Origin: Pyropia yezoensis
Taxonomy: Eukaryota; Rhodophyta; Bangiophyceae; Bangiales; Bangiaceae
Assembly (NCBI GenBank): GCA_009829735.1
Contig: CM020618.1
Span: 25,517,122 to 25,581,121 of the forward strand
DNA length: 64,000 bases
Direction: 5' to 3'
Shown here: piece after piece, positions 1 through 64,000 of the stretch
How positions within the stretch are numbered: the stretch's first letter is position 1
Layout of the letters: every line of letters starts with the position of its first letter
Program-made: the position numbers and the translations under genes
Notes under the pieces: model-generated
What the model was told of the DNA's origin: nothing
Databases searched by the model: none
What the model saw: only the letters and a program-made list of their open reading frames with translations

Positions 1-210
1 CACCCCAGCACCTGCCCACCGGGCCACACGAAAATTCAAGACGATAAATGCAGAAAACCCTCAAATCCAAGTTGGATTTACTACTAAGCTAACTATCCCG
101 AACTTAGGGAATATGGACCCAAATGGAGGGGGAGGAACGGATCAGGCTAGTGGCCTGCCGCCCCTTGCATGGCACGTGTTGCCCCCTACCTGGGGGTCAA
201 TACTGCCACA
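1..210 (-). repeat. 3' LTR of element A (partial, cut by window start)
   Basis: Bases 1-210 match 11109-11318 with one mismatch (a g/c difference near position 126) and an exact offset of 11108. The match stops sharply at 210, where the polypurine tract begins. The remaining ~258 bp of this LTR, judged by the full-length right copy, lie outside the window. Confidence 0.95.
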
Positions 211-223
211 CTCCCCTCTCCTC
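211..223 (-). other. Polypurine tract of element A
   Basis: Directly inside the 3' LTR the plus strand reads ctcccctctcctc, so the element's own strand has a 13-base all-purine run abutting the LTR's 5'-TG. This is the position and composition of the plus-strand primer site of LTR retroelements. Confidence 0.85.
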
Positions 224-553
224 AGTTCCGACCGACCCGGTCGGCCCTGTGAGGGGGTGCGTAAACGCACGTCTCGGCGTTGGGGGGGGGACGCGACTTG
301 CTGTCCCCCCTTGAGTACGTAACGCGGATGTGGAGGCGGTCACGTTGGCCGCCCCTCTCCTCAAGCTTGCCCACTTGGCAGCTTGCTCTCCTCGGTTCAC
401 ACCTCACCACCACCACCACTTCTCCTTCACCTTACACGGGGCCACCCCACGCTGGGGAGGCCACCCGTTTACCCACGATCCGAGTCCCCCTCAACTCGAG
501 GCGGGTCTCGTGCCGCGATAGCCAGGACGTCTCTCCCCAACTTGGGGAGAGCC

Positions 554-2497
554 ATGGCGACTCCGGGAGTGGAGACGGACTCTCTCGATGAGCGTATGGA
601 GGACACCTCCTACGGTGCAGCGCCTGCCGGGACTTCCGGCGGGGGCTCCGCGATCGCTCCGGGGGGTGGGACTCCCGCGTCACCCGGCTTTGGGTTGACG
701 GCAGGATCTCCCCCGGAGGCGGGACAAGTTGTCCCGCGTGAGGCCTTGGGGCGGTGGTTTTACCCCGCTTGGCCTCTGTATGAGGAGGGGTTGACTGTTC
801 TTCGCTGTGGCCGACTCGGCGCAGCGATGGGTCGGGTATGGGACCGCCTACGGGAGAAGTATCCCCGTAGGGTCGGGTTCCCTGCCGGCTTCAGGACGGA
901 CCAGTTTGCCTTCCTGGACGACGAGGAGGTCGAGGACGTGCAGCGGGCCAAGGCCATGGTGGACCGCGGGGGAACTATCCCGGGTCCCGGCGACTTGCCG
1001 ACCTTCACTTGGGACGCGGTGGCAACTCGCCCCCCGTACCTTCACGAGGCCGATCCGCACACTCATCACTTTGATGTGCGGATGGAGAAGGACTTCCGGC
1101 GAGGTCCCTACTTGGTGACCTCGGCTCAACTTGAGTTTCCTCAGCAGTCTGCTGCCAGTAAGGAGCAATACTACCCGAAGAAGCCCGAGTGGTGGCCTCA
1201 AGTTGAGGTCCCCTACGGGTTCCCGGCATTGTTGCCACAGTTGCTTGACCACTTCGGCTCCGTCATGTTGACGGCTGGCCCTGATCATCTGGTGTGGGCC
1301 ATGTTGGCCACCCAGTGGCTCCTCGAGGTCATGTCGACCTGGGTGTCATGTGTTCAGCGGCGGGGGATGCTCTGGCATCTCCCCCTCCGGCTCATCCAGG
1401 GTTTGGAACAGCTCACCCCTCAGCTAGTTGCTGAGGGGTGCTCGTCAGGACAACTCACTCTACTTGAGGAGATGCTCCGCCTCCACAAGTTTATCGAGTG
1501 GGAGAGCATTGAGCACAAGTTGCGCCGCCCCACTCGGGGGCCCAAGGACGATGGCGCACTTCGCCAGTTCGTGTGGGTCGCTCGTGAACTTCACGACGGC
1601 CGTGTGGTCCTACGAGAGGGGTTGGGCATCGGGGACTACCCGTATGCCCCGGGGGTGGATCGTCACACTGCGCCACCCCCGGACAAGCCCATAGTTATGG
1701 CTGTGCCCTCATATGATGACCATATGACTCAACCTACTGCGGGGGCCCCAAGTCGGGGTCGCAGTTACACCCGGGTACCGCCACCTCGGCGTGCCCCTCC
1801 GCTTCCTCCTGTTCCTTTCCAGCCTCACGGGAACATCCCGATCAGCGTGGCCGTGGAGTCATCCACACCGGTGTCTCCCAACTTGGGGGCCACCCTCCTG
1901 ACGGTATACCCCAAGTTGGTGTTACCGCCCACGCCTCTAACCTCAGAGATGATGATCACCACGTTGGTGCGCACCATTTCCTGGTTGGCCGCGTCGACCG
2001 CAACCCTCCAAAGTTCCGAGACTCCTCAACTTGAGGAGCGCGTTCGTACTGCAGTGGCGACCGCGAGTTGCGAGTCGGTGGCGGAGTTTATGACGGCCGA
2101 GTTGGCTCGCATTGGGGCTATTATGCCCCAGCCAACCCCACTTGGGCGTGGCAAGCGTCGTGCGAGCCGGGCATACTCGCCTCCTCGCCGTCGTCGCCGT
2201 CACTCGCGGCGCTCTCCCTCCGTGTCGGAAGACGAGTTGTCTTACTCCGTCTCGGAGTCCTCTACCCCATCGGAGACGGAGTCTGTCCAGCGTCTGCGTC
2301 GCAAACTTGCGCGCAAGACCAGGCAGAAGAGTAGCCACGGTCGGCGCCACTTGCGCGACCGTGAGGGGCGCGACGGTTCCGACTTGGAGCCGCCGCCCCT
2401 TCCAACGAGTGGAGAGCGTTATCGGCGTGGGTCTCGCCGCTCGCCTCCACGTGAGGGCGAGGGCCGTGGAGTGGGAGAGTCTAGCATGCGTGCCTAG
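554..2497 (+). CDS. Accessory antisense ORF of element A (function unknown)
   Basis: An open frame of about 648 codons runs antisense to gag-pol, between the 3' end of pol (stop at 2609) and the 3' LTR; the two genes converge with ~110 bp between them. The frame is open from 383, but the first ATG is at 554 in a good context (gagccATGg). The N-terminal ~60 residues are Gly/Pro/acidic. The middle (about 125-420 of the open frame) is folded-looking with many Trp/Leu. The C-terminus is Arg/Ser/Pro-rich (runs such as RRRRRHSRR), which could be a nuclear or nucleic-acid-binding tail. No zinc knuckle, catalytic motif, signal peptide or clear membrane span is visible. Element B has a homologous antisense ORF in the same place (16730-19039): for example EDVQRAKAMV against RDVHRALKV, VATRPPYL against VALEPPFL, and LWHLPLRLI against LWLLPELLM. 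I recognise no known family. Confidence 0.8.
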   Translation: MATPGVETDSLDERMEDTSYGAAPAGTSGGGSAIAPGGGTPASPGFGLTAGSPPEAGQVVPREALGRWFYPAWPLYEEGLTVLRCGRLGAAMGRVWDRLREKYPRRVGFPAGFRTDQFAFLDDEEVEDVQRAKAMVDRGGTIPGPGDLPTFTWDAVATRPPYLHEADPHTHHFDVRMEKDFRRGPYLVTSAQLEFPQQSAASKEQYYPKKPEWWPQVEVPYGFPALLPQLLDHFGSVMLTAGPDHLVWAMLATQWLLEVMSTWVSCVQRRGMLWHLPLRLIQGLEQLTPQLVAEGCSSGQLTLLEEMLRLHKFIEWESIEHKLRRPTRGPKDDGALRQFVWVARELHDGRVVLREGLGIGDYPYAPGVDRHTAPPPDKPIVMAVPSYDDHMTQPTAGAPSRGRSYTRVPPPRRAPPLPPVPFQPHGNIPISVAVESSTPVSPNLGATLLTVYPKLVLPPTPLTSEMMITTLVRTISWLAASTATLQSSETPQLEERVRTAVATASCESVAEFMTAELARIGAIMPQPTPLGRGKRRASRAYSPPRRRRRHSRRSPSVSEDELSYSVSESSTPSETESVQRLRRKLARKTRQKSSHGRRHLRDREGRDGSDLEPPPLPTSGERYRRGSRRSPPREGEGRGVGESSMRA

Positions 2498-2608
2498 TTG
2501 GCAGCTGCCTTTGTTGTGAGAGTGTGAGGGTTAGGGCTGTAGTTTAAAGCCACTCTGCGTACCACTTCGACTTGAAGCACTCTCTTGGCACTGTTGCTCG
2601 GCCTTCCC

Positions 2609-4171
2609 TCACGTTGAGGGAGGGCTGTTAGGGTCTATCTCGTTCCGGGCACAGTACGCCCGGACCTTCTCAGCAGGAAGGTCCTCCACATACTCCCACG
2701 TATCATCCTTGGCTTTGTAGCCAAACCAACGCACCCTCAACATGAGGCGGTCAGTATCCTCATCCCAGCCGTGGTCGATGAACTTGTCGAACACGTACTC
2801 CTGCGGGCCCTGTTTGGCTGCAGGCAGCGAGGGCAGGCGCCACGTTTTCAAAGCACGCGCCCAAGCTGGGTCGCCTGCAGGCGGTGGTGCAACTTTGACC
2901 ACGTCCTGTCCGTTCACTGTGCGGACCCCATCGTCACTTTCGATGGTGAAGCGCCGCCCATCAGTACGAAGGACCTGGTACGGCCCCTTCGTCTGGAACA
3001 CCAACTTACCCCCAGTTGGGGTGTGTGAGTGGACCAATACCCAGTCACCCTGCTCGGGGACATGCTTGGCGTTGCGCACCTTTTTGTCAAAGGTACGCTT
3101 GTAGCGCTTTTGTGCTTTGTCCATCTCAGCCCTGACTTTAGGGATGAGGTTTTCAAGCCTAGCAGCGAACTCCGCCTTACTCTCAGTAGGAGTGGGCGTA
3201 CTGCCACCATCCTCCCTAGTTGGGAGCGGCCGCCGCACGGCAATAGACCGCACGCGACGGGGGGTCACAAAAGCGAGGGGTACTTCCCCGGTAGATGAGT
3301 GAACCTGCGAATTGTAGGCAGTGGTCAGAATAGAAATGTATTGGTCCCACGTCTTCACGTGCTCACTCACATAATGGCGCAGCTGCCTAACAATAGTTTT
3401 GTTGAAGCGCTCCACCTGCCCATTAGTTTGTGGGTGGTAGGGGGTGGCATAGTTTGCCTTAACCCACAACATATCCAGCACTCCTTGAAACAGTACAGAC
3501 GCAAATTGCGGTCCATTGTCCGATAGTGTACTATCCGGAATGCCATACGCGGCAACCCAGTGATCTAGGAAGGCTGACACGACCGACATGGCCGTGATCT
3601 CTGCCAGTGGGATCGCTCGCGTAAGTTTCGTGAAGCGGTCACAGATGACCAGGAGGTACTGGTTGCCCTCCTCGGTCACTGGCAGTGGCCCAAGGATGTC
3701 CATCGCCAACGCGGCGAAGGGCTCCTTGGCCGGGAACAATAGCATAGCCGTAGTAGGCCGCCGTTCCATCAGACGGTTCTGTGCACAACTTGTGCAGGCA
3801 GCCACCCAACTGTAGATGTCCACCACCATGGACGGCCAGTAGTACCTGGTCCTCAGGGTCTGGTACAGTTTACTAGACCCCAGGTGTCCACCCGTGGGAG
3901 CGTTATGCTCCCTCTCAAGGATACTGTCCTTGAGGGATGCGGGGACGACAAGTTGTTCGGTCCCCTGGAATACCCCCCTCCTCATGAGGAGGCCATCGTC
4001 TCCCAGGAAGAACCGCGTCTCCGCCACTGTATCCAGGGTATCCCTCTGCGACTTGCAGAAGGGATCCTCGGCCTGGGCCTTCACTACTTCGTCCAGGGAC
4101 AGGGGCAAGTACTTCTTGTTCCCTGGCGCCTCGGGATTCAACGCCTGACCCGAGCGCGTGACTACCCCCAC
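2609..4171 (-). CDS. pol: pol C-terminus of element A: integrase and chromodomain
   Basis: This is the 3' part of pol, which inserts the cDNA into chromatin. In order: an HHCC zinc-binding region (REHNAPTGGH, then CTSC), the DDE core (MDILGPLP, SDNGPQF, GQVERFN), a basic linker with the GDWVLVHSH module, and a chromodomain over about the last 60 residues (VFDKFIDHGW, LRVRWFGYKAKDDTWE). Chromodomains in this family direct integration to marked chromatin. The frame starts inside the first copy of the duplicated segment. Its connection to RNase H is broken there by a one-base deficit near 4217 (gtaccgag, against gtacccgag in the second copy), most likely an assembly error. The stop is followed by the convergent antisense ORF. 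Confidence 0.93.
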   Translation of the reverse strand: MGVVTRSGQALNPEAPGNKKYLPLSLDEVVKAQAEDPFCKSQRDTLDTVAETRFFLGDDGLLMRRGVFQGTEQLVVPASLKDSILEREHNAPTGGHLGSSKLYQTLRTRYYWPSMVVDIYSWVAACTSCAQNRLMERRPTTAMLLFPAKEPFAALAMDILGPLPVTEEGNQYLLVICDRFTKLTRAIPLAEITAMSVVSAFLDHWVAAYGIPDSTLSDNGPQFASVLFQGVLDMLWVKANYATPYHPQTNGQVERFNKTIVRQLRHYVSEHVKTWDQYISILTTAYNSQVHSSTGEVPLAFVTPRRVRSIAVRRPLPTREDGGSTPTPTESKAEFAARLENLIPKVRAEMDKAQKRYKRTFDKKVRNAKHVPEQGDWVLVHSHTPTGGKLVFQTKGPYQVLRTDGRRFTIESDDGVRTVNGQDVVKVAPPPAGDPAWARALKTWRLPSLPAAKQGPQEYVFDKFIDHGWDEDTDRLMLRVRWFGYKAKDDTWEYVEDLPAEKVRAYCARNEIDPNSPPST

Positions 4172-5586
4172 GATGGGGATGTCCTCATCGACTGGGGTGG
4201 TGTCCAGTCCCTCGGTAGGTACCGAGAGAGGCCGTCGGCAAGGGCATGTTGCCTGCCAGGTCGGTACTCAATATCAAAGTTGAAGGGTGCAAGTCGCACC
4301 CTCCACCGGTTGAGACGAGTGTTCGTACAGTCCGTCTTGAAGATGAACTGCAACGCGCGGTGGTCACAGCGGATGAGGAACTTCTCACCCTCTAGGTAGT
4401 GACGAAGTGACGTCACCGCCCATACCACTGCGAGTCCTTCCAACTCGGTGACTCCGTAGTTCTTCTCGGCCGAGTTTAGCCCCTTGCTGAAGTATCCCAC
4501 CGGCAAGTACTCCTTGTCCGGCTGTTGCTGAAGCAACACACAACCAAGTTGGTCGTAGCTAGCGTCCACATCCAGGATGTAGTGGCCTCCCAACCTGGGA
4601 ATAGCCAGGATAGGGGGCTTCAGCAGAAGGTCCCGAAGAGTCTCAAAGGATTCCTGCTCCACCCGACTTGGGGGAGGCAGGTTCTTCGGTAGCGTTGAGC
4701 TCACTAACTCATTCAACGGCTTCGCCACTTTGGCGAAGCCCTTAGTGAAACGTCGGTACACGTTACACATCCCGAGGAAGCTCCTCATCTGGGTCTGGGT
4801 CCGGGGGTACTGAGCCTTGCGGATGGCCCTCAAGTTTTTCTCGTTGACACTGAGACGCCCCGGACGGACAACATGTCCCAAGTACTCCACCTCTTGAGTG
4901 AAGAGGTGGCACTTACTCGCCTTCAGTGACACTCCGGCGTCAGCAAGTAGCTTGAACACCTGGCCAAGATGGCCAATGTGTTCCTCCGGACTTCGGAGAA
5001 CACAATGATATCGTCTAGGTACACGAGACAGATCTGCCACCGTACTCCGGCCAGAATCATGTCCATAGCGCGCTGGAAAGTTGCCGGCGCGTTACACAGG
5101 CCAAACGGTAGACGCTTGCACTGGTAGGTACCACAGTGACAGGTAAAGGTAGTTTTATGCCTGTCCTCCGGGGCAATGGAATTTGCCAGTACCCCGCGTT
5201 ACAGTCCAGGGTAGAGAACACGTTTGCCTCCCCCAGAGAGTCCAGACAGTCATCCATCCGAGGTAGGGGATAACTATCCTTCACCGTGCTCTCGTTGAGC
5301 TTACGGTAGTCGATACAGAACCGGGGGTCCCATCAACTTTGGGACGATCACCACCGGACTCGCCCACTCGGCGTTGCTGGCCTCGATCACATCGAGGGCC
5401 TCCATGCGAGCAACTTGCTCCTTAACGAGGGCCCTTGAACGGGGTCCCCCCTATACGGTTGTTGGCGTATAGGGGGCGCACCGGGTTTCAACTCGATCCG
5501 GTGTTGGGTAGCTCTCATGAGTCCCAATTGACCATCCCACAACTTGTGATATTGGTCCAAGAGGCGTTCAACTTGAACCTCAACCT
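3892..5586 (-). repeat. First copy of a duplicated pol segment (assembly join)
   Basis: 3892-5586 (1695 bases) repeats at 6087-7789 (about 1703 bases) with almost no substitutions but several single-base length differences, mostly in homopolymers: ttcggag/ttcgggag, aatggaa/aatgggaa, ccgggggtcc/ccggggggtcc, aacctc/aaccctc. The copies sit on either side of exactly 500 Ns and run in the same direction. The right end of the first copy and the left end of the second abut the gap, as expected when two overlapping contigs are joined by a fixed-length gap rather than merged. Confidence 0.9.
4162..5284 (-). pseudogene. pol: RT/RNase H segment of element A pol, first (error-bearing) copy
   Basis: Holds the end of RT, the connection and RNase H. 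Readable blocks include FLGMCNVYRRFTKGFAK, DVDASYDQLGC (RNase H first Asp), ELEGLAVVWA (Glu) and RCDHRAL (Asp). The frame is broken between 5284 and 5057 and near 5035, where the second copy has an extra base in each homopolymer and stays open. The breaks are better read as consensus errors in a low-coverage contig end than as biological decay. This stretch is probably the same genomic DNA as 6087-7789. Confidence 0.8.
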
Positions 5587-6086
5587 NNNNNNNNNNNNNN
5601 NNNNNNNNNNNNNNNNNNNNNNNNNNNNNNNNNNNNNNNNNNNNNNNNNNNNNNNNNNNNNNNNNNNNNNNNNNNNNNNNNNNNNNNNNNNNNNNNNNNN
5701 NNNNNNNNNNNNNNNNNNNNNNNNNNNNNNNNNNNNNNNNNNNNNNNNNNNNNNNNNNNNNNNNNNNNNNNNNNNNNNNNNNNNNNNNNNNNNNNNNNNN
5801 NNNNNNNNNNNNNNNNNNNNNNNNNNNNNNNNNNNNNNNNNNNNNNNNNNNNNNNNNNNNNNNNNNNNNNNNNNNNNNNNNNNNNNNNNNNNNNNNNNNN
5901 NNNNNNNNNNNNNNNNNNNNNNNNNNNNNNNNNNNNNNNNNNNNNNNNNNNNNNNNNNNNNNNNNNNNNNNNNNNNNNNNNNNNNNNNNNNNNNNNNNNN
6001 NNNNNNNNNNNNNNNNNNNNNNNNNNNNNNNNNNNNNNNNNNNNNNNNNNNNNNNNNNNNNNNNNNNNNNNNNNNNNNNNNNNNNN
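5587..6086. other. Assembly gap (500 N)
   Basis: Exactly 500 undetermined bases, a round placeholder length. Because identical sequence lies on both sides, the true distance may be zero or negative (overlap). No biology should be inferred across it. Confidence 0.98.
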
Positions 6087-6843
6087 CCGTGGGAGCGTTA
6101 TGCTCCCTCTCAAGGATACTGTCCTTGAGGGATGCGGGGACGACAAGTTGTTCGGTCCCCTGGAATACCCCCCTCCTCATGAGGAGGCCATCGTCTCCCA
6201 GGAAGAACCGCGTCTCCGCCACTGTATCCAGGGTATCCCTCTGCGACTTGCAGAAGGGATCCTCGGCCTGGGCCTTCACTACTTCGTCCAGGGACAGGGG
6301 CAAGTACTTCTTGTTCCCTGGCGCCTCGGGATTCAACGCCTGACCCGAGCGCGTGACTACCCCCACGATGGGGATGTCCTCATCGACTGGGGTGGTGTCC
6401 AGTCCCTCGGTAGGTACCCGAGAGAGGCCGTCGGCAAGGGCATGTTGCCTGCCAGGTCGGTACTCAATATCAAAGTTGAAGGGTGCAAGTCGCACCCTCC
6501 ACCGGTTGAGACGAGTGTTCGTACAGTCCGTCTTGAAGATGAACTGCAACGCGCGGTGGTCACAGCGGATGAGGAACTTCTCACCCTCTAGGTAGTGACG
6601 AAGTGACGTCACCGCCCATACCACTGCGAGTCCTTCCAACTCGGTGACTCCGTAGTTCTTCTCGGCCGAGTTTAGCCCCTTGCTGAAGTATCCCACCGGC
6701 AAGTACTCCTTGTCCGGCTGTTGCTGAAGCAACACACAACCAAGTTGGTCGTAGCTAGCGTCCACATCCAGGATGTAGTGGCCTCCCAACCTGGGAATAG
6801 CCAGGATAGGGGGCTTCAGCCAGAAGGTCCCGAAGAGTCTCAA
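6087..6843 (-). CDS. pol: RNase H and start of integrase of element A pol (second copy, runs into gap)
   Basis: One open frame covers RNase H (DASYDQLGC, TELEGLAVVWA, IRCDHRALQF), the tether, and the first part of the integrase zinc-binding region (ends at REHNAPT) before reaching the Ns. Unlike the first copy, the RNase H to integrase passage is in a single frame here. It is separated from the RT frame only by the extra base near 6821. Confidence 0.85.
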
Positions 6844-7789
6844 AGGATTCCTGCTCCACCCGACTTGGGGGAGGCAGGTTCTTCGGTAGCGTTGAGCTCA
6901 CTAACTCATTCAACGGCTTCGCCACTTTGGCGAAGCCCTTAGTGAAACGTCGGTACACGTTACACATCCCGAGGAAGCTCCTCATCTGGGTCTGGGTCCG
7001 GGGGTACTGAGCCTTGCGGATGGCCCTCAAGTTTTTCTCGTTGACACTGAGACGCCCCGGACGGACAACATGTCCCAAGTACTCCACCTCTTGAGTGAAG
7101 AGGTGGCACTTACTCGCCTTCAGTGACACTCCGGCGTCAGCAAGTAGCTTGAACACCTGGCCAAGATGGCCAATGTGTTCCTCCGGACTTCGGGAGAACA
7201 CAATGATATCGTCTAGGTACACGAGACAGATCTGCCACCGTACTCCGGCCAGAATCATGTCCATAGCGCGCTGGAAAGTTGCCGGCGCGTTACACAGGCC
7301 AAACGGTAGACGCTTGCACTGGTAGGTACCACAGTGACAGGTAAAGGTAGTTTTATGCCTGTCCTCCGGGGCAATGGGAATTTGCCAGTACCCCGCGTTA
7401 CAGTCCAGGGTAGAGAACACGTTTGCCTCCCCCAGAGAGTCCAGACAGTCATCCATCCGAGGTAGGGGATAACTATCCTTCACCGTGCTCTCGTTGAGCT
7501 TACGGTAGTCGATACAGAACCGGGGGGTCCCATCAACTTTGGGGACGATCACCACCGGACTCGCCCACTCGGCGTTGCTGGCCTCGATCACATCGAGGGC
7601 CTCCATGCGAGCAACTTGCTCCTTAACGAGGGCCCTTGAACGGGGTCCCCCCCTATACGGTTGTTGGCGTATAGGGGGCGCACCGGGTTTCAACTCGATC
7701 CGGTGTTGGGTAGCTCTCATGAGTCCCAATTGACCATCCCACAACTTGTGATATTGGTCCAAGAGGCGTTCAACTTGAACCCTCAACCT
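6087..7789 (-). repeat. Second copy of the duplicated pol segment
   Basis: Counterpart of 3892-5586. This copy continues smoothly into protease/RT at 7790-8788 and is generally the better consensus. It has one error of its own, an extra C near 6821 (ttcagccagaagg, against ttcagcagaagg in the first copy), which breaks RT from RNase H. Confidence 0.9.
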
Positions 7790-8788
7790 GGGTGGAACAC
7801 CCTCCATGTTTACCTGGGGCCGAGGAGAGGCGGCCGACTTGGCTTGATGCTTCTCCTTTCCGGACTTCGGGTCGCTACTTGCGCCCGCGCTGAGGGTGAC
7901 CGCTACTACCGGTCCCTCGTGTTGGTCGATATAGCCGAACTTGGCCCCCGACTTGAAGAACTTGGGCGACGAGCTCAGGTTCATCACCTGGATCCTCCAC
8001 GGGACTCCGGCTTTGGAGTCCATCGTGCCCAGGGCAACATGCACTTGGTGCTTGCGAGCAAGACGGGGGTTAGGGTGCACCAACCCGTTCCCCGCATAAT
8101 CAGTTACAACATCCACGTGCGCCACCGAGTTGGGGGGCAACGTGACTTTACGGGCTAAACGCAGAGTAGCAGTAAACCCTTCCCTCACAGAACAAACAGG
8201 CTTCGACTGTGAAACTGTCACAGGAGCCACAGACTTTCCCTTACCAAGGATGGGGATAGTCTCCCCATTCATCAACTTGACCCAGTACTCAGGGCCACAA
8301 ATCAAAGGCACTTGTGTTACGACATAAGGGGTACCCAGAAGCAGGGGTACCGATATATTCTCAACTACACCATAGGTCACGTCGACCTCATGGGTCCCCA
8401 ACCGAGTTGGTAGGGTCACGGCACCAACGATGGGAAGTACCCCACCATTGATATCGATCAGATGGTCAGCTTTAGACTTCCAGCGTTGGAGCCTCATCCC
8501 CTTTGGTAATAGCGACTTGCGTATCAAGGAGGCTCCTGACCCGGTATCAAGTACGATACGGGCACAACAGGCGCGGCCGGGGGCAAGTTGCACCCGTCCA
8601 GCCACCTGGAAGTTCTCACCCGTCAGCACCGCGATGACCCGACGTGGGTTTACGTTCTTGGGAAGTCCCACCCGAGGTGGGCGGACTCCCTTAGGTCGCC
8701 GCAGTATCCGACACGGTTGGTTCGTCCTCTTGGCCCACTTGGCCGAGGCTGCCGTTGTGAGCTTCGGACGACCAGCTCCAACGGTCAT
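6755..8788 (-). CDS. pol: pol N-terminus of element A: aspartic protease and reverse transcriptase
   Basis: The frame opens with an ATG at 8788-8786 that overlaps the gag stop (ATGA) and lies in the -1 frame relative to gag. The retropepsin motif LDTGSGASL has its catalytic Asp at about residue 81. After a linker, RT shows FCIDYRKLNE, STLDCNAGYWQI, LPFGLCNAPATFQR and the active-site LVYLDDI with YLDD at about residues 524-527. The thumb/connection follows (YLGHVVRPG, FLGMCNVYRRF). Real homology ends near 6825; the last ~23 residues before the stop at 6755 are out of frame because of one extra base. Role: matures Gag-Pol and copies the RNA into DNA. Confidence 0.93.
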   Translation of the reverse strand: MTVGAGRPKLTTAASAKWAKRTNQPCRILRRPKGVRPPRVGLPKNVNPRRVIAVLTGENFQVAGRVQLAPGRACCARIVLDTGSGASLIRKSLLPKGMRLQRWKSKADHLIDINGGVLPIVGAVTLPTRLGTHEVDVTYGVVENISVPLLLGTPYVVTQVPLICGPEYWVKLMNGETIPILGKGKSVAPVTVSQSKPVCSVREGFTATLRLARKVTLPPNSVAHVDVVTDYAGNGLVHPNPRLARKHQVHVALGTMDSKAGVPWRIQVMNLSSSPKFFKSGAKFGYIDQHEGPVVAVTLSAGASSDPKSGKEKHQAKSAASPRPQVNMEGVPPRLRVQVERLLDQYHKLWDGQLGLMRATQHRIELKPGAPPIRQQPYRGGPRSRALVKEQVARMEALDVIEASNAEWASPVVIVPKVDGTPRFCIDYRKLNESTVKDSYPLPRMDDCLDSLGEANVFSTLDCNAGYWQIPIAPEDRHKTTFTCHCGTYQCKRLPFGLCNAPATFQRAMDMILAGVRWQICLVYLDDIIVFSRSPEEHIGHLGQVFKLLADAGVSLKASKCHLFTQEVEYLGHVVRPGRLSVNEKNLRAIRKAQYPRTQTQMRSFLGMCNVYRRFTKGFAKVAKPLNELVSSTLPKNLPPPSRVEQESFETLRDLLAEAPYPGYSQVGRPLHPGCGR

Positions 8789-10731
8789 TCGTTTCCCGCC
8801 GACTTGGCGTCCGAATCTGAGGGCGAAGGGGACGACGACGAGTCCGAGGACGACGTGTCCGCCCCCTCCGTCGAGGGTGTGGCGACCGCCACCACTGGTC
8901 GAGACCCACCCTCGCGGCGTGAACGCACTTCGTTCGTAGCCGACTTCTTACTCGCATTCCTAACAAGCTGTTGGATGCGTTTACTCAACTTGGGGCAATC
9001 ATATGCCCAGTGACCATCGGAGTTGCAGTTCCAACACCGATGATCAGTTCCCGGAGGGGTCTTCCCAACTGGGGAAGACGACGAGGTACCTTGGGAAGTT
9101 CCCACGGCAGCTACCACCCTCTCCTTGCGGATTCGGCGTGCCTCTCGCAACTCTCTGGCCTGGCGCGCCTCTTCCCGTTCCTTGGCCAACTCGGCCTGAC
9201 GCTCCTGGCGTTGTTCTTCCCGCAACTTGCGGTAGGCCTCGCCTCTGCGGTAGGCGAACCTGGCCAACTCGGCCAGGGTCGCCCGGGCAGTGTTATGCTC
9301 CCGGGTCTCCATCTGGACTGACCAGTGGAGTCCTTCCACAAACCGACTCTTCACCACAGCTTGTGGATGAAGAAACCCACAAAGATTGTTGAGCTTACGG
9401 ACTCGCTCCGCAAAGGACAACTCGTCCTCCGCCTCTTCCTGATGGGCTTGCGTAAACTCCTCGACTTGAGAAGCCAACGCCGCTTCATCAACCATGGCCC
9501 TCAACAACCAGTTGACGAGCTCCAAATAGGACGTCACCTCCCCAGCGCCTCCACTTGAGGAGCTGGGCATGACGGACATAAGTTCTGTCCGCAGGTCTCC
9601 CTTCGTAAACTCCTGTAGCATGTAAAAAGCCATGCCTTCACTTATGGCATTGTCGTCACAGGCTTTTGTGAAACGACGTAGGAACTCAAAGACACGGAGG
9701 GGGGGAGTTCCATCCCACTCCGTTCTGTGCCCAAAAGAATGAAGTGCATTCTTCTTGGCACGGCCCATAGCTCGGGCCTGGTCAGGACCATACGCCACCG
9801 ACTTGTTGTGGAGAGCGTAGGTCTCACAGTCAAAGATCCGCTGGTAGACCGGGTTGGCTACCTGAATCTTGGGCGGCACCTCACGTTGAGGGAACAGCCG
9901 CTGTGGCACTGGGGTAAGTCCACCCTCAGTGCCTGTAGTCTGGTACGGCGAGCTTGGTGTAGCCGCCGGCGTTTCCGAGGGGAACTCCCCCGTGAAGGGC
10001 GTACGCCCCACCGCGTATGGTGTGGCTCCCTCGTTGGGAGTCACAGGTGTCGCCCCCAGTTCGGGGCGACCCGAGATAGGCGTGGGGAGGGATTCCCCCT
10101 GCGCCTGTGGGCTCGAAAGCCCCAATCCGGTCTGGACATTCAGGCCATCTGGCAAACTCGCTACAATCTGATTCAGAATAGTATTCGTCATCGTGACCAC
10201 CAGGTCCGGCAAAGTCTGCCGCAACACATTGGTCGCCTCCCGACGGACAGTTTCCGCGAGGAGTGGATTGACGACTCCAGTTGAGTCTCGGTCCGCCTCC
10301 GGGAGTCCACCTGAGGGGTAACCACGTTCCTCAGGGGTCTCAACCGGGGGCATGGGCGCGAGCCCATCGCCGACCAACGGAGGTCCGCCGTCCTCCGAAA
10401 GCCTAGTTGGCGATGGCTCCATGCCAAAGTTGGCTCCAACCCGAGTGGAACTCGCGGGGACAGTCCTCACCCCTTGGGACGTTCCCGTTGAGTATACCAC
10501 GCGGTGGCCAGACTTCGGCCCACCCACGTCAGAAGTGTCACCCGAGTGAACTCCCGACTGAGTCGGGGTGGCCTGTTGCCCGCCCGCACTTCCAGTCCTG
10601 CTGGCTTGAGGGACCTCTAGTCCCTCTGCGACCCCAGGTAAACCCACCTGTGTCTCACCAGTATTCAAAGGCACTGAAGTACGTGCGTCACCCGTGTACT
10701 CCCCGGACGACGGGGGGTCCGAGCTAGCCAT
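8785..10731 (-). CDS. gag: gag of element A (capsid/nucleocapsid)
   Basis: About 648 residues from the first ATG at 10731 (the frame is open a little further upstream). The N-terminal ~300 residues are Gly/Pro/Thr-rich and look disordered. A helical capsid-like domain follows (VFEFLRRFTKACDDNA, ELVNWLLRAM, FAERVRKLNN), then a strongly charged coiled-coil-like stretch rich in EEQRQERQAELAKERE. One CCHC zinc knuckle (CWNCNSDGHWAYDC, about residues 566-579) precedes an acidic Ser-rich tail ending GNE. It forms the virus-like particle and binds the genomic RNA. The leader between the primer-binding site and this ATG is only ~100 nt. Capsid motifs align with element B gag (FAFLRRFVKACNDND). Confidence 0.92.
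   Translation of the reverse strand: MASSDPPSSGEYTGDARTSVPLNTGETQVGLPGVAEGLEVPQASRTGSAGGQQATPTQSGVHSGDTSDVGGPKSGHRVVYSTGTSQGVRTVPASSTRVGANFGMEPSPTRLSEDGGPPLVGDGLAPMPPVETPEERGYPSGGLPEADRDSTGVVNPLLAETVRREATNVLRQTLPDLVVTMTNTILNQIVASLPDGLNVQTGLGLSSPQAQGESLPTPISGRPELGATPVTPNEGATPYAVGRTPFTGEFPSETPAATPSSPYQTTGTEGGLTPVPQRLFPQREVPPKIQVANPVYQRIFDCETYALHNKSVAYGPDQARAMGRAKKNALHSFGHRTEWDGTPPLRVFEFLRRFTKACDDNAISEGMAFYMLQEFTKGDLRTELMSVMPSSSSGGAGEVTSYLELVNWLLRAMVDEAALASQVEEFTQAHQEEAEDELSFAERVRKLNNLCGFLHPQAVVKSRFVEGLHWSVQMETREHNTARATLAELARFAYRRGEAYRKLREEQRQERQAELAKEREEARQARELREARRIRKERVVAAVGTSQGTSSSSPVGKTPPGTDHRCWNCNSDGHWAYDCPKLSKRIQQLVRNASKKSATNEVRSRREGGSRPVVAVATPSTEGADTSSSDSSSSPSPSDSDAKSAGNE
8791..8797 (-). 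promoter_or_regulatory. Putative -1 ribosomal frameshift heptamer at gag/pol, element A
   Basis: On the coding strand the gag codons end gcG GGA AAC gaa tga, so GGGAAAC is in the X XXY YYZ phase required for -1 slippage, one codon before the gag stop. The -1 frame is open and leads directly into pol (G-K-R-M-T...). The same heptamer, phase and distance to the stop occur in element B. The ATG overlapping the stop leaves termination-reinitiation as an alternative. Confidence 0.6.
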
Positions 10732-10830
10732 GTTGGCTAACGATCCGTATGACACGGTCCAAGTCCACCGTTCCTCTGAGACAGAGGGCCCCCTACACCC
10801 GGGTGCACCCGGAGGTAAAGTTTACCTCTG

Positions 10831-10848
10831 TCCCCTGCTGCTCCACCA
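10831..10848 (-). other. Primer-binding site of element A
   Basis: Two bases inside the 5' LTR the element strand reads TGGTGGAGCAGCAGGGGA, beginning with the TGG that pairs with a tRNA 3'-CCA end. The primer tRNA 3' end would be tcccctgctgctccacca, which fits a tRNA 3' half (C61, discriminator A) with an acceptor 5' strand of about GGAGCAG. It does not match the initiator-Met primer common in plant and fungal LTR elements. I cannot name the tRNA. Confidence 0.75.
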
Positions 10849-10850
10849 AA

Positions 10851-11318
10851 TGTGGCAAAAACCACTTGCACACACAGTACCCAAGTTGGGGCGGTGTGCG
10901 AGGGCTGCCTCCCGTGTCGGGGGAACCGGAAGAAGTGCAAGTCGCACACACTCTATCCCTGTTGTGGGGCAATCCCCCCACGGACAAACAAGAAGATGGT
11001 GTGTGGTCCAACAGTTTCTTGGTCGGGACGGGGACGCAGGGCCAAGCCCCGCTGTCCCTCCCCTTATCCCCCCAGGGTCCACTCAGAATCTCGCCACTCA
11101 GAATCTCCCACCCCAGCACCTGCCCACCGGGCCACACGAAAATTCAAGACGATAAATGCAGAAAACCCTCAAATCCAAGTTGGATTTACTACTAAGCTAA
11201 CTATCCCGAACTTAGGGAATATGGACCCAAATGCAGGGGGAGGAACGGATCAGGCTAGTGGCCTGCCGCCCCTTGCATGGCACGTGTTGCCCCCTACCTG
11301 GGGGTCAATACTGCCACA
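10851..11318 (-). repeat. 5' LTR of element A (468 bp, complete)
   Basis: Bounded by a perfect 7-bp terminal inverted repeat: plus strand tgtggca at 10851 and tgccaca ending at 11318, giving TG...CA ends. The inner edge is fixed by the primer-binding site and the outer edge by where similarity with 1-210 stops and element B gag resumes. It should carry the element's promoter and polyadenylation signals. I see no canonical TATA box worth annotating. Confidence 0.88.
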
Positions 11319-12497
11319 GGTCCCACCCGGCGCAGGCTAGTCGAGTTTGACTTCCCTGCCCACCAAGTGGGAGATGCCACCCTGAACAAGGTCACGTATT
11401 GGGGTAACTACCGGCTGGAGAACCAAGACCAAGGTTACACCCGGAAGATGGCCAAGAAGATGGCATCCCTGAACCGGCGAATGCAGCCGAGCTTCGGGGG
11501 ACATCCTAAGTTTTCAGGGAAAAGACCGGCGCTTATCTTTGCCTTCCTGCGCCGGTTCGTCAAGGCATGCAACGACAACGATGTGTCCGAAAGCAAGGCT
11601 CTCTACCTCCTGGTTAACTTCATGACCGGAGAAGCGGAACAACGGTTTGCACAGGTTCTACCAGATTCTGCCGGACACATTGTCGGGCGTACCGTTGGGA
11701 GCTATCCAGAGGCGGTCAACTGGCTCCTGTCCAACTACGCTGACACGGACTCCCTGCGCAAGGCAGTTGGCAGGTTGAGCCGGGCAACCATGGAGCGACA
11801 AGAAGCTCCAGAGGCCTTCGCCCGCCGTGTCCGGGAGATGAGCGAGGCTTGCGGCAACGTTTACCCTGAGGACAGGCTCAAGATGATCTTCTCGGAAGGG
11901 CTTCCTGAATATCTTCAAGTGGACGCGGAGAACTACAACCAGGAACATCAAGAACATACCTTCCAGCAGTTGATGGCCTACACCCAGGGCAAGTACCGGC
12001 AAGCCAAGGCCCTCCAAGCTCCCATGGTATCAACTCCCAAGCCGTTGTCGCGAGCTCGTCCGGGACCCGACAAGTATAAGGGAGGTGATAGCCCTGTACC
12101 GGTACTCGCAGTTGGCGAGGCCTCATCCGTGGGGTCAGGGGACAAGTGGGGCGGCTTCGTTTCTAAGCAGCAACCTTCCCTGGTCGCCCCCAAGCAGGTC
12201 AAGAACCAGCGGTTCCGGTCTTGCTGGCTGTGCCAGAAGGAGGACCACATGTCCTACCAGTGCCCGACCATTCCCAAGGGTCTCCAGGAGAAGCTCAAGC
12301 GTCACGGACTGGTGTTTGCAAAGGCGGTCAACTGGGCTGACCGGAGAGCACCCTCCAAGATGGGCAAGGCACAGGTACACGCAATCCGAGTGGCAACCTT
12401 ACAGAGCATCACGGAGGCTCTGGCAAGGGAAGCTCCGACGGACTTTGACCTGGAGACCGAAACCTCTAAGGACTCCTCGGACCCGGGAAACGAGTAG
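11319..12497 (+). CDS. gag: gag of element B (5'-truncated by insertion of element A)
   Basis: The frame enters directly from the element A LTR at 11319, so the native start lies left of the window. Visible are the capsid-like helices (FAFLRRFVKACNDND, EAVNWLLSNYAD, FARRVREMSEAC), then one CCHC knuckle (CWLCQKEDHMSYQC), a basic stretch and an acidic tail ending DPGNE before TAG at 12495. It lacks the long disordered N-terminus of element A gag at least in this fragment. Ending both gags with GNE reflects the conserved heptamer at the frameshift point. Confidence 0.88.
   Translation, partial: GPTRRRLVEFDFPAHQVGDATLNKVTYWGNYRLENQDQGYTRKMAKKMASLNRRMQPSFGGHPKFSGKRPALIFAFLRRFVKACNDNDVSESKALYLLVNFMTGEAEQRFAQVLPDSAGHIVGRTVGSYPEAVNWLLSNYADTDSLRKAVGRLSRATMERQEAPEAFARRVREMSEACGNVYPEDRLKMIFSEGLPEYLQVDAENYNQEHQEHTFQQLMAYTQGKYRQAKALQAPMVSTPKPLSRARPGPDKYKGGDSPVPVLAVGEASSVGSGDKWGGFVSKQQPSLVAPKQVKNQRFRSCWLCQKEDHMSYQCPTIPKGLQEKLKRHGLVFAKAVNWADRRAPSKMGKAQVHAIRVATLQSITEALAREAPTDFDLETETSKDSSDPGNE
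12485..12491 (+). promoter_or_regulatory. Putative -1 frameshift heptamer at gag/pol, element B
   Basis: The gag codons end ccG GGA AAC gag tag. GGGAAAC is in X XXY YYZ phase, one codon before the stop, exactly as in element A. The -1 frame is open through the gag stop (G-K-R-V-G-Q...) and continues into the protease. There is no ATG overlapping the stop here, so reinitiation is less attractive than in A. Confidence 0.6.
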
Positions 12498-13528
12498 GGC
12501 AGGCGCTCTCCCCAAGTGTCTTCCCGAACCTCCGACGGAAGGGTACTTCTACCCGATCTCCCCTTGCGAGCCGGGAGAAAGGACGGCAGTTACCTGCTCA
12601 ACTGGTAGCCGCCTGGACACCCTGTTTGTTCAAGGGGACCTTGCTTGGCCTGCGTAAGGAAAACCTCAAGATGAATGCTCGTATGCGTGTGGGAGATAGC
12701 CTCTCCCAAGCTGTTACGCCGGTGGTTGACACGGGAGCCGGACGAAGCGTCATCACTGAGAACCTGTTACCTCCGGGCTGGCGTCGACATGCCTGGAGAG
12801 CGCCTTCCAGAATCCACACGGTCGACGCTTCAGGTCAAACCCTACGACCGCTGGGCCGTCTTCTCGTCGCCATCTATGTCAACAATGAACCAATGCTTTT
12901 TCCCTTTCTAGTAGTCAAGACTCTATCAGTCCCCCTCATCCTAGGCTGGGACTTCCAGAAGCAGCATGTCAAGAGCATCCTACCCGGAGAAGGAAAGGTG
13001 CAGTTTAACCATGGGTTTGTGTCACCGGTGTTGGAGCATCTGGATGCCAAGGTTCGTGTAGTCAAGAACAAGAAGGAACGCATCCTACCCTCTACCTTGA
13101 CTCTCTTCAAACCGGTGCTCCTACCTCCTCGCTCGGAGACCAAGGTTCAAGTAACGATTCGAACTGCAGGTCAATGCCTGATCTACGGACGTAAGGAATT
13201 TCTGGCGAAACACCGGTTGTACTTGGCCCACGGACATCACAAGAACGTAGAAAGGCACACCCCGTTCTCGGTGCTGATCGTCAACGTGAGCCGGAAACCA
13301 ATAACCCTCGCCAAGGGCACCCGAGTTGGTACAGCAGAGCCTTACCGGATGTCCGCCCGTGCTATGAGCAAGGAAGACCTCTTGAACCTGCAACAAGAGC
13401 TGGCATCCAACTTGACGGCCTTAGACGTACCTCCGAAAAAGAGCAGGCTGGCAGCGCCACTCCGAAGCCCGAACAAGCACCACCCGGGATGCCGAAGGTC
13501 AAACAAGAAAATGTTCCTCCCGACTTGA
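12497..13528 (+). CDS. pol: Protease region of element B pol
   Basis: Open in the -1 frame from the gag stop onward; the first ATG (12672) is internal, so it is probably made as a Gag-Pol fusion. The retropepsin motif VDTGAGRSVI has its Asp codon at 12728, followed by a flap/dimer region (FLVVKTLSVPLILGWDF). True coding in this frame ends near 13440. There it runs through CCGAAAAAGAG and continues one frame back in the RT ORF, consistent with one lost A. Element A has protease and RT in one frame, so the break here is decay or a consensus error. Confidence 0.82.
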   Translation, partial: GQALSPSVFPNLRRKGTSTRSPLASREKGRQLPAQLVAAWTPCLFKGTLLGLRKENLKMNARMRVGDSLSQAVTPVVDTGAGRSVITENLLPPGWRRHAWRAPSRIHTVDASGQTLRPLGRLLVAIYVNNEPMLFPFLVVKTLSVPLILGWDFQKQHVKSILPGEGKVQFNHGFVSPVLEHLDAKVRVVKNKKERILPSTLTLFKPVLLPPRSETKVQVTIRTAGQCLIYGRKEFLAKHRLYLAHGHHKNVERHTPFSVLIVNVSRKPITLAKGTRVGTAEPYRMSARAMSKEDLLNLQQELASNLTALDVPPKKSRLAAPLRSPNKHHPGCRRSNKKMFLPT

Positions 13529-15252
13529 AGGAGGCACTGAAGAAGCTTCTCCAGGAATATGGGCACCTGTGGTCTGGAGAGCTGGGCAAGATGGACGCCA
13601 CTCTACACCGGATTCAACTCAAGCCGGATGCCAAGCCAGTACACCTGCAACCATACCGGGCTGGACCTCATCGCCGGGATGAGATTGAGAAGCAGGTTAA
13701 CAAGATGCTCAAGATGGATGTCATCGAGCCGTCTGATGGCGAGTGGGCCTTCCCGGTGGTAGTCGTACCAAAACCTGGCGGTCACTTCCGTTTCTGCGTT
13801 GACTACAGGCGCCTGAACGAGATGACAGTCAAGGATGTATACCCGATACCCCGGATGGATGATTGCATCGACTTTCTTGGTGATGCCACCCTCTTCTCGA
13901 CGCTGGCTTGTAATGCCGGTTACTGGCAGATCCCTCTGGCTGACGTGGACAAGGACAAGACTACCTTCACGTGCCACCTGGGACTATTCCGGTGCAAACG
14001 TCTTCCTTTTGTTCTCACCAATGCTCCGGCAACCTTCCAGAGAGCCATCGACATCATCCTGTCGGGGCTAAGGTGGAGAACATGTTTGGTCTACCTGGAC
14101 GATATTATGGTTTTCTCTAAGACCCCGGCGGAACACCTGGAGCACCTTCGAGAGGTCCTGGCTCTCCTGTCCAAGGCTGGAGTTACCCTAAAGGCCGAGA
14201 ACTGCCACCTGTTTGAGACTGAGGTGGAGCACCTGGGGCACGTGCTGAGTCCGGGGGAGCTCCGAGTCAATGAGAAGAACATCAAGGCCCTCCGGCATGC
14301 ATGGCAACCTAAGACCCAGACGGAACTCAAGAGCTTCCTGGGTATGTGCAACGTCTACCGCCGGTTCGTAAGGGACTATGCCCTGATTGCCCGGCCATTG
14401 ACCAAGCTCATCAGCAAGAAGCTCCCCGCACAACTCCCGGTGCTCGACGAGAAGCAGACCGCGGCCTTCAAAGAGCTGAAGAGGCGCCTGACCACAACTC
14501 CAGTACTGGCGTTACCCAAGCGGGAGGGCCAGCTTGCCCTGGAGACTGATGCCTGTGGCGTCCAGGTGGGGTGCTCTCTACTCCAGCAGCAACCTGATGG
14601 GCACTTCCTCCCGATAGGCTACTACAGTCGCGTCCTGACTCCAGCCGAGAAGAGATATTCCACGACGGAGCGCGAGTGCTTGGCGGTCGTGTGGGCTTGC
14701 TTCCTTACACGTCCATATCTTGAAGGACAAGAGTTCCTCATCCGGACGGACCACGCCAGCCTAAGGTGGCTGCTATGCATGGACAGCAGCCAAGGAAGGG
14801 TCGCCCTGTGGCGCTTACGCCTTTTGGAATTTAAGTACAAGGTGTGCACCAGAGCAGGGAGGGAGCACCACTGCGCCGACACCATGTCCCGCCTGGAAAC
14901 TCCTGCAGCCGACACCGGTCCTATCCCGGAGGAAGTACCTTGTTTCATCCTCCCGAATGTCGGACGTGGCTGGCATGCTCCCCTGTATGAGACACCTGAA
15001 GCTCATCAACCGGTGACCATTCACCGGATGCTGGATGCACAACTGACGGATCCTCAATGCTTGGAGCTTCGCCACCAAATGGACCTGAACCGGAACAGTC
15101 GATTCTCCGAGTCTACAGATGGACTCCTGGTCCGGGTGTCACCCTTCGATGAGGCAACTCAAGTCTACGTACCCCGGAGTCTACGAGCTGACATCCTACG
15201 CCTGGAGCACTCGTCTCCCCAGGCCGGACATCCTGGTATCAATCGGATGTAG
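13489..15252 (+). CDS. pol: Reverse transcriptase and RNase H of element B pol
   Basis: The frame is open from about 13441; the ATG at 13489 is merely the first in frame. RT motifs: FCVDYRRLNEM, STLACNAGYWQI, LPFVLTNAPATFQR, and LVYLDDIMVF with YLDD at about residues 202-205. The position usually Asp in STLDCN is Ala here (STLACN), so one of the catalytic aspartates seems lost. RNase H: LETDACGVQVGC, TERECLAVVWA, RTDHASLRWL. The frame ends in TAG at 15250-15252 inside the integrase N-terminus, just after AGHPGINRM, and the same frame resumes at once as the integrase ORF. A non-functional remnant is most likely. Confidence 0.9.
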   Translation: MPKVKQENVPPDLKEALKKLLQEYGHLWSGELGKMDATLHRIQLKPDAKPVHLQPYRAGPHRRDEIEKQVNKMLKMDVIEPSDGEWAFPVVVVPKPGGHFRFCVDYRRLNEMTVKDVYPIPRMDDCIDFLGDATLFSTLACNAGYWQIPLADVDKDKTTFTCHLGLFRCKRLPFVLTNAPATFQRAIDIILSGLRWRTCLVYLDDIMVFSKTPAEHLEHLREVLALLSKAGVTLKAENCHLFETEVEHLGHVLSPGELRVNEKNIKALRHAWQPKTQTELKSFLGMCNVYRRFVRDYALIARPLTKLISKKLPAQLPVLDEKQTAAFKELKRRLTTTPVLALPKREGQLALETDACGVQVGCSLLQQQPDGHFLPIGYYSRVLTPAEKRYSTTERECLAVVWACFLTRPYLEGQEFLIRTDHASLRWLLCMDSSQGRVALWRLRLLEFKYKVCTRAGREHHCADTMSRLETPAADTGPIPEEVPCFILPNVGRGWHAPLYETPEAHQPVTIHRMLDAQLTDPQCLELRHQMDLNRNSRFSESTDGLLVRVSPFDEATQVYVPRSLRADILRLEHSSPQAGHPGINRM

Positions 15253-15258
15253 GCTTCA

Positions 15259-16584
15259 ATGCGACGACATTACTACTGGGAAACCATGGCCAGCGACGTC
15301 CATAAGCACCTGGAGGCTTGTGTTTCTTGTGCAAGGAACCGGTTGTCGCAGAGGAAGAAGACTTCTAAGCTACGCCTATTCCCTGCGGCGGAGCCCTTTG
15401 CAAGCTTAAGCATGGACATCCTGGGGCCCCTACCTGAAACATCCAGCGGCAACATATACCTGCTCATCATTTGTGACCGGTTCTCCAAGTTCACTCGAGC
15501 GATCCCGCTGAGGACCATTACGGCCGTGGATGTCACGTCAGCCTTCTGCGAGTACTGGATAGCTGCCTACGGCCCGCCAGACTCCGTCTTAACAGACAAG
15601 GGCCCCCAGTTTGCATCCCTGTTCTTCCAAGGAGTCTGTGACCTGATGGGCATCAAGACATTGTTCACCACGACGTACCACCCGCAAACGAACGGCCAGG
15701 TGGAACGATTCAACCGGACCCCAGTGGACATGCTACGGCCCTACGTGGAGGAGCACCAAGAAGACTGGGACGAGCTCCTGGCTGTCCTCACTCTAGCCTA
15801 CAACTCCCGAGTTCATCGGACAACGGGGGTCGCTCCACTCGACTTTGTCACCCCAAGGCGGCTTACCAACTTCTCCCTGGAAAGAATACCAGACGGTCTC
15901 CAGCCTGCACTGAAGTCAGGTCCCAAGGCAAAGGATGAGTTCCTGGAGCAACTGAAGCTCTTGCTCCCAAGAGTCAAGGAGTTAATCTCAAAGACCCAGG
16001 AACGATACAAGCGGGACTATGACAAGGAAGTTCGGGAAAAGAACAAGGAACTGGGTGGTGGCGACTGGGTTTTCGTGGACAATCATAGCAAGACCCGGGG
16101 GAAGCTGGACTCTAAGACGGATGGACCTCATGAGATCCTGAATACGGATGGCTGGACCTTCCTTCTAGACGTGAATGGCTCCCCGTACCGGGTGAGCAGC
16201 GACCATGTCACCCGAGCCCCACCGCCAAGCAAACGGGACTGGACCCGGCGCAAGCAGGCCGCAGTACCCTGGCTATCCCAAGAAGAAGGCCGGGAATATG
16301 TCTACGTCAAGTTTGTCGACCATGCCTGGAGGGACGGGCGCTTGTACCTGCGAGTACGCTGGATCGGTTTTAACCCGGCAGATGATACCTGGGAACCCTC
16401 AAACCGGTCACCTATCGCGGACGTCTGCGCCTACACGCGACGGAACGGGATTGAGGGCACTACAGTGGCCAAAGTCGGCAAGATCCTGGAATCGGACTCG
16501 GAAGAGGACCAGGAGGACGGGGCTGATCAAGACCCCCGGGACGAGCCGAGCTCACCCGCAACGAACGCGGAACAAGAGGATTGA
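15259..16584 (+). CDS. pol: Integrase and chromodomain of element B pol
   Basis: Same frame as RT, separated only by one TAG. Zinc-binding Cys pair (CVSCARN), DDE core (MDILGPLP, TDKGPQF, GQVERFN), linker module GGDWVFVDNHSKTRGKL, then a chromodomain (YVKFVDHAWRDG, LRVRWIGFNPADDTWE) and an acidic Glu/Asp tail. In DKGPQF, K replaces the usual N next to the catalytic Asp; the Asp itself is kept. The stop at 16584 faces the antisense ORF end at 16730 across ~145 bp. Confidence 0.92.
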   Translation: MRRHYYWETMASDVHKHLEACVSCARNRLSQRKKTSKLRLFPAAEPFASLSMDILGPLPETSSGNIYLLIICDRFSKFTRAIPLRTITAVDVTSAFCEYWIAAYGPPDSVLTDKGPQFASLFFQGVCDLMGIKTLFTTTYHPQTNGQVERFNRTPVDMLRPYVEEHQEDWDELLAVLTLAYNSRVHRTTGVAPLDFVTPRRLTNFSLERIPDGLQPALKSGPKAKDEFLEQLKLLLPRVKELISKTQERYKRDYDKEVREKNKELGGGDWVFVDNHSKTRGKLDSKTDGPHEILNTDGWTFLLDVNGSPYRVSSDHVTRAPPPSKRDWTRRKQAAVPWLSQEEGREYVYVKFVDHAWRDGRLYLRVRWIGFNPADDTWEPSNRSPIADVCAYTRRNGIEGTTVAKVGKILESDSEEDQEDGADQDPRDEPSSPATNAEQED

Positions 16585-16729
16585 GAAGAAGGGAACGGGT
16601 GTATCAAGGAAGACACGCAATACAAGCATGGGACTATCAAGAAAAACAAGCACCCGCTCGAGCAACCCTTCTCTACGCCTCTTCCCTCCTCGCTTCTCCC
16701 AAGACTCTCACCCTCCCTGCCTTCAAGTA

Positions 16730-19039
16730 CTACTCTCGGCGCGGACGCTGCGCCGCGGGAGCGTCCTTCAGTGCTGCCTCCGCGGCACGACGGGAACCGG
16801 AGAAAGGCGGGATGACGTAGTGCGGTGGGCGCGGCGCTTCCAGGTATGACGCCATTGGAGTAGTAAAGGTAGTTGCCGGGCGCTCCCGCTCATCCAGATA
16901 TGCCTGTCGGCGCCTCTGGAAGCCAGTATAGGTCTCCGACCACTGCTGGGCCAAGCCATGCCGCGTCAAAGTCGCCAGAAGTTCGCCAATCACCGGGCTG
17001 TCCGACATTTGGCCGCTGTCCGCGCAAGCAAACACCCGGTCAACCACGTTGTTCAAGATGCTGGCGTAAGTACCCAGTACCAGGGAAGACCCGACGCCTT
17101 CAACCTGCACCGGAAGGCGACCCAGCTGGTCTTCAATCATACCGACATCGTACTGGTCGCATGTCGGGCCACCTTGGTTCAGGTACCAGTCAGGCACCCG
17201 GAAGCGGGTAAGGCGTAGAGTCGGCGCCGGGATCTCGAACCGCCCCGAGCACGCCACTACCGGACGGTCCACAACAGCCCCAGAAACCGGAGTCCCCAAC
17301 TCAAGAGGAGGCACAGGGCCGCCGATGTTTGAAGAAGGCGCCCGAGGCAGAACGGCCGGAGTAGTCGGCGACCGCACGGCCACCCCCAGACTCGCTGCAG
17401 ACAGGCGCGGTGCCAGAGGAGCTTGAAGTACCGGCACAGCCGGGGCGGGGCGCAAACGCGCCGGCGACGGTTCAGGCGAAGCCACCGGGGCGACAGGGGC
17501 AACAGAAGGAAGCGGAGCCGCCGCAGACGCCCGACCAACCGCTGCGGCCCAACCCGACTCTTGTACCGGCGGCCCAGTTGGCAGGAGATCAAGGGCGACC
17601 GGAGCAGATAAGCTGCCTAGCTGCGGCCACGCCGGAAGCGGCATCGACAGCTGCACCTTGGCCGGAGAAGACTCGTAGACCACCTGCACCCAACCGGAGC
17701 CATCCCGACGCGGGCTGTTCTGCTCGGCAACCGCGTTCAAGAAGCTCCGGTCATGCACCGGCAGCCGACGCCGGAAGTCAATCATCGCCTTGAAGAGCTC
17801 CTTGTACTCCTCGTCCTGGCTGCACAGGAAGTCGCCGGTCAACTTGTCGACAATCCAAACCATCAGGAGTTCGGGGAGTAACCAAAGCCGGTTGGACACC
17901 AAGACGTCGTGGAGCCAGTGGTTGGCCGCCAAGACCGTCATCTCGGAGGTGTACATTATGTACGGGATCAAGTGGAAGAAGCTCTAGATCGATGCCTGGG
18001 TCAAGGCGTCCAGGAAGTACCAGGTGAAGGGGATGCTGGATGGGGCAAACCTGACCGGGATCTCGATTTCCTGCTGCTGCGGGATGACCTTGCGGTAGTA
18101 CGCCGCCCGGTTAGCCTTGTCCAGCTTCCAGAACTCCTGATGGTTGCAGCTCACGAGGAAGTCACGCTGACGCCCGCGCCGCTCGCCCTGCTCCCGCGCC
18201 GGCGACAACTTGGAGTATTTACGGGTCAGGAAAGGCGGCTCCAGAGCGACCATGCTCGGACGGGGATCGCAGTTCAGGCTCCCCGACCCCTTGAGCGCCT
18301 CGTTTCAGACCTTGAGCGCCCGGTGGACGTCCCTCTCCTCCTCTGGCCACCGGAGAACGGACGCAGACACGCGACGCTCGGTCAAGGGTAGATCCAGCAC
18401 CAGCGCGAAGGGGAGATCCTCCAGGCGAGCAACCCAAAAGGAGCCCGAGAAGCTCTGGGAGCGGTCTTGTGCCAGGCGCATCGGGTCCGCCGTATGAAGG
18501 CGAGTCTTGTCCATCTCGGTCAAGACCCCGCGCTAGAGTTCCTTGCGCCAGATGTCCAAGCAATCCTGTTGGCACTGGGCCGCGCTGGCGTTGCCGACCA
18601 CCGTGGAGTAGCGCCGACCCGCCAGAGGATCCTGCCCAAGAAGCATCTCCGGGAGACCCACCGGGGGGGTCTCGACCGGGTGCAATGCAGAAGCCGGGGG
18701 AACCCGATCCGTCCCCGCCGTGGCGACCGGCGCCGACATCGACACCCGAGGAACCGGAGGCAGGAGAGGGGCGCGACTACCCGAGTTCTCCTCCGCAACA
18801 CTCGCCGCCGGAACCACGGGCCCAGCTTGGATCTCGGAACTGGACGTGACGTCCAGGATCCGGGGGAACGAAAGGGCCAAGGTGAAGGAGAAGGGGGGGG
18901 GGCAGAATCGGAGCAGATGATCGTGACCGGAGTGAAGACGCTCGACCTCGGCACCGGTGTGGACGTGCTCGAGGCTGTGCACGGTGGCACCTGGTTCGGC
19001 CCGAGGACGTGCCGGACTAGGGAGAAAGCTATGTAGCAT
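16730..19039 (-). pseudogene. Accessory antisense ORF of element B, interrupted by three in-frame stops
   Basis: One minus-strand frame runs from an ATG at 19039 (open to ~19174) to 16730, about 770 codons. It is interrupted only by TAG at 18535-18533, TGA at 18307-18305 and TAG at 17986-17984; no frameshift is needed. Motifs match the element A antisense protein in order across two of the stops: RDVHRALKV, VALEPPFL, RRGRQRDFLVS, YYRKV, LAANHWLHDVL, LWLLPELLM. Downstream is a Pro/Ala/Val-rich linker and a C-terminal domain (VPDWYLNQGGPTCDQYDVG, LATLTRHGLAQQWSETY) with no obvious match in A. The spared frame suggests either recent decay by point mutation or stop readthrough. Function unknown. 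Confidence 0.75.
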
Positions 19040-19174
19040 CCCTGGCCCCGACTTGGTGCCGACCCGGGACTGCGCCCAGAAGGCACCAGGTGCCAGAACA
19101 CGCCCGCCGTGTGGTGATGGTTGGCGGCCGTGGCCCGTGCCTGGCACTGGGATGCGGTGGACTACGCTATTCAC

Positions 19175-19700
19175 ACGTGAGAGAGGGATTTCTGATGGGT
19201 TTTTGCATACTTGTGAGGGACTTGATTTGAGAGAAATTAAGTGTGAGATTAGTGAGTGGGAATAGAATTAGTAGTGATAGTGGCCCCCGACCTGACGAGG
19301 TTAGACTCGGGTCGTGGCCACTCGGGGTTATGGGGGGGCTACCTGTCCAACGTGCCCAGGCTCCCCCAGATGCACGTTAAGCGGGACAGCGAGGCGCCCT
19401 TGGCCCGCGCCCTCAGGAAAAATGACAACTGCGCGTTTGCTTTCCTCTTCCCCGTGTGCACTACCGTGGGTATTTGTTTGCTCTGCGAGCAGGCACGTGA
19501 GGCAACAGGCATACCACTCTCGTAGTTCCCCATTCTGTGTTACCTGTCCCTTTCCCCCGAGGGATATTGACACGAGTCTGAGAGGATCGAGTTTTAGACC
19601 ACAGACGTATCAAGCGCGCTCGACAGCTCTAATCCAGTTTGATTTTGATACGGGTGAGCTCTTACCTCAAACTCAGGCCTTAAGCGACGAAGAGTCCGAG
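19175..19700 (+). repeat. Probable 3' LTR of element B (borders unresolved)
   Basis: Just beyond the antisense ORF the composition changes and purine-rich stretches occur (gtgagagaggga near 19178; gagagaaattaag near 19229), either of which could be the polypurine tract. The following sequence has several TG starts (for example TGTGAG near 19242 and TGATAG near 19276). Without the 5' LTR I cannot choose the start or end; the interval is positional inference only. Confidence 0.35.
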
Positions 19701-20466
19701 CTCACCATTCGGGGCAAAGATCAGAAGGGCGGCTACCAAAGGACACCTGGCGCTGTCGACGCCGCCGCCAACGCTGATGTCGCCCCCACCGACGCCGACG
19801 CTACGATTGCCGCTGCCGCCGCCGTCACGCGCACCTCGACCGTCGCCGTCGCCATCACTGCCGCCTCCACCACCGAAAACGTCTCGGCCACGGCTGTCGC
19901 TGCCGGCGGCCGCCCGAGAGCAGCCAGCAGACTAGGTTCGGGCACGACGGCGAGCTGAGGATGCCGGCACAGGTGGCGACGAGAGTGCCAGCACCAAAAT
20001 GCGCTGGCCTTGGGGAGGAGAGAGGGGAGGCAGGTGGTCGGGGGAGGCAGAGCCGCGTCTGCCTCTGTGACCCTCGCCTTTCTCAACGGCCCTCGTTTAA
20101 GGGTCGCCCATTGTCTCGCCCATTCGCTGCGGACCGAAAGTCCGCCAAGACCTCAAGTGGTGGGCGGGCGCTGTCGGGCAATGGGAAAGCGAGCGGGAGG
20201 ACAGACGCCTCCGCTCAACACACCGACCGCGCGGTCTCCTCCGCCGCCCCAACCGCCCCCGCCGCGTCTCTTCGACTCTCTTACTTCGCGGAAGTCGGTT
20301 CTTTCAGGCACCAGGGCGACTTTGAAATGCGGGTAGGGTCGTGCAACACGCCCCCTTTTTGACCGACGTGTCGGCGTGACACGCTACAACACTGTACGAC
20401 ACACCTCTTCGCGCCGACCGCACCCAACACACGCGAAGCGACCCCCCCGCATGAGGCCAACTGACT

Positions 20467-21153
20467 TCATTCAATGTCACTTTTGCTGATTGAGCGACTT
20501 GAATTGGGCTGCAGGCCACGTCGTCCCTGCCCGATCCCCCCATGAATATCGGGAAGGATACCATTGTATCGGGCAGAGAGCGTACGCCCGCCCGATTGGG
20601 AATTGGCCTTCTGGCCATTGAAAGGCAGATATCTAGGGCAGGCTACTTCCACCCCAATCTGGCCGGGATGTAGTGAGATCTCCCCAATGAGCGTATTTTG
20701 CGCGGAGAGATGTGCTGGAGGGTTCTGAGTGCTTGAATCTGGTGCTTTAGGGTAGGGAGTGTTGGCCTGCAGCCTGGGGTCCCACAGCGGGCCCTGGACC
20801 GGCGGGCCAAAGAGGGATACCTGCGCGCGGGGCTGTGCCCGTTGCTTTCCCCTCAAAGAATATCAACCTTGCGCTACCCTCGTACTCCTTGTCCCGGATG
20901 CTTCCACCTGCGCGTGGAGCTTCACGTTCCGGCGGTTCTGACTCGAGTGCGTATACATCGGGATCCCCACCATCTGCTTCAGGAGGATTAGGTACCCCGT
21001 TGTTGTGGACGAACGTCCAGATAACCGCCACAGTGAGAGCAGAAAGCGCCCCGCGCTGTGCCCGCTGATCCGTCGACCCAGATTTTTCCCTTCAGCGTTG
21101 TAATACGCTTTCTTCGCGCTAGACGCACCCTCCCACAGGTACCGCTCATTCAC
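20467..21153 (-). pseudogene. Decayed or spliced coding-like stretch, product unknown
   Basis: Minus-strand protein-like sequence passes through three frames in succession. Near 21150 it reads ERYLWEGASSAKKAYYNAEG. At about 21050-20850 it reads LSALTVAVIWTFVHNNGVP, a possible membrane span, followed by an acidic Pro-rich segment. From ~20850 to 20467 it reads LIGEISLHPGQIGVEVACP and beyond. The switches need either two frame breaks or introns I cannot define. I recognise no family; it could be chance open sequence. Confidence 0.25.
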
Positions 21154-21249
21154 CTATTGGGTCAAGAATCACGCAAGCCCTTGCACGCACGGGCAGGGGA
21201 CCGCTGCGGGCATGCGCTTTTACGCAAGAAGAAAAATAGTAGCTGACGG

Positions 21250-23600
21250 TTCACATCCATATTGTCGGGGCATGTCGGAGTCGTCCTTTTTCGCGAGGTG
21301 CAAGCGCTCGTACAAGGGTGCAGACATTTTGGTACAAGCGCTTGAGCGAGCTGATCGAGCTTGAGCCTGCACTTTGTAGGGCATGGCCTGCAACGCCACG
21401 TGCTGCTCCCTACAAGATAGTGTCATTCGTGAAGCAGAACCCAGGCGTCGACCAGCACTTCAGTCGCCAGTACGCTGAGGGACAGAGGGGCGGGAAGCTG
21501 TCTGGGTGCATTGTGGTTGGGCGGGGGCGAGTAGGAAGGTATCAGGGCTCTGACGAGGGGCCACCGGCGCGTCTCGCCGCCACCCCTTAACAAACCTTGA
21601 CCTTTGCAATCTTCGAATCGGGACACTTCCGTTGTAATTACGTGCAGCAAGAGGGGTGAACGGCTGTCATGGCGAGCCGCTCACTGGACGGCTGCCACGA
21701 ATAAGTTCGACACCGGGTGGGAGATATACTGCAAGACAGGAGGCTTCTATTTTTTCTTTTGCTCTGAGCATGTTCTTCCGCGAAGTACGCGAAGGCGAGC
21801 AACGCGGTTCACTTTAGAAGGAGGTGCGCACATCGCCGCTCAAGCGACTTTACGAGTACAGCGAGAGAATCTGGCCTGATGCGCGACGACGGCTTCGCAG
21901 GGACAGCGCCGTTGCCAGGGTGGCGCGCTCTGGTGAGGCAGCACAGCCGGGGACTCCCGAGGCTGAGCGTGGGGGGGCTTCTTCGGGGCGTTTGGCCGGG
22001 GTCAGCACGGTTCACTGCGAGACACCGCCTTGCTGCATGTACTGCCGAGGGGGGGGGGCTAAGTGGCACGCGGGACTGTCCCGCCGAGATATGGGTCCTG
22101 AGAGAGGCGCGAGGGGCCGTTTCAGGGAGATACGAAGGGGCTCTCAGGGGCGCCTCGTGCAGATTCAGAAAGAATGGCGCTCTCACCGGGACGTGGTGGG
22201 GCTTGCGCGATGTAGCTGGGCGCCACGACAGGCAGTACTTGCCTGACGGCCTGCAAAGTGAGAGAAAAAGGGGTTTAGCTGACTGTCAGTTGCTCCCGAC
22301 CGTCTTTCGCCGCGCCTCTACCCTAGACTGAAGTCGCACCCAGATCTCTTGTTCCGTTGATACCCCTGATGCGGGGCACTACTGGTCAGTAAAGTCTCAT
22401 CCGACTGTTGGGGCTCAGGTCGACCCTGCCGCCGCCATTGCCACGCCCCACGACGACCTGGGGCCAGACCCTTACGTGACCGCGTCCGGCGAGGTGGCCG
22501 GCGGTGGCTGTCGCGCTCAATCGCATCGCCGCCATGTAGGTGACGCCGGCGGACTACGAAGGAGCGGCGGTCGTGGATGACGTCGTGGTTGCCGCGCGCG
22601 TGAAGGCGGCGGGTGCAAGAGGAGGTAGCGAGGGCGGCGCCGGCCAGGGCGGCGACGCACCAACCACGACGGCGGTGGGTCGTGACCGCAGCGGCGAAAA
22701 GCAGACGCGGTGGCGATGGTGGGGGCGGTGGGGGGGGGTTGCCCTTCCGTCTTCCTGCCCGGAGCCTCCTCTCTTCGCGGCGCCGGAGCCCCCCCTAACG
22801 CCGCCGCCTGGGAGACGAGCGACGGCGGCGGCGCCATGGTGGTGGCGCTGCAAGCTGGAGGTCCGATCTGAGATGTTCATGGTCTGAGAGCTGCAGCTAT
22901 CTCTCGACAAGTGGCACCTTGCGGTCGTGGTCGTGAGGAAAGCGAGGAGAACGGAGACGCATCTTCTCGTGAGGCCCTCTGGACACGGTAAATCTTCATT
23001 CTTCGGCGTTTACGACGTCCTAGCGGAGCCGCGGGGGGCGACCATGCGGGCCGACGTCGATATATTGGGCCGAGTTCAACGCTACGAAAGAGTGCGACGG
23101 ACGGAAGACCCCACTCCGCCCGTCGGCACATTCCGACGCGAGTCTTGTCGGATGCAGAACCGAAGTTGCGCACCAACTGCGCCGCCCCAACCCAGTTTTC
23201 TCCGCTTTCAGCGCCGTCATTGGTGGAACCCAGTTATATGGAACATCCAAATCGCGTGGAGAAGAGGGCGCCGAGCCCCCCCCCGCTATATACGGGGGGG
23301 GGGGCTCTCCACTGCTCATGGTACCAATTCGGGTTAACGCGCGACCAGTTACACTACGGCATTACAAATCATGGACCGAACAACGGGCGTAAGAGCACGC
23401 CCTTCAACAGCAAACCCCAACCGAATATGTACACGTGGTAGAAAATTGCCCCCCAAACCACCCCAATATGACACAAATGTGGTCGATTCGGCAATGAACA
23501 GGTTGGTTGGGTGCCTGTAGCAACACTGGGACCCCAAGACTCTTGCAAGCGTTTTGAATTCATTTACCCGACCGATGGTAACTCCTTGTCGATTGAAATT
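21250..23600. other. No supported gene
   Basis: Many short overlapping open frames on both strands, none with a recognisable motif. A (G/C)-run stem around TATATA lies at about 23273-23307. Composition is mixed, with a lower-GC part around 21.2-21.8 kb. Confidence 0.5.
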
Positions 23601-23603
23601 CAG

Positions 23604-23674
23604 GAATGGGGGTTGGTCTTGGTCCCGCCCCATTTGTTTCAGAAATGGGGGAGGACCAAGACCATTCCCCATTC
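23604..23674. repeat. Compact long hairpin (32-bp arms, 7-nt loop)
   Basis: 23604-23635 and the reverse complement of 23643-23674 agree at 28 of 32 positions. Both arms begin gaatgggg, share ggtcttggtcc in the middle and end cccattt. The loop is 7 bases. Such a compact, nearly perfect hairpin in non-coding sequence could be a small-RNA precursor or a tiny foldback insertion. Confidence 0.75.
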
Positions 23675-24522
23675 TCGGGGCCCTCTGGCAGGCGATCTGG
23701 AGAGTCCGTAGTGTGCCGCGTGGCAATTTTCTGAATACCATTCTAGACGTAGACGATCGCGTCCGCGTCGCCCGACGATCGCCTCCCGACTGGCGCTTGA
23801 TGCGCCCCGCCGTCGGCTTTCTGAAGTGATATCGCCCTCGTGTGCCGAAGCGCATGCCGGCTATCCCGACGGGACGTGGTTGATGCCGGCGGCAATCCAC
23901 ACCGCGGTCTCATAACAACACGTGCGTGCTTCGTTGCCATCCCCCCTGGGACCGTTGATTTCCGGCAGCGATAGCGAAAGCGCCCCCCCCTCCAGAACTG
24001 CGTGGAATGGGCACCTGGCGTGGAGGGGCGGCGGCGCCACAGTGATTGCCGCCCGCTGATTGGGTGAATTGATGCAGGCGGGAAAGCCTCGGAACGGCCG
24101 CCGAGCCCCCTCCCCCTGTCAACAGTGTTTTCTTGCTGGTGGCGGATGAGCGTGCGGGGGCCTGACCGCATCGCGCCCCTATGGCGACTGGATGAGGGAG
24201 GAGGACAGGGGGTACAGCGTTTGCCCGATTTCTTGCCCTTGATTGGCCGACGCGAAAATAGGAATGTGCTGGCGTGCTCTGGCCACCCGACCGCCTTCTG
24301 CAAGCATGTTTTGGGGGGTTGGGGGGGGGGGGCGCGGCGTGTCCGTTGCGACACTGGCCGTGGGGCCGATTCCTGACGGGGTGGCCAACCACGCCAACCG
24401 CCGTCGCCACCGCCGCCACGCTCATCGTCGTCGTCGTCACGCCCACCATCGTCGTCGCCCGCGTCCATACGCCCGCCATTAGCTCCTTCCCCCCCCGCCA
24501 ATAGACCTGTGTACCCGCCGGC

Positions 24523-25992
24523 ATGGAGGAGGAGCTTGATCTGGACGTTTGCGCGCTGATGCGGGACCAGGAGGACATTGAGGCGGCCTCGGCCGTTGCT
24601 GCCCACCTTTCCGTTCTGCGGCGTTATCGCCGCCGTGTGCGCGCGACCCACCGTGGGAAGCGGCTGAGGTACCGCGGATCTGCGCGGGGCCGGCAGAACA
24701 AGCCACGGGACTTTGCGTTTGGCATGTTTTGTATCTTACGTGACTATTTTAGTGTGAATGGTGCCCCCCCTGTGTACTCGGAGGCTGATTTTGAGCGTCG
24801 CTTTCGCGTCCCTCGCGCTGTGTTTGTCCGCGTGTATCGAGCTTTGAAGGACCGGCCGTGGTGGGCGCAGAAGGTCAACGCAACCGGCTCACTGCAGGCC
24901 CACCCGCTGCAGAAGCTGGTTGCCGCTTTTCGAGTGCTGGGGTATGGGGAAGCCACTGACCGTGCCGATGAGTACTGCCGCATTTGCTCCACCACGATCG
25001 AGATAGCTGTGAAGAAGCTGGTTGTTTTTATTGGTAATGAGTTTGGAAGCGAGTACCTGCGCCCACCCAACGACGCCGAGCTGGACGTGCTGCTGAAGAG
25101 GAACGCGGAGAGGGGCATGCCGGGCTGCATTGGATCGCTGGACTGCTCCCAGTGGGAGTGGAAGAACTGTCCGAAGGCGCAGGCTGGGCTGTACCAGAAC
25201 AGGAAGGGGCGCCGGGCAGTTGTCATGGAGACCGTGTGTGACGAGGACCTGTATATCTGGCACCTGTTTGTCGGCTGCCCAGGCAGTATGAATGACCTCA
25301 ATATTATGCAGCAGTCTCCGCTCTACCAGGATATCACTGCGAGGGATTGGCCGCCCCGTAGCAAGCCCTTCACTATCAATGGCCACACGAGCACGCTTCC
25401 CTATTACCTGGTTGACGGCATTCACCCGCACCACGCCTTCTACATTTGCTTGTATAGACGGGCTGTCACAGACAAGCAGAAGACCTTCAATCGCCTCCAG
25501 GAGGCGCATCGTAAGGTCGTTGAGCGACCTAATGCGGTACTGCCCTCTCCCTTTCACATCGCCCTCCACCCGGCCAGGTACGCCAAGGTCACAACCATCT
25601 GTTCTGTGGCCAAGGCGGTTGCTGTCTTGCACAACATGGTGACTCAGGTGCGTCGGGGGGGGTATCTAGCCAAGCAGCGGCGGGACTTCGCTGTTGCTGT
25701 TGCTGAAGAGACGTCGGAATCTGGTTCTTTGAGTGAGTCGGGTGGCTCTGCCGCCGGGAGTGGTGCACCAGGCAGTAGGCGGGGGGGAGGTCCACTTGGA
25801 GGACGCTTTCCCACCCCTGGCGAGGCAGGCCCAGACATCGTGCCCATTGCCCAGGCGGCACCCAACGCGTTTGTACGAGCTATGATGGCCTGGAAGGAGG
25901 TCCGAAGTGCTAAGGAGCACGTCGCGCTGCGTAACGACCTCGCCGAGCACATCTACCGCGACCGGGAGGAGCTGCTGGAGCCGTACCTGTGA
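24523..25992 (+). CDS. PIF/Harbinger-type DDE transposase
   Basis: 489 residues from the first ATG (cggcATGg). After a basic N-terminus (RRYRRRVRATHRGKR) comes the fold preceding the catalytic core (FERRFRVPRAVFVRVYRAL). The core follows: GCIGSLDCSQWEW with Asp at about 207, VGCPGSMNDLNIM with Asp about 258, the YYLVDGIHPHHAF signature near 300, and QEAHRKVVERPNAVL with Glu about 334. The order and spacing match the DDE_Tnp_4/PIF family (usual length 350-480). The segment after the Glu departs from the common FG-V-L form. The C-terminal ~100 residues are Gly/Ser-rich then helical. It catalyses cut-and-paste excision and integration. No internal stop is present, so the gene could be functional. 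Confidence 0.92.
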   Translation: MEEELDLDVCALMRDQEDIEAASAVAAHLSVLRRYRRRVRATHRGKRLRYRGSARGRQNKPRDFAFGMFCILRDYFSVNGAPPVYSEADFERRFRVPRAVFVRVYRALKDRPWWAQKVNATGSLQAHPLQKLVAAFRVLGYGEATDRADEYCRICSTTIEIAVKKLVVFIGNEFGSEYLRPPNDAELDVLLKRNAERGMPGCIGSLDCSQWEWKNCPKAQAGLYQNRKGRRAVVMETVCDEDLYIWHLFVGCPGSMNDLNIMQQSPLYQDITARDWPPRSKPFTINGHTSTLPYYLVDGIHPHHAFYICLYRRAVTDKQKTFNRLQEAHRKVVERPNAVLPSPFHIALHPARYAKVTTICSVAKAVAVLHNMVTQVRRGGYLAKQRRDFAVAVAEETSESGSLSESGGSAAGSGAPGSRRGGGPLGGRFPTPGEAGPDIVPIAQAAPNAFVRAMMAWKEVRSAKEHVALRNDLAEHIYRDREELLEPYL

Positions 25993-27480
25993 GGGAGTCC
26001 GCCAAGCTGAAAGTGTAGTCGTCATCAAAGGTTTTTTTTTCCCCGTTCAGCAGGGTTTTCTTTTTTCCTTGGACACGATTGTCTCTTGCTCTTGTGTATG
26101 ACAACAATGGACGCAAGTGTGTAGCCGTCCGAAGCGGAAGAAGAGGGCGGGGAACTCGGTGGGGGGAGGGGGAGGAGCGTAGCAACTGGCTACGCGCAGG
26201 GAGGGTGTGTCCAGCAGCGGAGAGGGGGGGAGGGTGTCCGGAAACTGGCGGCGTGCAGGGGGAGGACTGCGCTGGGTGTGATGGCGTAAAAGGGGTGCCA
26301 GTCGGGGATGGGTTGCGCGCGCGTGCGGCGGTGCGAGTAAGCGGGTGGGGGGGGGGGGGATGCGCCCAGACCTGCGGTGGTGGCCGCGTTCACCCGCGAC
26401 AGGCACAGCGGCGCCGCCGGCCACTGTCGGCCGGAGCTGAGGGGGAAGTGCTGACGGGTGGTGGGATTGAAAGGCGGCACAACTCTGTGCGGCTCGCGTG
26501 ACGCCGCCATCCGCAGCGGCGATTGCGGCGGTGGTGGCGGCGGCGCGAGCCTCTGCGGCGGCTGCTGGGGTTGGTCGCTGGGTAGCTGAGAGGATAGGTG
26601 GGTAGACGAGTAGGAAGGGGGCCAGCCCCTGTGGGGCTCGCGCCATCGGGGGTGGTGGCGGTAGCGGCGCCGGCACGGCGCCAGCCGTCGCGGCTGGGGT
26701 TCCAGGGAAGGTGGGGGAACGGGGGGGGGGCGAATGGGGGAGTGGCCACAGACCTTTGGTGCTTGCCGCCAGCCGCCAAAGGCGGCGGGCGGCGTCTGCG
26801 GCGGAGCTGGCCGCGGCTCCGGCCGCTCTGTCTGGCTGGGGTAGACGCCGGGGGACAGGTGGGCAGTGGGTGGGGGAAGGTGTGAGCCGTTGGCTCGCTC
26901 GCCAATCGATTGCGGCGGTTTCGTTGGTTGGGGCGGCAGGCGCTGGGCCTGGCTGGCGTGGAGGGGGGGGAGCTGGTGCGAGGTTGGGGGCGGAGGTCTG
27001 CCAACCACGTGTGGCGCTCGTCCCCCGCCATCGGGGCAGTGCCAGTTGGGGCGGCGGCCACAGTGCTGGCGGCCGCGGCTGTCTGCAAAAAGAACCCTTT
27101 GATTCCCACGGTCTCGTACAAGCACAAGCAACATGCACAAACACTTCCCAGGTACAACACTACATGCCGGCATCACCATCAGATTCACTGCTGGATTGGT
27201 CAGAAAGGCGGGGAGTCAGCGCCCGCCCGCGGGGCGAGGACAGCCCAGAGGACAGGTCGGACTCATCGAGGGGTCGCGTGGTGCCCAGTGACGTGTTCTG
27301 CAACTTCGCCGCGGCCGCCACCTTTGTCAGTTGGGCTTTGGCCGCGCGGGCGAGCGCGAGAACAGGGGGCACAACAGTTCGGGGCCTGGACCGTCGAGCG
27401 CCCTCCGCTGCTGTGTGTACTTGCGCAGGTGTGGCTGCCTCCGGTCGCGTAAGCGGCCGCACGGGCCGGTCCAGGGCCGC
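25993..27480. other. Spacer between the convergent transposon genes, no supported gene
   Basis: Starts with T-rich sequence just after the transposase stop (a T8 run at about 26032, plausible 3' end), then becomes strongly G-rich on the plus strand (many G6-G12 runs). The long minus-strand frames here are Pro/Arg/Ala translations of C-runs with no motif. Confidence 0.6.
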
Positions 27481-28536
27481 TTAAACAGTTTCCAATGGCC
27501 CGGCCGCAGAGGCGGGCAGCGGCACCATATGAGCAGGGGCGGCGGGGGGGGACGGCGGCGGTCGCACACTGTCGTCGTCGTCCTCCTCCTCGTCGGCAAT
27601 CTCATAAACAGCAGGCCCGGTCGTGGCGTCCATTACCGCGGCCGGGCTCACCGTCGGGGGGGTCCGGGACTTGGCCGGCTCGGGGCCGAGAGGAATGCCG
27701 GCCGCCTTCAGCATCTGGCGCGCCTTGGTGCGCATAAACAGCTTCGCCTCCTCCGTATCGCGCAAGTTGGGCTGGTTGAAAAGGATAATGGCCGACCACT
27801 CGGCCGCGGCATTTGCCACAGCTTGAAGTGCTTCAGTGCTGGCCCGCACTTCCCGCGCCGCCGCAATGTCTTCCTTGCGGCCACGCTTAGCCGCTTTGGT
27901 GCCAGGTGTGCGAGGGTCAAACTTGCGTGCAGGGCCCCCGACGTTGCCACTGGTGCGGGGGCCATCCGCCGGGTCGTCCGTCTCAGGTTCGTCATGCTCG
28001 CTCGTCCCGCTGCCCTCCGTGCCGCTGCTGGTGCCGATTCCCGCCGCGGCCGATCCAGCGGCGCCGCTCCACTTGTCCGAGTTGCGCAGCACCTTCCAGC
28101 ACGGGACATATTTCTGCAGCGGGTAGTACTTGCGCTTCCCAGTCTCGGCCTCCGCCCCGTCCATACGCGCCTGATGCTTTCGGATAGCCTCGTAGATGTC
28201 CATGCCCTTGCTGTGGGCCAAAGCGCCCCGGATGACCGCCTGCTCGGACGGGTTGCCTGTCAGCTTCAGGCGCTGCACAGCTAAAAACGACGATGCGAAA
28301 GCGCTGGTCCCCTTCTTGACTTTGTCCCAGGTCTTGGTGATCGATCCCACCGTGCGGTCGTTCGTCATTGGCAGCGCCCCGCGGGCGCGCATCAGGTCCA
28401 GGTACTCGTCGCGCACCCCAGTGTAGAAGTCTGCCCCCCTCTGGTCCGTCCCCACAATGTTGTCCCGCGTCTTCACAAGCCATGCCTGCGACAAACACGT
28501 CAGCTCCACCTCCGACCACCTCAGGCCAGAGCCCAT
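27481..28536 (-). CDS. Myb/SANT-like DNA-binding protein of the Harbinger-like unit
   Basis: 351 residues from the ATG at 28536, chosen because the conserved domain begins right after it. The same frame stays open to 29424 but upstream is Pro/Thr/Ala low complexity. The N-terminus has the Myb/SANT-like trihelix pattern (RWSEVELTCLSQAWL, DFYTGVRDEYLDL, SITKTWDKVKKG), then YVPCWKVLRNSDKW, which resembles the C-terminal part of plant NAM-associated/Myb-like proteins. After a Gly/Ser/Asp linker comes a basic helix (GTKAAKRGRKEDIAAAREV) and an acidic Asp/Glu run near the end. Expected role: binds the transposon ends or recruits the transposase. The true start is uncertain. Confidence 0.8.
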   Translation of the reverse strand: MGSGLRWSEVELTCLSQAWLVKTRDNIVGTDQRGADFYTGVRDEYLDLMRARGALPMTNDRTVGSITKTWDKVKKGTSAFASSFLAVQRLKLTGNPSEQAVIRGALAHSKGMDIYEAIRKHQARMDGAEAETGKRKYYPLQKYVPCWKVLRNSDKWSGAAGSAAAGIGTSSGTEGSGTSEHDEPETDDPADGPRTSGNVGGPARKFDPRTPGTKAAKRGRKEDIAAAREVRASTEALQAVANAAAEWSAIILFNQPNLRDTEEAKLFMRTKARQMLKAAGIPLGPEPAKSRTPPTVSPAAVMDATTGPAVYEIADEEEDDDDSVRPPPSPPAAPAHMVPLPASAAGPLETV

Positions 28537-29610
28537 GGCGTTAGTTACGCGGAGGGCCTTGCCCGCGGTAGCCGCCACGACCACCGTGGCGCGGCAAAGG
28601 CAGTCGAGGAGTCGGCGGGCGGGGGCCGAGGTCGGCGGCAGGCGGGGGCGGCGGCGGCGGTGGCGGCCGCTGGTCGTAGAGCGCAGGAGGGCGCTCGTTG
28701 TAGGGCGGGGGCAGGCGTTCGTTGTAGAGCTGGGGCATGCGCTCGTCGTAGGGCGGGGGCGGGGCGTCAGGTGACACCCAGCGGTCGCCGCGGTCCTCCT
28801 CCCAGCCGGGCCTGGGGGGGCGCCGGCGTTGGTCGTCCCGATACCGCGGTGCGCGTGTGGGGCTGCGGGGGCGCGGCGGCTCTTCCTGCTCAACGCGGGG
28901 GGGGTGGCGGCGTCCAAAGTTGTCGTTGTCGCGACCGCCGTAGTGGCCGTGATGATCGTTACGCGGAGGCGTAGGTCCGCCACCATAAGTAGTCGGCGGC
29001 CGGGTGTAGGTCCAGCCAGGAGGCGGGGGCGCCGCCCAAGGGCACGGGCAAGTCCATTGGCAGGCGCCGCGGGGCGCGCTGCTTGCCGCACGCGGCATCC
29101 AATCAGTCGGCGAGGGCGCGGCCGGCATCCATGCGCCGTCGCGGGGAGGCAGCATCCAGGCGCCCCCGGCGGAGGGGCCACCAGCACCGCGGCCGTGCAT
29201 GTCGTTACGGGCGGGGAAGGGAACGGTTGGCGTGGGCGGGGGCGGGGTAGGCCGTTCCGGCCCCAAGGCGGGAGAGGGAAAGGCGGGAGACGGAATGGTG
29301 GGTTCGGTTGGGCGGGGGCAAGCAGAGTGGCGAGCGTCGCGCGGGGCGGGGCGCGGCTAACGGTGGCGGGTGGGCGGGGTGGCGTCGACCCGGAGAGTGT
29401 TGCGACGTCCCCGCCCTCTCCCAAGAAAAACCGTCGACGGCGGGTGGGAGCGCGCCCTCCGCCAGCGCAACGCCAGCGCCCCCCCCCCCACCATTGCAGG
29501 GGAGGTGGGGGGGGTGCGTGTCCGGTCGTTGGAGCTGTTGGGAGGTCAGCCCGGATTCACGTCGTGGGGGGGGGGGGGGGGCCGGAGGGGGGCATAGACG
29601 GGGCGGGGGC

Positions 29611-29990
29611 GGTTTCGCAGTGTGCTCCCCCCGATCCAGGCTGTGTGCGGGGATTGAAGGGGGGGGGGCGGTCAGGGGGCGGTTTGCACTGCGTCTTCGC
29701 TGTCCATGCCGTATTGGGGGGTTATGACGAGGGGGGGGGGCGTCGAGGGACGGGCGGCCTGCACTGCACCCCCCACAGAAGCACGCTGTGGGACGGGGGT
29801 CGACCGAGGGGGGGGGATAGGGCGGTCGGAGAGCAGTTTGCACTGCGCCCCCGCCGTCCATCGCGAGTGGGGGATTTGCTGCGGGGGGGGGGGGGGGGGG
29901 GCCGCGGGGCGCGCGGCGTACACTGCACCCCCGCCAAACTATGCTCAGGGAGGGGTTAGAAGGGGGGAGGGGCCTGCTGGGGGGCTGTGG
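29611..29990. repeat. Imperfect 70-80 bp tandem repeat, about five units
   Basis: Units begin at about 29611, 29681, 29756, 29835 and 29916. Each starts with a variant of ggtttgcactgc, followed by a C-run, a variable middle and a long G-run. Period grows from 70 to 80 bp, partly through G-run length. It lies upstream of the Myb-like gene, where a subterminal repeat of the transposon would be. Confidence 0.75.
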
Positions 29991-29999
29991 GCCGTGCCG

Positions 30000-31560
30000 G
30001 GGCTGCAGGGGGGGGGAGGGCCGCGAAATGGCTCTCCTGCCACGGGTTGCTGGGCATTTCGTGCGGTAGAGGGTGGTGGCTGCCGCGAGAGAGTGGTGTC
30101 GGTTGTCACACAGAGCTTGTGGAAGAGGGGCCTGTGGCACACACACCCCCCTCCCCGCCTGCTGCATGCCCCGGCGCAGCCGCCCCGCCCCGCCGGAAAA
30201 TATCCAGAGGGCTCGCGCGACCGCCGCGGGAGCACCACGACGAGCGCACACTCGACTGTCCAATGATATGTATTGTGGGGAGACTGTGGCAGGGGGGATT
30301 TAGGCAATGGAGACTGTTTGTAGGTGGCGACCTGGTGGCACAACGCCCGAACACCCACCTTCCTTGCAGGCGGATGATAAAGACCACCTCGCGTCGGCGC
30401 CATGACGGCCTCACACTTTTCCGTTACGTAATGCCCGCCACCGGCGGCGTCACACCATGGCCTGCCGTGAGGAAGCCCCCCCCCTCTGTGTCTCGTCCTG
30501 GTGGGAAACGCTCGCCATATGGGCTCGAATGCCATCAGAACGGTCCTCCCGCCAATCAGAACCGAGGCTTCCGGGCGAGAGGGGGGGGCGGACGTGCTGA
30601 GCGCACAGAGCCCGAGGGAAGGACGATGTGGTGTCTGCAAGAGAGGCTGACGCGAGAGAGAGAGAAAAGAGAGACGCAGGTGTTGCTGACCGCAAACGGA
30701 CGGCTGCGGGGTCCACGCTGGTCCCACCCGAAAAATCAGCGGCTGATCCATGTACATCGTTGGCGACCCGTGGAGTCACGCGGGAAGGGAACACAGGTGA
30801 CATGGTTGCCATAGGAGACACCGCGACACACCCACACTAGCACCCCCCCAACCAAAACCCCCTGTATACTGGGAGACTACGGCCAATGCGGCGGGTCAAA
30901 GCGAGTGTTCCACCCGTTTCTCCCCCCCCACGTCGCGCGGACGAGCACATAGGGGGAGATCCGAGCCAAATTGCGACGCGTGCGCCGATCGTTGAGAAAA
31001 TTGTACGGATTGGGGGCCATTTGGGGGCCATGATTGCGATCGACAGCGTAGTTGCGCTCTACGTGTCACGTTAGATCGCCCAAGAAGCGCTTCCGAAGGA
31101 TACGATCGCAGGCGATCCAGGAGGCTCGGACAGTATCTCCCCCGCCAAGATACTGCGCTTCGGTGGTCCCTATGAAATATTCTAATGGGAATGGGCTTTG
31201 GTCCGGCACGGTGTAGCAATGGCTCCGAAATTTTACGCCCGATTTTGCCGCCCTCTGACATCGTTCTACACAAGTCCTGCCCCCCCGGTTGGGGAAGCAC
31301 GGTTTTGTTTGGTCGTCCAGTCACAAGCCGCCACGTGCTCCCATTTCAGCCTTAAATGAAATTCGCTTGGTCTTGGTCTCACTGTTGAAGGGTCTGCTCT
31401 AAGCGTCACATCAAGCGGGGCCGCTTCAAATGCAGCTTCGCTGATGAAACGCAAAAACGACTTAATTAATGACGTGATTAATCCACGACGAATCACAACC
31501 TACGTAAATATTCACTCATGGACCGGACCCGCTGCGCGACACTTAGAGGTGCGTTGCTCG
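30000..31560. other. No supported gene
   Basis: G-rich to ~30.6 kb, then more balanced sequence. Contains a purine-rich (gagagagaga) tract near 30655 and a short direct duplication of ttgggggccat near 31011. No open frame shows a recognisable motif. Confidence 0.5.
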
Positions 31561-31589
31561 CGCAACAAATGCGTACAGTAAGTAATCCT

Positions 31590-33765
31590 CTATGCTGAGG
31601 TTTTTGTGCGGTATTTGTTTGTGGCTGTACTTATGGCATGTAGATGGAGCCGGGCGACGTGGTCGCGAAAAGCGCCCAGATCGCGTGCATGTACCTCGGC
31701 AACGCGGCACGCCTCTTTCAATCGAATAGCCAGGTCGCAGCGAGTGCTGTCATGCTCGTCTCTTGACTGTGCTTGGTGATCCCGCGAGTCGATGCAGCTG
31801 TCAATAACAAAGCGCTCACAGCTGTATTGCAATCGGGCCCCGGGGTTTTCTTGCAGGGTCAGCCAGCGGACCGCTCACTCTGCAGAAAGGAGAGGTCGGT
31901 GGGTGGCGGAAGCGACGGCTACTCACACCTGCGCGGTGGTCACGGCGGCCCCGCATGCACACCGCACACACCACCGGGGCGGGGGCAGCGGGCTGGCGGC
32001 GACTTTCCTCGTGTGGCAAGCAGTGGAGGTGTGGAAGGGAATATGTTCATTGAGTCCACGTGCCAGCCTCTCCGGGTGCCATGGCTGATTGAGTCTCTTC
32101 ACCCCTTCCCCTGAGTTGGCCATCAAGCCGCGAACTGAGCGTGGATTATCCAGTTCTCACTGCATGAAATAGGGGCACCGTGCACGCATCTGCATGGCAG
32201 TCCGGTCCGTCTGCCGCCAATATACCGAAATATTCGTACTTCTCCGATTCTTATGGACCGTCGAGCCGTCCACGAGGTCGTTTAAGAAACAGTCCCACGA
32301 GTTGTGCCCCGGTGTGTTTTTTTTCAAAGTGCGGACGCTTTGTATCTCGAGCAAGAGTCGGACACGCACCCAATCTTGCTGTTCCTGGCTCACTCGAGCC
32401 CACCGTTCTTTCTGACTGGGAGGGGCCAGGCAGGCAAGGCTGCGACGGCCACACCTTTTCACGAGGAGCTCTACGGTCCCATGCGCCTCGGCGACTGCGA
32501 CGATCTCGACGACCAATCCCGGAGTTTCCAACCACATCGCGCCAAGGTCTGCAGGCAGGGGCCGGGGGTTTGGATGAGTTCCTCGTGCAGCTAATCGTCT
32601 ACACCGGCTCGAAACCCATTCAGGCGCCATCGAGGCAATTCAAGGCCAATCGACCCGTCGAATGCCGCATTCGATTGGCATTTTACGATCCGATCGAGAG
32701 CTCCATGTCGCTGGGAACTGGCTTCGCGAGAGTACGAGCGAAAGGGGGGCTCTTGTCTCGTGTGATTGGAGAGGTTCTCGGGACGCTGCCAAAATCGGAC
32801 AACCTAACCACGAGAGGGCACTGTGATTCGCCACTATTGTACTGTCAGCAGCGCCACGCCCTGTCCCTGCAGTTTCGCGTCTGGCCGCCGGCCGGGGCTT
32901 CCCTGCTTCGCGCCGTCAGCGGGGTCAGAGCTCCGAGGCAGCGCAAGCAGTTGGGCCTCTTGTTGCCGACAGGAGCCGTCTGAAGCAGGACTCTACTCTA
33001 CCGTTGGCGCTGGCATGGTAACGACTAACTTTCACCCCAATGCGGAGGAGGACGTGGTTCCGCCCATCTCCACCAGGGCAGGTGCCCATATGACCGTGGC
33101 GGTTTCGGCTGCAGCCCTAGCGCGGACGCGTGGCGGATGTCCCACGAAAACGGCACCTGTTCAAGCTTGGGCGACTACGACCTCGACCATGGTCCCGAAC
33201 TCGGTGACGGCTGACTCAGAAACGGAAGGCCTCGCAGTGGTAGTGTCAGCGGGACGACGCGTCGTAAAGCTTGTCGCGGGGGGACGCGAGCGCATGATCA
33301 CCGTGGTGCCCATGTGCCTAGCACTTCGTAACTACGTGGCGATTGCCATGAAGAGAGCACAAACGCGAACACTCACCTGAGGAGTGCCCGTTGACTTCTT
33401 CGCAATGTCTCAGCCAGTTGCTTCTGGCAATCTATCCCGACTCCTTGTCGGAGGGTGTGGGACGGCAAACATGGGCTTCGCAAGTCTCATCAGACTACGA
33501 AGTGTGCTCTCCGGTCCCAACAACACCAGTTCAGATGCCAGTGGGGCCGCCTATTCCAGGGGTACTTCCTCTTGGTCCGGGCCAAACACGCCTAATCGCG
33601 GTCTGCGACCGACGTGCTGCCACGGCCAAGTGCTTGTGCGTTGCTTGTCAAGTGTTGTTGGATGGTCCGGAAAGACGTAAGAACACACTTTTTTTACATC
33701 TTCTGGTACGCACCGTCGCTGCGCGTCTTTTCATGCCATCACAATCATGTGGGGGCGACGTCTAG
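31590..33765. other. Lower-GC island with fragmentary coding-like frames
   Basis: Several short frames look less like shadows than elsewhere. Minus strand: 31832-31590 (charged, contains LAIRLKEACRVAEVHARDL) and 32630-32157 (contains WDCFLNDLVDGSTVHKN). Plus strand: a run to 33380 (contains LAVVVSAGRRVVKLVAGG). None matches a family I know and they do not join in one frame. They may be remnants of old transposable elements or exons of an unrecognised gene. Confidence 0.3.
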
Positions 33766-33859
33766 GGGTATTGCACGAGCCACAAAGAAAAGGAACATAA
33801 AAAATCGGCCTGTACGGGGGCGTGGAGGGGGGCTCAGGGGGCCACTTGACAAGCCGCGC

Positions 33860-35620
33860 ACAAGCTTTTCCGGCGAGAAATAGGCTTGACTCTTGTGGTA
33901 GATCCCGATTTTAACACCGCTGCGCAGGGGGGGGTCGGGGAAAGGTTATGTCACCGTGTCCTGTTCCCCCCCCCCCCCCCCTGCTCTTTCCGGCGTACCC
34001 GCCTTTCCTGCGTGTACCGGTACGTTGCGGCGAGGGCACCGCGACGAGACCCCCGCTGCCGTGGTCTGTCCCTCCCCATCCCCACCCCACGACCGCGGGC
34101 GTGCGGGAGAAGGCATCGCCCCCGCGACTGCGGCTGCGGCTCCATACGGCTTTCATGGGCAGTGTCGGGGGCTGGGGGGCGTGGGGGGGGGGGGGGGCGG
34201 GGCGGCCGGGGTGGGCAGCGCCTTGGAGGCGGTCGCCCGCGCCGACGGCGTTGTCCACCCCCGCGCCTCTCCAAGGGGCGATACCCGCCCCGCCCCACCC
34301 CCGTCCGCGCGTGGGTGGGGAGGGACGCCCGGCCTTCGGTGGGGGGGGCCAGGTAGCACCCCTTCGAGACCGTCCCCCTGTGTCAGTCTGCTCCCCTCTT
34401 TCCTTTTTGCGGCCGCCGTGCCTACTGCGCGAACGGCGAGTGCCGGAGTGTCTGTCACAGCTCATGGGGCCTGGGGTTGGGGTGGGAAGAGCCTGTCTGC
34501 GCAAGGGGACAACGACGGCAGCAGTGTCGGGAGGGAACACTGCGAGCGGGTCGGAAGTAGAAACCGTGCTGAGGGGGGCGGAGTGGGAGGCTGCGCTGGC
34601 CGAAAGTGGCAGAGTGACTGGAGGGAACTCGATTCAATGAAATGACACTGGGGGGCGAGGGCGGGACGGGAAGCAGTGGGCGTGGTGGTCGAGGGATGGG
34701 GACGGTCGGGGAAGGGGGGGGGGGCGTTGGAGGGGGACAGGGCTGGAGGTCGGCAGCCGACGGTGAACGGACACCGTGGAGGGAGAGAACGTGCCGCGTG
34801 ACGCGGGCGGCTGGGGGCGCCCCCCGCCCGGGCTTTGTGGGGGGGGTCGGTGGGAAGAGCGTGCGGGCGGAGTGGGGGGGGGGCGAGATCATGCCGACGT
34901 AGACACGGCCGGGGACGGGTAGCGGCGGCCGGTCCGCCGACTTCCTAAAGCGGACCTGTCGGCCCCCTGCCGCGATGTGCGCGTCGGCAGGCCGGGTGTG
35001 GCTGCTTGGAAGGGCGTGTGGCTGCTTGGACGGGCGAGGAGGATCATGCTCAAGCCTACCTGGAAGGGGGGGGGGACCCCCCTACCGGTAGGGGGGGGGG
35101 ATGGAAATGTGGCCGACCCCCACCCCAACCCGATGGCGCTGTGCGTCTTGGCCGTAACCAGCAGACCCCTCTCGCCATGCTGGGCGGCGCTGCGCCTAGC
35201 GCCACGGCTACGGCACAGCAAAGGGGAAACGGGGGGGGGAGGGGGGGGAGGGGGGGGGTGTGGAGGGGTAGGGGGATAGGTGTGGGCGGAGGGGGGGCTG
35301 CGGCAGTCTGCCATGTGCTGGGTCCTTGACGGGGCGCGCCACGGGACCAGGACGGCCGGCCGGCCGGCCGGCGGGCAGGTCGACGGGGGTTGGCCACCGA
35401 TCGTCGGCCAAAGCCTGGCGACGCGCAGGCCCCCGTCCCCCCGGCCCATGCGCCGGCCTCCCGGTTTTGCGGGGATGGGGGGGGGTGGGGGGAGGGGTCC
35501 CAGCACCCTGCTCCTTAAAACGCCACCGTGACGCGGTGGAGGGGCAACGGGCTCTTGGTGGTAGTAGTGCGGGGCGCACGGCCACCCCGCTCCGCCACGG
35601 CGGCTAGCGCGTTGGACTGG
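33860..35620. other. Homopolymer-rich segment, no supported gene
   Basis: Dense C- and G-runs of 7-15 bases, a (GGCC)n stretch near 35355 and a short duplication gtgtggctgcttgga near 35000. Open frames on both strands are translations of these runs. Confidence 0.6.
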
Positions 35621-35628
35621 AGAGGTGA

Positions 35629-38600
35629 ATGGATGGAGGGGGGGGGGGGCGGGGGGGATGCGCGGAGGAAAGGCAGCGAGGTGCAGGGGGGGGGGGATGG
35701 TGGCTGCGCCCGGTGGGGTACCTTGTCATGGTGGCACGGGCAAGCGGCTGCTTGGCCGCGGCGCGGCGCGACCCCGCGCGGCGGCGGCGGCGGCGGCGGC
35801 GGGGCGGTGAAGCGGCGGCAGGGGAGTTCGGCGTCGGCGGCGGCGCCCCGCCGGCCGCCGACGCTGCCGGCGACAGACGACAAGAGCGCACGCCGGGGAG
35901 CGGCGAATTGGGCCGCCTCTGCTCATCATCCCGCACGCACCCTCCCGCCCACGCACCCACAACTAAGCGATCCGCTCACCCTCCACGCGCCTCACCCCCC
36001 CCCCGCCCCCGAACCCTTGTGCCCACCCCCCCGCCCCCTCCCTCTCCTCATCATGGCAATCCGCTCAATGGTGTCGGTGGCGGCGGTCGCGGTCGCGGTG
36101 CTGTGCGCCGCCGACGCGCGCACGTACGCCACGTTGCTGGTGTGGATGACGCCTACAACGAAATGCAAGAGGCGCGTGACGGACGGCCCGGTGTGGTGCC
36201 ACGTCAGATGCTCGAGCTCCTCGAGAATAAGCACGTCGCCCTTCAGGGGCGGCGCGTCTGCCGCCGCGGACCCGTCGGCAGGGGCGGGGGGGGCGCCGCC
36301 ACCACCGCCCGGGCGGGCGGGGTTGAAAAAGACGGGCGTGAAGAGGGCGGTGAGGTCCCCGAAGGGGAGGATGGAGCCTCAGTCGTCGCTGCAGGCGTCG
36401 TCATAAAAAAGCACCCGGATGGGAAGGGTAGACACACGGCCGTCCGTCTCGCTGCCGCCGCCGCTGCCAGCGCCGCTCATCCCCTCCTCCGCCCCTGCCC
36501 CGTCGTCAACGTCCCCCTGCCACTCCTGCCCCTCTTCTTGCTCCGCCTCCTCCTCCTCCTTCACGTGCCCTGCCAAACGTACGCCCACGTGCCCCGCCGA
36601 CCCCGGCTCTCCCTGCCTAACCGGCCGCTGACATTCAGCCGCGTGGTGGCCATGGACGTCTTCCAGATCGCGCCCGACCTCCCCAAGGTCCTTGACATCT
36701 CCTGCGTCGACGCTGACTACGTTCAAGGTCGTTTTGTACCGTCCATGCACGGTCCGGTCATCTTTGTCATCCTGTACATCGCGTGGCTCTCCATCTGGGG
36801 CAGCATGGAGACCATCATCTTCGACCGAGGCACCGAGAACGAGAACGACGCGGTCATTAACGGCGTCACATCCATGGGCATCCACTGGCGCGCGGCGCCC
36901 ACCGAGGCACCCTGGGGCATTGGCCGCAACGAGCGGCACCACGGCCCCATCCACGCTGCCTTCCTCAAGATCCGAATGGAGACACCCGACATAGCACCCG
37001 ACATGGCCCTGGCCATGGCCTACAAGGCCCGCAATGACGCACCCCGCGCGCACGGTGTCAGCCCCACCACGGTCGTCACGGGCGAGCCGCCGCGCCTGCT
37101 GATCGGTGACAACGCGCACGCCGACCCGGCCGTCGCGGCCCGAGCACGCGCAATGCAGACGGCACGCGCAACGATGGAGAGCTACACCGCCGCAGACCGC
37201 CTGCGAAACGCCCTCGCCCACCGGGGTACCAACGTCGCGTACGTCGAGGTCGGCCAGAGCGTCCTCTTCCACCGGCGGCAGCACGGCTGGATACGCGGGA
37301 CGGTCCACTCGCTCGACGGCAAGACCGTGTACGTGCGCCGCAACAGTACACTGTTCTCCTCACACGAGTCAAGGACCAAGCCGTACGTCACCCGCACACG
37401 CCAACCACAAGACGCCCACCGCGTGTCTGCCTCCACGCGGCCCCAGGCACCCATCCGGACACACACCCCTGCCCCCCCTGAGGCGACCACGCTGCCGCCC
37501 GCCGCCCGTGCCTACGCCGTCCATTATCCCGACATCAACTCACCCGCGCACCGGCGATGGGACGCTGCCAAGCGAACGGAGATCGCCACCTTTGACGACA
37601 TGGACTGCAAGAAGGCCATCCACGCCTCCGACGTCCCCGCCGGCAAGCAAATCTTCAACTACATCTGGCGGGTCACCAGCAAGGCCAACCGCGGCAACGG
37701 CAAGCCCGACGAACGCGCGCGCTTCTGCCTGGCGGGCAACCAAGACTGGCACAAGGAAACAAACGTGGCCACTTCTCCCGTCACCCCGCAGCGCTCCATC
37801 CGCGCCATCGTGGCCGTCTCCGTCGTGCTCGACCTCAAGCTCCGCACCGAGGACTTCCTACGAGCGTACCTGCAGTCCGACGAGCAGAAAGAGCCCATCT
37901 ACGTTCGCGCCTCACCTGAGGCCGGGTTACCTGACGGCTACGTCTGGGCGTTCTACCGTTCCCTATACGGGAAAGACGACGCTGGCCGGCACTTCCACTT
38001 CTCGGTGCAGTGCCGGTTCCTGACCATCCCTGGCGTCCGCCTCAGTGCCGCGTTGGACACGGTCTACATCTCGCCTCTGCACGGCGCCCTGTCTACCTAC
38101 GTAGACGACTCATTGACGGCGGGGGACAACTGCTTCACCAAGGACATCAAGACCATCATGTCGCAATACAAGACGCATCGCCCCGACCACGACACGATCC
38201 AGTTCGCCGGTATCACGGTCCGGACAAGCCCGGACGCCGTCGAGTCCGACGCGGGCGCCTACAACGACACCCTGCGCCCAATTGACGTGCCGCCGCGCAA
38301 CAACGACGCGGTGCCAGACCCCAAGGAGCTGCTCTCCCTCGCCGCTAAGCTGCTATGGGTTGGACGCGTCGGCCGTCCCGATGTCATGACCAATGCGACG
38401 CACCTGTCCAACCTCAAGAACCCCACGGCGGTGGACGCCAAGCGCGCCAACGACACGCTGGCCATCATCACGCGGCGCCCCGTCGCTTTGGCCTTCCCCA
38501 AGTTCAACCTGGCCACCCTGCGCCTGGCCGTCTTCGCCGACTACTCTGGCCCCACGCTCTCTGCCGTCGACAAGCGCCAAGTCGGCTACATCATCATCCT

Positions 38601-39081
38601 CAATGACGCCTCCCACCGGTTTGCGTCCCTCCACTGGGCCTCCCACCGCCCGTACCGCGTCTGCCGCGGGACCACGGCGGGCGAACTGCTCGCCCTCGCG
38701 GACGCCGTCGCGGCGTGCTACGACATCCGCACCCTGCTACAGGAGCTGCTGGCCCGCCGCATCCCGCTAGACGCCTACACGGACTCGGCCACGGTCTACA
38801 ACCTCGTCACGTCCTTCCAAGACCCCGCCGACATGAGCGGCAAGAACGACCTGCTCGTCCTCCGCCGTTCTTTGCTCTCTGGCGACCTGTCCGAGATCAA
38901 CAACATCACCGGCGAGCACAACCCGGCGGACAGCCTCTCCAAGCCCACGTGGAGCAACTCCAAGCCCAACACCGCCCTCACCACCGCGCTGACGTCGGGC
39001 ATCCCCAACCCCCCGGTGACGGCGCACACAACGACGGACGGGTACCGCAACTCCCCGCGCCCCGACATCAACATGGCTTGA
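35629..39081 (+). CDS. pol: Ty1/copia pol remnant: integrase core, reverse transcriptase, RNase H
   Basis: The frame is open for 1150 codons, but only about residue 335 onward is convincingly coding; before that it is Gly/Arg low complexity with one gag/pol-like patch (DAYNEMQEARDGRPG). Integrase: VVAMDVFQ (first Asp), IIFDRGTEN (second Asp, about residue 399), IGRNERHH (Glu), and a following zone typical of copia integrases. RT_2: IFNYIWRVTSKAN, FCLAGNQDWHKET, TEDFLRAYLQSD, and TYVDDSLTAGDN with YVDD at about residues 824-827. RNase H: FADYSGPTLSAVDKRQVGY, TAGELLALADAV, YTDSATVYNLV. Integrase before RT is the copia order. No gag zinc knuckle or protease DTG motif is found upstream, so the 5' half is lost or diverged. 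The RT to RNase H part has no stop. Confidence 0.85.
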   Translation: MDGGGGGRGGCAEERQRGAGGGGWWLRPVGYLVMVARASGCLAAARRDPARRRRRRRRGGEAAAGEFGVGGGAPPAADAAGDRRQERTPGSGELGRLCSSSRTHPPAHAPTTKRSAHPPRASPPPRPRTLVPTPPPPPSPHHGNPLNGVGGGGRGRGAVRRRRAHVRHVAGVDDAYNEMQEARDGRPGVVPRQMLELLENKHVALQGRRVCRRGPVGRGGGGAATTARAGGVEKDGREEGGEVPEGEDGASVVAAGVVIKKHPDGKGRHTAVRLAAAAAASAAHPLLRPCPVVNVPLPLLPLFLLRLLLLLHVPCQTYAHVPRRPRLSLPNRPLTFSRVVAMDVFQIAPDLPKVLDISCVDADYVQGRFVPSMHGPVIFVILYIAWLSIWGSMETIIFDRGTENENDAVINGVTSMGIHWRAAPTEAPWGIGRNERHHGPIHAAFLKIRMETPDIAPDMALAMAYKARNDAPRAHGVSPTTVVTGEPPRLLIGDNAHADPAVAARARAMQTARATMESYTAADRLRNALAHRGTNVAYVEVGQSVLFHRRQHGWIRGTVHSLDGKTVYVRRNSTLFSSHESRTKPYVTRTRQPQDAHRVSASTRPQAPIRTHTPAPPEATTLPPAARAYAVHYPDINSPAHRRWDAAKRTEIATFDDMDCKKAIHASDVPAGKQIFNYIWRVTSKANRGNGKPDERARFCLAGNQDWHKETNVATSPVTPQRSIRAIVAVSVVLDLKLRTEDFLRAYLQSDEQKEPIYVRASPEAGLPDGYVWAFYRSLYGKDDAGRHFHFSVQCRFLTIPGVRLSAALDTVYISPLHGALSTYVDDSLTAGDNCFTKDIKTIMSQYKTHRPDHDTIQFAGITVRTSPDAVESDAGAYNDTLRPIDVPPRNNDAVPDPKELLSLAAKLLWVGRVGRPDVMTNATHLSNLKNPTAVDAKRANDTLAIITRRPVALAFPKFNLATLRLAVFADYSGPTLSAVDKRQVGYIIILNDASHRFASLHWASHRPYRVCRGTTAGELLALADAVAACYDIRTLLQELLARRIPLDAYTDSATVYNLVTSFQDPADMSGKNDLLVLRRSLLSGDLSEINNITGEHNPADSLSKPTWSNSKPNTALTTALTSGIPNPPVTAHTTTDGYRNSPRPDINMA

Positions 39082-39300
39082 CGCCCCCACCGAGAAGGAG
39101 TGTTGGCAATGGCCACCAAGCGACCAAGCCAACGCGCCAACCCCGCAAGGAGGAGGACCCGGAGAGAAAGAAGTGTTAGAGTTGTTATTAACTGCACTTA
39201 TCTGACTGCAATTATCTGCTTGATATAAACGACCACCGCACCGCGCCCGGATCTCCCGGGCAGGGTGCGGCAACCTTCTTCGTCATATTCACACCAGCAG
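36600..39300 (+). mobile_element. Ty1/copia element, 5'-truncated, with 3' polypurine tract and LTR start
   Basis: Downstream of pol a purine run ggagagaaagaag (39161-39173) is followed at once by TGTTAGAGTTGTTATT. This is the typical junction of polypurine tract and copia LTR, with a TATA-like gatataaacg about 45 bp on. An earlier candidate TGTTGGCAATGG follows cgagaaggag at 39101. No second copy of either sequence occurs upstream, so the 5' LTR is missing and the LTR end cannot be placed. Confidence 0.65.
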
Positions 39301-39318
39301 CCCTTCCCAGCAGCCCCG

Positions 39319-39620
39319 CCATTGGCTGGCGCCGGCACTCCGCCCCCCCTCTTCCCGGCCCCTCCCAGCAGCCCTTCCCAGCAGCCCCTCCATTGGCTGG
39401 CGCCGGCACCCCCCCCCCCCCTCCCGGCAGCGGCACCCCACTCTCAACACCCTCTCCCAGCAGCCCCTCCAAACAACCCCGCCATTGGCTGGCGCCGGCA
39501 CCCCCCCCCGGCTCCAACGGCACCGGCACCCCCCCCCCCTCCCCGGCACCTGCACTCCCCTCCCAACACCCCCTCCCAGCAGCCGCTCCCAGCAACCCCG
39601 CCATTGGCTGGCGCCGGCAC
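39319..39620. repeat. Imperfect tandem repeat with an invariant 20-bp core (4 copies)
   Basis: The core CCATTGGCTGGCGCCGGCAC occurs at 39319-39338, 39390-39409, 39482-39501 and 39601-39620, with no change. Spacers (51-99 bp) are made of variable C-runs and cccagcagccc blocks. ATTGG is an inverted CCAAT box and GGCGCC is palindromic. The array starts right after the copia 3' end. Confidence 0.85.
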
Positions 39621-40816
39621 CCCCCTCCCAGCACACTTCACAACAGAGGGAAAACATGAGCCGAAGGCAGAACAAAGAAGCAAGAGAACGTGCAAGACCA
39701 GCTATGCCCGCCAGCCCCCCTCGCAAAGAACACAGAGCCCGACCTGACCCGAGGCTATTGGCCCCTACACACTCTTCCCCAGTGCGATGGCGAGCTCATA
39801 CTGACTGCTCTGAGCGCCTGAAAAATCACGTCCCTCTTCGTCCGACGACGCATGCGCAGATGGTGGGAGTGGGGGGGAGGGGGGGGGGGCGAGCAGGTGT
39901 ACTGGCAGACCTTTCCCCCGAGTAAGAATCAGCCGTTCCTCCCTTGGTTTCGTGATCACCTCGGTGGATGTGGAATCTCGCCGCCCCTACCCCCTCCCTC
40001 CACCCTCCGCATCCACCGACCCGTCTTCCTCCCTTCACTGCGCCCTCCATAGCCCATTTCCCGGCCTACCTCTTTCCGCAGCCGCCGTCGAGGGTGACGA
40101 ACTGGCGGAACAACCTTATCCCTCAACACAGCCGCCCACGCACACACACAAACCCTCCCAATCTCAGTCCGAAATCAAGCCCTACATTAACCCACGCTAC
40201 GCTTCTCCCCACCTCCCTCCCAAATACCATCTACCCTACGATCCCCCCCTGCCTCTCCCCGGATAGCAGTGTCAGTGCCGAAGGAAAACTTTGTACGCAG
40301 TACCCACTGGACTTCGATCTCGGCTGGGAGACGGTCTCCTGCAGCGGAGAGCTCCGCCCACCAGCACATCTTGGCAAGGGTGGATGAATTGCATAATTTG
40401 CACATGCAGTTCGCCATCACCAGCTGATCACAGCAGAACAGGAGTCGAAGCGATGTACGTACGTGGCTTTGGGCCCTAGGCGGCGGCCAATGAGGTCATT
40501 CACCAATAAACTCGCGCAGATTTATGCGGAACAGTCCACTCGAGGCGCAGGAACGGCGCGGAAGAGATACACACCACAGCCCTGACGGCAGTCGCGACGA
40601 TGGCCGGTACAAAGCTCGAACACGCCTGCCAAACTGAGCTACAGGCTTGCAGCTGAAGCCCAGGGAACACCCAATTTCGAGCCGTCGTCAGCAGTGTCGC
40701 GCAGTGCGCTATTTGCCTGTGCACGCCCGTGTCAGAGCGCAGCCGAGATGGGTCCGCCGTCACTTGCAGGTCATGCTCAATGAGCTCCTCAAGCCAGGGA
40801 GGATGTGCTCGTTGGC

Positions 40817-41092
40817 CTACTGGCGCAAACGTTCGCGACTGGCAAAGACCCCCAAGCCAATCCCGGGCGCGATGGACGGCACCACGATCGTCGCACATGC
40901 CTTCGCGTCGGCCTGAGCCCGCCAAGACTGCTCCGAATCTCTGACGACCTCCATATTGGCCTCGAGCACTTCAATCGCACCACCCGGCGACTCTCCCAAG
41001 CGTAGGCGCTACATGTTGTTCTCGAAGAAGGTGCTGTACATTGAGGTCATTTCATCAACCTCTTTGGCGACGGCCGATGAAAGGCCAGACAT
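40817..41092 (-). pseudogene. Coding-like fragment with in-frame TAG, product unknown
   Basis: From an ATG at 41092 the minus strand reads 27 codons (contains AVAKEVDEMTSMYSTFF), a TAG at 41011-41009, then 63 more codons in the same frame (EVLEANMEVVRDSEQSWRAQ, then a hydrophobic Gly-rich segment TIVVPSIAPGIGLGVF) to TAG at 40819-40817. Composition looks protein-like. Further coding-like minus-strand patches occur at about 41884-41693 (EINEGTAILSLTADYKEFRD). It may be a broken gene or exons of a spliced one. No family recognised. Confidence 0.3.
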
Positions 41093-41899
41093 TGTAGGCG
41101 TGCTAAGCGTCGGGTCCCATGCGATCCAAGTCATTGGCATCGGCGAGGGCGCCAACGAGTATGAAGATGAGGGCCCCGCGGAGGAGCCAGGAGGAAGAAT
41201 AAACGTGCGCGGGAGGCCCGCGCGGAGATATCACCGCGCAAGGGGAGGGTGACGCGTTCGGCAAGAAGGAGGTTGGCAGGGTGAAGACGCAGGCTGCGTC
41301 GCGGCCTAACGCCGCCAAGAAGCCCCAACCAGTTCGTAGCCATACTTGAAGATCTCTCAGAACGTAGCGTATTAACAACAGCTCACTCTGAGGAGACCAC
41401 ATGGCAGACCTCACACCCAGCACAGGCGTGAGCCCCGTGATTGCCACTGTGTGTCGAAATCAAGATCGAAGCGGGCGGTAGGGGCGCCACCTGAGCGATA
41501 TGGAATGCCGGTGCGAAACGAAACCTTTAGCCCACGGCACAGGAAATCCGCCTCGACCATTCATCTCCAACCTGCCACAGGCGGTGCGCGCGCTGTCAAG
41601 GTGCATCCAAACACATGCAACGGGACACCGCTCAGTGGTCACAGTGGGCGGGCTGCAGTTTCAACGACCGCTGTCGTCGTCGTTGGGCTCCGTCAAGCGC
41701 CGTCGAGCCCCATCGAGAGGTGCGGAGGATCCACCGCTCTCCGCTGCGTCTTGGCGCTGTCGAAGAACCTTCGTGCGAGCGCCTTGCGAAATTCAACTCG
41801 GTCGCGAAACTCTTTGTAGTCGGCTGTGAGCGAGAGTATTGCAGTACCCTCATTAATTTCTCGAGGCGTCAACCGCAACAGCACATCGAAGAGGGAACA

Positions 41900-44530
41900 G
41901 GCATCCCAGGAACCAGCTGCGACCTCTTCCAGTGCTCTTGAGTGTATAAGGCCGAGATAGAGGGAAATCCGCCCAGATCGTAAGAGAAAACAACAGCTAT
42001 CTGACTAACCAGCGTTGGGTACCAGATTCGCCGCGACTGCAACCAATCATCGCCTGATCAAAAGGAAAGCCCCACAGCACGCTGTTGGTCCGCTGCGAGC
42101 TTCCAGCACGCGGTTGTCTCATGGCCTTGCTGTCACGCTGTTGCCCATGTCTGTATGAGAAAAAATTCGGGGAGCTGCAACATGTGGGGCATACAGACTG
42201 TGTTGTAAGCGAGTTCAAAAAAATCTCAAGCCGATCAGAGGGTGCTCGAGGGCGGGCGGTCTCTCTGCAAAGACTGCCACTGTCCGCCAGTAGGTGGTCG
42301 ACCTCCTTCCTGCTCTTGAAAGCACTGTGTACCCCGCGGGGCCTGCTTGGCATTGGTCTGCCCCCGGCTGGCATTCGAGGTGCCATGTGGCCTCGCAGGA
42401 GCTCCGGCCTCATGTTGGAAGAGATCGCTGCATGTCGGTCTCTGTCACCTCCCATATCTACCGCTTGAGGCGGTTACACCGCCTTTTCCTGTTACACCGC
42501 CTTGACCTGCATTGAGGGGAGGGGGCGGTGGACGGAGAAGCGGGGCATGACGCAGGAGTGGGGGGGGGTGGGGGAGGGGGGGGGGAAGTGGCTGAGGGGT
42601 AGAGTCGTTGCGCAGGCAGCGTGAGGAAGAGGTAGCAGGAGGCTTGATGCGGGGCCTTTGGCGACGTGGCGGGGGGGGACTGTAATCGACGTGGATCTTG
42701 TGTCGACGTGGGCTTGATCCTCGTCGCTGTGCGCCCTGTTGCGCACTGAGGCGGGGAGCAGGCTGCGAAGAGCAGGTCTGAAACGGTAGGGAGGGACCAG
42801 ATAGCTGCCAGGCAGTGCAAGCGTCTGTGGCTGTAGACCCCTTGCTCAATTCTGCTGCCTTTGTTTTCAGGGGTTGCTCTAGAAAATGCGCGTCAGCCCC
42901 AGTGCTCGTTCCTATCTTCCAGTGCAGTTCTGTGGATGTGTTCTGCCCTCTTTCACGCAATTTCCCTCTTCTTCGTCTCCACCTGCGCCTGCTCAACTCC
43001 AATATCATTGCTCTCGTGTTCCAGGAAACACGTTTAGTGTCGACGAGGCGAGCACATTCCGGTTAGTCGTCCACGACGGAAGCAACTCCCTACTGGTTCT
43101 TCTTCAGAGATATGTTCACGCGGACGGGTAAACTCACGAGCGAAAGGAAGAGTCGTGCCAATCATCTCCTCAAGAAAGCGCAACTCGCCTTGTTGTGATC
43201 TCCAACTGTCGTTGTTTACCCTGTTAGTCCACCGTGTGAATGTCCCCGCCAGGCGACATGCCCGCCCTCGCAGACTAGACCTGGTCAGCGGCCGGCAATG
43301 GGCTCTGGAGATGGGATGGAGAACGTCCCAAAGGGAAGAGTGTGCTGTGGCTTGAACCATTACCCATGACGCGGCGGCAGTGGTGGAGGAAGGCGCGTGA
43401 GAAAAGAGTGGCTGGCCCAGGCACTTTAAGCGTCTGCCATGTGGACAACCTTTGGAGGCGAGACCGCTAGTGGGAGAAGTGAGGGAGGGGAAGAGAAGGA
43501 CAGGTTGTCGTATCCCGTTTTGCTTACAATGAAAGCCTCACGTGGAAGAGGCCCACGCTCATGGGCGACGGAAAATCGGAAGGAGTATTGCTGGATGCTT
43601 GGGGTGGCTGCCCTGGCTAGAACATCTCGTGAGGTAGAAACGTTGCAGACGAGTAGTGCTGGTTCGGGCACTGGAAGTAAGCGTTCATGCCGCGCCTTGG
43701 TATTGCGTCAGCGGCTGCGGCACGGCATGTGCAGGCGCTAGCCGCTGCGCCCCGCGCCATTGCGGGACCATGGGTGCGCCTCCGCCTTCTACTGTGCCGA
43801 CCGTACTGGAAGGAAGCTCCCTGCAAGATCATCGACCGGGTAGGTGACGAAAGTGACATCCGAAAGTATGACAATACATGCATCTCGTCGCAATGACGAG
43901 GCGAGGCGAAGGTTATGATGTTGTCTCATGGCGACGACAGCAACAACGCAACAACAGACCATGAGCCAATCGAGTGCTGGTGGCTAACAGCCGGCCAAAC
44001 CCGTGCTGTGGCACTGTGATATTGAGAAGGCGATGATTGGCTGCAGTCGCTGCAGATCTTTTATCGAACGCTAGTTGGTCAGAAGACTGTTGTTCCCCCG
44101 GGCGATCTCGACCCCTTTCCCTTTATCTCGGCGTAGTCCACTCGACAATAGTGCGAGATGTCTCAACTGGGCCTCTTCCCCCGTCCTCGTGGCCATAAAT
44201 CCCCAGAGAATCTCAGATCGCACCGTTTGGACAGCGACGCGCAGCAGTCATTGGTCAGAGGTGGGTCATCTGCGGCTTGCCATTGGTCTTTTGTGGTTGT
44301 TGTCCCAATGAGACAAACAAACTTGGAGCACTGCATTGCTACCTTTCAGCGGTACCCATGAAGTCTGTAGACCTCATTATCTACACAAAGATACAAATGA
44401 GGTATCACCGAGGCTAGTACTCCTAGAGAGCTAGATACCCACGCGTAAAAAACAAAGCTCCATGACCCTGTCCATGATAACAATGCGGCACCCTCAATGA
44501 GGCCTATGGATCACGTTGGTAAATGTGCAA
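41900..44530. other. No supported gene
   Basis: Only short frames; a Pro-rich minus-strand frame at 42.45-43.0 kb is the complement of G-runs. Minor structures: a doubled gttacaccgcctt near 42474-42505 and an imperfect hairpin with 8-bp arms (ACCTCATT at 44371, AATGAGGT at 44396). Confidence 0.5.
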
Positions 44531-44532
44531 TT

Positions 44533-45666
44533 GGGTGATAAATGTTCACGGTGGCTCACTACCCCAAGGCTCCCCAGGAAGCAAATGGGTCGCTCTCAAC
44601 ATGGACACACCGCATGCTTTTGCTACGTACTCCACACCGTTGTGCTCACTACATCATGAGCTCCACGCTGATATGCTTTTTCTAGAGAAAACACAGACAT
44701 AATCCATATGGTGGCGTCAGCCGTGTCCCACTCTTGGTACGGACGGACCCGTCGCTCGCCCCAAGGTCCCCGCCAGTAGCCAACGATATACCGCGTACCA
44801 CGCAGAAGGACAGCTTCCCTGATTCACCCTTTGTGCCTCAGTGCAAGAACAGTGCTGCATAGTTACAAGATGGCAATAAATACATTTACACAAAGAGCGC
44901 GAAGAAGCACAAAGAGGCCTTTCCAACACCATGGAGGAAGAAGCTCTTCAATTCAGCTTGTGCAGCGGACGGCAAGGCAAGTCACCAGCATATGTAAAGC
45001 TGCGCAGAACATCCGCGTCCGGAAAGCCCTTAAGCTCTGACTTTCCAGCCGCTGGTCTCTGTTTTTTCATCCCAGAGCCTCACAGGTGCTTCGTAGAAGG
45101 CTATGGGACAGACATAGCTTCTTGGTTCATAGGCAGATTCTACTGTTGTTTCTTATCTCTCAGCTGGAGTCTGAGCGTCGCGGACAGAGCTAAAACGGGC
45201 CCAAGGGCGCATGCGACAGCTCTAACAGGGAAGCCTACGCACTCTTCTATGCACACATAGATGCAGAGGTACAGATTGGACATCGTCGGTGCGCAGTCTC
45301 TCGGTTTCTTCATACCAGGAGGGGGGATCTCCCAAAAGAAAGAAATGCTACTCCAAGCGTAGAAGACAAGCAGGCGCTCTCTTGAGCGACAATCCATGAG
45401 AATCCATCGCCGTTCGTGCACTGAAACACAAAGGGTGAATCGAAGAAGCTGTGTTTCTTTGTGGATTGCAGCATCTCGGTGGCTACTGGCGGGGACCTTG
45501 GGGCGAGCGACGGGTCCGTCCGTACCAAGAGTGGCACACGGCTGACGCCACCTTATGGACTATGTCTGTGTTTAAAGGATGCGGTGTGTCCATGTTGAGA
45601 GCGTCCCATTTGCTTCCTGGGGTCCCTTGGGTAGTGAGCCACAGTGAACATTTATCACCCACGTTG
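44533..45666. repeat. Inverted-repeat (foldback-like) structure, diverged arms
   Basis: About 44533-44850 is the inverted counterpart of about 45408-45666. Shared blocks read outward-in: gggtgataaatgttcac, ggaagcaaatggg, ctcaacatggacacaccgc, ggtggcgtcagccgtgt, actcttggtacggacgga, ccaaggtccccgccagtag, gattcaccctttgtg. The left arm has an extra ~70 bp block around 44620-44690. The spacer of ~550 bp has no recognised gene. It could be a foldback/MITE-type element or two copies of one element in opposite orientation. Confidence 0.8.
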
Positions 45667-45699
45667 CACAATTTTCACCGTGATTCTATTGCCTAAAAT

Positions 45700-48247
45700 G
45701 TTGTACAGTACCTTTAATGGTGCCTGCACAGAACGAACGCGAGACTGCGTGTTGCGTTTGGATACTGTAAAGAGCTTTGCTTGATAGGGAGTTCCCTTCG
45801 AGCGACGTCGAGCTCCCATCGGACTTCTATCGAGGCACGCCTAAACCGGCCTTCTGAGACCCGATGAGTTCTCATCGAGTTCGCGGATTCGATGGGAATC
45901 TAAACAGGCGATGGAAGTGGCCGGGAGCGTGGGGGGGGGGGGGGTCTGCCTGGACAGAGCGATGGTTGCTCAGCAGCTGGGGCAGAGGGGCATCCACTGC
46001 GCAATTTTCTGGGGTCGCTGCAGTTGTGGCGGTCGAGGTGGGCGTGTGGTCCTTTCCACGACTTCACCTGCCTCGAGACCGACAGACACCGATGGCATGT
46101 ATTCAAAGCCCGCTAGTTGGACAGCCGGCCCCCGCGTCCACGCTCTTCTGCACATCTCAGCCCCTTCTTCCCCGCCCAGGGTTGCAGGCGGCGCGCTCAC
46201 TTCTCCCGCGTGTTTGACGACGGCGGTGGACCCAATCGTCGCGATCCCAGTTCAACGTCGGCACAAGCGCCTGATCCCGTGATGTGGCGGCGCTCCCATG
46301 GCCCCAACAGGATCTCTCAACCTCTGCACCCTATCGTGGGGAGGGTCGGTTGCCACGCTGTAGTGATGCGCCCTGCCTTGATATGGCCCGGCAGCGCATG
46401 AGGATACAGGTCGGGCTCTCCCCCTGCCTGCCCACCCAAAACCCCTGCCCCTTCTGGCGCGGATCTCGGGCGAACCAGCGGCGTCCGCAGCTCCTACCTC
46501 GGCTGTCTGCCGTCGGTGTAGACGACTGTCCACGCCGTCGTGCTCTTCCCCCCCCCCCCTTGATACGGCATGTGGAGGGACCCCTGCACGTGAGGAGGCC
46601 TGGCGTGCAGCGTCGGGGGTGGCCGTGGAGCACAGGTCACCCGCCAGAGCGTACCCGTTTTTCTTCCATCGTTGAGCGCGCGGCCGCACGGCCCCACCCA
46701 CCAGGGGCTCTGCTGGAGAGGGCAGAGCTCGTGGTGACGGGGGGTGTGGTGGGGGCGAGGTGACGGACAGGTCCATCAAATCCTGGAGCCACCACCGTCC
46801 GCGCAGCCCTCGTTGCTGTAGCCACCCCCCCCTCCCCCTGTCCGCTAGACGACCGCCTCAGCGATTGCGCGCGCTTGACCGCCCGCCTGGCTGACCGCCA
46901 CCACCAGTACCGCCGCGTGAGGGTCACGAGAGGTGGGACGGAGAGAGGGAGTCTTGTGGAGGCGGGAAGCGGGGGCAAGGAGGCAGAGCGACGGCTTGGT
47001 TGGGGGGTGGGGGGGGGCTGACCCGCTCCGTGGCAGCTAGATACTGCTGCCGATCGGGGCCGCGGCGGCGGTGCGGTACGCAGACCGGCGCGCGCGCGCA
47101 CTACCAGCGAGCTGTGCGGCGTGCCGCTCCCGCCGCCACGTCTAAGGAGCCCTCCGAGGGGGGGGGGGAGGGCGGGAGCGGTTGGCGCGCGGCCTGCGCG
47201 GCCCAGACGCGCTCTTCGCCGCCCCCTGGAACGACGGCCTTGTCGGCGGATGCCGCGACCGGTCGCCGGCCGGCCGCTGCCTAGTAAGTGAGCGCGCGAG
47301 GGGACGTGCAGGCGACAACGTCCACGAGCCCGCCGCCAACTCTGGTGCGTGGCCGAGAGGGCGGGAGCGGGACGTGGATCCACTTGCCCGAAGGGGGGGG
47401 TCGCGGAGGGGTCTCGCCCCAACCGACCCGCGCGGCCGTCGGCGCTGCCGGTCCCCGACGTGCCAGCCGTCCAAGGACGCGACCCACACGTTGCGGCTGC
47501 CCGACGAGGCCGTGCATCCGGCAGCGCAGGTGAGGGGGAGCGTTTGCGCGCGCGCCGCGCCGATCATCCGTCTTCCCGCCGTTCCGTGCAGCGCGCACAG
47601 GCCAGGTCACGCAGCACCAACCATCTGCCATTCTCCTCCGTCGCGAACTCCGCAGCCGCCACCGCTGCTGCTGCCACTGCCGTAACCACCACCGCCGGCG
47701 CCGCTGCCACCGACCGCTACGGCCGCGAGAGAGCGGTGGGTGGACGAGTGCACCAGACATCGCGACCGGGTGTAGACGTGCCTTTTTTCCACGTGTGGCC
47801 CCTCAGGCACGGCGGGACCGGAGCCACTGCCGCCGCTTCCACCTCGTGGTTGGCGGCAGCCGCCGTGCGCATTGATCGACGCGGGGAGGGGGCATCTCCG
47901 CTTGCGGTACCGGTGCACTCACGCTGGCGCTGACCCGGACGCTGCCGCATTCGCCGTCACCACAGCCACCTCCTCATCAGGTGCGGCAGTCACATTCGCC
48001 AACGGCACTCCTGCCACTGCTGCCCCCGCCGCCCCCGCCACCGCCACCGACGCAGCCGCTTCATCCAAACCGGCCGCCGGTGGTGTGTGGACTGTCCGAC
48101 GGCTCTTCATTGTTCCAGGGGGGGAGACGACGTGGGGGGAGGGGTGGAGCGGCTGTCACTCCACGACGTCTGCCCACCGTGGACGTTGATGGGGGGCAAG
48201 GGGGGGCGGGGGGGAGGGGGGTTGGCAGCGGGCGTGGCCCACCGCGG
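45700..48247. other. No supported gene; contains the 5' region of the zinc-finger gene
   Basis: Short GC-rich frames without motifs. From ~47981 the zinc-finger frame is already open, and cacctcctcatcag just before it could be a 3' splice site, so a 5' exon or UTR may lie between 47.2 and 47.98 kb. No clear core promoter element seen. Confidence 0.45.
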
Positions 48248-51200
48248 ATGGGCGGGGGGGATGCGTCCGCTGCCGCCGGCCGTGGCGGAGGGGTTGGTGG
48301 GGGCGGCGCCATCGTTGCGAGCGGCGGAGGCGGCGGTGGCGGCATGCCGACAGGGGAACCTAGCAGCGGAGCGGGGGCGAGCGCGAAGGGGAGTGCAGCG
48401 GCCGCGGTCGCCGCTTCTGCTGCTCCCGCCGAAGGCTTGACGGTGGAGCCGCCACTGCTGACGCTCCCGCCAAGCCTCCACCTGGGAGATCCTCCACTTA
48501 GGGGGGGGGGTGGAGGCGCGGTAGCGGGGAGCGGCACTGCCCCCGAGGGCCGCATGGTCGGTAGCACGGGCATACCACCAAGTGGGCGGGAGCAGGGGTC
48601 ACCGCCCGGCAGCGCCCGTGGAGGAGTACCAGGGACGGGCAGCAGTGGGGGGCTGACTAAGCCTCCACCGCCACCAGGCAGCGGCAGCACGGCACAACTT
48701 GCGCCATCGACATTGCAGCTGACAACGCTCACAACACCGCACACGCTGTCGTCACCCGGACGTCCTGACGGTGACAGCGTCGGTGGCGTTGGCGGTGGCG
48801 GTGCTGGTGGAGATGCTGCGGCTGCACAGCAGCGGGCCCCCGGGCCAGATGGCGTGCAAGGTGTGGCCACATCACCGGCAGTGCTGTCACCATGGATACG
48901 GCAGCCTTTGAGCAGTTCCTCTTGGGTGGCCGCCACCGCTGGGGGATTGCCAAGCGTCCCCACTGCAGGTGTTGGACTTGGCGGCGCAGGACGGGGCGGG
49001 GGGGGTGGCGGTCGCTCCGAGTGGGAAGCCGCTGAGACCCGCCCCGCATCCCGAGGGGGTCCCTCAGCGGGTGGTGGCACCGCGGCGCCTTCTTCCATAC
49101 CACTGGGTGAACGGGAAAAGGGTACACTCTTTGCTCGTCGCCACCCGCCGTTGCGGCCAAAAGATGCGGGTGGCGGTGCTGAAGCCGCGCCGGGGACGCA
49201 AGGTGTCTTGACAGGAGATCGCAGCGGCGGCAGAGAAGGCGGCGGCGGGGAGCCAAGGTCCTTATCGGATCTGGCCGCGCGGCCTCCTTCGGGTGGTCCG
49301 GGAGGCACGCCGCCGCTCCCTCTATTGTCGCCGCCGAGCCGACTGCTCGAGGAGGCTGCACCTGCCCTCCGCCGCCGTGCCGCACCATTGACGCGCTACG
49401 CCATGTGCCCGCCGCCACAGCTGCAGCTGCCACAGGAACGTCCGTTGCCCACCCCTATTGCGCCTGTGCTGAGCGCGAAGTCCGTGCCGCCACGGCGGGG
49501 CAGTGGACGTGCACCGCCGCCCCATGACGGACGCGGCGGAGGGGCAGTGGGCCTACTCTACACTGGCGTTCGTGGGGCGGGGGTAGGCGGCACGGGCGTC
49601 ACGCCGTCGGGGGGGGCCGGCAACACGGGTGGGGGAGGGGTAGCCGGGAGTGGCGGGCGCCAGTCCATTCCATTAAGCGCGGCAGGCAGCGGTGGGCTGC
49701 CAGCGTCGGGCGCCACCACCCCGCAGACGCTGCTTTCGTATCTTGGTATTGGCGGAGGGGGATGGGGCAGCGCCGTTGGCCCCGGCGGAACCATCGGCGG
49801 TGTCGGGGTGGGCGGCGGTGGTGTCGCGGGTGTCAGCGGGGGTCTCCTGTCTGGCGCCTCGCCCGCTGGCGGCCAAGTATTGCCGTCCCCCATTGCGCTG
49901 CCATCGCCGCTTGAGGCCGGTCATTTGGGCGGCGGCTTCCACGACGCTGGAGCACGTGATGGAGGAGGGTATGGGAATGTGCATGGCGGAGGCGGCATTG
50001 GTAGCGGCGGCCTGTCGGCGATCGGCACGGGTACTGGTGCGGCGAGCTTGCCTTCGCCATTTAGTGGCGTCTTTTCGCCCGCCTTGCCCCTGCCGTCGCC
50101 TTTCTCGTTCCAGCCTTTGACGCCGTCCATGTACCCCGAGATGGTGCCCCCGACTCCAATCGGCGGCACGACACCTTTCCCCGGGGGAGCGTTCGGAATC
50201 GGAGGGGAGGGAGACGTGGCCGCAACTCCTCGTGGCGGGAAAGTGGAAGGCACGGACGAAGGTGCCCGCGCCCAACGGGAGCGGCTGCCCGATCCGGCCG
50301 CTGAAGGGGGTGGGGGGGGGGCGGTCGACGCTCATGACGGAGGGGCGGGTCTGCCGCAAGATCTACCTCGCGGCTTCGGTGGCGCGTTTCCCGCCCAGAC
50401 CCCTCGGGGGTGGCGGCCCATGCCGTCGCCTGGCCGTGCCCTACGCGCCGGCGGCCTGCCGACGACGCCAGCGGTGGTACGGTCGCCGCGGGTTGCATCG
50501 ATGTTGCCGTCCCCGCGACTGGCGCTGGGCGCAAACTTCATGGCTGGTGGTGGGATAGCCGCTGCCTTGGGAGCCCCTGCCGCCAGCCCCGCCGCGTCAC
50601 CGCCTGCTTACCAGTCACCCCCTGCGCATGGTCCGGGCCACTTGTCGACCCCGCGGGCAGCGTTGCCGCCCAACGGGGGAGGACCAGTCGGCCTTGGAGC
50701 GCCGCAGTCCCCACACGATCGGGTGAGGCATCGGCTGCCGGTGGTGGGCCGGTCGGGGGCTTCAACAGGCGGCAGTGTCGGAGGCGCGTTGCCGCCGCCA
50801 CTGCTGAGACCACCCCCCCCCAGCGCGGGGTACTTGCCATCGCAAGGGCATCACGCACCCTCCCTTCGGACTGCGTCGATGCCTCATGAGCGAGAAGTGC
50901 ATGGTGGTGGCGGTAGTGGCGGCCCCGGAGTCGAGGAGGATGAGCTTTGCGATGGACCACCGCCCCGCGGCGACGTGGGCACGCCCGCGCGCAAGAGGAT
51001 GCGGGCACAGTATTGGAACACGGCCAATACTGACGGGGGTGCAGCCGGCCGATTACAAGAGTCCATGGGAACCAACCCCGAAGGCGGCAGCGGCAGTGGA
51101 CGAATCATGACCCCTCGAAGGTCTGCAGGCGGTGCGGACCTCCAGTGGACCGACCCGGGTGGGGTGGGCCGTTCCCGAAGCAGTCCGAGCACGGGCAGTA

Positions 51201-53199
51201 CACCAGCGCGTGCCGCGTCTTTCCACAACGACGGGCAGCTATACGGGGCGGCGCATGGGGGCGGGCGCCGGGCTGGTCGGGGGATGGTCATCAGCGGCGG
51301 CAGCGCTCAAATTGCCCCGGGTACGTCGACTGGCACGGCTGGCCGGCAAGCAGGCCTCGCCGGTGATGGCGGCGGCGGCGGCAGCGCGACCGTTCCTTCC
51401 GCGCCGGTACGTCGGCGGCGGCAGAGCAGCCACAGCGTTTACCGCGACAACGCTGCCATGGATGGAGTCCTGTCCCCTGCATACATTGACCGGGGCGGAA
51501 TCGGACTCTCGGTGGATGGTGTCGGAGGAATAGACGGCTTGGGCGGCATGGACCATGGTGTGGGCGCGTCGCTGCCTGACGGGATGGTCCTGGGGGCCGC
51601 TGAAGATCGCGAAGGAAGGGTTCGCACCGTCAGTGGAGGGATTGGACGTGCCCGTGGGGGCGGAGGGGGTGGTGGCGACGGCGGCAGCGGCAGCGGCAGC
51701 CGCGGGGCAACAGCGGGTGGTGGTCGTCGGCAAGGGGGTGACTCCAGGGGCGGGGTGGCCTTGTACGACACCACTTCCCATGGCCGTACGATGGACCACA
51801 TGCGGGAGGCGATGAACCACGTTAACGCCGAGGCGCAAGCGCGGCTGGATATTGACGCCAGGGCGGGGGGGAAACGCAGCCGCAGCGGCGGCCAGGTCCC
51901 CATCGGCGTTGGCAGGGGCGCCAGGGGGGGGGACGGCGTCGGAATGGTCGGAGGCGGCGGCGTCGGAATGGTCGGCGGCGGCGGCTACAACAGTGGGGGT
52001 GACGGCGGCGAATCCCATGGGCGGCATGACACAAGCGGTCGCACAGGGTCAGCCGCGGCGCTACATTCATCATATCGGGACGATGCAAGCAGCGCGGCAG
52101 CTGCAACGGGGGGAGGCTCTAGTCGCCGTGACAGCGGAGATGACGCCGGGGGTGACGGTGGCAGCTGCGTGGACGGCGGTGGCGATGGTGGCGCCGCGTC
52201 TCGCGACGGCATCCGTGACGACGGCTCCGAGGCGACCAAGCGGTTCGTCTGTGAGACGTGCGGAGCCATCTTTGAGCGTCGAGGCCACTGCCGCGCCCAC
52301 ATTGACGCGGTGCACGCGCGCGAGCGTCCGTACGGGTGCATCACCTGCGGCGGCTCGTTTGGTCACAAGAGCAGTCTGTACCGCCACGAGCGCACAGTCC
52401 ACGAGCGGCAGAGGCGGTACGGCTGCGATGCGTGCGCCATCTCGTTCGTGGACAAGGCGGAGCTGGACAAGCACTGCCGTACCGTCCACGAGCGTCTACG
52501 GCCATTCCCCTGTACCATCTGCGGGTTTGCGTTTAGTCGCGAGATGCATCTCCGCGACCACGTGCGGTCTGTCCACGAGAAGCGGCGGCCATTCCTGTGC
52601 AAGCACTGTGGAAGCGCGTTTTCCCACAAGTGGAGCCTGCTGCGGCATATCCGGTCGCTGCATGCTGGCGCAGTAGCGCCACCGCCGCCGATGATGAGTA
52701 ATGAAGGGGGTGTCAGTAGCGGTGGGCCCTTGTCGCCGCTGCCACGCTACCAAAGGGAGCACCCAGGTGGCCCAACGCCGGGGCACCACCCCGATGCGGT
52801 AGGAAGGTTGCACAACGACCGCCGGTCAGGTGGTGGCTACATGCACCCTCAGCAGCAGCAGCATCATCAACAGCAGCAACATCCGCTGGCGGTGGCGCAG
52901 CACCGGGCGCATTACCCGCCCGAGCAAGTAAATCAGGGCGGACACGTGCAACGAGGAATGCGGCCTGCTGGAATGGACGGTGAGCCTCCGCCGTCTGACA
53001 ATGAAGCGGCGGGCGTCTACAGCCGGCGAGCGGTCGGCGACCCCTTCGCGACCCACCATAACCACCCGATGGCTGCTGCGAGGCACTCTTCATATCCAGG
53101 TGCCCCACCACCGCCACCACCGCCGCACCATCCGACACATACCGTGGCAGTGGCGACACAGCAGCAGCAGCAGCAGCAGCTGCTGCTGCAACAGCAGCG

Positions 53200-53250
<51 letters not shown>

Positions 53251-53626
53251 GCAGCAGCAGCAGCAGCGGCAGCAGCAAGCATACCAACACCGCCGCCAAT
53301 ACGAAGCACCAGCCACTGAGGCGGGGGGTGCCACAGGACAACACGCCCATGCTCCGTGGCCGACTACGCCCAGTGGCGGCAGCCGTGGCCGCGGCCACGG
53401 TGGTACGTCTCCCCGTGAGCACCCAGCACGTAGTGGCGGCGGTGACGGCGGCGGTGGCGGCGGCGATGGTGGAACCGCCGCCCGCTGTCTGCCACCGCCT
53501 CCTCCTCATCGGCAAAATGACGAAGAGGCATACCGCGGAACCGGCGGGGATGCCCCAGTGACAACCACGGGCAGCTACCCGCCGACGGGAGGTTGGGGGG
53601 GGCCAGCGCGGCCGCACGGTCGTTAG
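48248..53626 (+). CDS. Large C2H2 zinc-finger protein, five tandem fingers, probable transcription factor
   Basis: About 1792 residues from the first in-frame ATG at 48248; the frame is open from 47981 without ATG, so an upstream exon is possible. The first ~1330 residues are Gly/Pro/Ala/Ser low complexity. Five consecutive C2H2 fingers follow (about residues 1333-1472), all C-x2-C-x12-H-x4-H: FVCETCGAIF, YGCITCGGSF, YGCDACAISF, FPCTICGFAF and FLCKHCGSAF. They are joined by 5-residue linkers such as ERLRP and EKRRP, a DNA-binding array. The tail has His/Pro stretches, a polyglutamine tract (about 1638-1677) and Gly-rich sequence. Likely nuclear, binding DNA through the fingers with disordered flanks acting in activation or condensation. 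No other domain seen. Single intact frame over 5.4 kb. Confidence 0.85.
53158..53278 (+). repeat. CAG-type trinucleotide tract encoding polyglutamine
   Basis: Mostly cag codons broken by ctg (Leu) and cga/cgg (Arg) codons, inside the C-terminal part of the zinc-finger gene. Long pure stretches make it prone to length change. Confidence 0.95.
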
Positions 53627-54501
53627 TCAGGAGGGGTAGGTGGAGGGAAGGCGGTGTAGGTCGTCTGGTTGCATGAGCCCTTCGTCATTGGCGGGGCCTC
53701 GGCCGCCACAATTGTCGCAGACTTGAGCGTGCCCCGGCAACCCACCCATCTCCGGCGGCGGCTGTACCGGCGACGGCGACAGCGGGGGTCATTGCGGGAC
53801 GTGGTCACGCACTTTGAGCGTCCAGCATCGCGAAGACCTACGCGCAGGGCTCTACGCGTAGGGCTCTACAATGTCACGCGTTTGTGAGGAGCTGATGCCA
53901 GATAGGACGGGGCACGGAGCAAAAGGGTTCCCCTGCGGCTAGAGCACTCCAAGGTGGTCGACTGAGCGCAGAGCGTAAGTGTCTTGCGGGCCGACAGGAG
54001 GAGGCGGTGCGAGACAGTGTGCTTGTCAGGAGGCTCAAGCCCGATAGTTTGCAGCAATCAATTCCAGAGCAAGTTGGGTTGCCAACCAGTGCGTCCGTGC
54101 ACACAATTTAACATTTTATTTTTAAGTCAGAATTGCCGCGCTCTGTCAGCTCTGTGCAATAGCGGTCTGCGCGCCTGCTGCGGCAGCTGCGTGCTGCGGC
54201 GCCGGAACCCAGTGCGCGGCGCCTTTCAAGCAGAGTGCCTTCCTGCCTGTGGCGCGGCGACGAGCTGTCCACACTGGCAGCAGCTGACCTTCTTGCTCCC
54301 GCATTCGCCTCTGCTTCTGGCCTCGTGTCGTGCGTGCTATTTGCGACGCGATCCCCCCTTCCTGCCTTCATCTCTCCCACCCACTTGTTCGCCCGCCGAC
54401 GTACTGTGTACCCGACGGTGTGGCCCCGGGCTGTTGTTTACCTGTTGTCTTGTGCTTTCCCCCCCCTCCCCTGCGCGCCTTTCCCATCAAGGGGTAGGTC
54501 T

Positions 54502-56391
54502 ATGGACCGGCGACCGCGCAACACTCCATTTCATCCGAGAGCATCTTCCAACGGGGGGCCCCCAAGGGGTGTTGACGGTAGCGCATCCATGGCCGGAGAC
54601 GTCCGCGGTGGCGGAGGCCACCCGCCGGCTGCCAGCGGGTGGCCCCCAACGGGAGGCTGGGCGCCTGATCCCTTGGCCGGCCGCGGGCCATCCCCGGGGG
54701 GTTCCGGTGGAGGCGGGGCGCCCAACCCCTACGCCCCGCAGCCTCGGCCGGGTCAGCCCGCACCACCCCAGTCGCGTGGCTTTGGGGGGGGGGCGACGAG
54801 TGGTGCCGGTGCTGGTGCCGGTGCTGATGGCCGCGATAGTGGCCAGTCGAGGGGTGGTGGTGGTGGCATGGGCGGCTTTGGGCCACCCCCGGGCGGTGTG
54901 ACTGGGGGAGGCTGGGGCAGCGGGGCGCCCCCACCGGGGCCACCGCCCGGAGGTGGCTTCGTGCCCTTTCAGTCCTTTCCGGGCGGAGGAGGCGGTGGGG
55001 GGGGGTGGCCCCCGTCTGGTGATGTTTTTTACGGCGCACCGCCGCCACCGCAGCAGCAACAGCAGCAGCAGCCGCCATTGTCCGCGCAAATGACAGGCTT
55101 TGGGCCGTACGCTGGTGGGGGAGCTGGCGGTGTTGGCGCGGCCACGCCTGGTGCTAGTGGCGGTATGATGCAGGGCGGTATGCCCGGTGGTAGTGGGGGC
55201 AGCTCCTATGGCGGCTTCTCGCCGTCGCTCGGTCCCGGGCCTGTCGGTATGGGCGGAGGCCCCGCCGCGGGTGGACGAGGCGGCATGCAGGGTGGGGGGG
55301 TGCTGCAGGGGCCAGATGGCATGGGCTACGGCCCCCCCCACCGACAAGGGCCACAGCAGCTGCCGCAGCAGCAGCAGCGTGGGGGGCATCCGCCACCACA
55401 ATCTGGAGGCGGCCCAATGGGCTACGCCCCGTCGTCGATGGGCAGCAACGGCGGTGGGAGCGGTGGCGCCATGGCGGCCTTAGGGGGTGGTGCCCCCCCC
55501 CGGCACCCCGGTCCGGCGCGGCCTGGACCTGCGCCGCTGCCGTTCAACTTGAGCGCCATGGCGGCGGCGGTGGCCTCGTCGGCTGCCACCTCGGTGGCCG
55601 CGTCGGGTGGGATGGGCCCACAGGCGGCTCTCGGCGCGCAGCTTTTGCGACAGATGGTACCTGGCGGCGCCGACGATGACAGCGGCGGTACCGCCGCTCG
55701 CGCCGCGTTTTCTCAGCAGACCGCCCGCATGTCGGCGGCGGCGCGGCTGCCCAAGTACTACTTCGCCGTCACGAACGGGTACGTCCTCCGCAAGCTGATG
55801 TTGCTGCTCTTCCCCTTTCGCCACCGCAGTTGGAGGCGGCGTCAGCTGGCGGGGGACGATGGCGATGCCGCGTCAGGGGGCTCCCCCGGGGAGTACCTGC
55901 CCCCTCGAGAGGACATTAACGCGCCCGACCTGTACATTCCCGTCATGGCCTTTGTGACGTACGTGTTACTGGTGGCGTTTGTGCATGGCACGCAGTCCCG
56001 CTTCCGTCCAGACACGATGGCCAGTACCGGCACCCTGGGCGTGGGCGTGTTGGGCGTAGAAGTGCTGGCCATCAAGCTGTGCTTGTACATGGTCAATGCG
56101 CGGCCGGTGGCATGGCTGGACATGGTTGCGTTTCGAGGCTACAAATTTGTTGGCGTTGTTCTCGCCATGGTCGCCGGCTTTGTGCACCGCCGCCTGTACT
56201 GGGTGGTCCTGATGGGCAGCGCCTTCTCCATGGGCCTCTTCCTGATGCGTAGCCACCGGGGGCTGGTGCTGAGCAAGGGCGATGACGTGGACGATGAAGG
56301 CCAGGGGATGGGGGTGCGCCGCAACTACTTTTTGCTCTGTCTGCTGGTGCTGCAGTTTCCCATTTACTGGGTGCTGGGCGTGCAGCCGTAG
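54502..56391 (+). CDS. YIF1: YIF1-family membrane protein (Yip1-interacting factor) with a giant Gly/Pro-rich N-terminus
   Basis: 629 residues from the ATG at 54502; the frame is open further up, but upstream sequence is pyrimidine-rich and leader-like. The C-terminal ~220 residues are the YIF1/Hrf1 domain: YYFAVTNGYVLRKLMLLLFPF, PREDINAPDLYIP, then five hydrophobic spans (FVTYVLLVAF, VLGVEVLAIKLCLYMV, FVGVVLAMVAGFV, WVVLMGSAFSMGLFLM, LLCLLVLQFPIYWVLG). In yeast and animals YIF1 pairs with YIP1 in ER/Golgi membranes and works in ER-to-Golgi vesicle traffic. Typical members have ~270-310 residues. Here ~410 extra N-terminal, cytosol-facing residues are Gly/Pro/Gln-rich. No neighbour relation to the flanking genes is apparent. 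Confidence 0.9.
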   Translation: MDRRPRNTPFHPRASSNGGPPRGVDGSASMAGDVRGGGGHPPAASGWPPTGGWAPDPLAGRGPSPGGSGGGGAPNPYAPQPRPGQPAPPQSRGFGGGATSGAGAGAGADGRDSGQSRGGGGGMGGFGPPPGGVTGGGWGSGAPPPGPPPGGGFVPFQSFPGGGGGGGGWPPSGDVFYGAPPPPQQQQQQQPPLSAQMTGFGPYAGGGAGGVGAATPGASGGMMQGGMPGGSGGSSYGGFSPSLGPGPVGMGGGPAAGGRGGMQGGGVLQGPDGMGYGPPHRQGPQQLPQQQQRGGHPPPQSGGGPMGYAPSSMGSNGGGSGGAMAALGGGAPPRHPGPARPGPAPLPFNLSAMAAAVASSAATSVAASGGMGPQAALGAQLLRQMVPGGADDDSGGTAARAAFSQQTARMSAAARLPKYYFAVTNGYVLRKLMLLLFPFRHRSWRRRQLAGDDGDAASGGSPGEYLPPREDINAPDLYIPVMAFVTYVLLVAFVHGTQSRFRPDTMASTGTLGVGVLGVEVLAIKLCLYMVNARPVAWLDMVAFRGYKFVGVVLAMVAGFVHRRLYWVVLMGSAFSMGLFLMRSHRGLVLSKGDDVDDEGQGMGVRRNYFLLCLLVLQFPIYWVLGVQP

Positions 56392-56900
56392 ACGGTTGTC
56401 AGGGGAGACTGATGGGAAGGTGGGCCAACGAACCCGTACTCGTCCACCGACTGCACTGGGACGGAAGGGCTACTCCCGCTTCTGCGTGGGGGGGGGTCGC
56501 GCGCGTATGCGCGTGCGTTCTCTTTTATGTATGTCTCGGTTGTTGAGCTCTCCAAGTCCCTGGCTGACCCCTCCTTTTGAGGGGGTCGTGATGAATAAGG
56601 GGGGGTGTGCGGTTGTTGTCCTCGTGAACTGTGCAGTGGTCTGCTGTGCAGTCTACCCAGGACGTCCGTGCCAGTCATCAGTTTGAGTGGTGGATGACCG
56701 TTTTGTGGGCGTCGTGGGTGTTTTTTCTTTCTTTCTATCTCTTCGTTGATGTGTGCTCGCTGTTGTGTTCGCCGCCGTATCGCGTCTGCAGAGGTCAAGG
56801 CGAACACCTATGCTGCTTGTAGCGTGATGCTCGATCACGTATTTATTAGCGAAGCTCTTCTGATGTTAGATATCTACTGAAGACGTCGTTAGACTTGGTC

Positions 56901-56920
56901 ACGCTTACCTAAGTAAGCGT
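56901..56920. other. Perfect 8-bp-stem hairpin in the YIF1-Deg spacer
   Basis: ACGCTTAC and GTAAGCGT flank a 4-base loop (ctaa), followed by an AT-rich run (atatatatgtatatatgtac) at ~56938-56958. It lies ~510 bp past the YIF1 stop. It may be part of a 3'-end region or chance. Confidence 0.6.
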
Positions 56921-57382
56921 TCCTACGTCTACCTAAATATATATGTATATATGTACATAAGAACGCATTAATGCTTAGTTGTACTTTGAGTGTACTGTAA
57001 TCAACTCCCGCGCCAGCATGTGGATCTGGGTCAAGCGCGCGCGATGGCTTGAGCCAATAGGGATCGCGCCTCTTAGCTTGCAAAGCTCGCCATCGGTTCA
57101 CAGGAGATGGGCCGCCAGTGCACGCGAGTGAACCAAACCTGCCATCGTGCACGGACGCGCGTTGGAGCGCGGCTGGAGCGTCATGCTCTCCACCAATCCG
57201 TAGGATAGACGGGCCCTCCCTGCGTTGGTCCTCCCCTCTCCCACGTACGCAACCCTCGGCGTGGAAGCTGAGCGCTGAGCTCCCTCTGCCGCCTCCTTCG
57301 CCGCCACCCTTCAAGTACTCCCCCCCCCACCCCGGGGACGTTGGCCAGCGTGGCCATCTCCCCCCCCCCCCCCTTTTTTCGC

Positions 57383-59145
57383 ATGTCCGCCGCCCGCACC
57401 CTCCTGGGACGCACCGCAGGGCTGACGCGCGCGGTGTACCAGTCCCACCTGTTGGCCCCCCCCGTGCCCATCGTGCCGCGCTGCCCGGTCGGCCACCGCC
57501 GCGCCGCCGGCATTGTCGTCTTCCCCTTTGCTGACGGTGTCACCGACGCCGACGCCGCCGCCGCCGCCGCGGCGTCCCGCCGGTCGCCACCGCCGCCGCC
57601 GCCCTCTCCACCGCCGCTGGGGGCGCCCTCCCTGCTGCGCCGTGCCATGGCCGCCGCTGCCACCGCCGCTGGGCCGTCCATCGGCGCCTACGTCCCCGCT
57701 GCCCCGGCGGGCAGCCTGCTCCCCCGGCGGGGGCCCGCGCTCGGCCCCCGCCGCCGCCTGGCCGCTGGCCGCCCCGCCGCCGCCGCCGCCGCCGCCCCGA
57801 CTGCGCCGGTGGTGCCGCCCCAGCGGGTGCTGCTGCGCGCTGCGGCGGGGTCCTTCCCGCCCCCCCCGCCGCCGCCACCGCCAACCCCCCCCCCCCCCCG
57901 CGGCGGCCGCTGTGGCAGCGCGTCGTCACGCCCGCCTCTTTGGCCGCCCTGGCCGCCGCGGCGGTGGTGGCGGGTGCGCCCGGCGGCGGTGGGTCTGGCT
58001 TCCCCCACCCCCCCCCTGCGGCGGCGCTGCCGCCGCTCGTCTCTGCCGCCCGGTCGGGTGGCCTGGGCGCCACGGCGGACGCGCTGCCCGACGTGAGCCC
58101 CGCCGAGGTGGAAGCGCTGGCGCCGCGCAAGTTTGCACCCGCCGAGCGGGACCGCCTGGCGGACCTCCAGGCGGGGGAGCGCAACCTGGTGGGCCTCTTC
58201 CAGCGCGCTACCAACTCGGTCGTGTACGTGACAACCTACTCCTCCGACTCGCGGGGGCGTCTGTCGATGAACCAGGCCGAGATGCCGTCGGGGACGGGGA
58301 GCGGATTCGTGTGGGATGACAAGGGGCACATTGTCACCAACTTTCATGTGGTCCGGTCGGCGGCGGGCGCCAAGATTGCGCTGGCGAACAAGAAGACCTA
58401 CGACGCGGAGCTGGTCGGCTACGACGCGGACAAGGACATTGCGGTGCTGAAGATCAACGCGCCGCCGGCGGAGCTGACGCCCATCCCCATCGGCTCCTCG
58501 TCGGCGCTGCTGGTCGGCCAGTCTGCGTACGCGATTGGGAACCCCTTTGGCCTGGACCACACCCTCACCACGGGGGTGGTGTCGGGCCTCGGCCGGGAGA
58601 TGCGCTCGCCGACGGGGCGGCCTATCACCAACTGCATCCAGACGGACGCGAGCATAAACCCGGGCAACAGCGGGGGCCCGCTCCTCGACTCGCGCGCCCG
58701 CCTCATTGGCATGAACACCAGTATCTACTCGTCATCGGGGTCTTCGGCAGGCGTCGGCTTTGCCATCCCCGTCGACACCCTCTCTGCCATTGTCAATGAG
58801 CTGATTGTGAGTGGCAAGGTGGTGCGCGGCGTCATTGGCATTAGCTATCTCGAGTCGTCGCAGGCGCGGTCGCTCGGCATCGACACGGGGGTGCTGGTGC
58901 TGGACGTGCCGGCTGGGAGCCCCGCGGACAAAGCGGGCATGCGGGGGACGAGCCGGTCGGCGTTTGGGGGGATTGAGCTGGGCGACGTCATTGTGGCGAT
59001 TGATGGAGAGCCCATCAAGAACGAGGCGGACCTGTTCAAGGTCCTCGACGACAAGAAGGTGGGCACCGTTGTTAAGATCACGGTCAATCGGGACGGCAAG
59101 TCGGTGGTCCTGAAGGTACAGCTCGGCGCTTCGCAACGGAGTTAA
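57383..59145 (+). CDS. Deg/HtrA serine protease with one PDZ domain, probably plastid (thylakoid lumen); frame broken in a C15 run
   Basis: The protease frame is continuous from ~57900 to the stop at 59145 but has no ATG before 58267. The upstream Met-containing frame (ATG at 57383 or 57647) is in another phase, and the switch falls at a run of 15 C (57885-57899), so a homopolymer length error is likely. Trypsin-like triad: His in VTNFHVV (58345), Asp in DKDIAVLKI (58435), Ser in NPGNSGGPLLD (58669). One PDZ follows (GVIGISYLESS, VLDVPAGSPADKAGM, GDVIVAIDGEPI). Just after the C-run, RRPLWQRVV and a hydrophobic LAALAAAAVVAG segment resemble a thylakoid-lumen signal behind an Arg/Ala-rich transit region. 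This fits the plant Deg1/Deg8 type, which degrades damaged lumen and photosystem proteins. The targeting is inferred. Confidence 0.88.
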
Positions 59146-59149
59146 GCGG

Positions 59150-59789
59150 GCGTGTGGACACGTAGCCTGTGGGCGGGATAGCGTTTGAGCAGGCCGCGGT
59201 AGGGTTGAGTGGGGCCGTGGGGGCGGCGGGGGGACAGAGGGAAGGTTCTTGAAGAGCAATGGGCTTGGGAAGGAGAGATAGGACGTAGGACTTGCTTTTT
59301 TTTGTTTCTCATGGGACTGTTGTGTACACGGGTGAACCCGCTTTGACCCGCTTCGCCCCCATACGCGCCCGTCGTTCCCGACCGCCATGTCCTCCTGAGG
59401 CCATTACCCTGGTCCATGGGCGGTGGGCCGCAGGCCGCGCCGGGCGGTGGCACAGCTGGGGGCCCTCTCTCGGACAGGCCTGAGATGTAGGGGCGCCCAA
59501 GACCTGGCGGCTTCGTTCTCTTCTTCGCCCACTCCGTGGGAGAGGGAGGAACCGCAGGCGGCCCGCTGAAGGGAGTCTGATGAGAAGAAAAGGGGGTGTT
59601 GCGCAATGGGGGCGGGCCGGGGTAGTTCCCGTCCGTATTGCGCTGTTGGTCTTGTGGTGTCGACCTTAATGCGCCACGACTCAAAGAAGACGGCGAGCGA
59701 CCGTTGTTTGGAGGGACACTCCCGTTCCTGTTGAGGGGGGACTCCCTGTACAGTACGCGTCGTGAGCGAGGCCCCTCTTCCAGGGGAAA
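59150..59789. other. 3' flank of the Deg gene, no supported gene
   Basis: T-rich patch cttgcttttttttgtttctc at about 59290 may belong to the 3' UTR. Open frames on both strands lack motifs. Confidence 0.5.
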
Positions 59790-60505
59790 GAGGCATTCAC
59801 ATTAAATCACATATTTGCACACAAACTCACATCTTGTATTTCGTAGCCCGTCCCACCCCTTCGAGCCTTGTGAACACCACGAGCCACAGATCGGTACATC
59901 CCCGTGTGACGGACCGCACATCACTGTCCTCAGCAGAGTGTGCGCTTTGCGTCCATATGTACTTTTTATGTATAATACCGAGAACTCGCCACGTAGTGGT
60001 GTTACGTATGTATCATCCAAGATACCCAGTTGGCTGTCGCTTGCTCCATGGTCTCTCCACCACCAGTCACCTAATAGCGGAACTAGGCATCAAGGTACCT
60101 CCTACAGACTACCCTGCTTCTGCTGATATAAAAAACGCGGTGAGTTTCTATGCTGTGCAGCCACAGAGAGCGTCCTTTTCGAGAACGTGCTGACAAAAAC
60201 ATATACTTTTGTCCCCCCCCCCTCACAGCCTGGACAAGAATGACGGGAAGGCACTTACGTAGCCCAGACCATAGCTTTGTGTCCCTGTGAGCCTCTGAGG
60301 ACACAAAAGTTCCACTGCCAGCATCCCAACATGGAACCAGGGGCGGCGGGGTTTTGCTCATGTCGGACCAGACCCCCTGAGCATGTAGCTATGAAAAAAG
60401 CGCGTACACACGAAGCGATGAGCAGTTCTCTCTAGCCCAGAGTCTTCTTTAAGAGTCCTGTACGGACTCTGGCCAGAAAACTCACAGATCGGAGCATCTC
60501 TGGGT
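59790..60505 (+). repeat. Left arm of a large near-perfect inverted repeat
   Basis: About 716 bp whose reverse complement is 61384-62100. Long stretches are identical, and a 92-codon open frame (60361-60083 minus) recurs unchanged at 61529-61807 plus. Small differences appear only near the ends (attaaatcac against atgaactcac at the outer end; several changes at the inner end). The arm contains a hairpin agagtcc-tgtac-ggactct. Relatively AT-rich for this window. Confidence 0.95.
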
Positions 60506-61383
60506 CATGGCGTGGAGAGCACACGATCGCATGGGATGCGTTTTTACTTCCGACACAGAGCGAAGGTGCTTGCGACGCCGTTTCGAGTCAGAGGCTCCTT
60601 CTTCTCGTCGTCTTGGCATGAATAGGGGTCTGCAGGACCTTTCCGGGCTTTCTGGTGTCAACAAACGTTTAGATCATGCAACCCCCTCCTCAAGTCGACG
60701 TGATACCGCATACTCTGATCCCAATCGATGACACACGGCGCTGCGGGCCATGAACGACACATTGTGCCCACAGTCTGACGACGCACAGCACCAGCATCTC
60801 ATCCCATCCAACTCAGGCGCAGTCGCTTCCGACAAAACCGCACTCCATCCGCCCTGGTGTTCTGCTTCGTTATTTGTCGTCTCTTCACTGGGTAACTCCA
60901 ATCGATTGACTGGGTCGTTGCGGCGAGCGAGGTACTCCTCATGAGCGGGAGAGGCGCCGACTGACACGACTGCCCAACCGACAGGAGAGGACTGCCGAGG
61001 AGAGGCGGGCTGTGTCGGGCGGCGGCGGCTGCGAGCCGAGCCGCGGGGCGGCGGCTGCTGCGCGCCGAGCCCTTTATGTACGACCCCGCCGCTCCTCTGT
61101 TCTCCTTCCCGCCGGGCCGGCACGTCCGTCGTCTTTCGCGCCTCCCACCATCCTCCCTGCGCCCGTACCGCTGACGCACATCTTGTCGTCTTTCGTGGGC
61201 TACTCGGCCCCGCCCATGCTCGACATGCGCGGGGTGCTTTCCTTGTATTTTATTGTTTGTTTATCTTGGCCGCAACCCAAACGAATAAACACACTGTCAA
61301 TGGCTACATGCGGCGTCGTGCTTGCGTCTCTGTTATACGGACATGCTCTGTAGCGCATGTGATGAGCGGCTGTCCCACAACGA
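60506..61383. other. Spacer of the large inverted repeat
   Basis: About 878 bp unlike the arms and not itself palindromic. Short frames only. The right half is GC-rich (ggcggcggctgcgagccgagcc), then passes into AT-richer sequence with aataaac near 61282. No recognised coding domain. Confidence 0.6.
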
Positions 61384-62100
61384 TGCAGAGATGCTCTCCA
61401 ATCTCTGGGTTTTCTGGCCAGAGTCCGTACAGGACTCTTAAAGAAGACTCTGGGCTAGAGAGAACTGCTCATCGCTTCGTGTGTACGCGCTTTTTTCATA
61501 GCTACATGCTCAGGGGGTCTGGTCCGACATGAGCAAAACCCCGCCGCCCCTGGTTCCATGTTGGGATGCTGGCAGTGGAACTTTTGTGTCCTCAGAGGCT
61601 CACAGGGACACAAAGCTATGGTCTGGGCTACGTAAGTGCCTTCCCGTCATTCTTGTCCAGGCTGTGAGGGGGGGGGGACAAAAGTATATGTTTTTGTCAG
61701 CACGTTCTCGAAAAGGACGCTCTCTGTGGCTGCACAGCATAGAAACTCACCGCGTTTTTTATATCAGCAGAAGCAGGGTAGTCTGTAGGAGGTACCTTGA
61801 TGCCTAGTTCCGCTATTAGGTGACTGGTGGTGGAGAGACCATGGAGCAAGCGACAGCCAACTGGGTATCTTGGATGATACATACGTAACACCACTACGTG
61901 GCGAGTTCTCGGTATTATACATAAAAAGTACATATGGACGCAAAGCGCACACTCTGCTGAGGACAGTGATGTGCGGTCCGTCACACGGGGATGTACCGAT
62001 CTGTGGCTCGTGGTGTTCACAAGGCTCGAAGGGGTGGGACGGGCTACGAAATACAAGATGTGAGTTTGTGTGCAAATATGTGAGTTCATGTGAATGCCTC
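61384..62100 (-). repeat. Right arm of the large inverted repeat
   Basis: Reverse complement of 59790-60505; the outer end reads gtgaatgcctc, matching gaggcattcac at the left outer end. Near-identity of the arms implies recent formation or ongoing gene conversion. Confidence 0.95.
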
Positions 62101-64000
62101 AAAGCGGCCCGCAGCAAAGAAACAATATACAAAACTACACAAAAGACGGAGATACTTGCGAGAGGCTGCGGGCAGCTGCTGCCCGGTGCCATGAGCGCCT
62201 ATGGAGGGGCTGAGGTGGAGCCAAAGAGAAGAATTCCCCTCCCCGTGTGGACACGGGCGAGAGGGAGCCATCGGCGTCTTTCACGCCGCGGCGTCCATAC
62301 AACGGGAATGGTACCTACTGGACTTCCAAGAGACGAGGCGACGCCCCCAGACGAGTCACGGGTGATCAGCGAAGGAGCGTTGACCACGACCGCAGAGGGT
62401 GAGCCCCGCCTTCTCCCGGGTGCGGCCAAGCCCTCGTGTTTGGACGGGCTGGGCACGTCAAAGTGGCGGTGAGGGCCTACCCCTGCTGCTGCTGCCTCTC
62501 TACAGGGGGATAGGCCCCCTTTAGCTGAACGTATGGGATTGACTTCTCTTCGTGGCGCGACACCCCCGCCCAGGCGCACCGCTGCTTGGTCGTGCCACCG
62601 GTCGCGTCGCCCTCCACGCTACCCCTCTTGACGGAGGCGGGGTGGCCACCCCCACAGAGCGTCGCCCCGCTGGCGCCATTGCGCCCACTGCGCGCGGGCC
62701 CTCTTGTGTGGCCCTTGCTGCAGCCGTTGCCGCCCATTTCGCTGCCGGGGGGTCGCCGCCCGCCACCCCGCCACTCCCTCTTCCGTCACACGCAGAGAGG
62801 CATGTAAAAAGGTGGAATCGTCCGTTGCCCCGGGCGCTCCCCCGCGGCGTGGTCACCCCGACCGATGGCGGCAAGCGCCAGAAAGTCGGCGCGCAGATGA
62901 GGGAGGCGGCCACCCCCATGGTCGGCGCGGCCGCCGAGAGCAGCGACCCCCCTTGCGTACAGGCGCCCCCACAGAACGTAGATGGCACCTGTGGTGGATG
63001 CCAGCAGGGGCGCTCGCCTCCCTTTCCCCCCCACGGCGATTTGAGCGTTTTTTTTTTTGCGCTGTGTGGCTGCCACGACGGCGGCGTCGGCAGCGACGGC
63101 AACGGCGACAGCGACGGCGACGACTCGTCGCTGCGCCCCCCCCCCCCAGGAACCCCACCGCGGCTGGTACAAACACACAGGGCGGCTGCTACGGCGGTGA
63201 CGGCGGTCCCATGGAGAGGCAAGCAGCATCATCCGTGCCCCCTGCGCAGACGTTACCAGGCTCGTGGCCCGGGCAGCCTGGCCTGGCAGTGGCGGCTGCC
63301 GCGGCGTAGCGTGCAGTGGCGAGCGGGGGAGCTCCCCGAGGTGCGACGCGACCGACGGGGAACGCTCCGCTCGCGGTTCCCTCACTCTCAAGCAGTGCCG
63401 GGCTGACTTGCTATTCGTTCGGCTCGTGGAGTGGTAGCTAGACTATCTTTGCGGCCAGCTACCTGTAGCGCGCGCGCGACAGCGGGGCGCGGTGGGAGCT
63501 CCACTCCGTGGCAGTCGTGGTGGCGGTGACGCCCATCTTCCCTCCATCACCGACAAGCGCCACCCGCCACCCCATCGGCCGTCACCAGCAGCGTGCGCCA
63601 CGGGTCGTGGCGGTTGGGTGGACCTTTTCGGACGTGAGACGGGCACGCACCTTGCACTCGCTCCACTCCCACCGTGGGCAGGCTCCACCCACCCGCCGCA
63701 TACATTGGTCCACGCCAGGCGCGGGGGATGGGTGGCCCTGCAGCTGTGGCTGTTGGTGTGCCACGTGGAGGATGCCTCCGATTTCTTCTCCAGTACCGTA
63801 CACTGTACATACACTTTTGGGAGGGCGCCGGACGGCAGCTGTATGTCAAGCGACCACAGCCAATCATTTGGCATCTGATCTCTTCGCAGGACACCCCCCC
63901 CCGCCCACCTCTCATTTCTATATTGTGCGTCCCGTAAAAAGTGGACGTGCACGGGTCGTGCAGTGTGGGTTTGATTGGTCCAGTGGCCGATATTTGACAT
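62101..64000. other. No firmly supported gene
   Basis: Several frames of 200-280 codons overlap on both strands (for example 62552-63406 plus; 64000-63443 minus, running off the window), but none shows a motif. A pyrimidine tract ending cctctctacag near 62510 could be a splice acceptor, so an intron-containing gene cannot be excluded. A T11 run lies at ~63048. Confidence 0.4.

Follow-up and report, generated by a model that had tools for sequence, protein, structure and literature searches.

Antisense accessory genes of LTR elements have been described for years without an assigned function. In fungi, Zhao et al. (2011) reportedly described such a gene, brtn, in Boty-like Ty3/gypsy elements. 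The closest parallels are additional open reading frames (ORFs) lying antisense between pol and the 3' LTR (aORF-3R), and in the accounts given in PMC7264820 and PMC11963269 these include gene23 of maize Grande, rice RIRE2 and ORF4 of Silene Retand. As outlined in the same accounts, aORF-3R frames are found in most copies of their elements and are conserved to a similar degree as gag-pol, and they have no assigned function (PMC7264820, PMC11963269). Retand is presented as a non-chromovirus lineage in which 97% of clusters encode TRP28 (PF04195) (PMC11963269), and the Boty-like elements with brtn are grouped with the aORF-3R class in the account of PMC7264820. For HTLV, both sources mention an antisense promoter in the 3' LTR and an antisense protein, HBZ (PMC7264820, PMC11963269). 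No report of an antisense gene in LTR elements of red algae was found in the open-access literature.

The locus described here comes from the red alga Pyropia yezoensis. The window, i.e. the whole stretch of DNA analysed, is 64,000 nucleotides long (G000:C1:25517122-25581121), and the genome searched for further copies was the assembly of this species (107.5 Mb in 11 contigs, three of them of 43.6, 34.3 and 29.4 Mb). Two elements, A and B, each have a long ORF antisense to gag-pol, and this ORF is shown below to be a selected, protein-coding accessory gene under constraint similar to that on gag and pol. Element A is a young Ty3/gypsy element on the minus strand, with the antisense ORF opposite gag-pol. 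It sits inside the gag region of a decayed copy of B (window 11319; flanks in locus L001, 1-690), forming one nested pair with a 5-bp target duplication, GGTCC. The features of the window are as follows.

1..210, minus strand: inner portion of the 3' LTR of A, the remaining ~258 bp of its 468 bp preceding the window.
211..223, minus strand: polypurine tract of A, GAGGAGAGGGGAG on the gag-pol strand, adjoining the 3' LTR (sequence reading).
211..553, plus strand: leader of A, from the LTR to the antisense start codon (sequence reading).
554..2497, plus strand: antisense ORF of element A, 647 aa, with its ATG at 554 in the context gccATGGc.
731..1690, plus strand: residues 60-379 of the A antisense protein, its core region, including the part aligned with B (A-B alignment).
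2153..2200, plus strand: basic stretch KRRASRAYSPPRRRRR, possibly a nuclear localisation signal, within a tail rich in Arg and Ser; A only.
2498..2608, no strand: spacer of 111 bp that separates pol from the antisense ORF in A, the two stops converging on it (ORF ends).
2609..8788, minus strand: pol of element A, with H2C2, rve and a weak chromodomain at the pol end (2609-4171).
8785..10755, minus strand: gag frame of element A, with a CCHC zinc knuckle (ORF and domain search).
10851..11318, minus strand: 5' LTR of element A (LTR comparison).
11319..19603, plus strand: element B, a decayed copy, its 5' end lost where A inserted (target duplication GGTCC).
16585..16729, no strand: 145-bp spacer from the pol stop to the antisense stop in B (window copy).
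16730..18847, minus strand: degenerate B antisense frame, with ACG as start codon (18845-18847) and three stops; 705 codons in open copies.
19032..19603, plus strand: 3' LTR of element B, with the same 572-bp length as that of L033 (LTR comparison).

The two LTRs of element A are 468 bp each and 99.6% identical (L001 690-1157 against window 10851-11318), with the termini TGTGGCA...TGCCACA. The antisense frame is stop-free from a TTG at 383 to 2497 on the plus strand. Across 211-2608, the longest stop-free frame is 724 codons; in 500 first-order Markov sequences it averaged 214 codons and never exceeded 395. The leader, 211..553, is 94.7% identical to that of one older copy, L040, and 90.5% identical to that of another, L039. 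Within pol, a 500-base N gap (5587-6086) lies between two near-identical 2.2-kb pol pieces (window 3892-7781), and the gap and duplication are probably an assembly fault.

A sequence-only reading of this locus had reported a long antisense ORF in both elements, ending about 110 bp (A) and 145 bp (B) from the pol stop. Both distances were confirmed, as was the intact ORF of A; for B, the long frame is open in other copies of the genome, and the copy in the window is broken. The frame could be traced in 19 fetched B copies; in 17 of them it runs from the conserved start, and in all 17 it is exactly 705 codons long. In one of these copies, L033, the LTR (562-1133) is followed by the antisense ORF (1321-3435, 705 codons), a 151-bp spacer and pol (3587-7699, 1371 codons), and its LTR pair (with L042) is identical over 572 bp. 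In all, 20 B loci were fetched, most of them selected as stop-free. This choice raises the apparent intactness and lowers the number of frameshift indels in the ORF, but cannot itself generate a low pN/pS. The layout of the frame is the same in A, B and an older A-type copy, L045, with identical place and orientation and convergent stops.

Elsewhere in the window, four further plus-strand ORFs were observed. The first (24523-25992, 489 aa) has Plant_tran (PF04827) and DDE_Tnp_4 (PF13359) domains and is presumably a Harbinger-type transposase. An ORF of 1150 aa (35629-39081) has an RVT_2 match slightly under the cut-off and is perhaps a copia-type element. The remaining two, one of 1881 aa (47981-53626) whose C2H2 zinc fingers lie around residues 1494-1532 and one of 718 aa (54235-56391) with a YIF1 domain at its end, are likely to be host genes. 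A search of the window against Rfam gave no match.

Both families are present in high copy number. At least 68 A copies were scored, from 3685 first-look candidates, and all 68 were full length and without a stop over 647 codons. With a diverged relative as query, 144 of 150 A-type matches scored, among those listed from 1756 candidates, were stop-free over the 209-aa core. For B, among the matches listed and with the window copy counted, 82/101 were stop-free over the 413 codons queried, and 142/150 over a core of 236 codons. The expectation that the ORF would be present in other copies is therefore borne out (68/68 scored in A and 82/101 in B, among the matches listed), bearing in mind that these counts are lower bounds which favour good copies and that the queries were antisense proteins, such that copies lacking the frame are not counted. 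In at least 68 A copies the antisense protein rounds to 100% identity with that of the window, and seven copies compared as DNA differ from it at 2 to 9 of 1944 bases. Near-identity on this scale suggests a very recent burst of A.

The evidence for a coding function comes from selection on the antisense protein. Across 17 B copies (136 pairs, mean dS 0.16), pN/pS in the antisense frame was 0.29, compared with 1.47 and 1.50 in the other two forward frames and 1.17, 0.345 and 1.68 in the reverse frames. The value of 0.345 can be regarded as an echo of the real frame, since that reverse frame has third codon positions in common with it and contains about ten stops per copy. L035 (500 N and no traced long antisense frame), as well as L019 and L024, which are broken before the conserved start, were left out of this set. 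When the genes of B were compared by a single method, pN/pS was 0.29 for the antisense gene (21 sequences), 0.22 for pol (19) and 0.26 for gag (15); this comparison drew on all 20 fetched B loci and the decayed window copy, with copies spanning 60% or less of a gene excluded. Constraint along the B frame is uneven, with pN/pS of 0.11-0.28 over codons 95-376 and 0.15-0.26 over codons 471-611, and 0.44-0.79 over the remainder.

Near-identical young copies of A are uninformative on selection, e.g. A and L002 differ by two nonsynonymous and one synonymous change. Comparison of A with older copies gave 9 nonsynonymous and 33 synonymous changes for L038, which spans 66% of the frame (pN/pS 0.10), 21 and 52 for L039, which has one stop (0.14), and 13 and 59 for L040 (0.08). 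Pairs among these three copies gave higher ratios, 0.19-0.36, from fewer changes. Over longer distances, omega was 0.265 between A and L045 (66% protein identity, matching convergent layout, dS 0.80) and 0.285 between B and its relative L046 (dS 0.52), for which no pol end was detected within the 3.7 kb covered. L045 carries three stops and L046 one, and both are thus old copies. In addition, distinct indels among B copies relative to L033 numbered 17 in the leader (187 bp; 17 copies, as L024 and L035 begin within the ORF) and four in the ORF (2115 bp; 19 copies, including two partial ones). This corresponds to 9.1 per 100 bp in the leader against 0.19 in the frame, a contrast partly due to the choice of stop-free copies; of indels in multiples of three, which that choice does not affect, the leader had four and the frame had none. 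The contrast fits a presumed start at the conserved ATG. The earlier proposal of a selected gene, to be judged by dN/dS, is accordingly upheld, with pN/pS far below 1 in B (0.29) and in A (0.08-0.14) and omega of 0.27 and 0.29, and the synonymous divergence, dS up to 0.8, supports a gene that would be old within A and within B.

The sequence-only reading recognised no family for the antisense proteins, and the searches agree, with no Pfam (E up to 1) or NCBIfam domain in the protein of A or B. PF04195 (Transposase_28) is absent from both, and a search of the genome for it gave no match. AlphaFold2 models of the A and B cores had mean pLDDT values of 31.5 and 33.3, with no usable fold, and PDB sequence searches with the A-B alignment or with A gave no match. 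The search with B returned five Rieske proteins (best E 0.0044), aligned to an Ala/Pro-rich stretch and regarded as compositional. The highest hydropathy over 19 residues was 1.23 and 1.54 in the two proteins, with no strong transmembrane-like stretch, and the basic pattern resembling a nuclear localisation signal (NLS) in the tail of A was not found in B with the same pattern. At the C-terminal place of pol, matches to the chromodomain profile PF00385 scored 20.9 bits in A (E 3.5e-4) and 20.4 bits in B (E 4.8e-4), both under the cut-off of 25.1 bits.

Among the matches listed in the protein searches (8,000 candidates scored each), only the A and B families appeared, represented by P0001, P0004 (A type), P0002, P0003 (B type); P0004 is 86% and P0003 95% identical to subfamily copies of the same genome. 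Pattern matches in prokaryotic and viral contigs (21 and 37) yielded no confirmed relative. Two other gypsy-like lineages, C (L043) and D (L044), had no antisense homologue in the 2.2 kb beyond pol in the one copy of each, which leaves absence from the whole lineage unproven. Owing to short length or decay, the element of L037 and the minus-strand element of L041 could not be scored for an antisense frame. A further, varied gypsy-like lineage (G000:C1:16762707, i.e. L037, and G000:C1:5412922) has pol frames of ~1438 codons in several copies, and stretches of its pol share 33-68% identity with A and B. The one copy examined showed no detectable antisense homologue.

Whether the antisense proteins of A and B are related is a separate question. 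An ordered series of motifs had been read as common to the two, with shuffled controls proposed as the check. By blastp, A 156-314 aligned with B 200-362 at 44.7 bits (E 9e-9 as a single comparison), above all 3,000 shuffles (1,000 whole and 2,000 in 20-residue windows; best 34.3 bits). The profile methods gave borderline results. By hhalign, P was 0.0019 and 0.0028, with a probability of just 14.5% and 10.9%; by hmmsearch, the B profile scored 6.3, 6.2 and -2.1 bits on A against a best shuffle of 7.4, and the A profile scored 14.5, 7.4 and 5.2 bits on B against 5.8. The controls are hence passed by blastp and not clearly by hhalign and hmmsearch, and the motif series, in which the motifs of B were read across stops, corresponds to a weak similarity that is probably genuine. 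It is improbable that A and B gained unrelated antisense genes independently or by recombination and that their motifs are alike by chance or convergence, even though several observations would suit such a history. Besides the borderline profiles, the L045 protein is at noise level, below shuffles, against B (21.2 bits, shuffle 30.0) and against L046 (16.5, shuffle 32.0), and A against L046 (28.1 bits) is level with the best shuffle (27.7). Columns identical between A and B show no excess conservation in P0004 (28/39 vs 77/117, p 0.31) or P0003 (29/37 vs 88/105, p 0.84). Moreover, the antisense ORFs of plants and fungi are already dissimilar among themselves, according to the account in PMC7264820. 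An independent gain is nevertheless at odds with the blastp score and with the weaker matches A-P0003, A-L046, P0004-B and L045-B, which fall roughly on one common diagonal, L045-L046 lying off it. It also leaves A and B alike in place, orientation, length class and convergent stop, and the integrases of A and B are the closest pair among four lineages (53.8% identity vs 40-51% for the others), though B and C are near at 51.4%. The thin similarity, taken with the same position and orientation, makes descent of the two proteins from one gene very probable in our judgement, which is not a computed value. An ancient shared gene, as claimed earlier, is therefore supported in its age within each family, and across the families as a likely descent on thin similarity.

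The interpretation we favour, and hold to be probable, is that two high-copy Ty3/gypsy families have a conserved accessory gene on the antisense strand which acts through its protein. A separate antisense transcript would start in the 3' LTR or the leader and be translated. The protein would then work in trans as a regulator or helper, with the element's own RNA, DNA or transcription as its target and the nucleus as the most probable place of action. Grande GENE23 would be a comparable case, and HTLV-1 HBZ one by analogy alone. Lineages losing the gene would have ceased to spread. The nuclear step is weak for B, as the NLS-like stretch was found in A alone. The B LTR of L033 (562-1133), read in the antisense direction, begins TGTGGTATAAAAC, and the one TATA box that it contains is on that strand, where it is retained in most of the B LTRs examined. 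By its motif, this box is a candidate antisense promoter. No TATA motif was seen in the A LTR or in the A leader (211..553), and the leader of A may itself hold an antisense promoter or lie downstream of one. It is doubtful, if worth stating, that this old protein family is a trans-acting nuclear factor (countering silencing or steering integration, for example) on which the spread of A and B depended, and that antisense accessory genes arose separately in plant, fungal and red algal elements. If this were true, the separate origins would point to a general advantage of a late gene transcribed from the 3' end.

Genomic RNA would span the whole antisense gene, and consequently an antisense mRNA would be complementary to it over its full length, and not just at the convergent junction, where the sequence-only reading had placed the pairing. 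An additional regulatory effect of the antisense RNA is thus possible, and RNA and protein roles may exist side by side. It is quite unlikely that the RNA is the sole functional product, as a source of dsRNA or siRNA limiting copy number, with the long frame incidental. The convergent layout, with 111-151 bp between stops, suits such a role, and PMC7264820 discusses the regulation of LTR elements by antisense RNAs, but a role of the RNA alone does not predict selection on amino acids (pN/pS 0.08-0.29, omega 0.27-0.29), nor ratios above 1 in four of the five control frames. A protein of another kind was also considered. The slot is that of env-like ORFs, yet an env-like or second structural (gag-like) gene is very unlikely, given an orientation opposite to that of env, the low hydropathy maxima and hhalign probabilities of at most 1.3% against the gag of A or B, where gag A and gag B reach 99.6% with one another. 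The region is 63% G+C, and long open frames are commoner in such sequence, but a captured host gene or a frame arising as a by-product of G+C-rich sequence is extremely unlikely. The frame is longer than in any of the 500 random sequences, selection in the 17 B copies matches the antisense frame, and the protein matches listed are confined to A and B. A host paralogue in this genome may yet lie beyond the scored genome lists, which close copies fill. An accessory gene acting through its protein remains the preferred account of the locus, and the selection signal alone does not reveal what that protein does.

The architecture of A and B is known from plants. That antisense extra ORFs occur in some plant LTR elements had been noted in the sequence-only reading and is in keeping with Grande, RIRE2 and Retand as covered in PMC7264820. 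Like the ORFs of these elements, those of A and B lie between pol and the 3' LTR and are antisense to gag-pol. As in the aORF-3R class, the frame is present in most scored copies, and its pN/pS in B is close to the values for pol and gag. Grande, RIRE2 and Retand are elements of flowering plants, whereas A and B belong to a red alga and have a chromodomain-like pol end; and while Retand proteins carry PF04195, the antisense proteins of A and B do not. Boty-like elements are, by description, LTR elements outside plants that have an additional antisense gene, as A and B do. The likeness to HTLV-1 HBZ is one of analogy only, between antisense proteins, that of A and B being without a Pfam domain. 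An env-like ORF is in sense orientation and has a transmembrane segment, whereas the frames of A and B are antisense, with hydropathy no higher than 1.23 and 1.54. The system brings together, within one small genome, two high-copy families with many open copies and several older subfamilies, and selection on the protein gives a clean signal; the open copies and this signal make promoter mapping, localisation and comparative tests practical. What is new is that the elements, of another lineage and of chromodomain type, encode a protein for which no relatives were detectable; the aORF-3R class is thereby extended to a red alga and to elements of this type.
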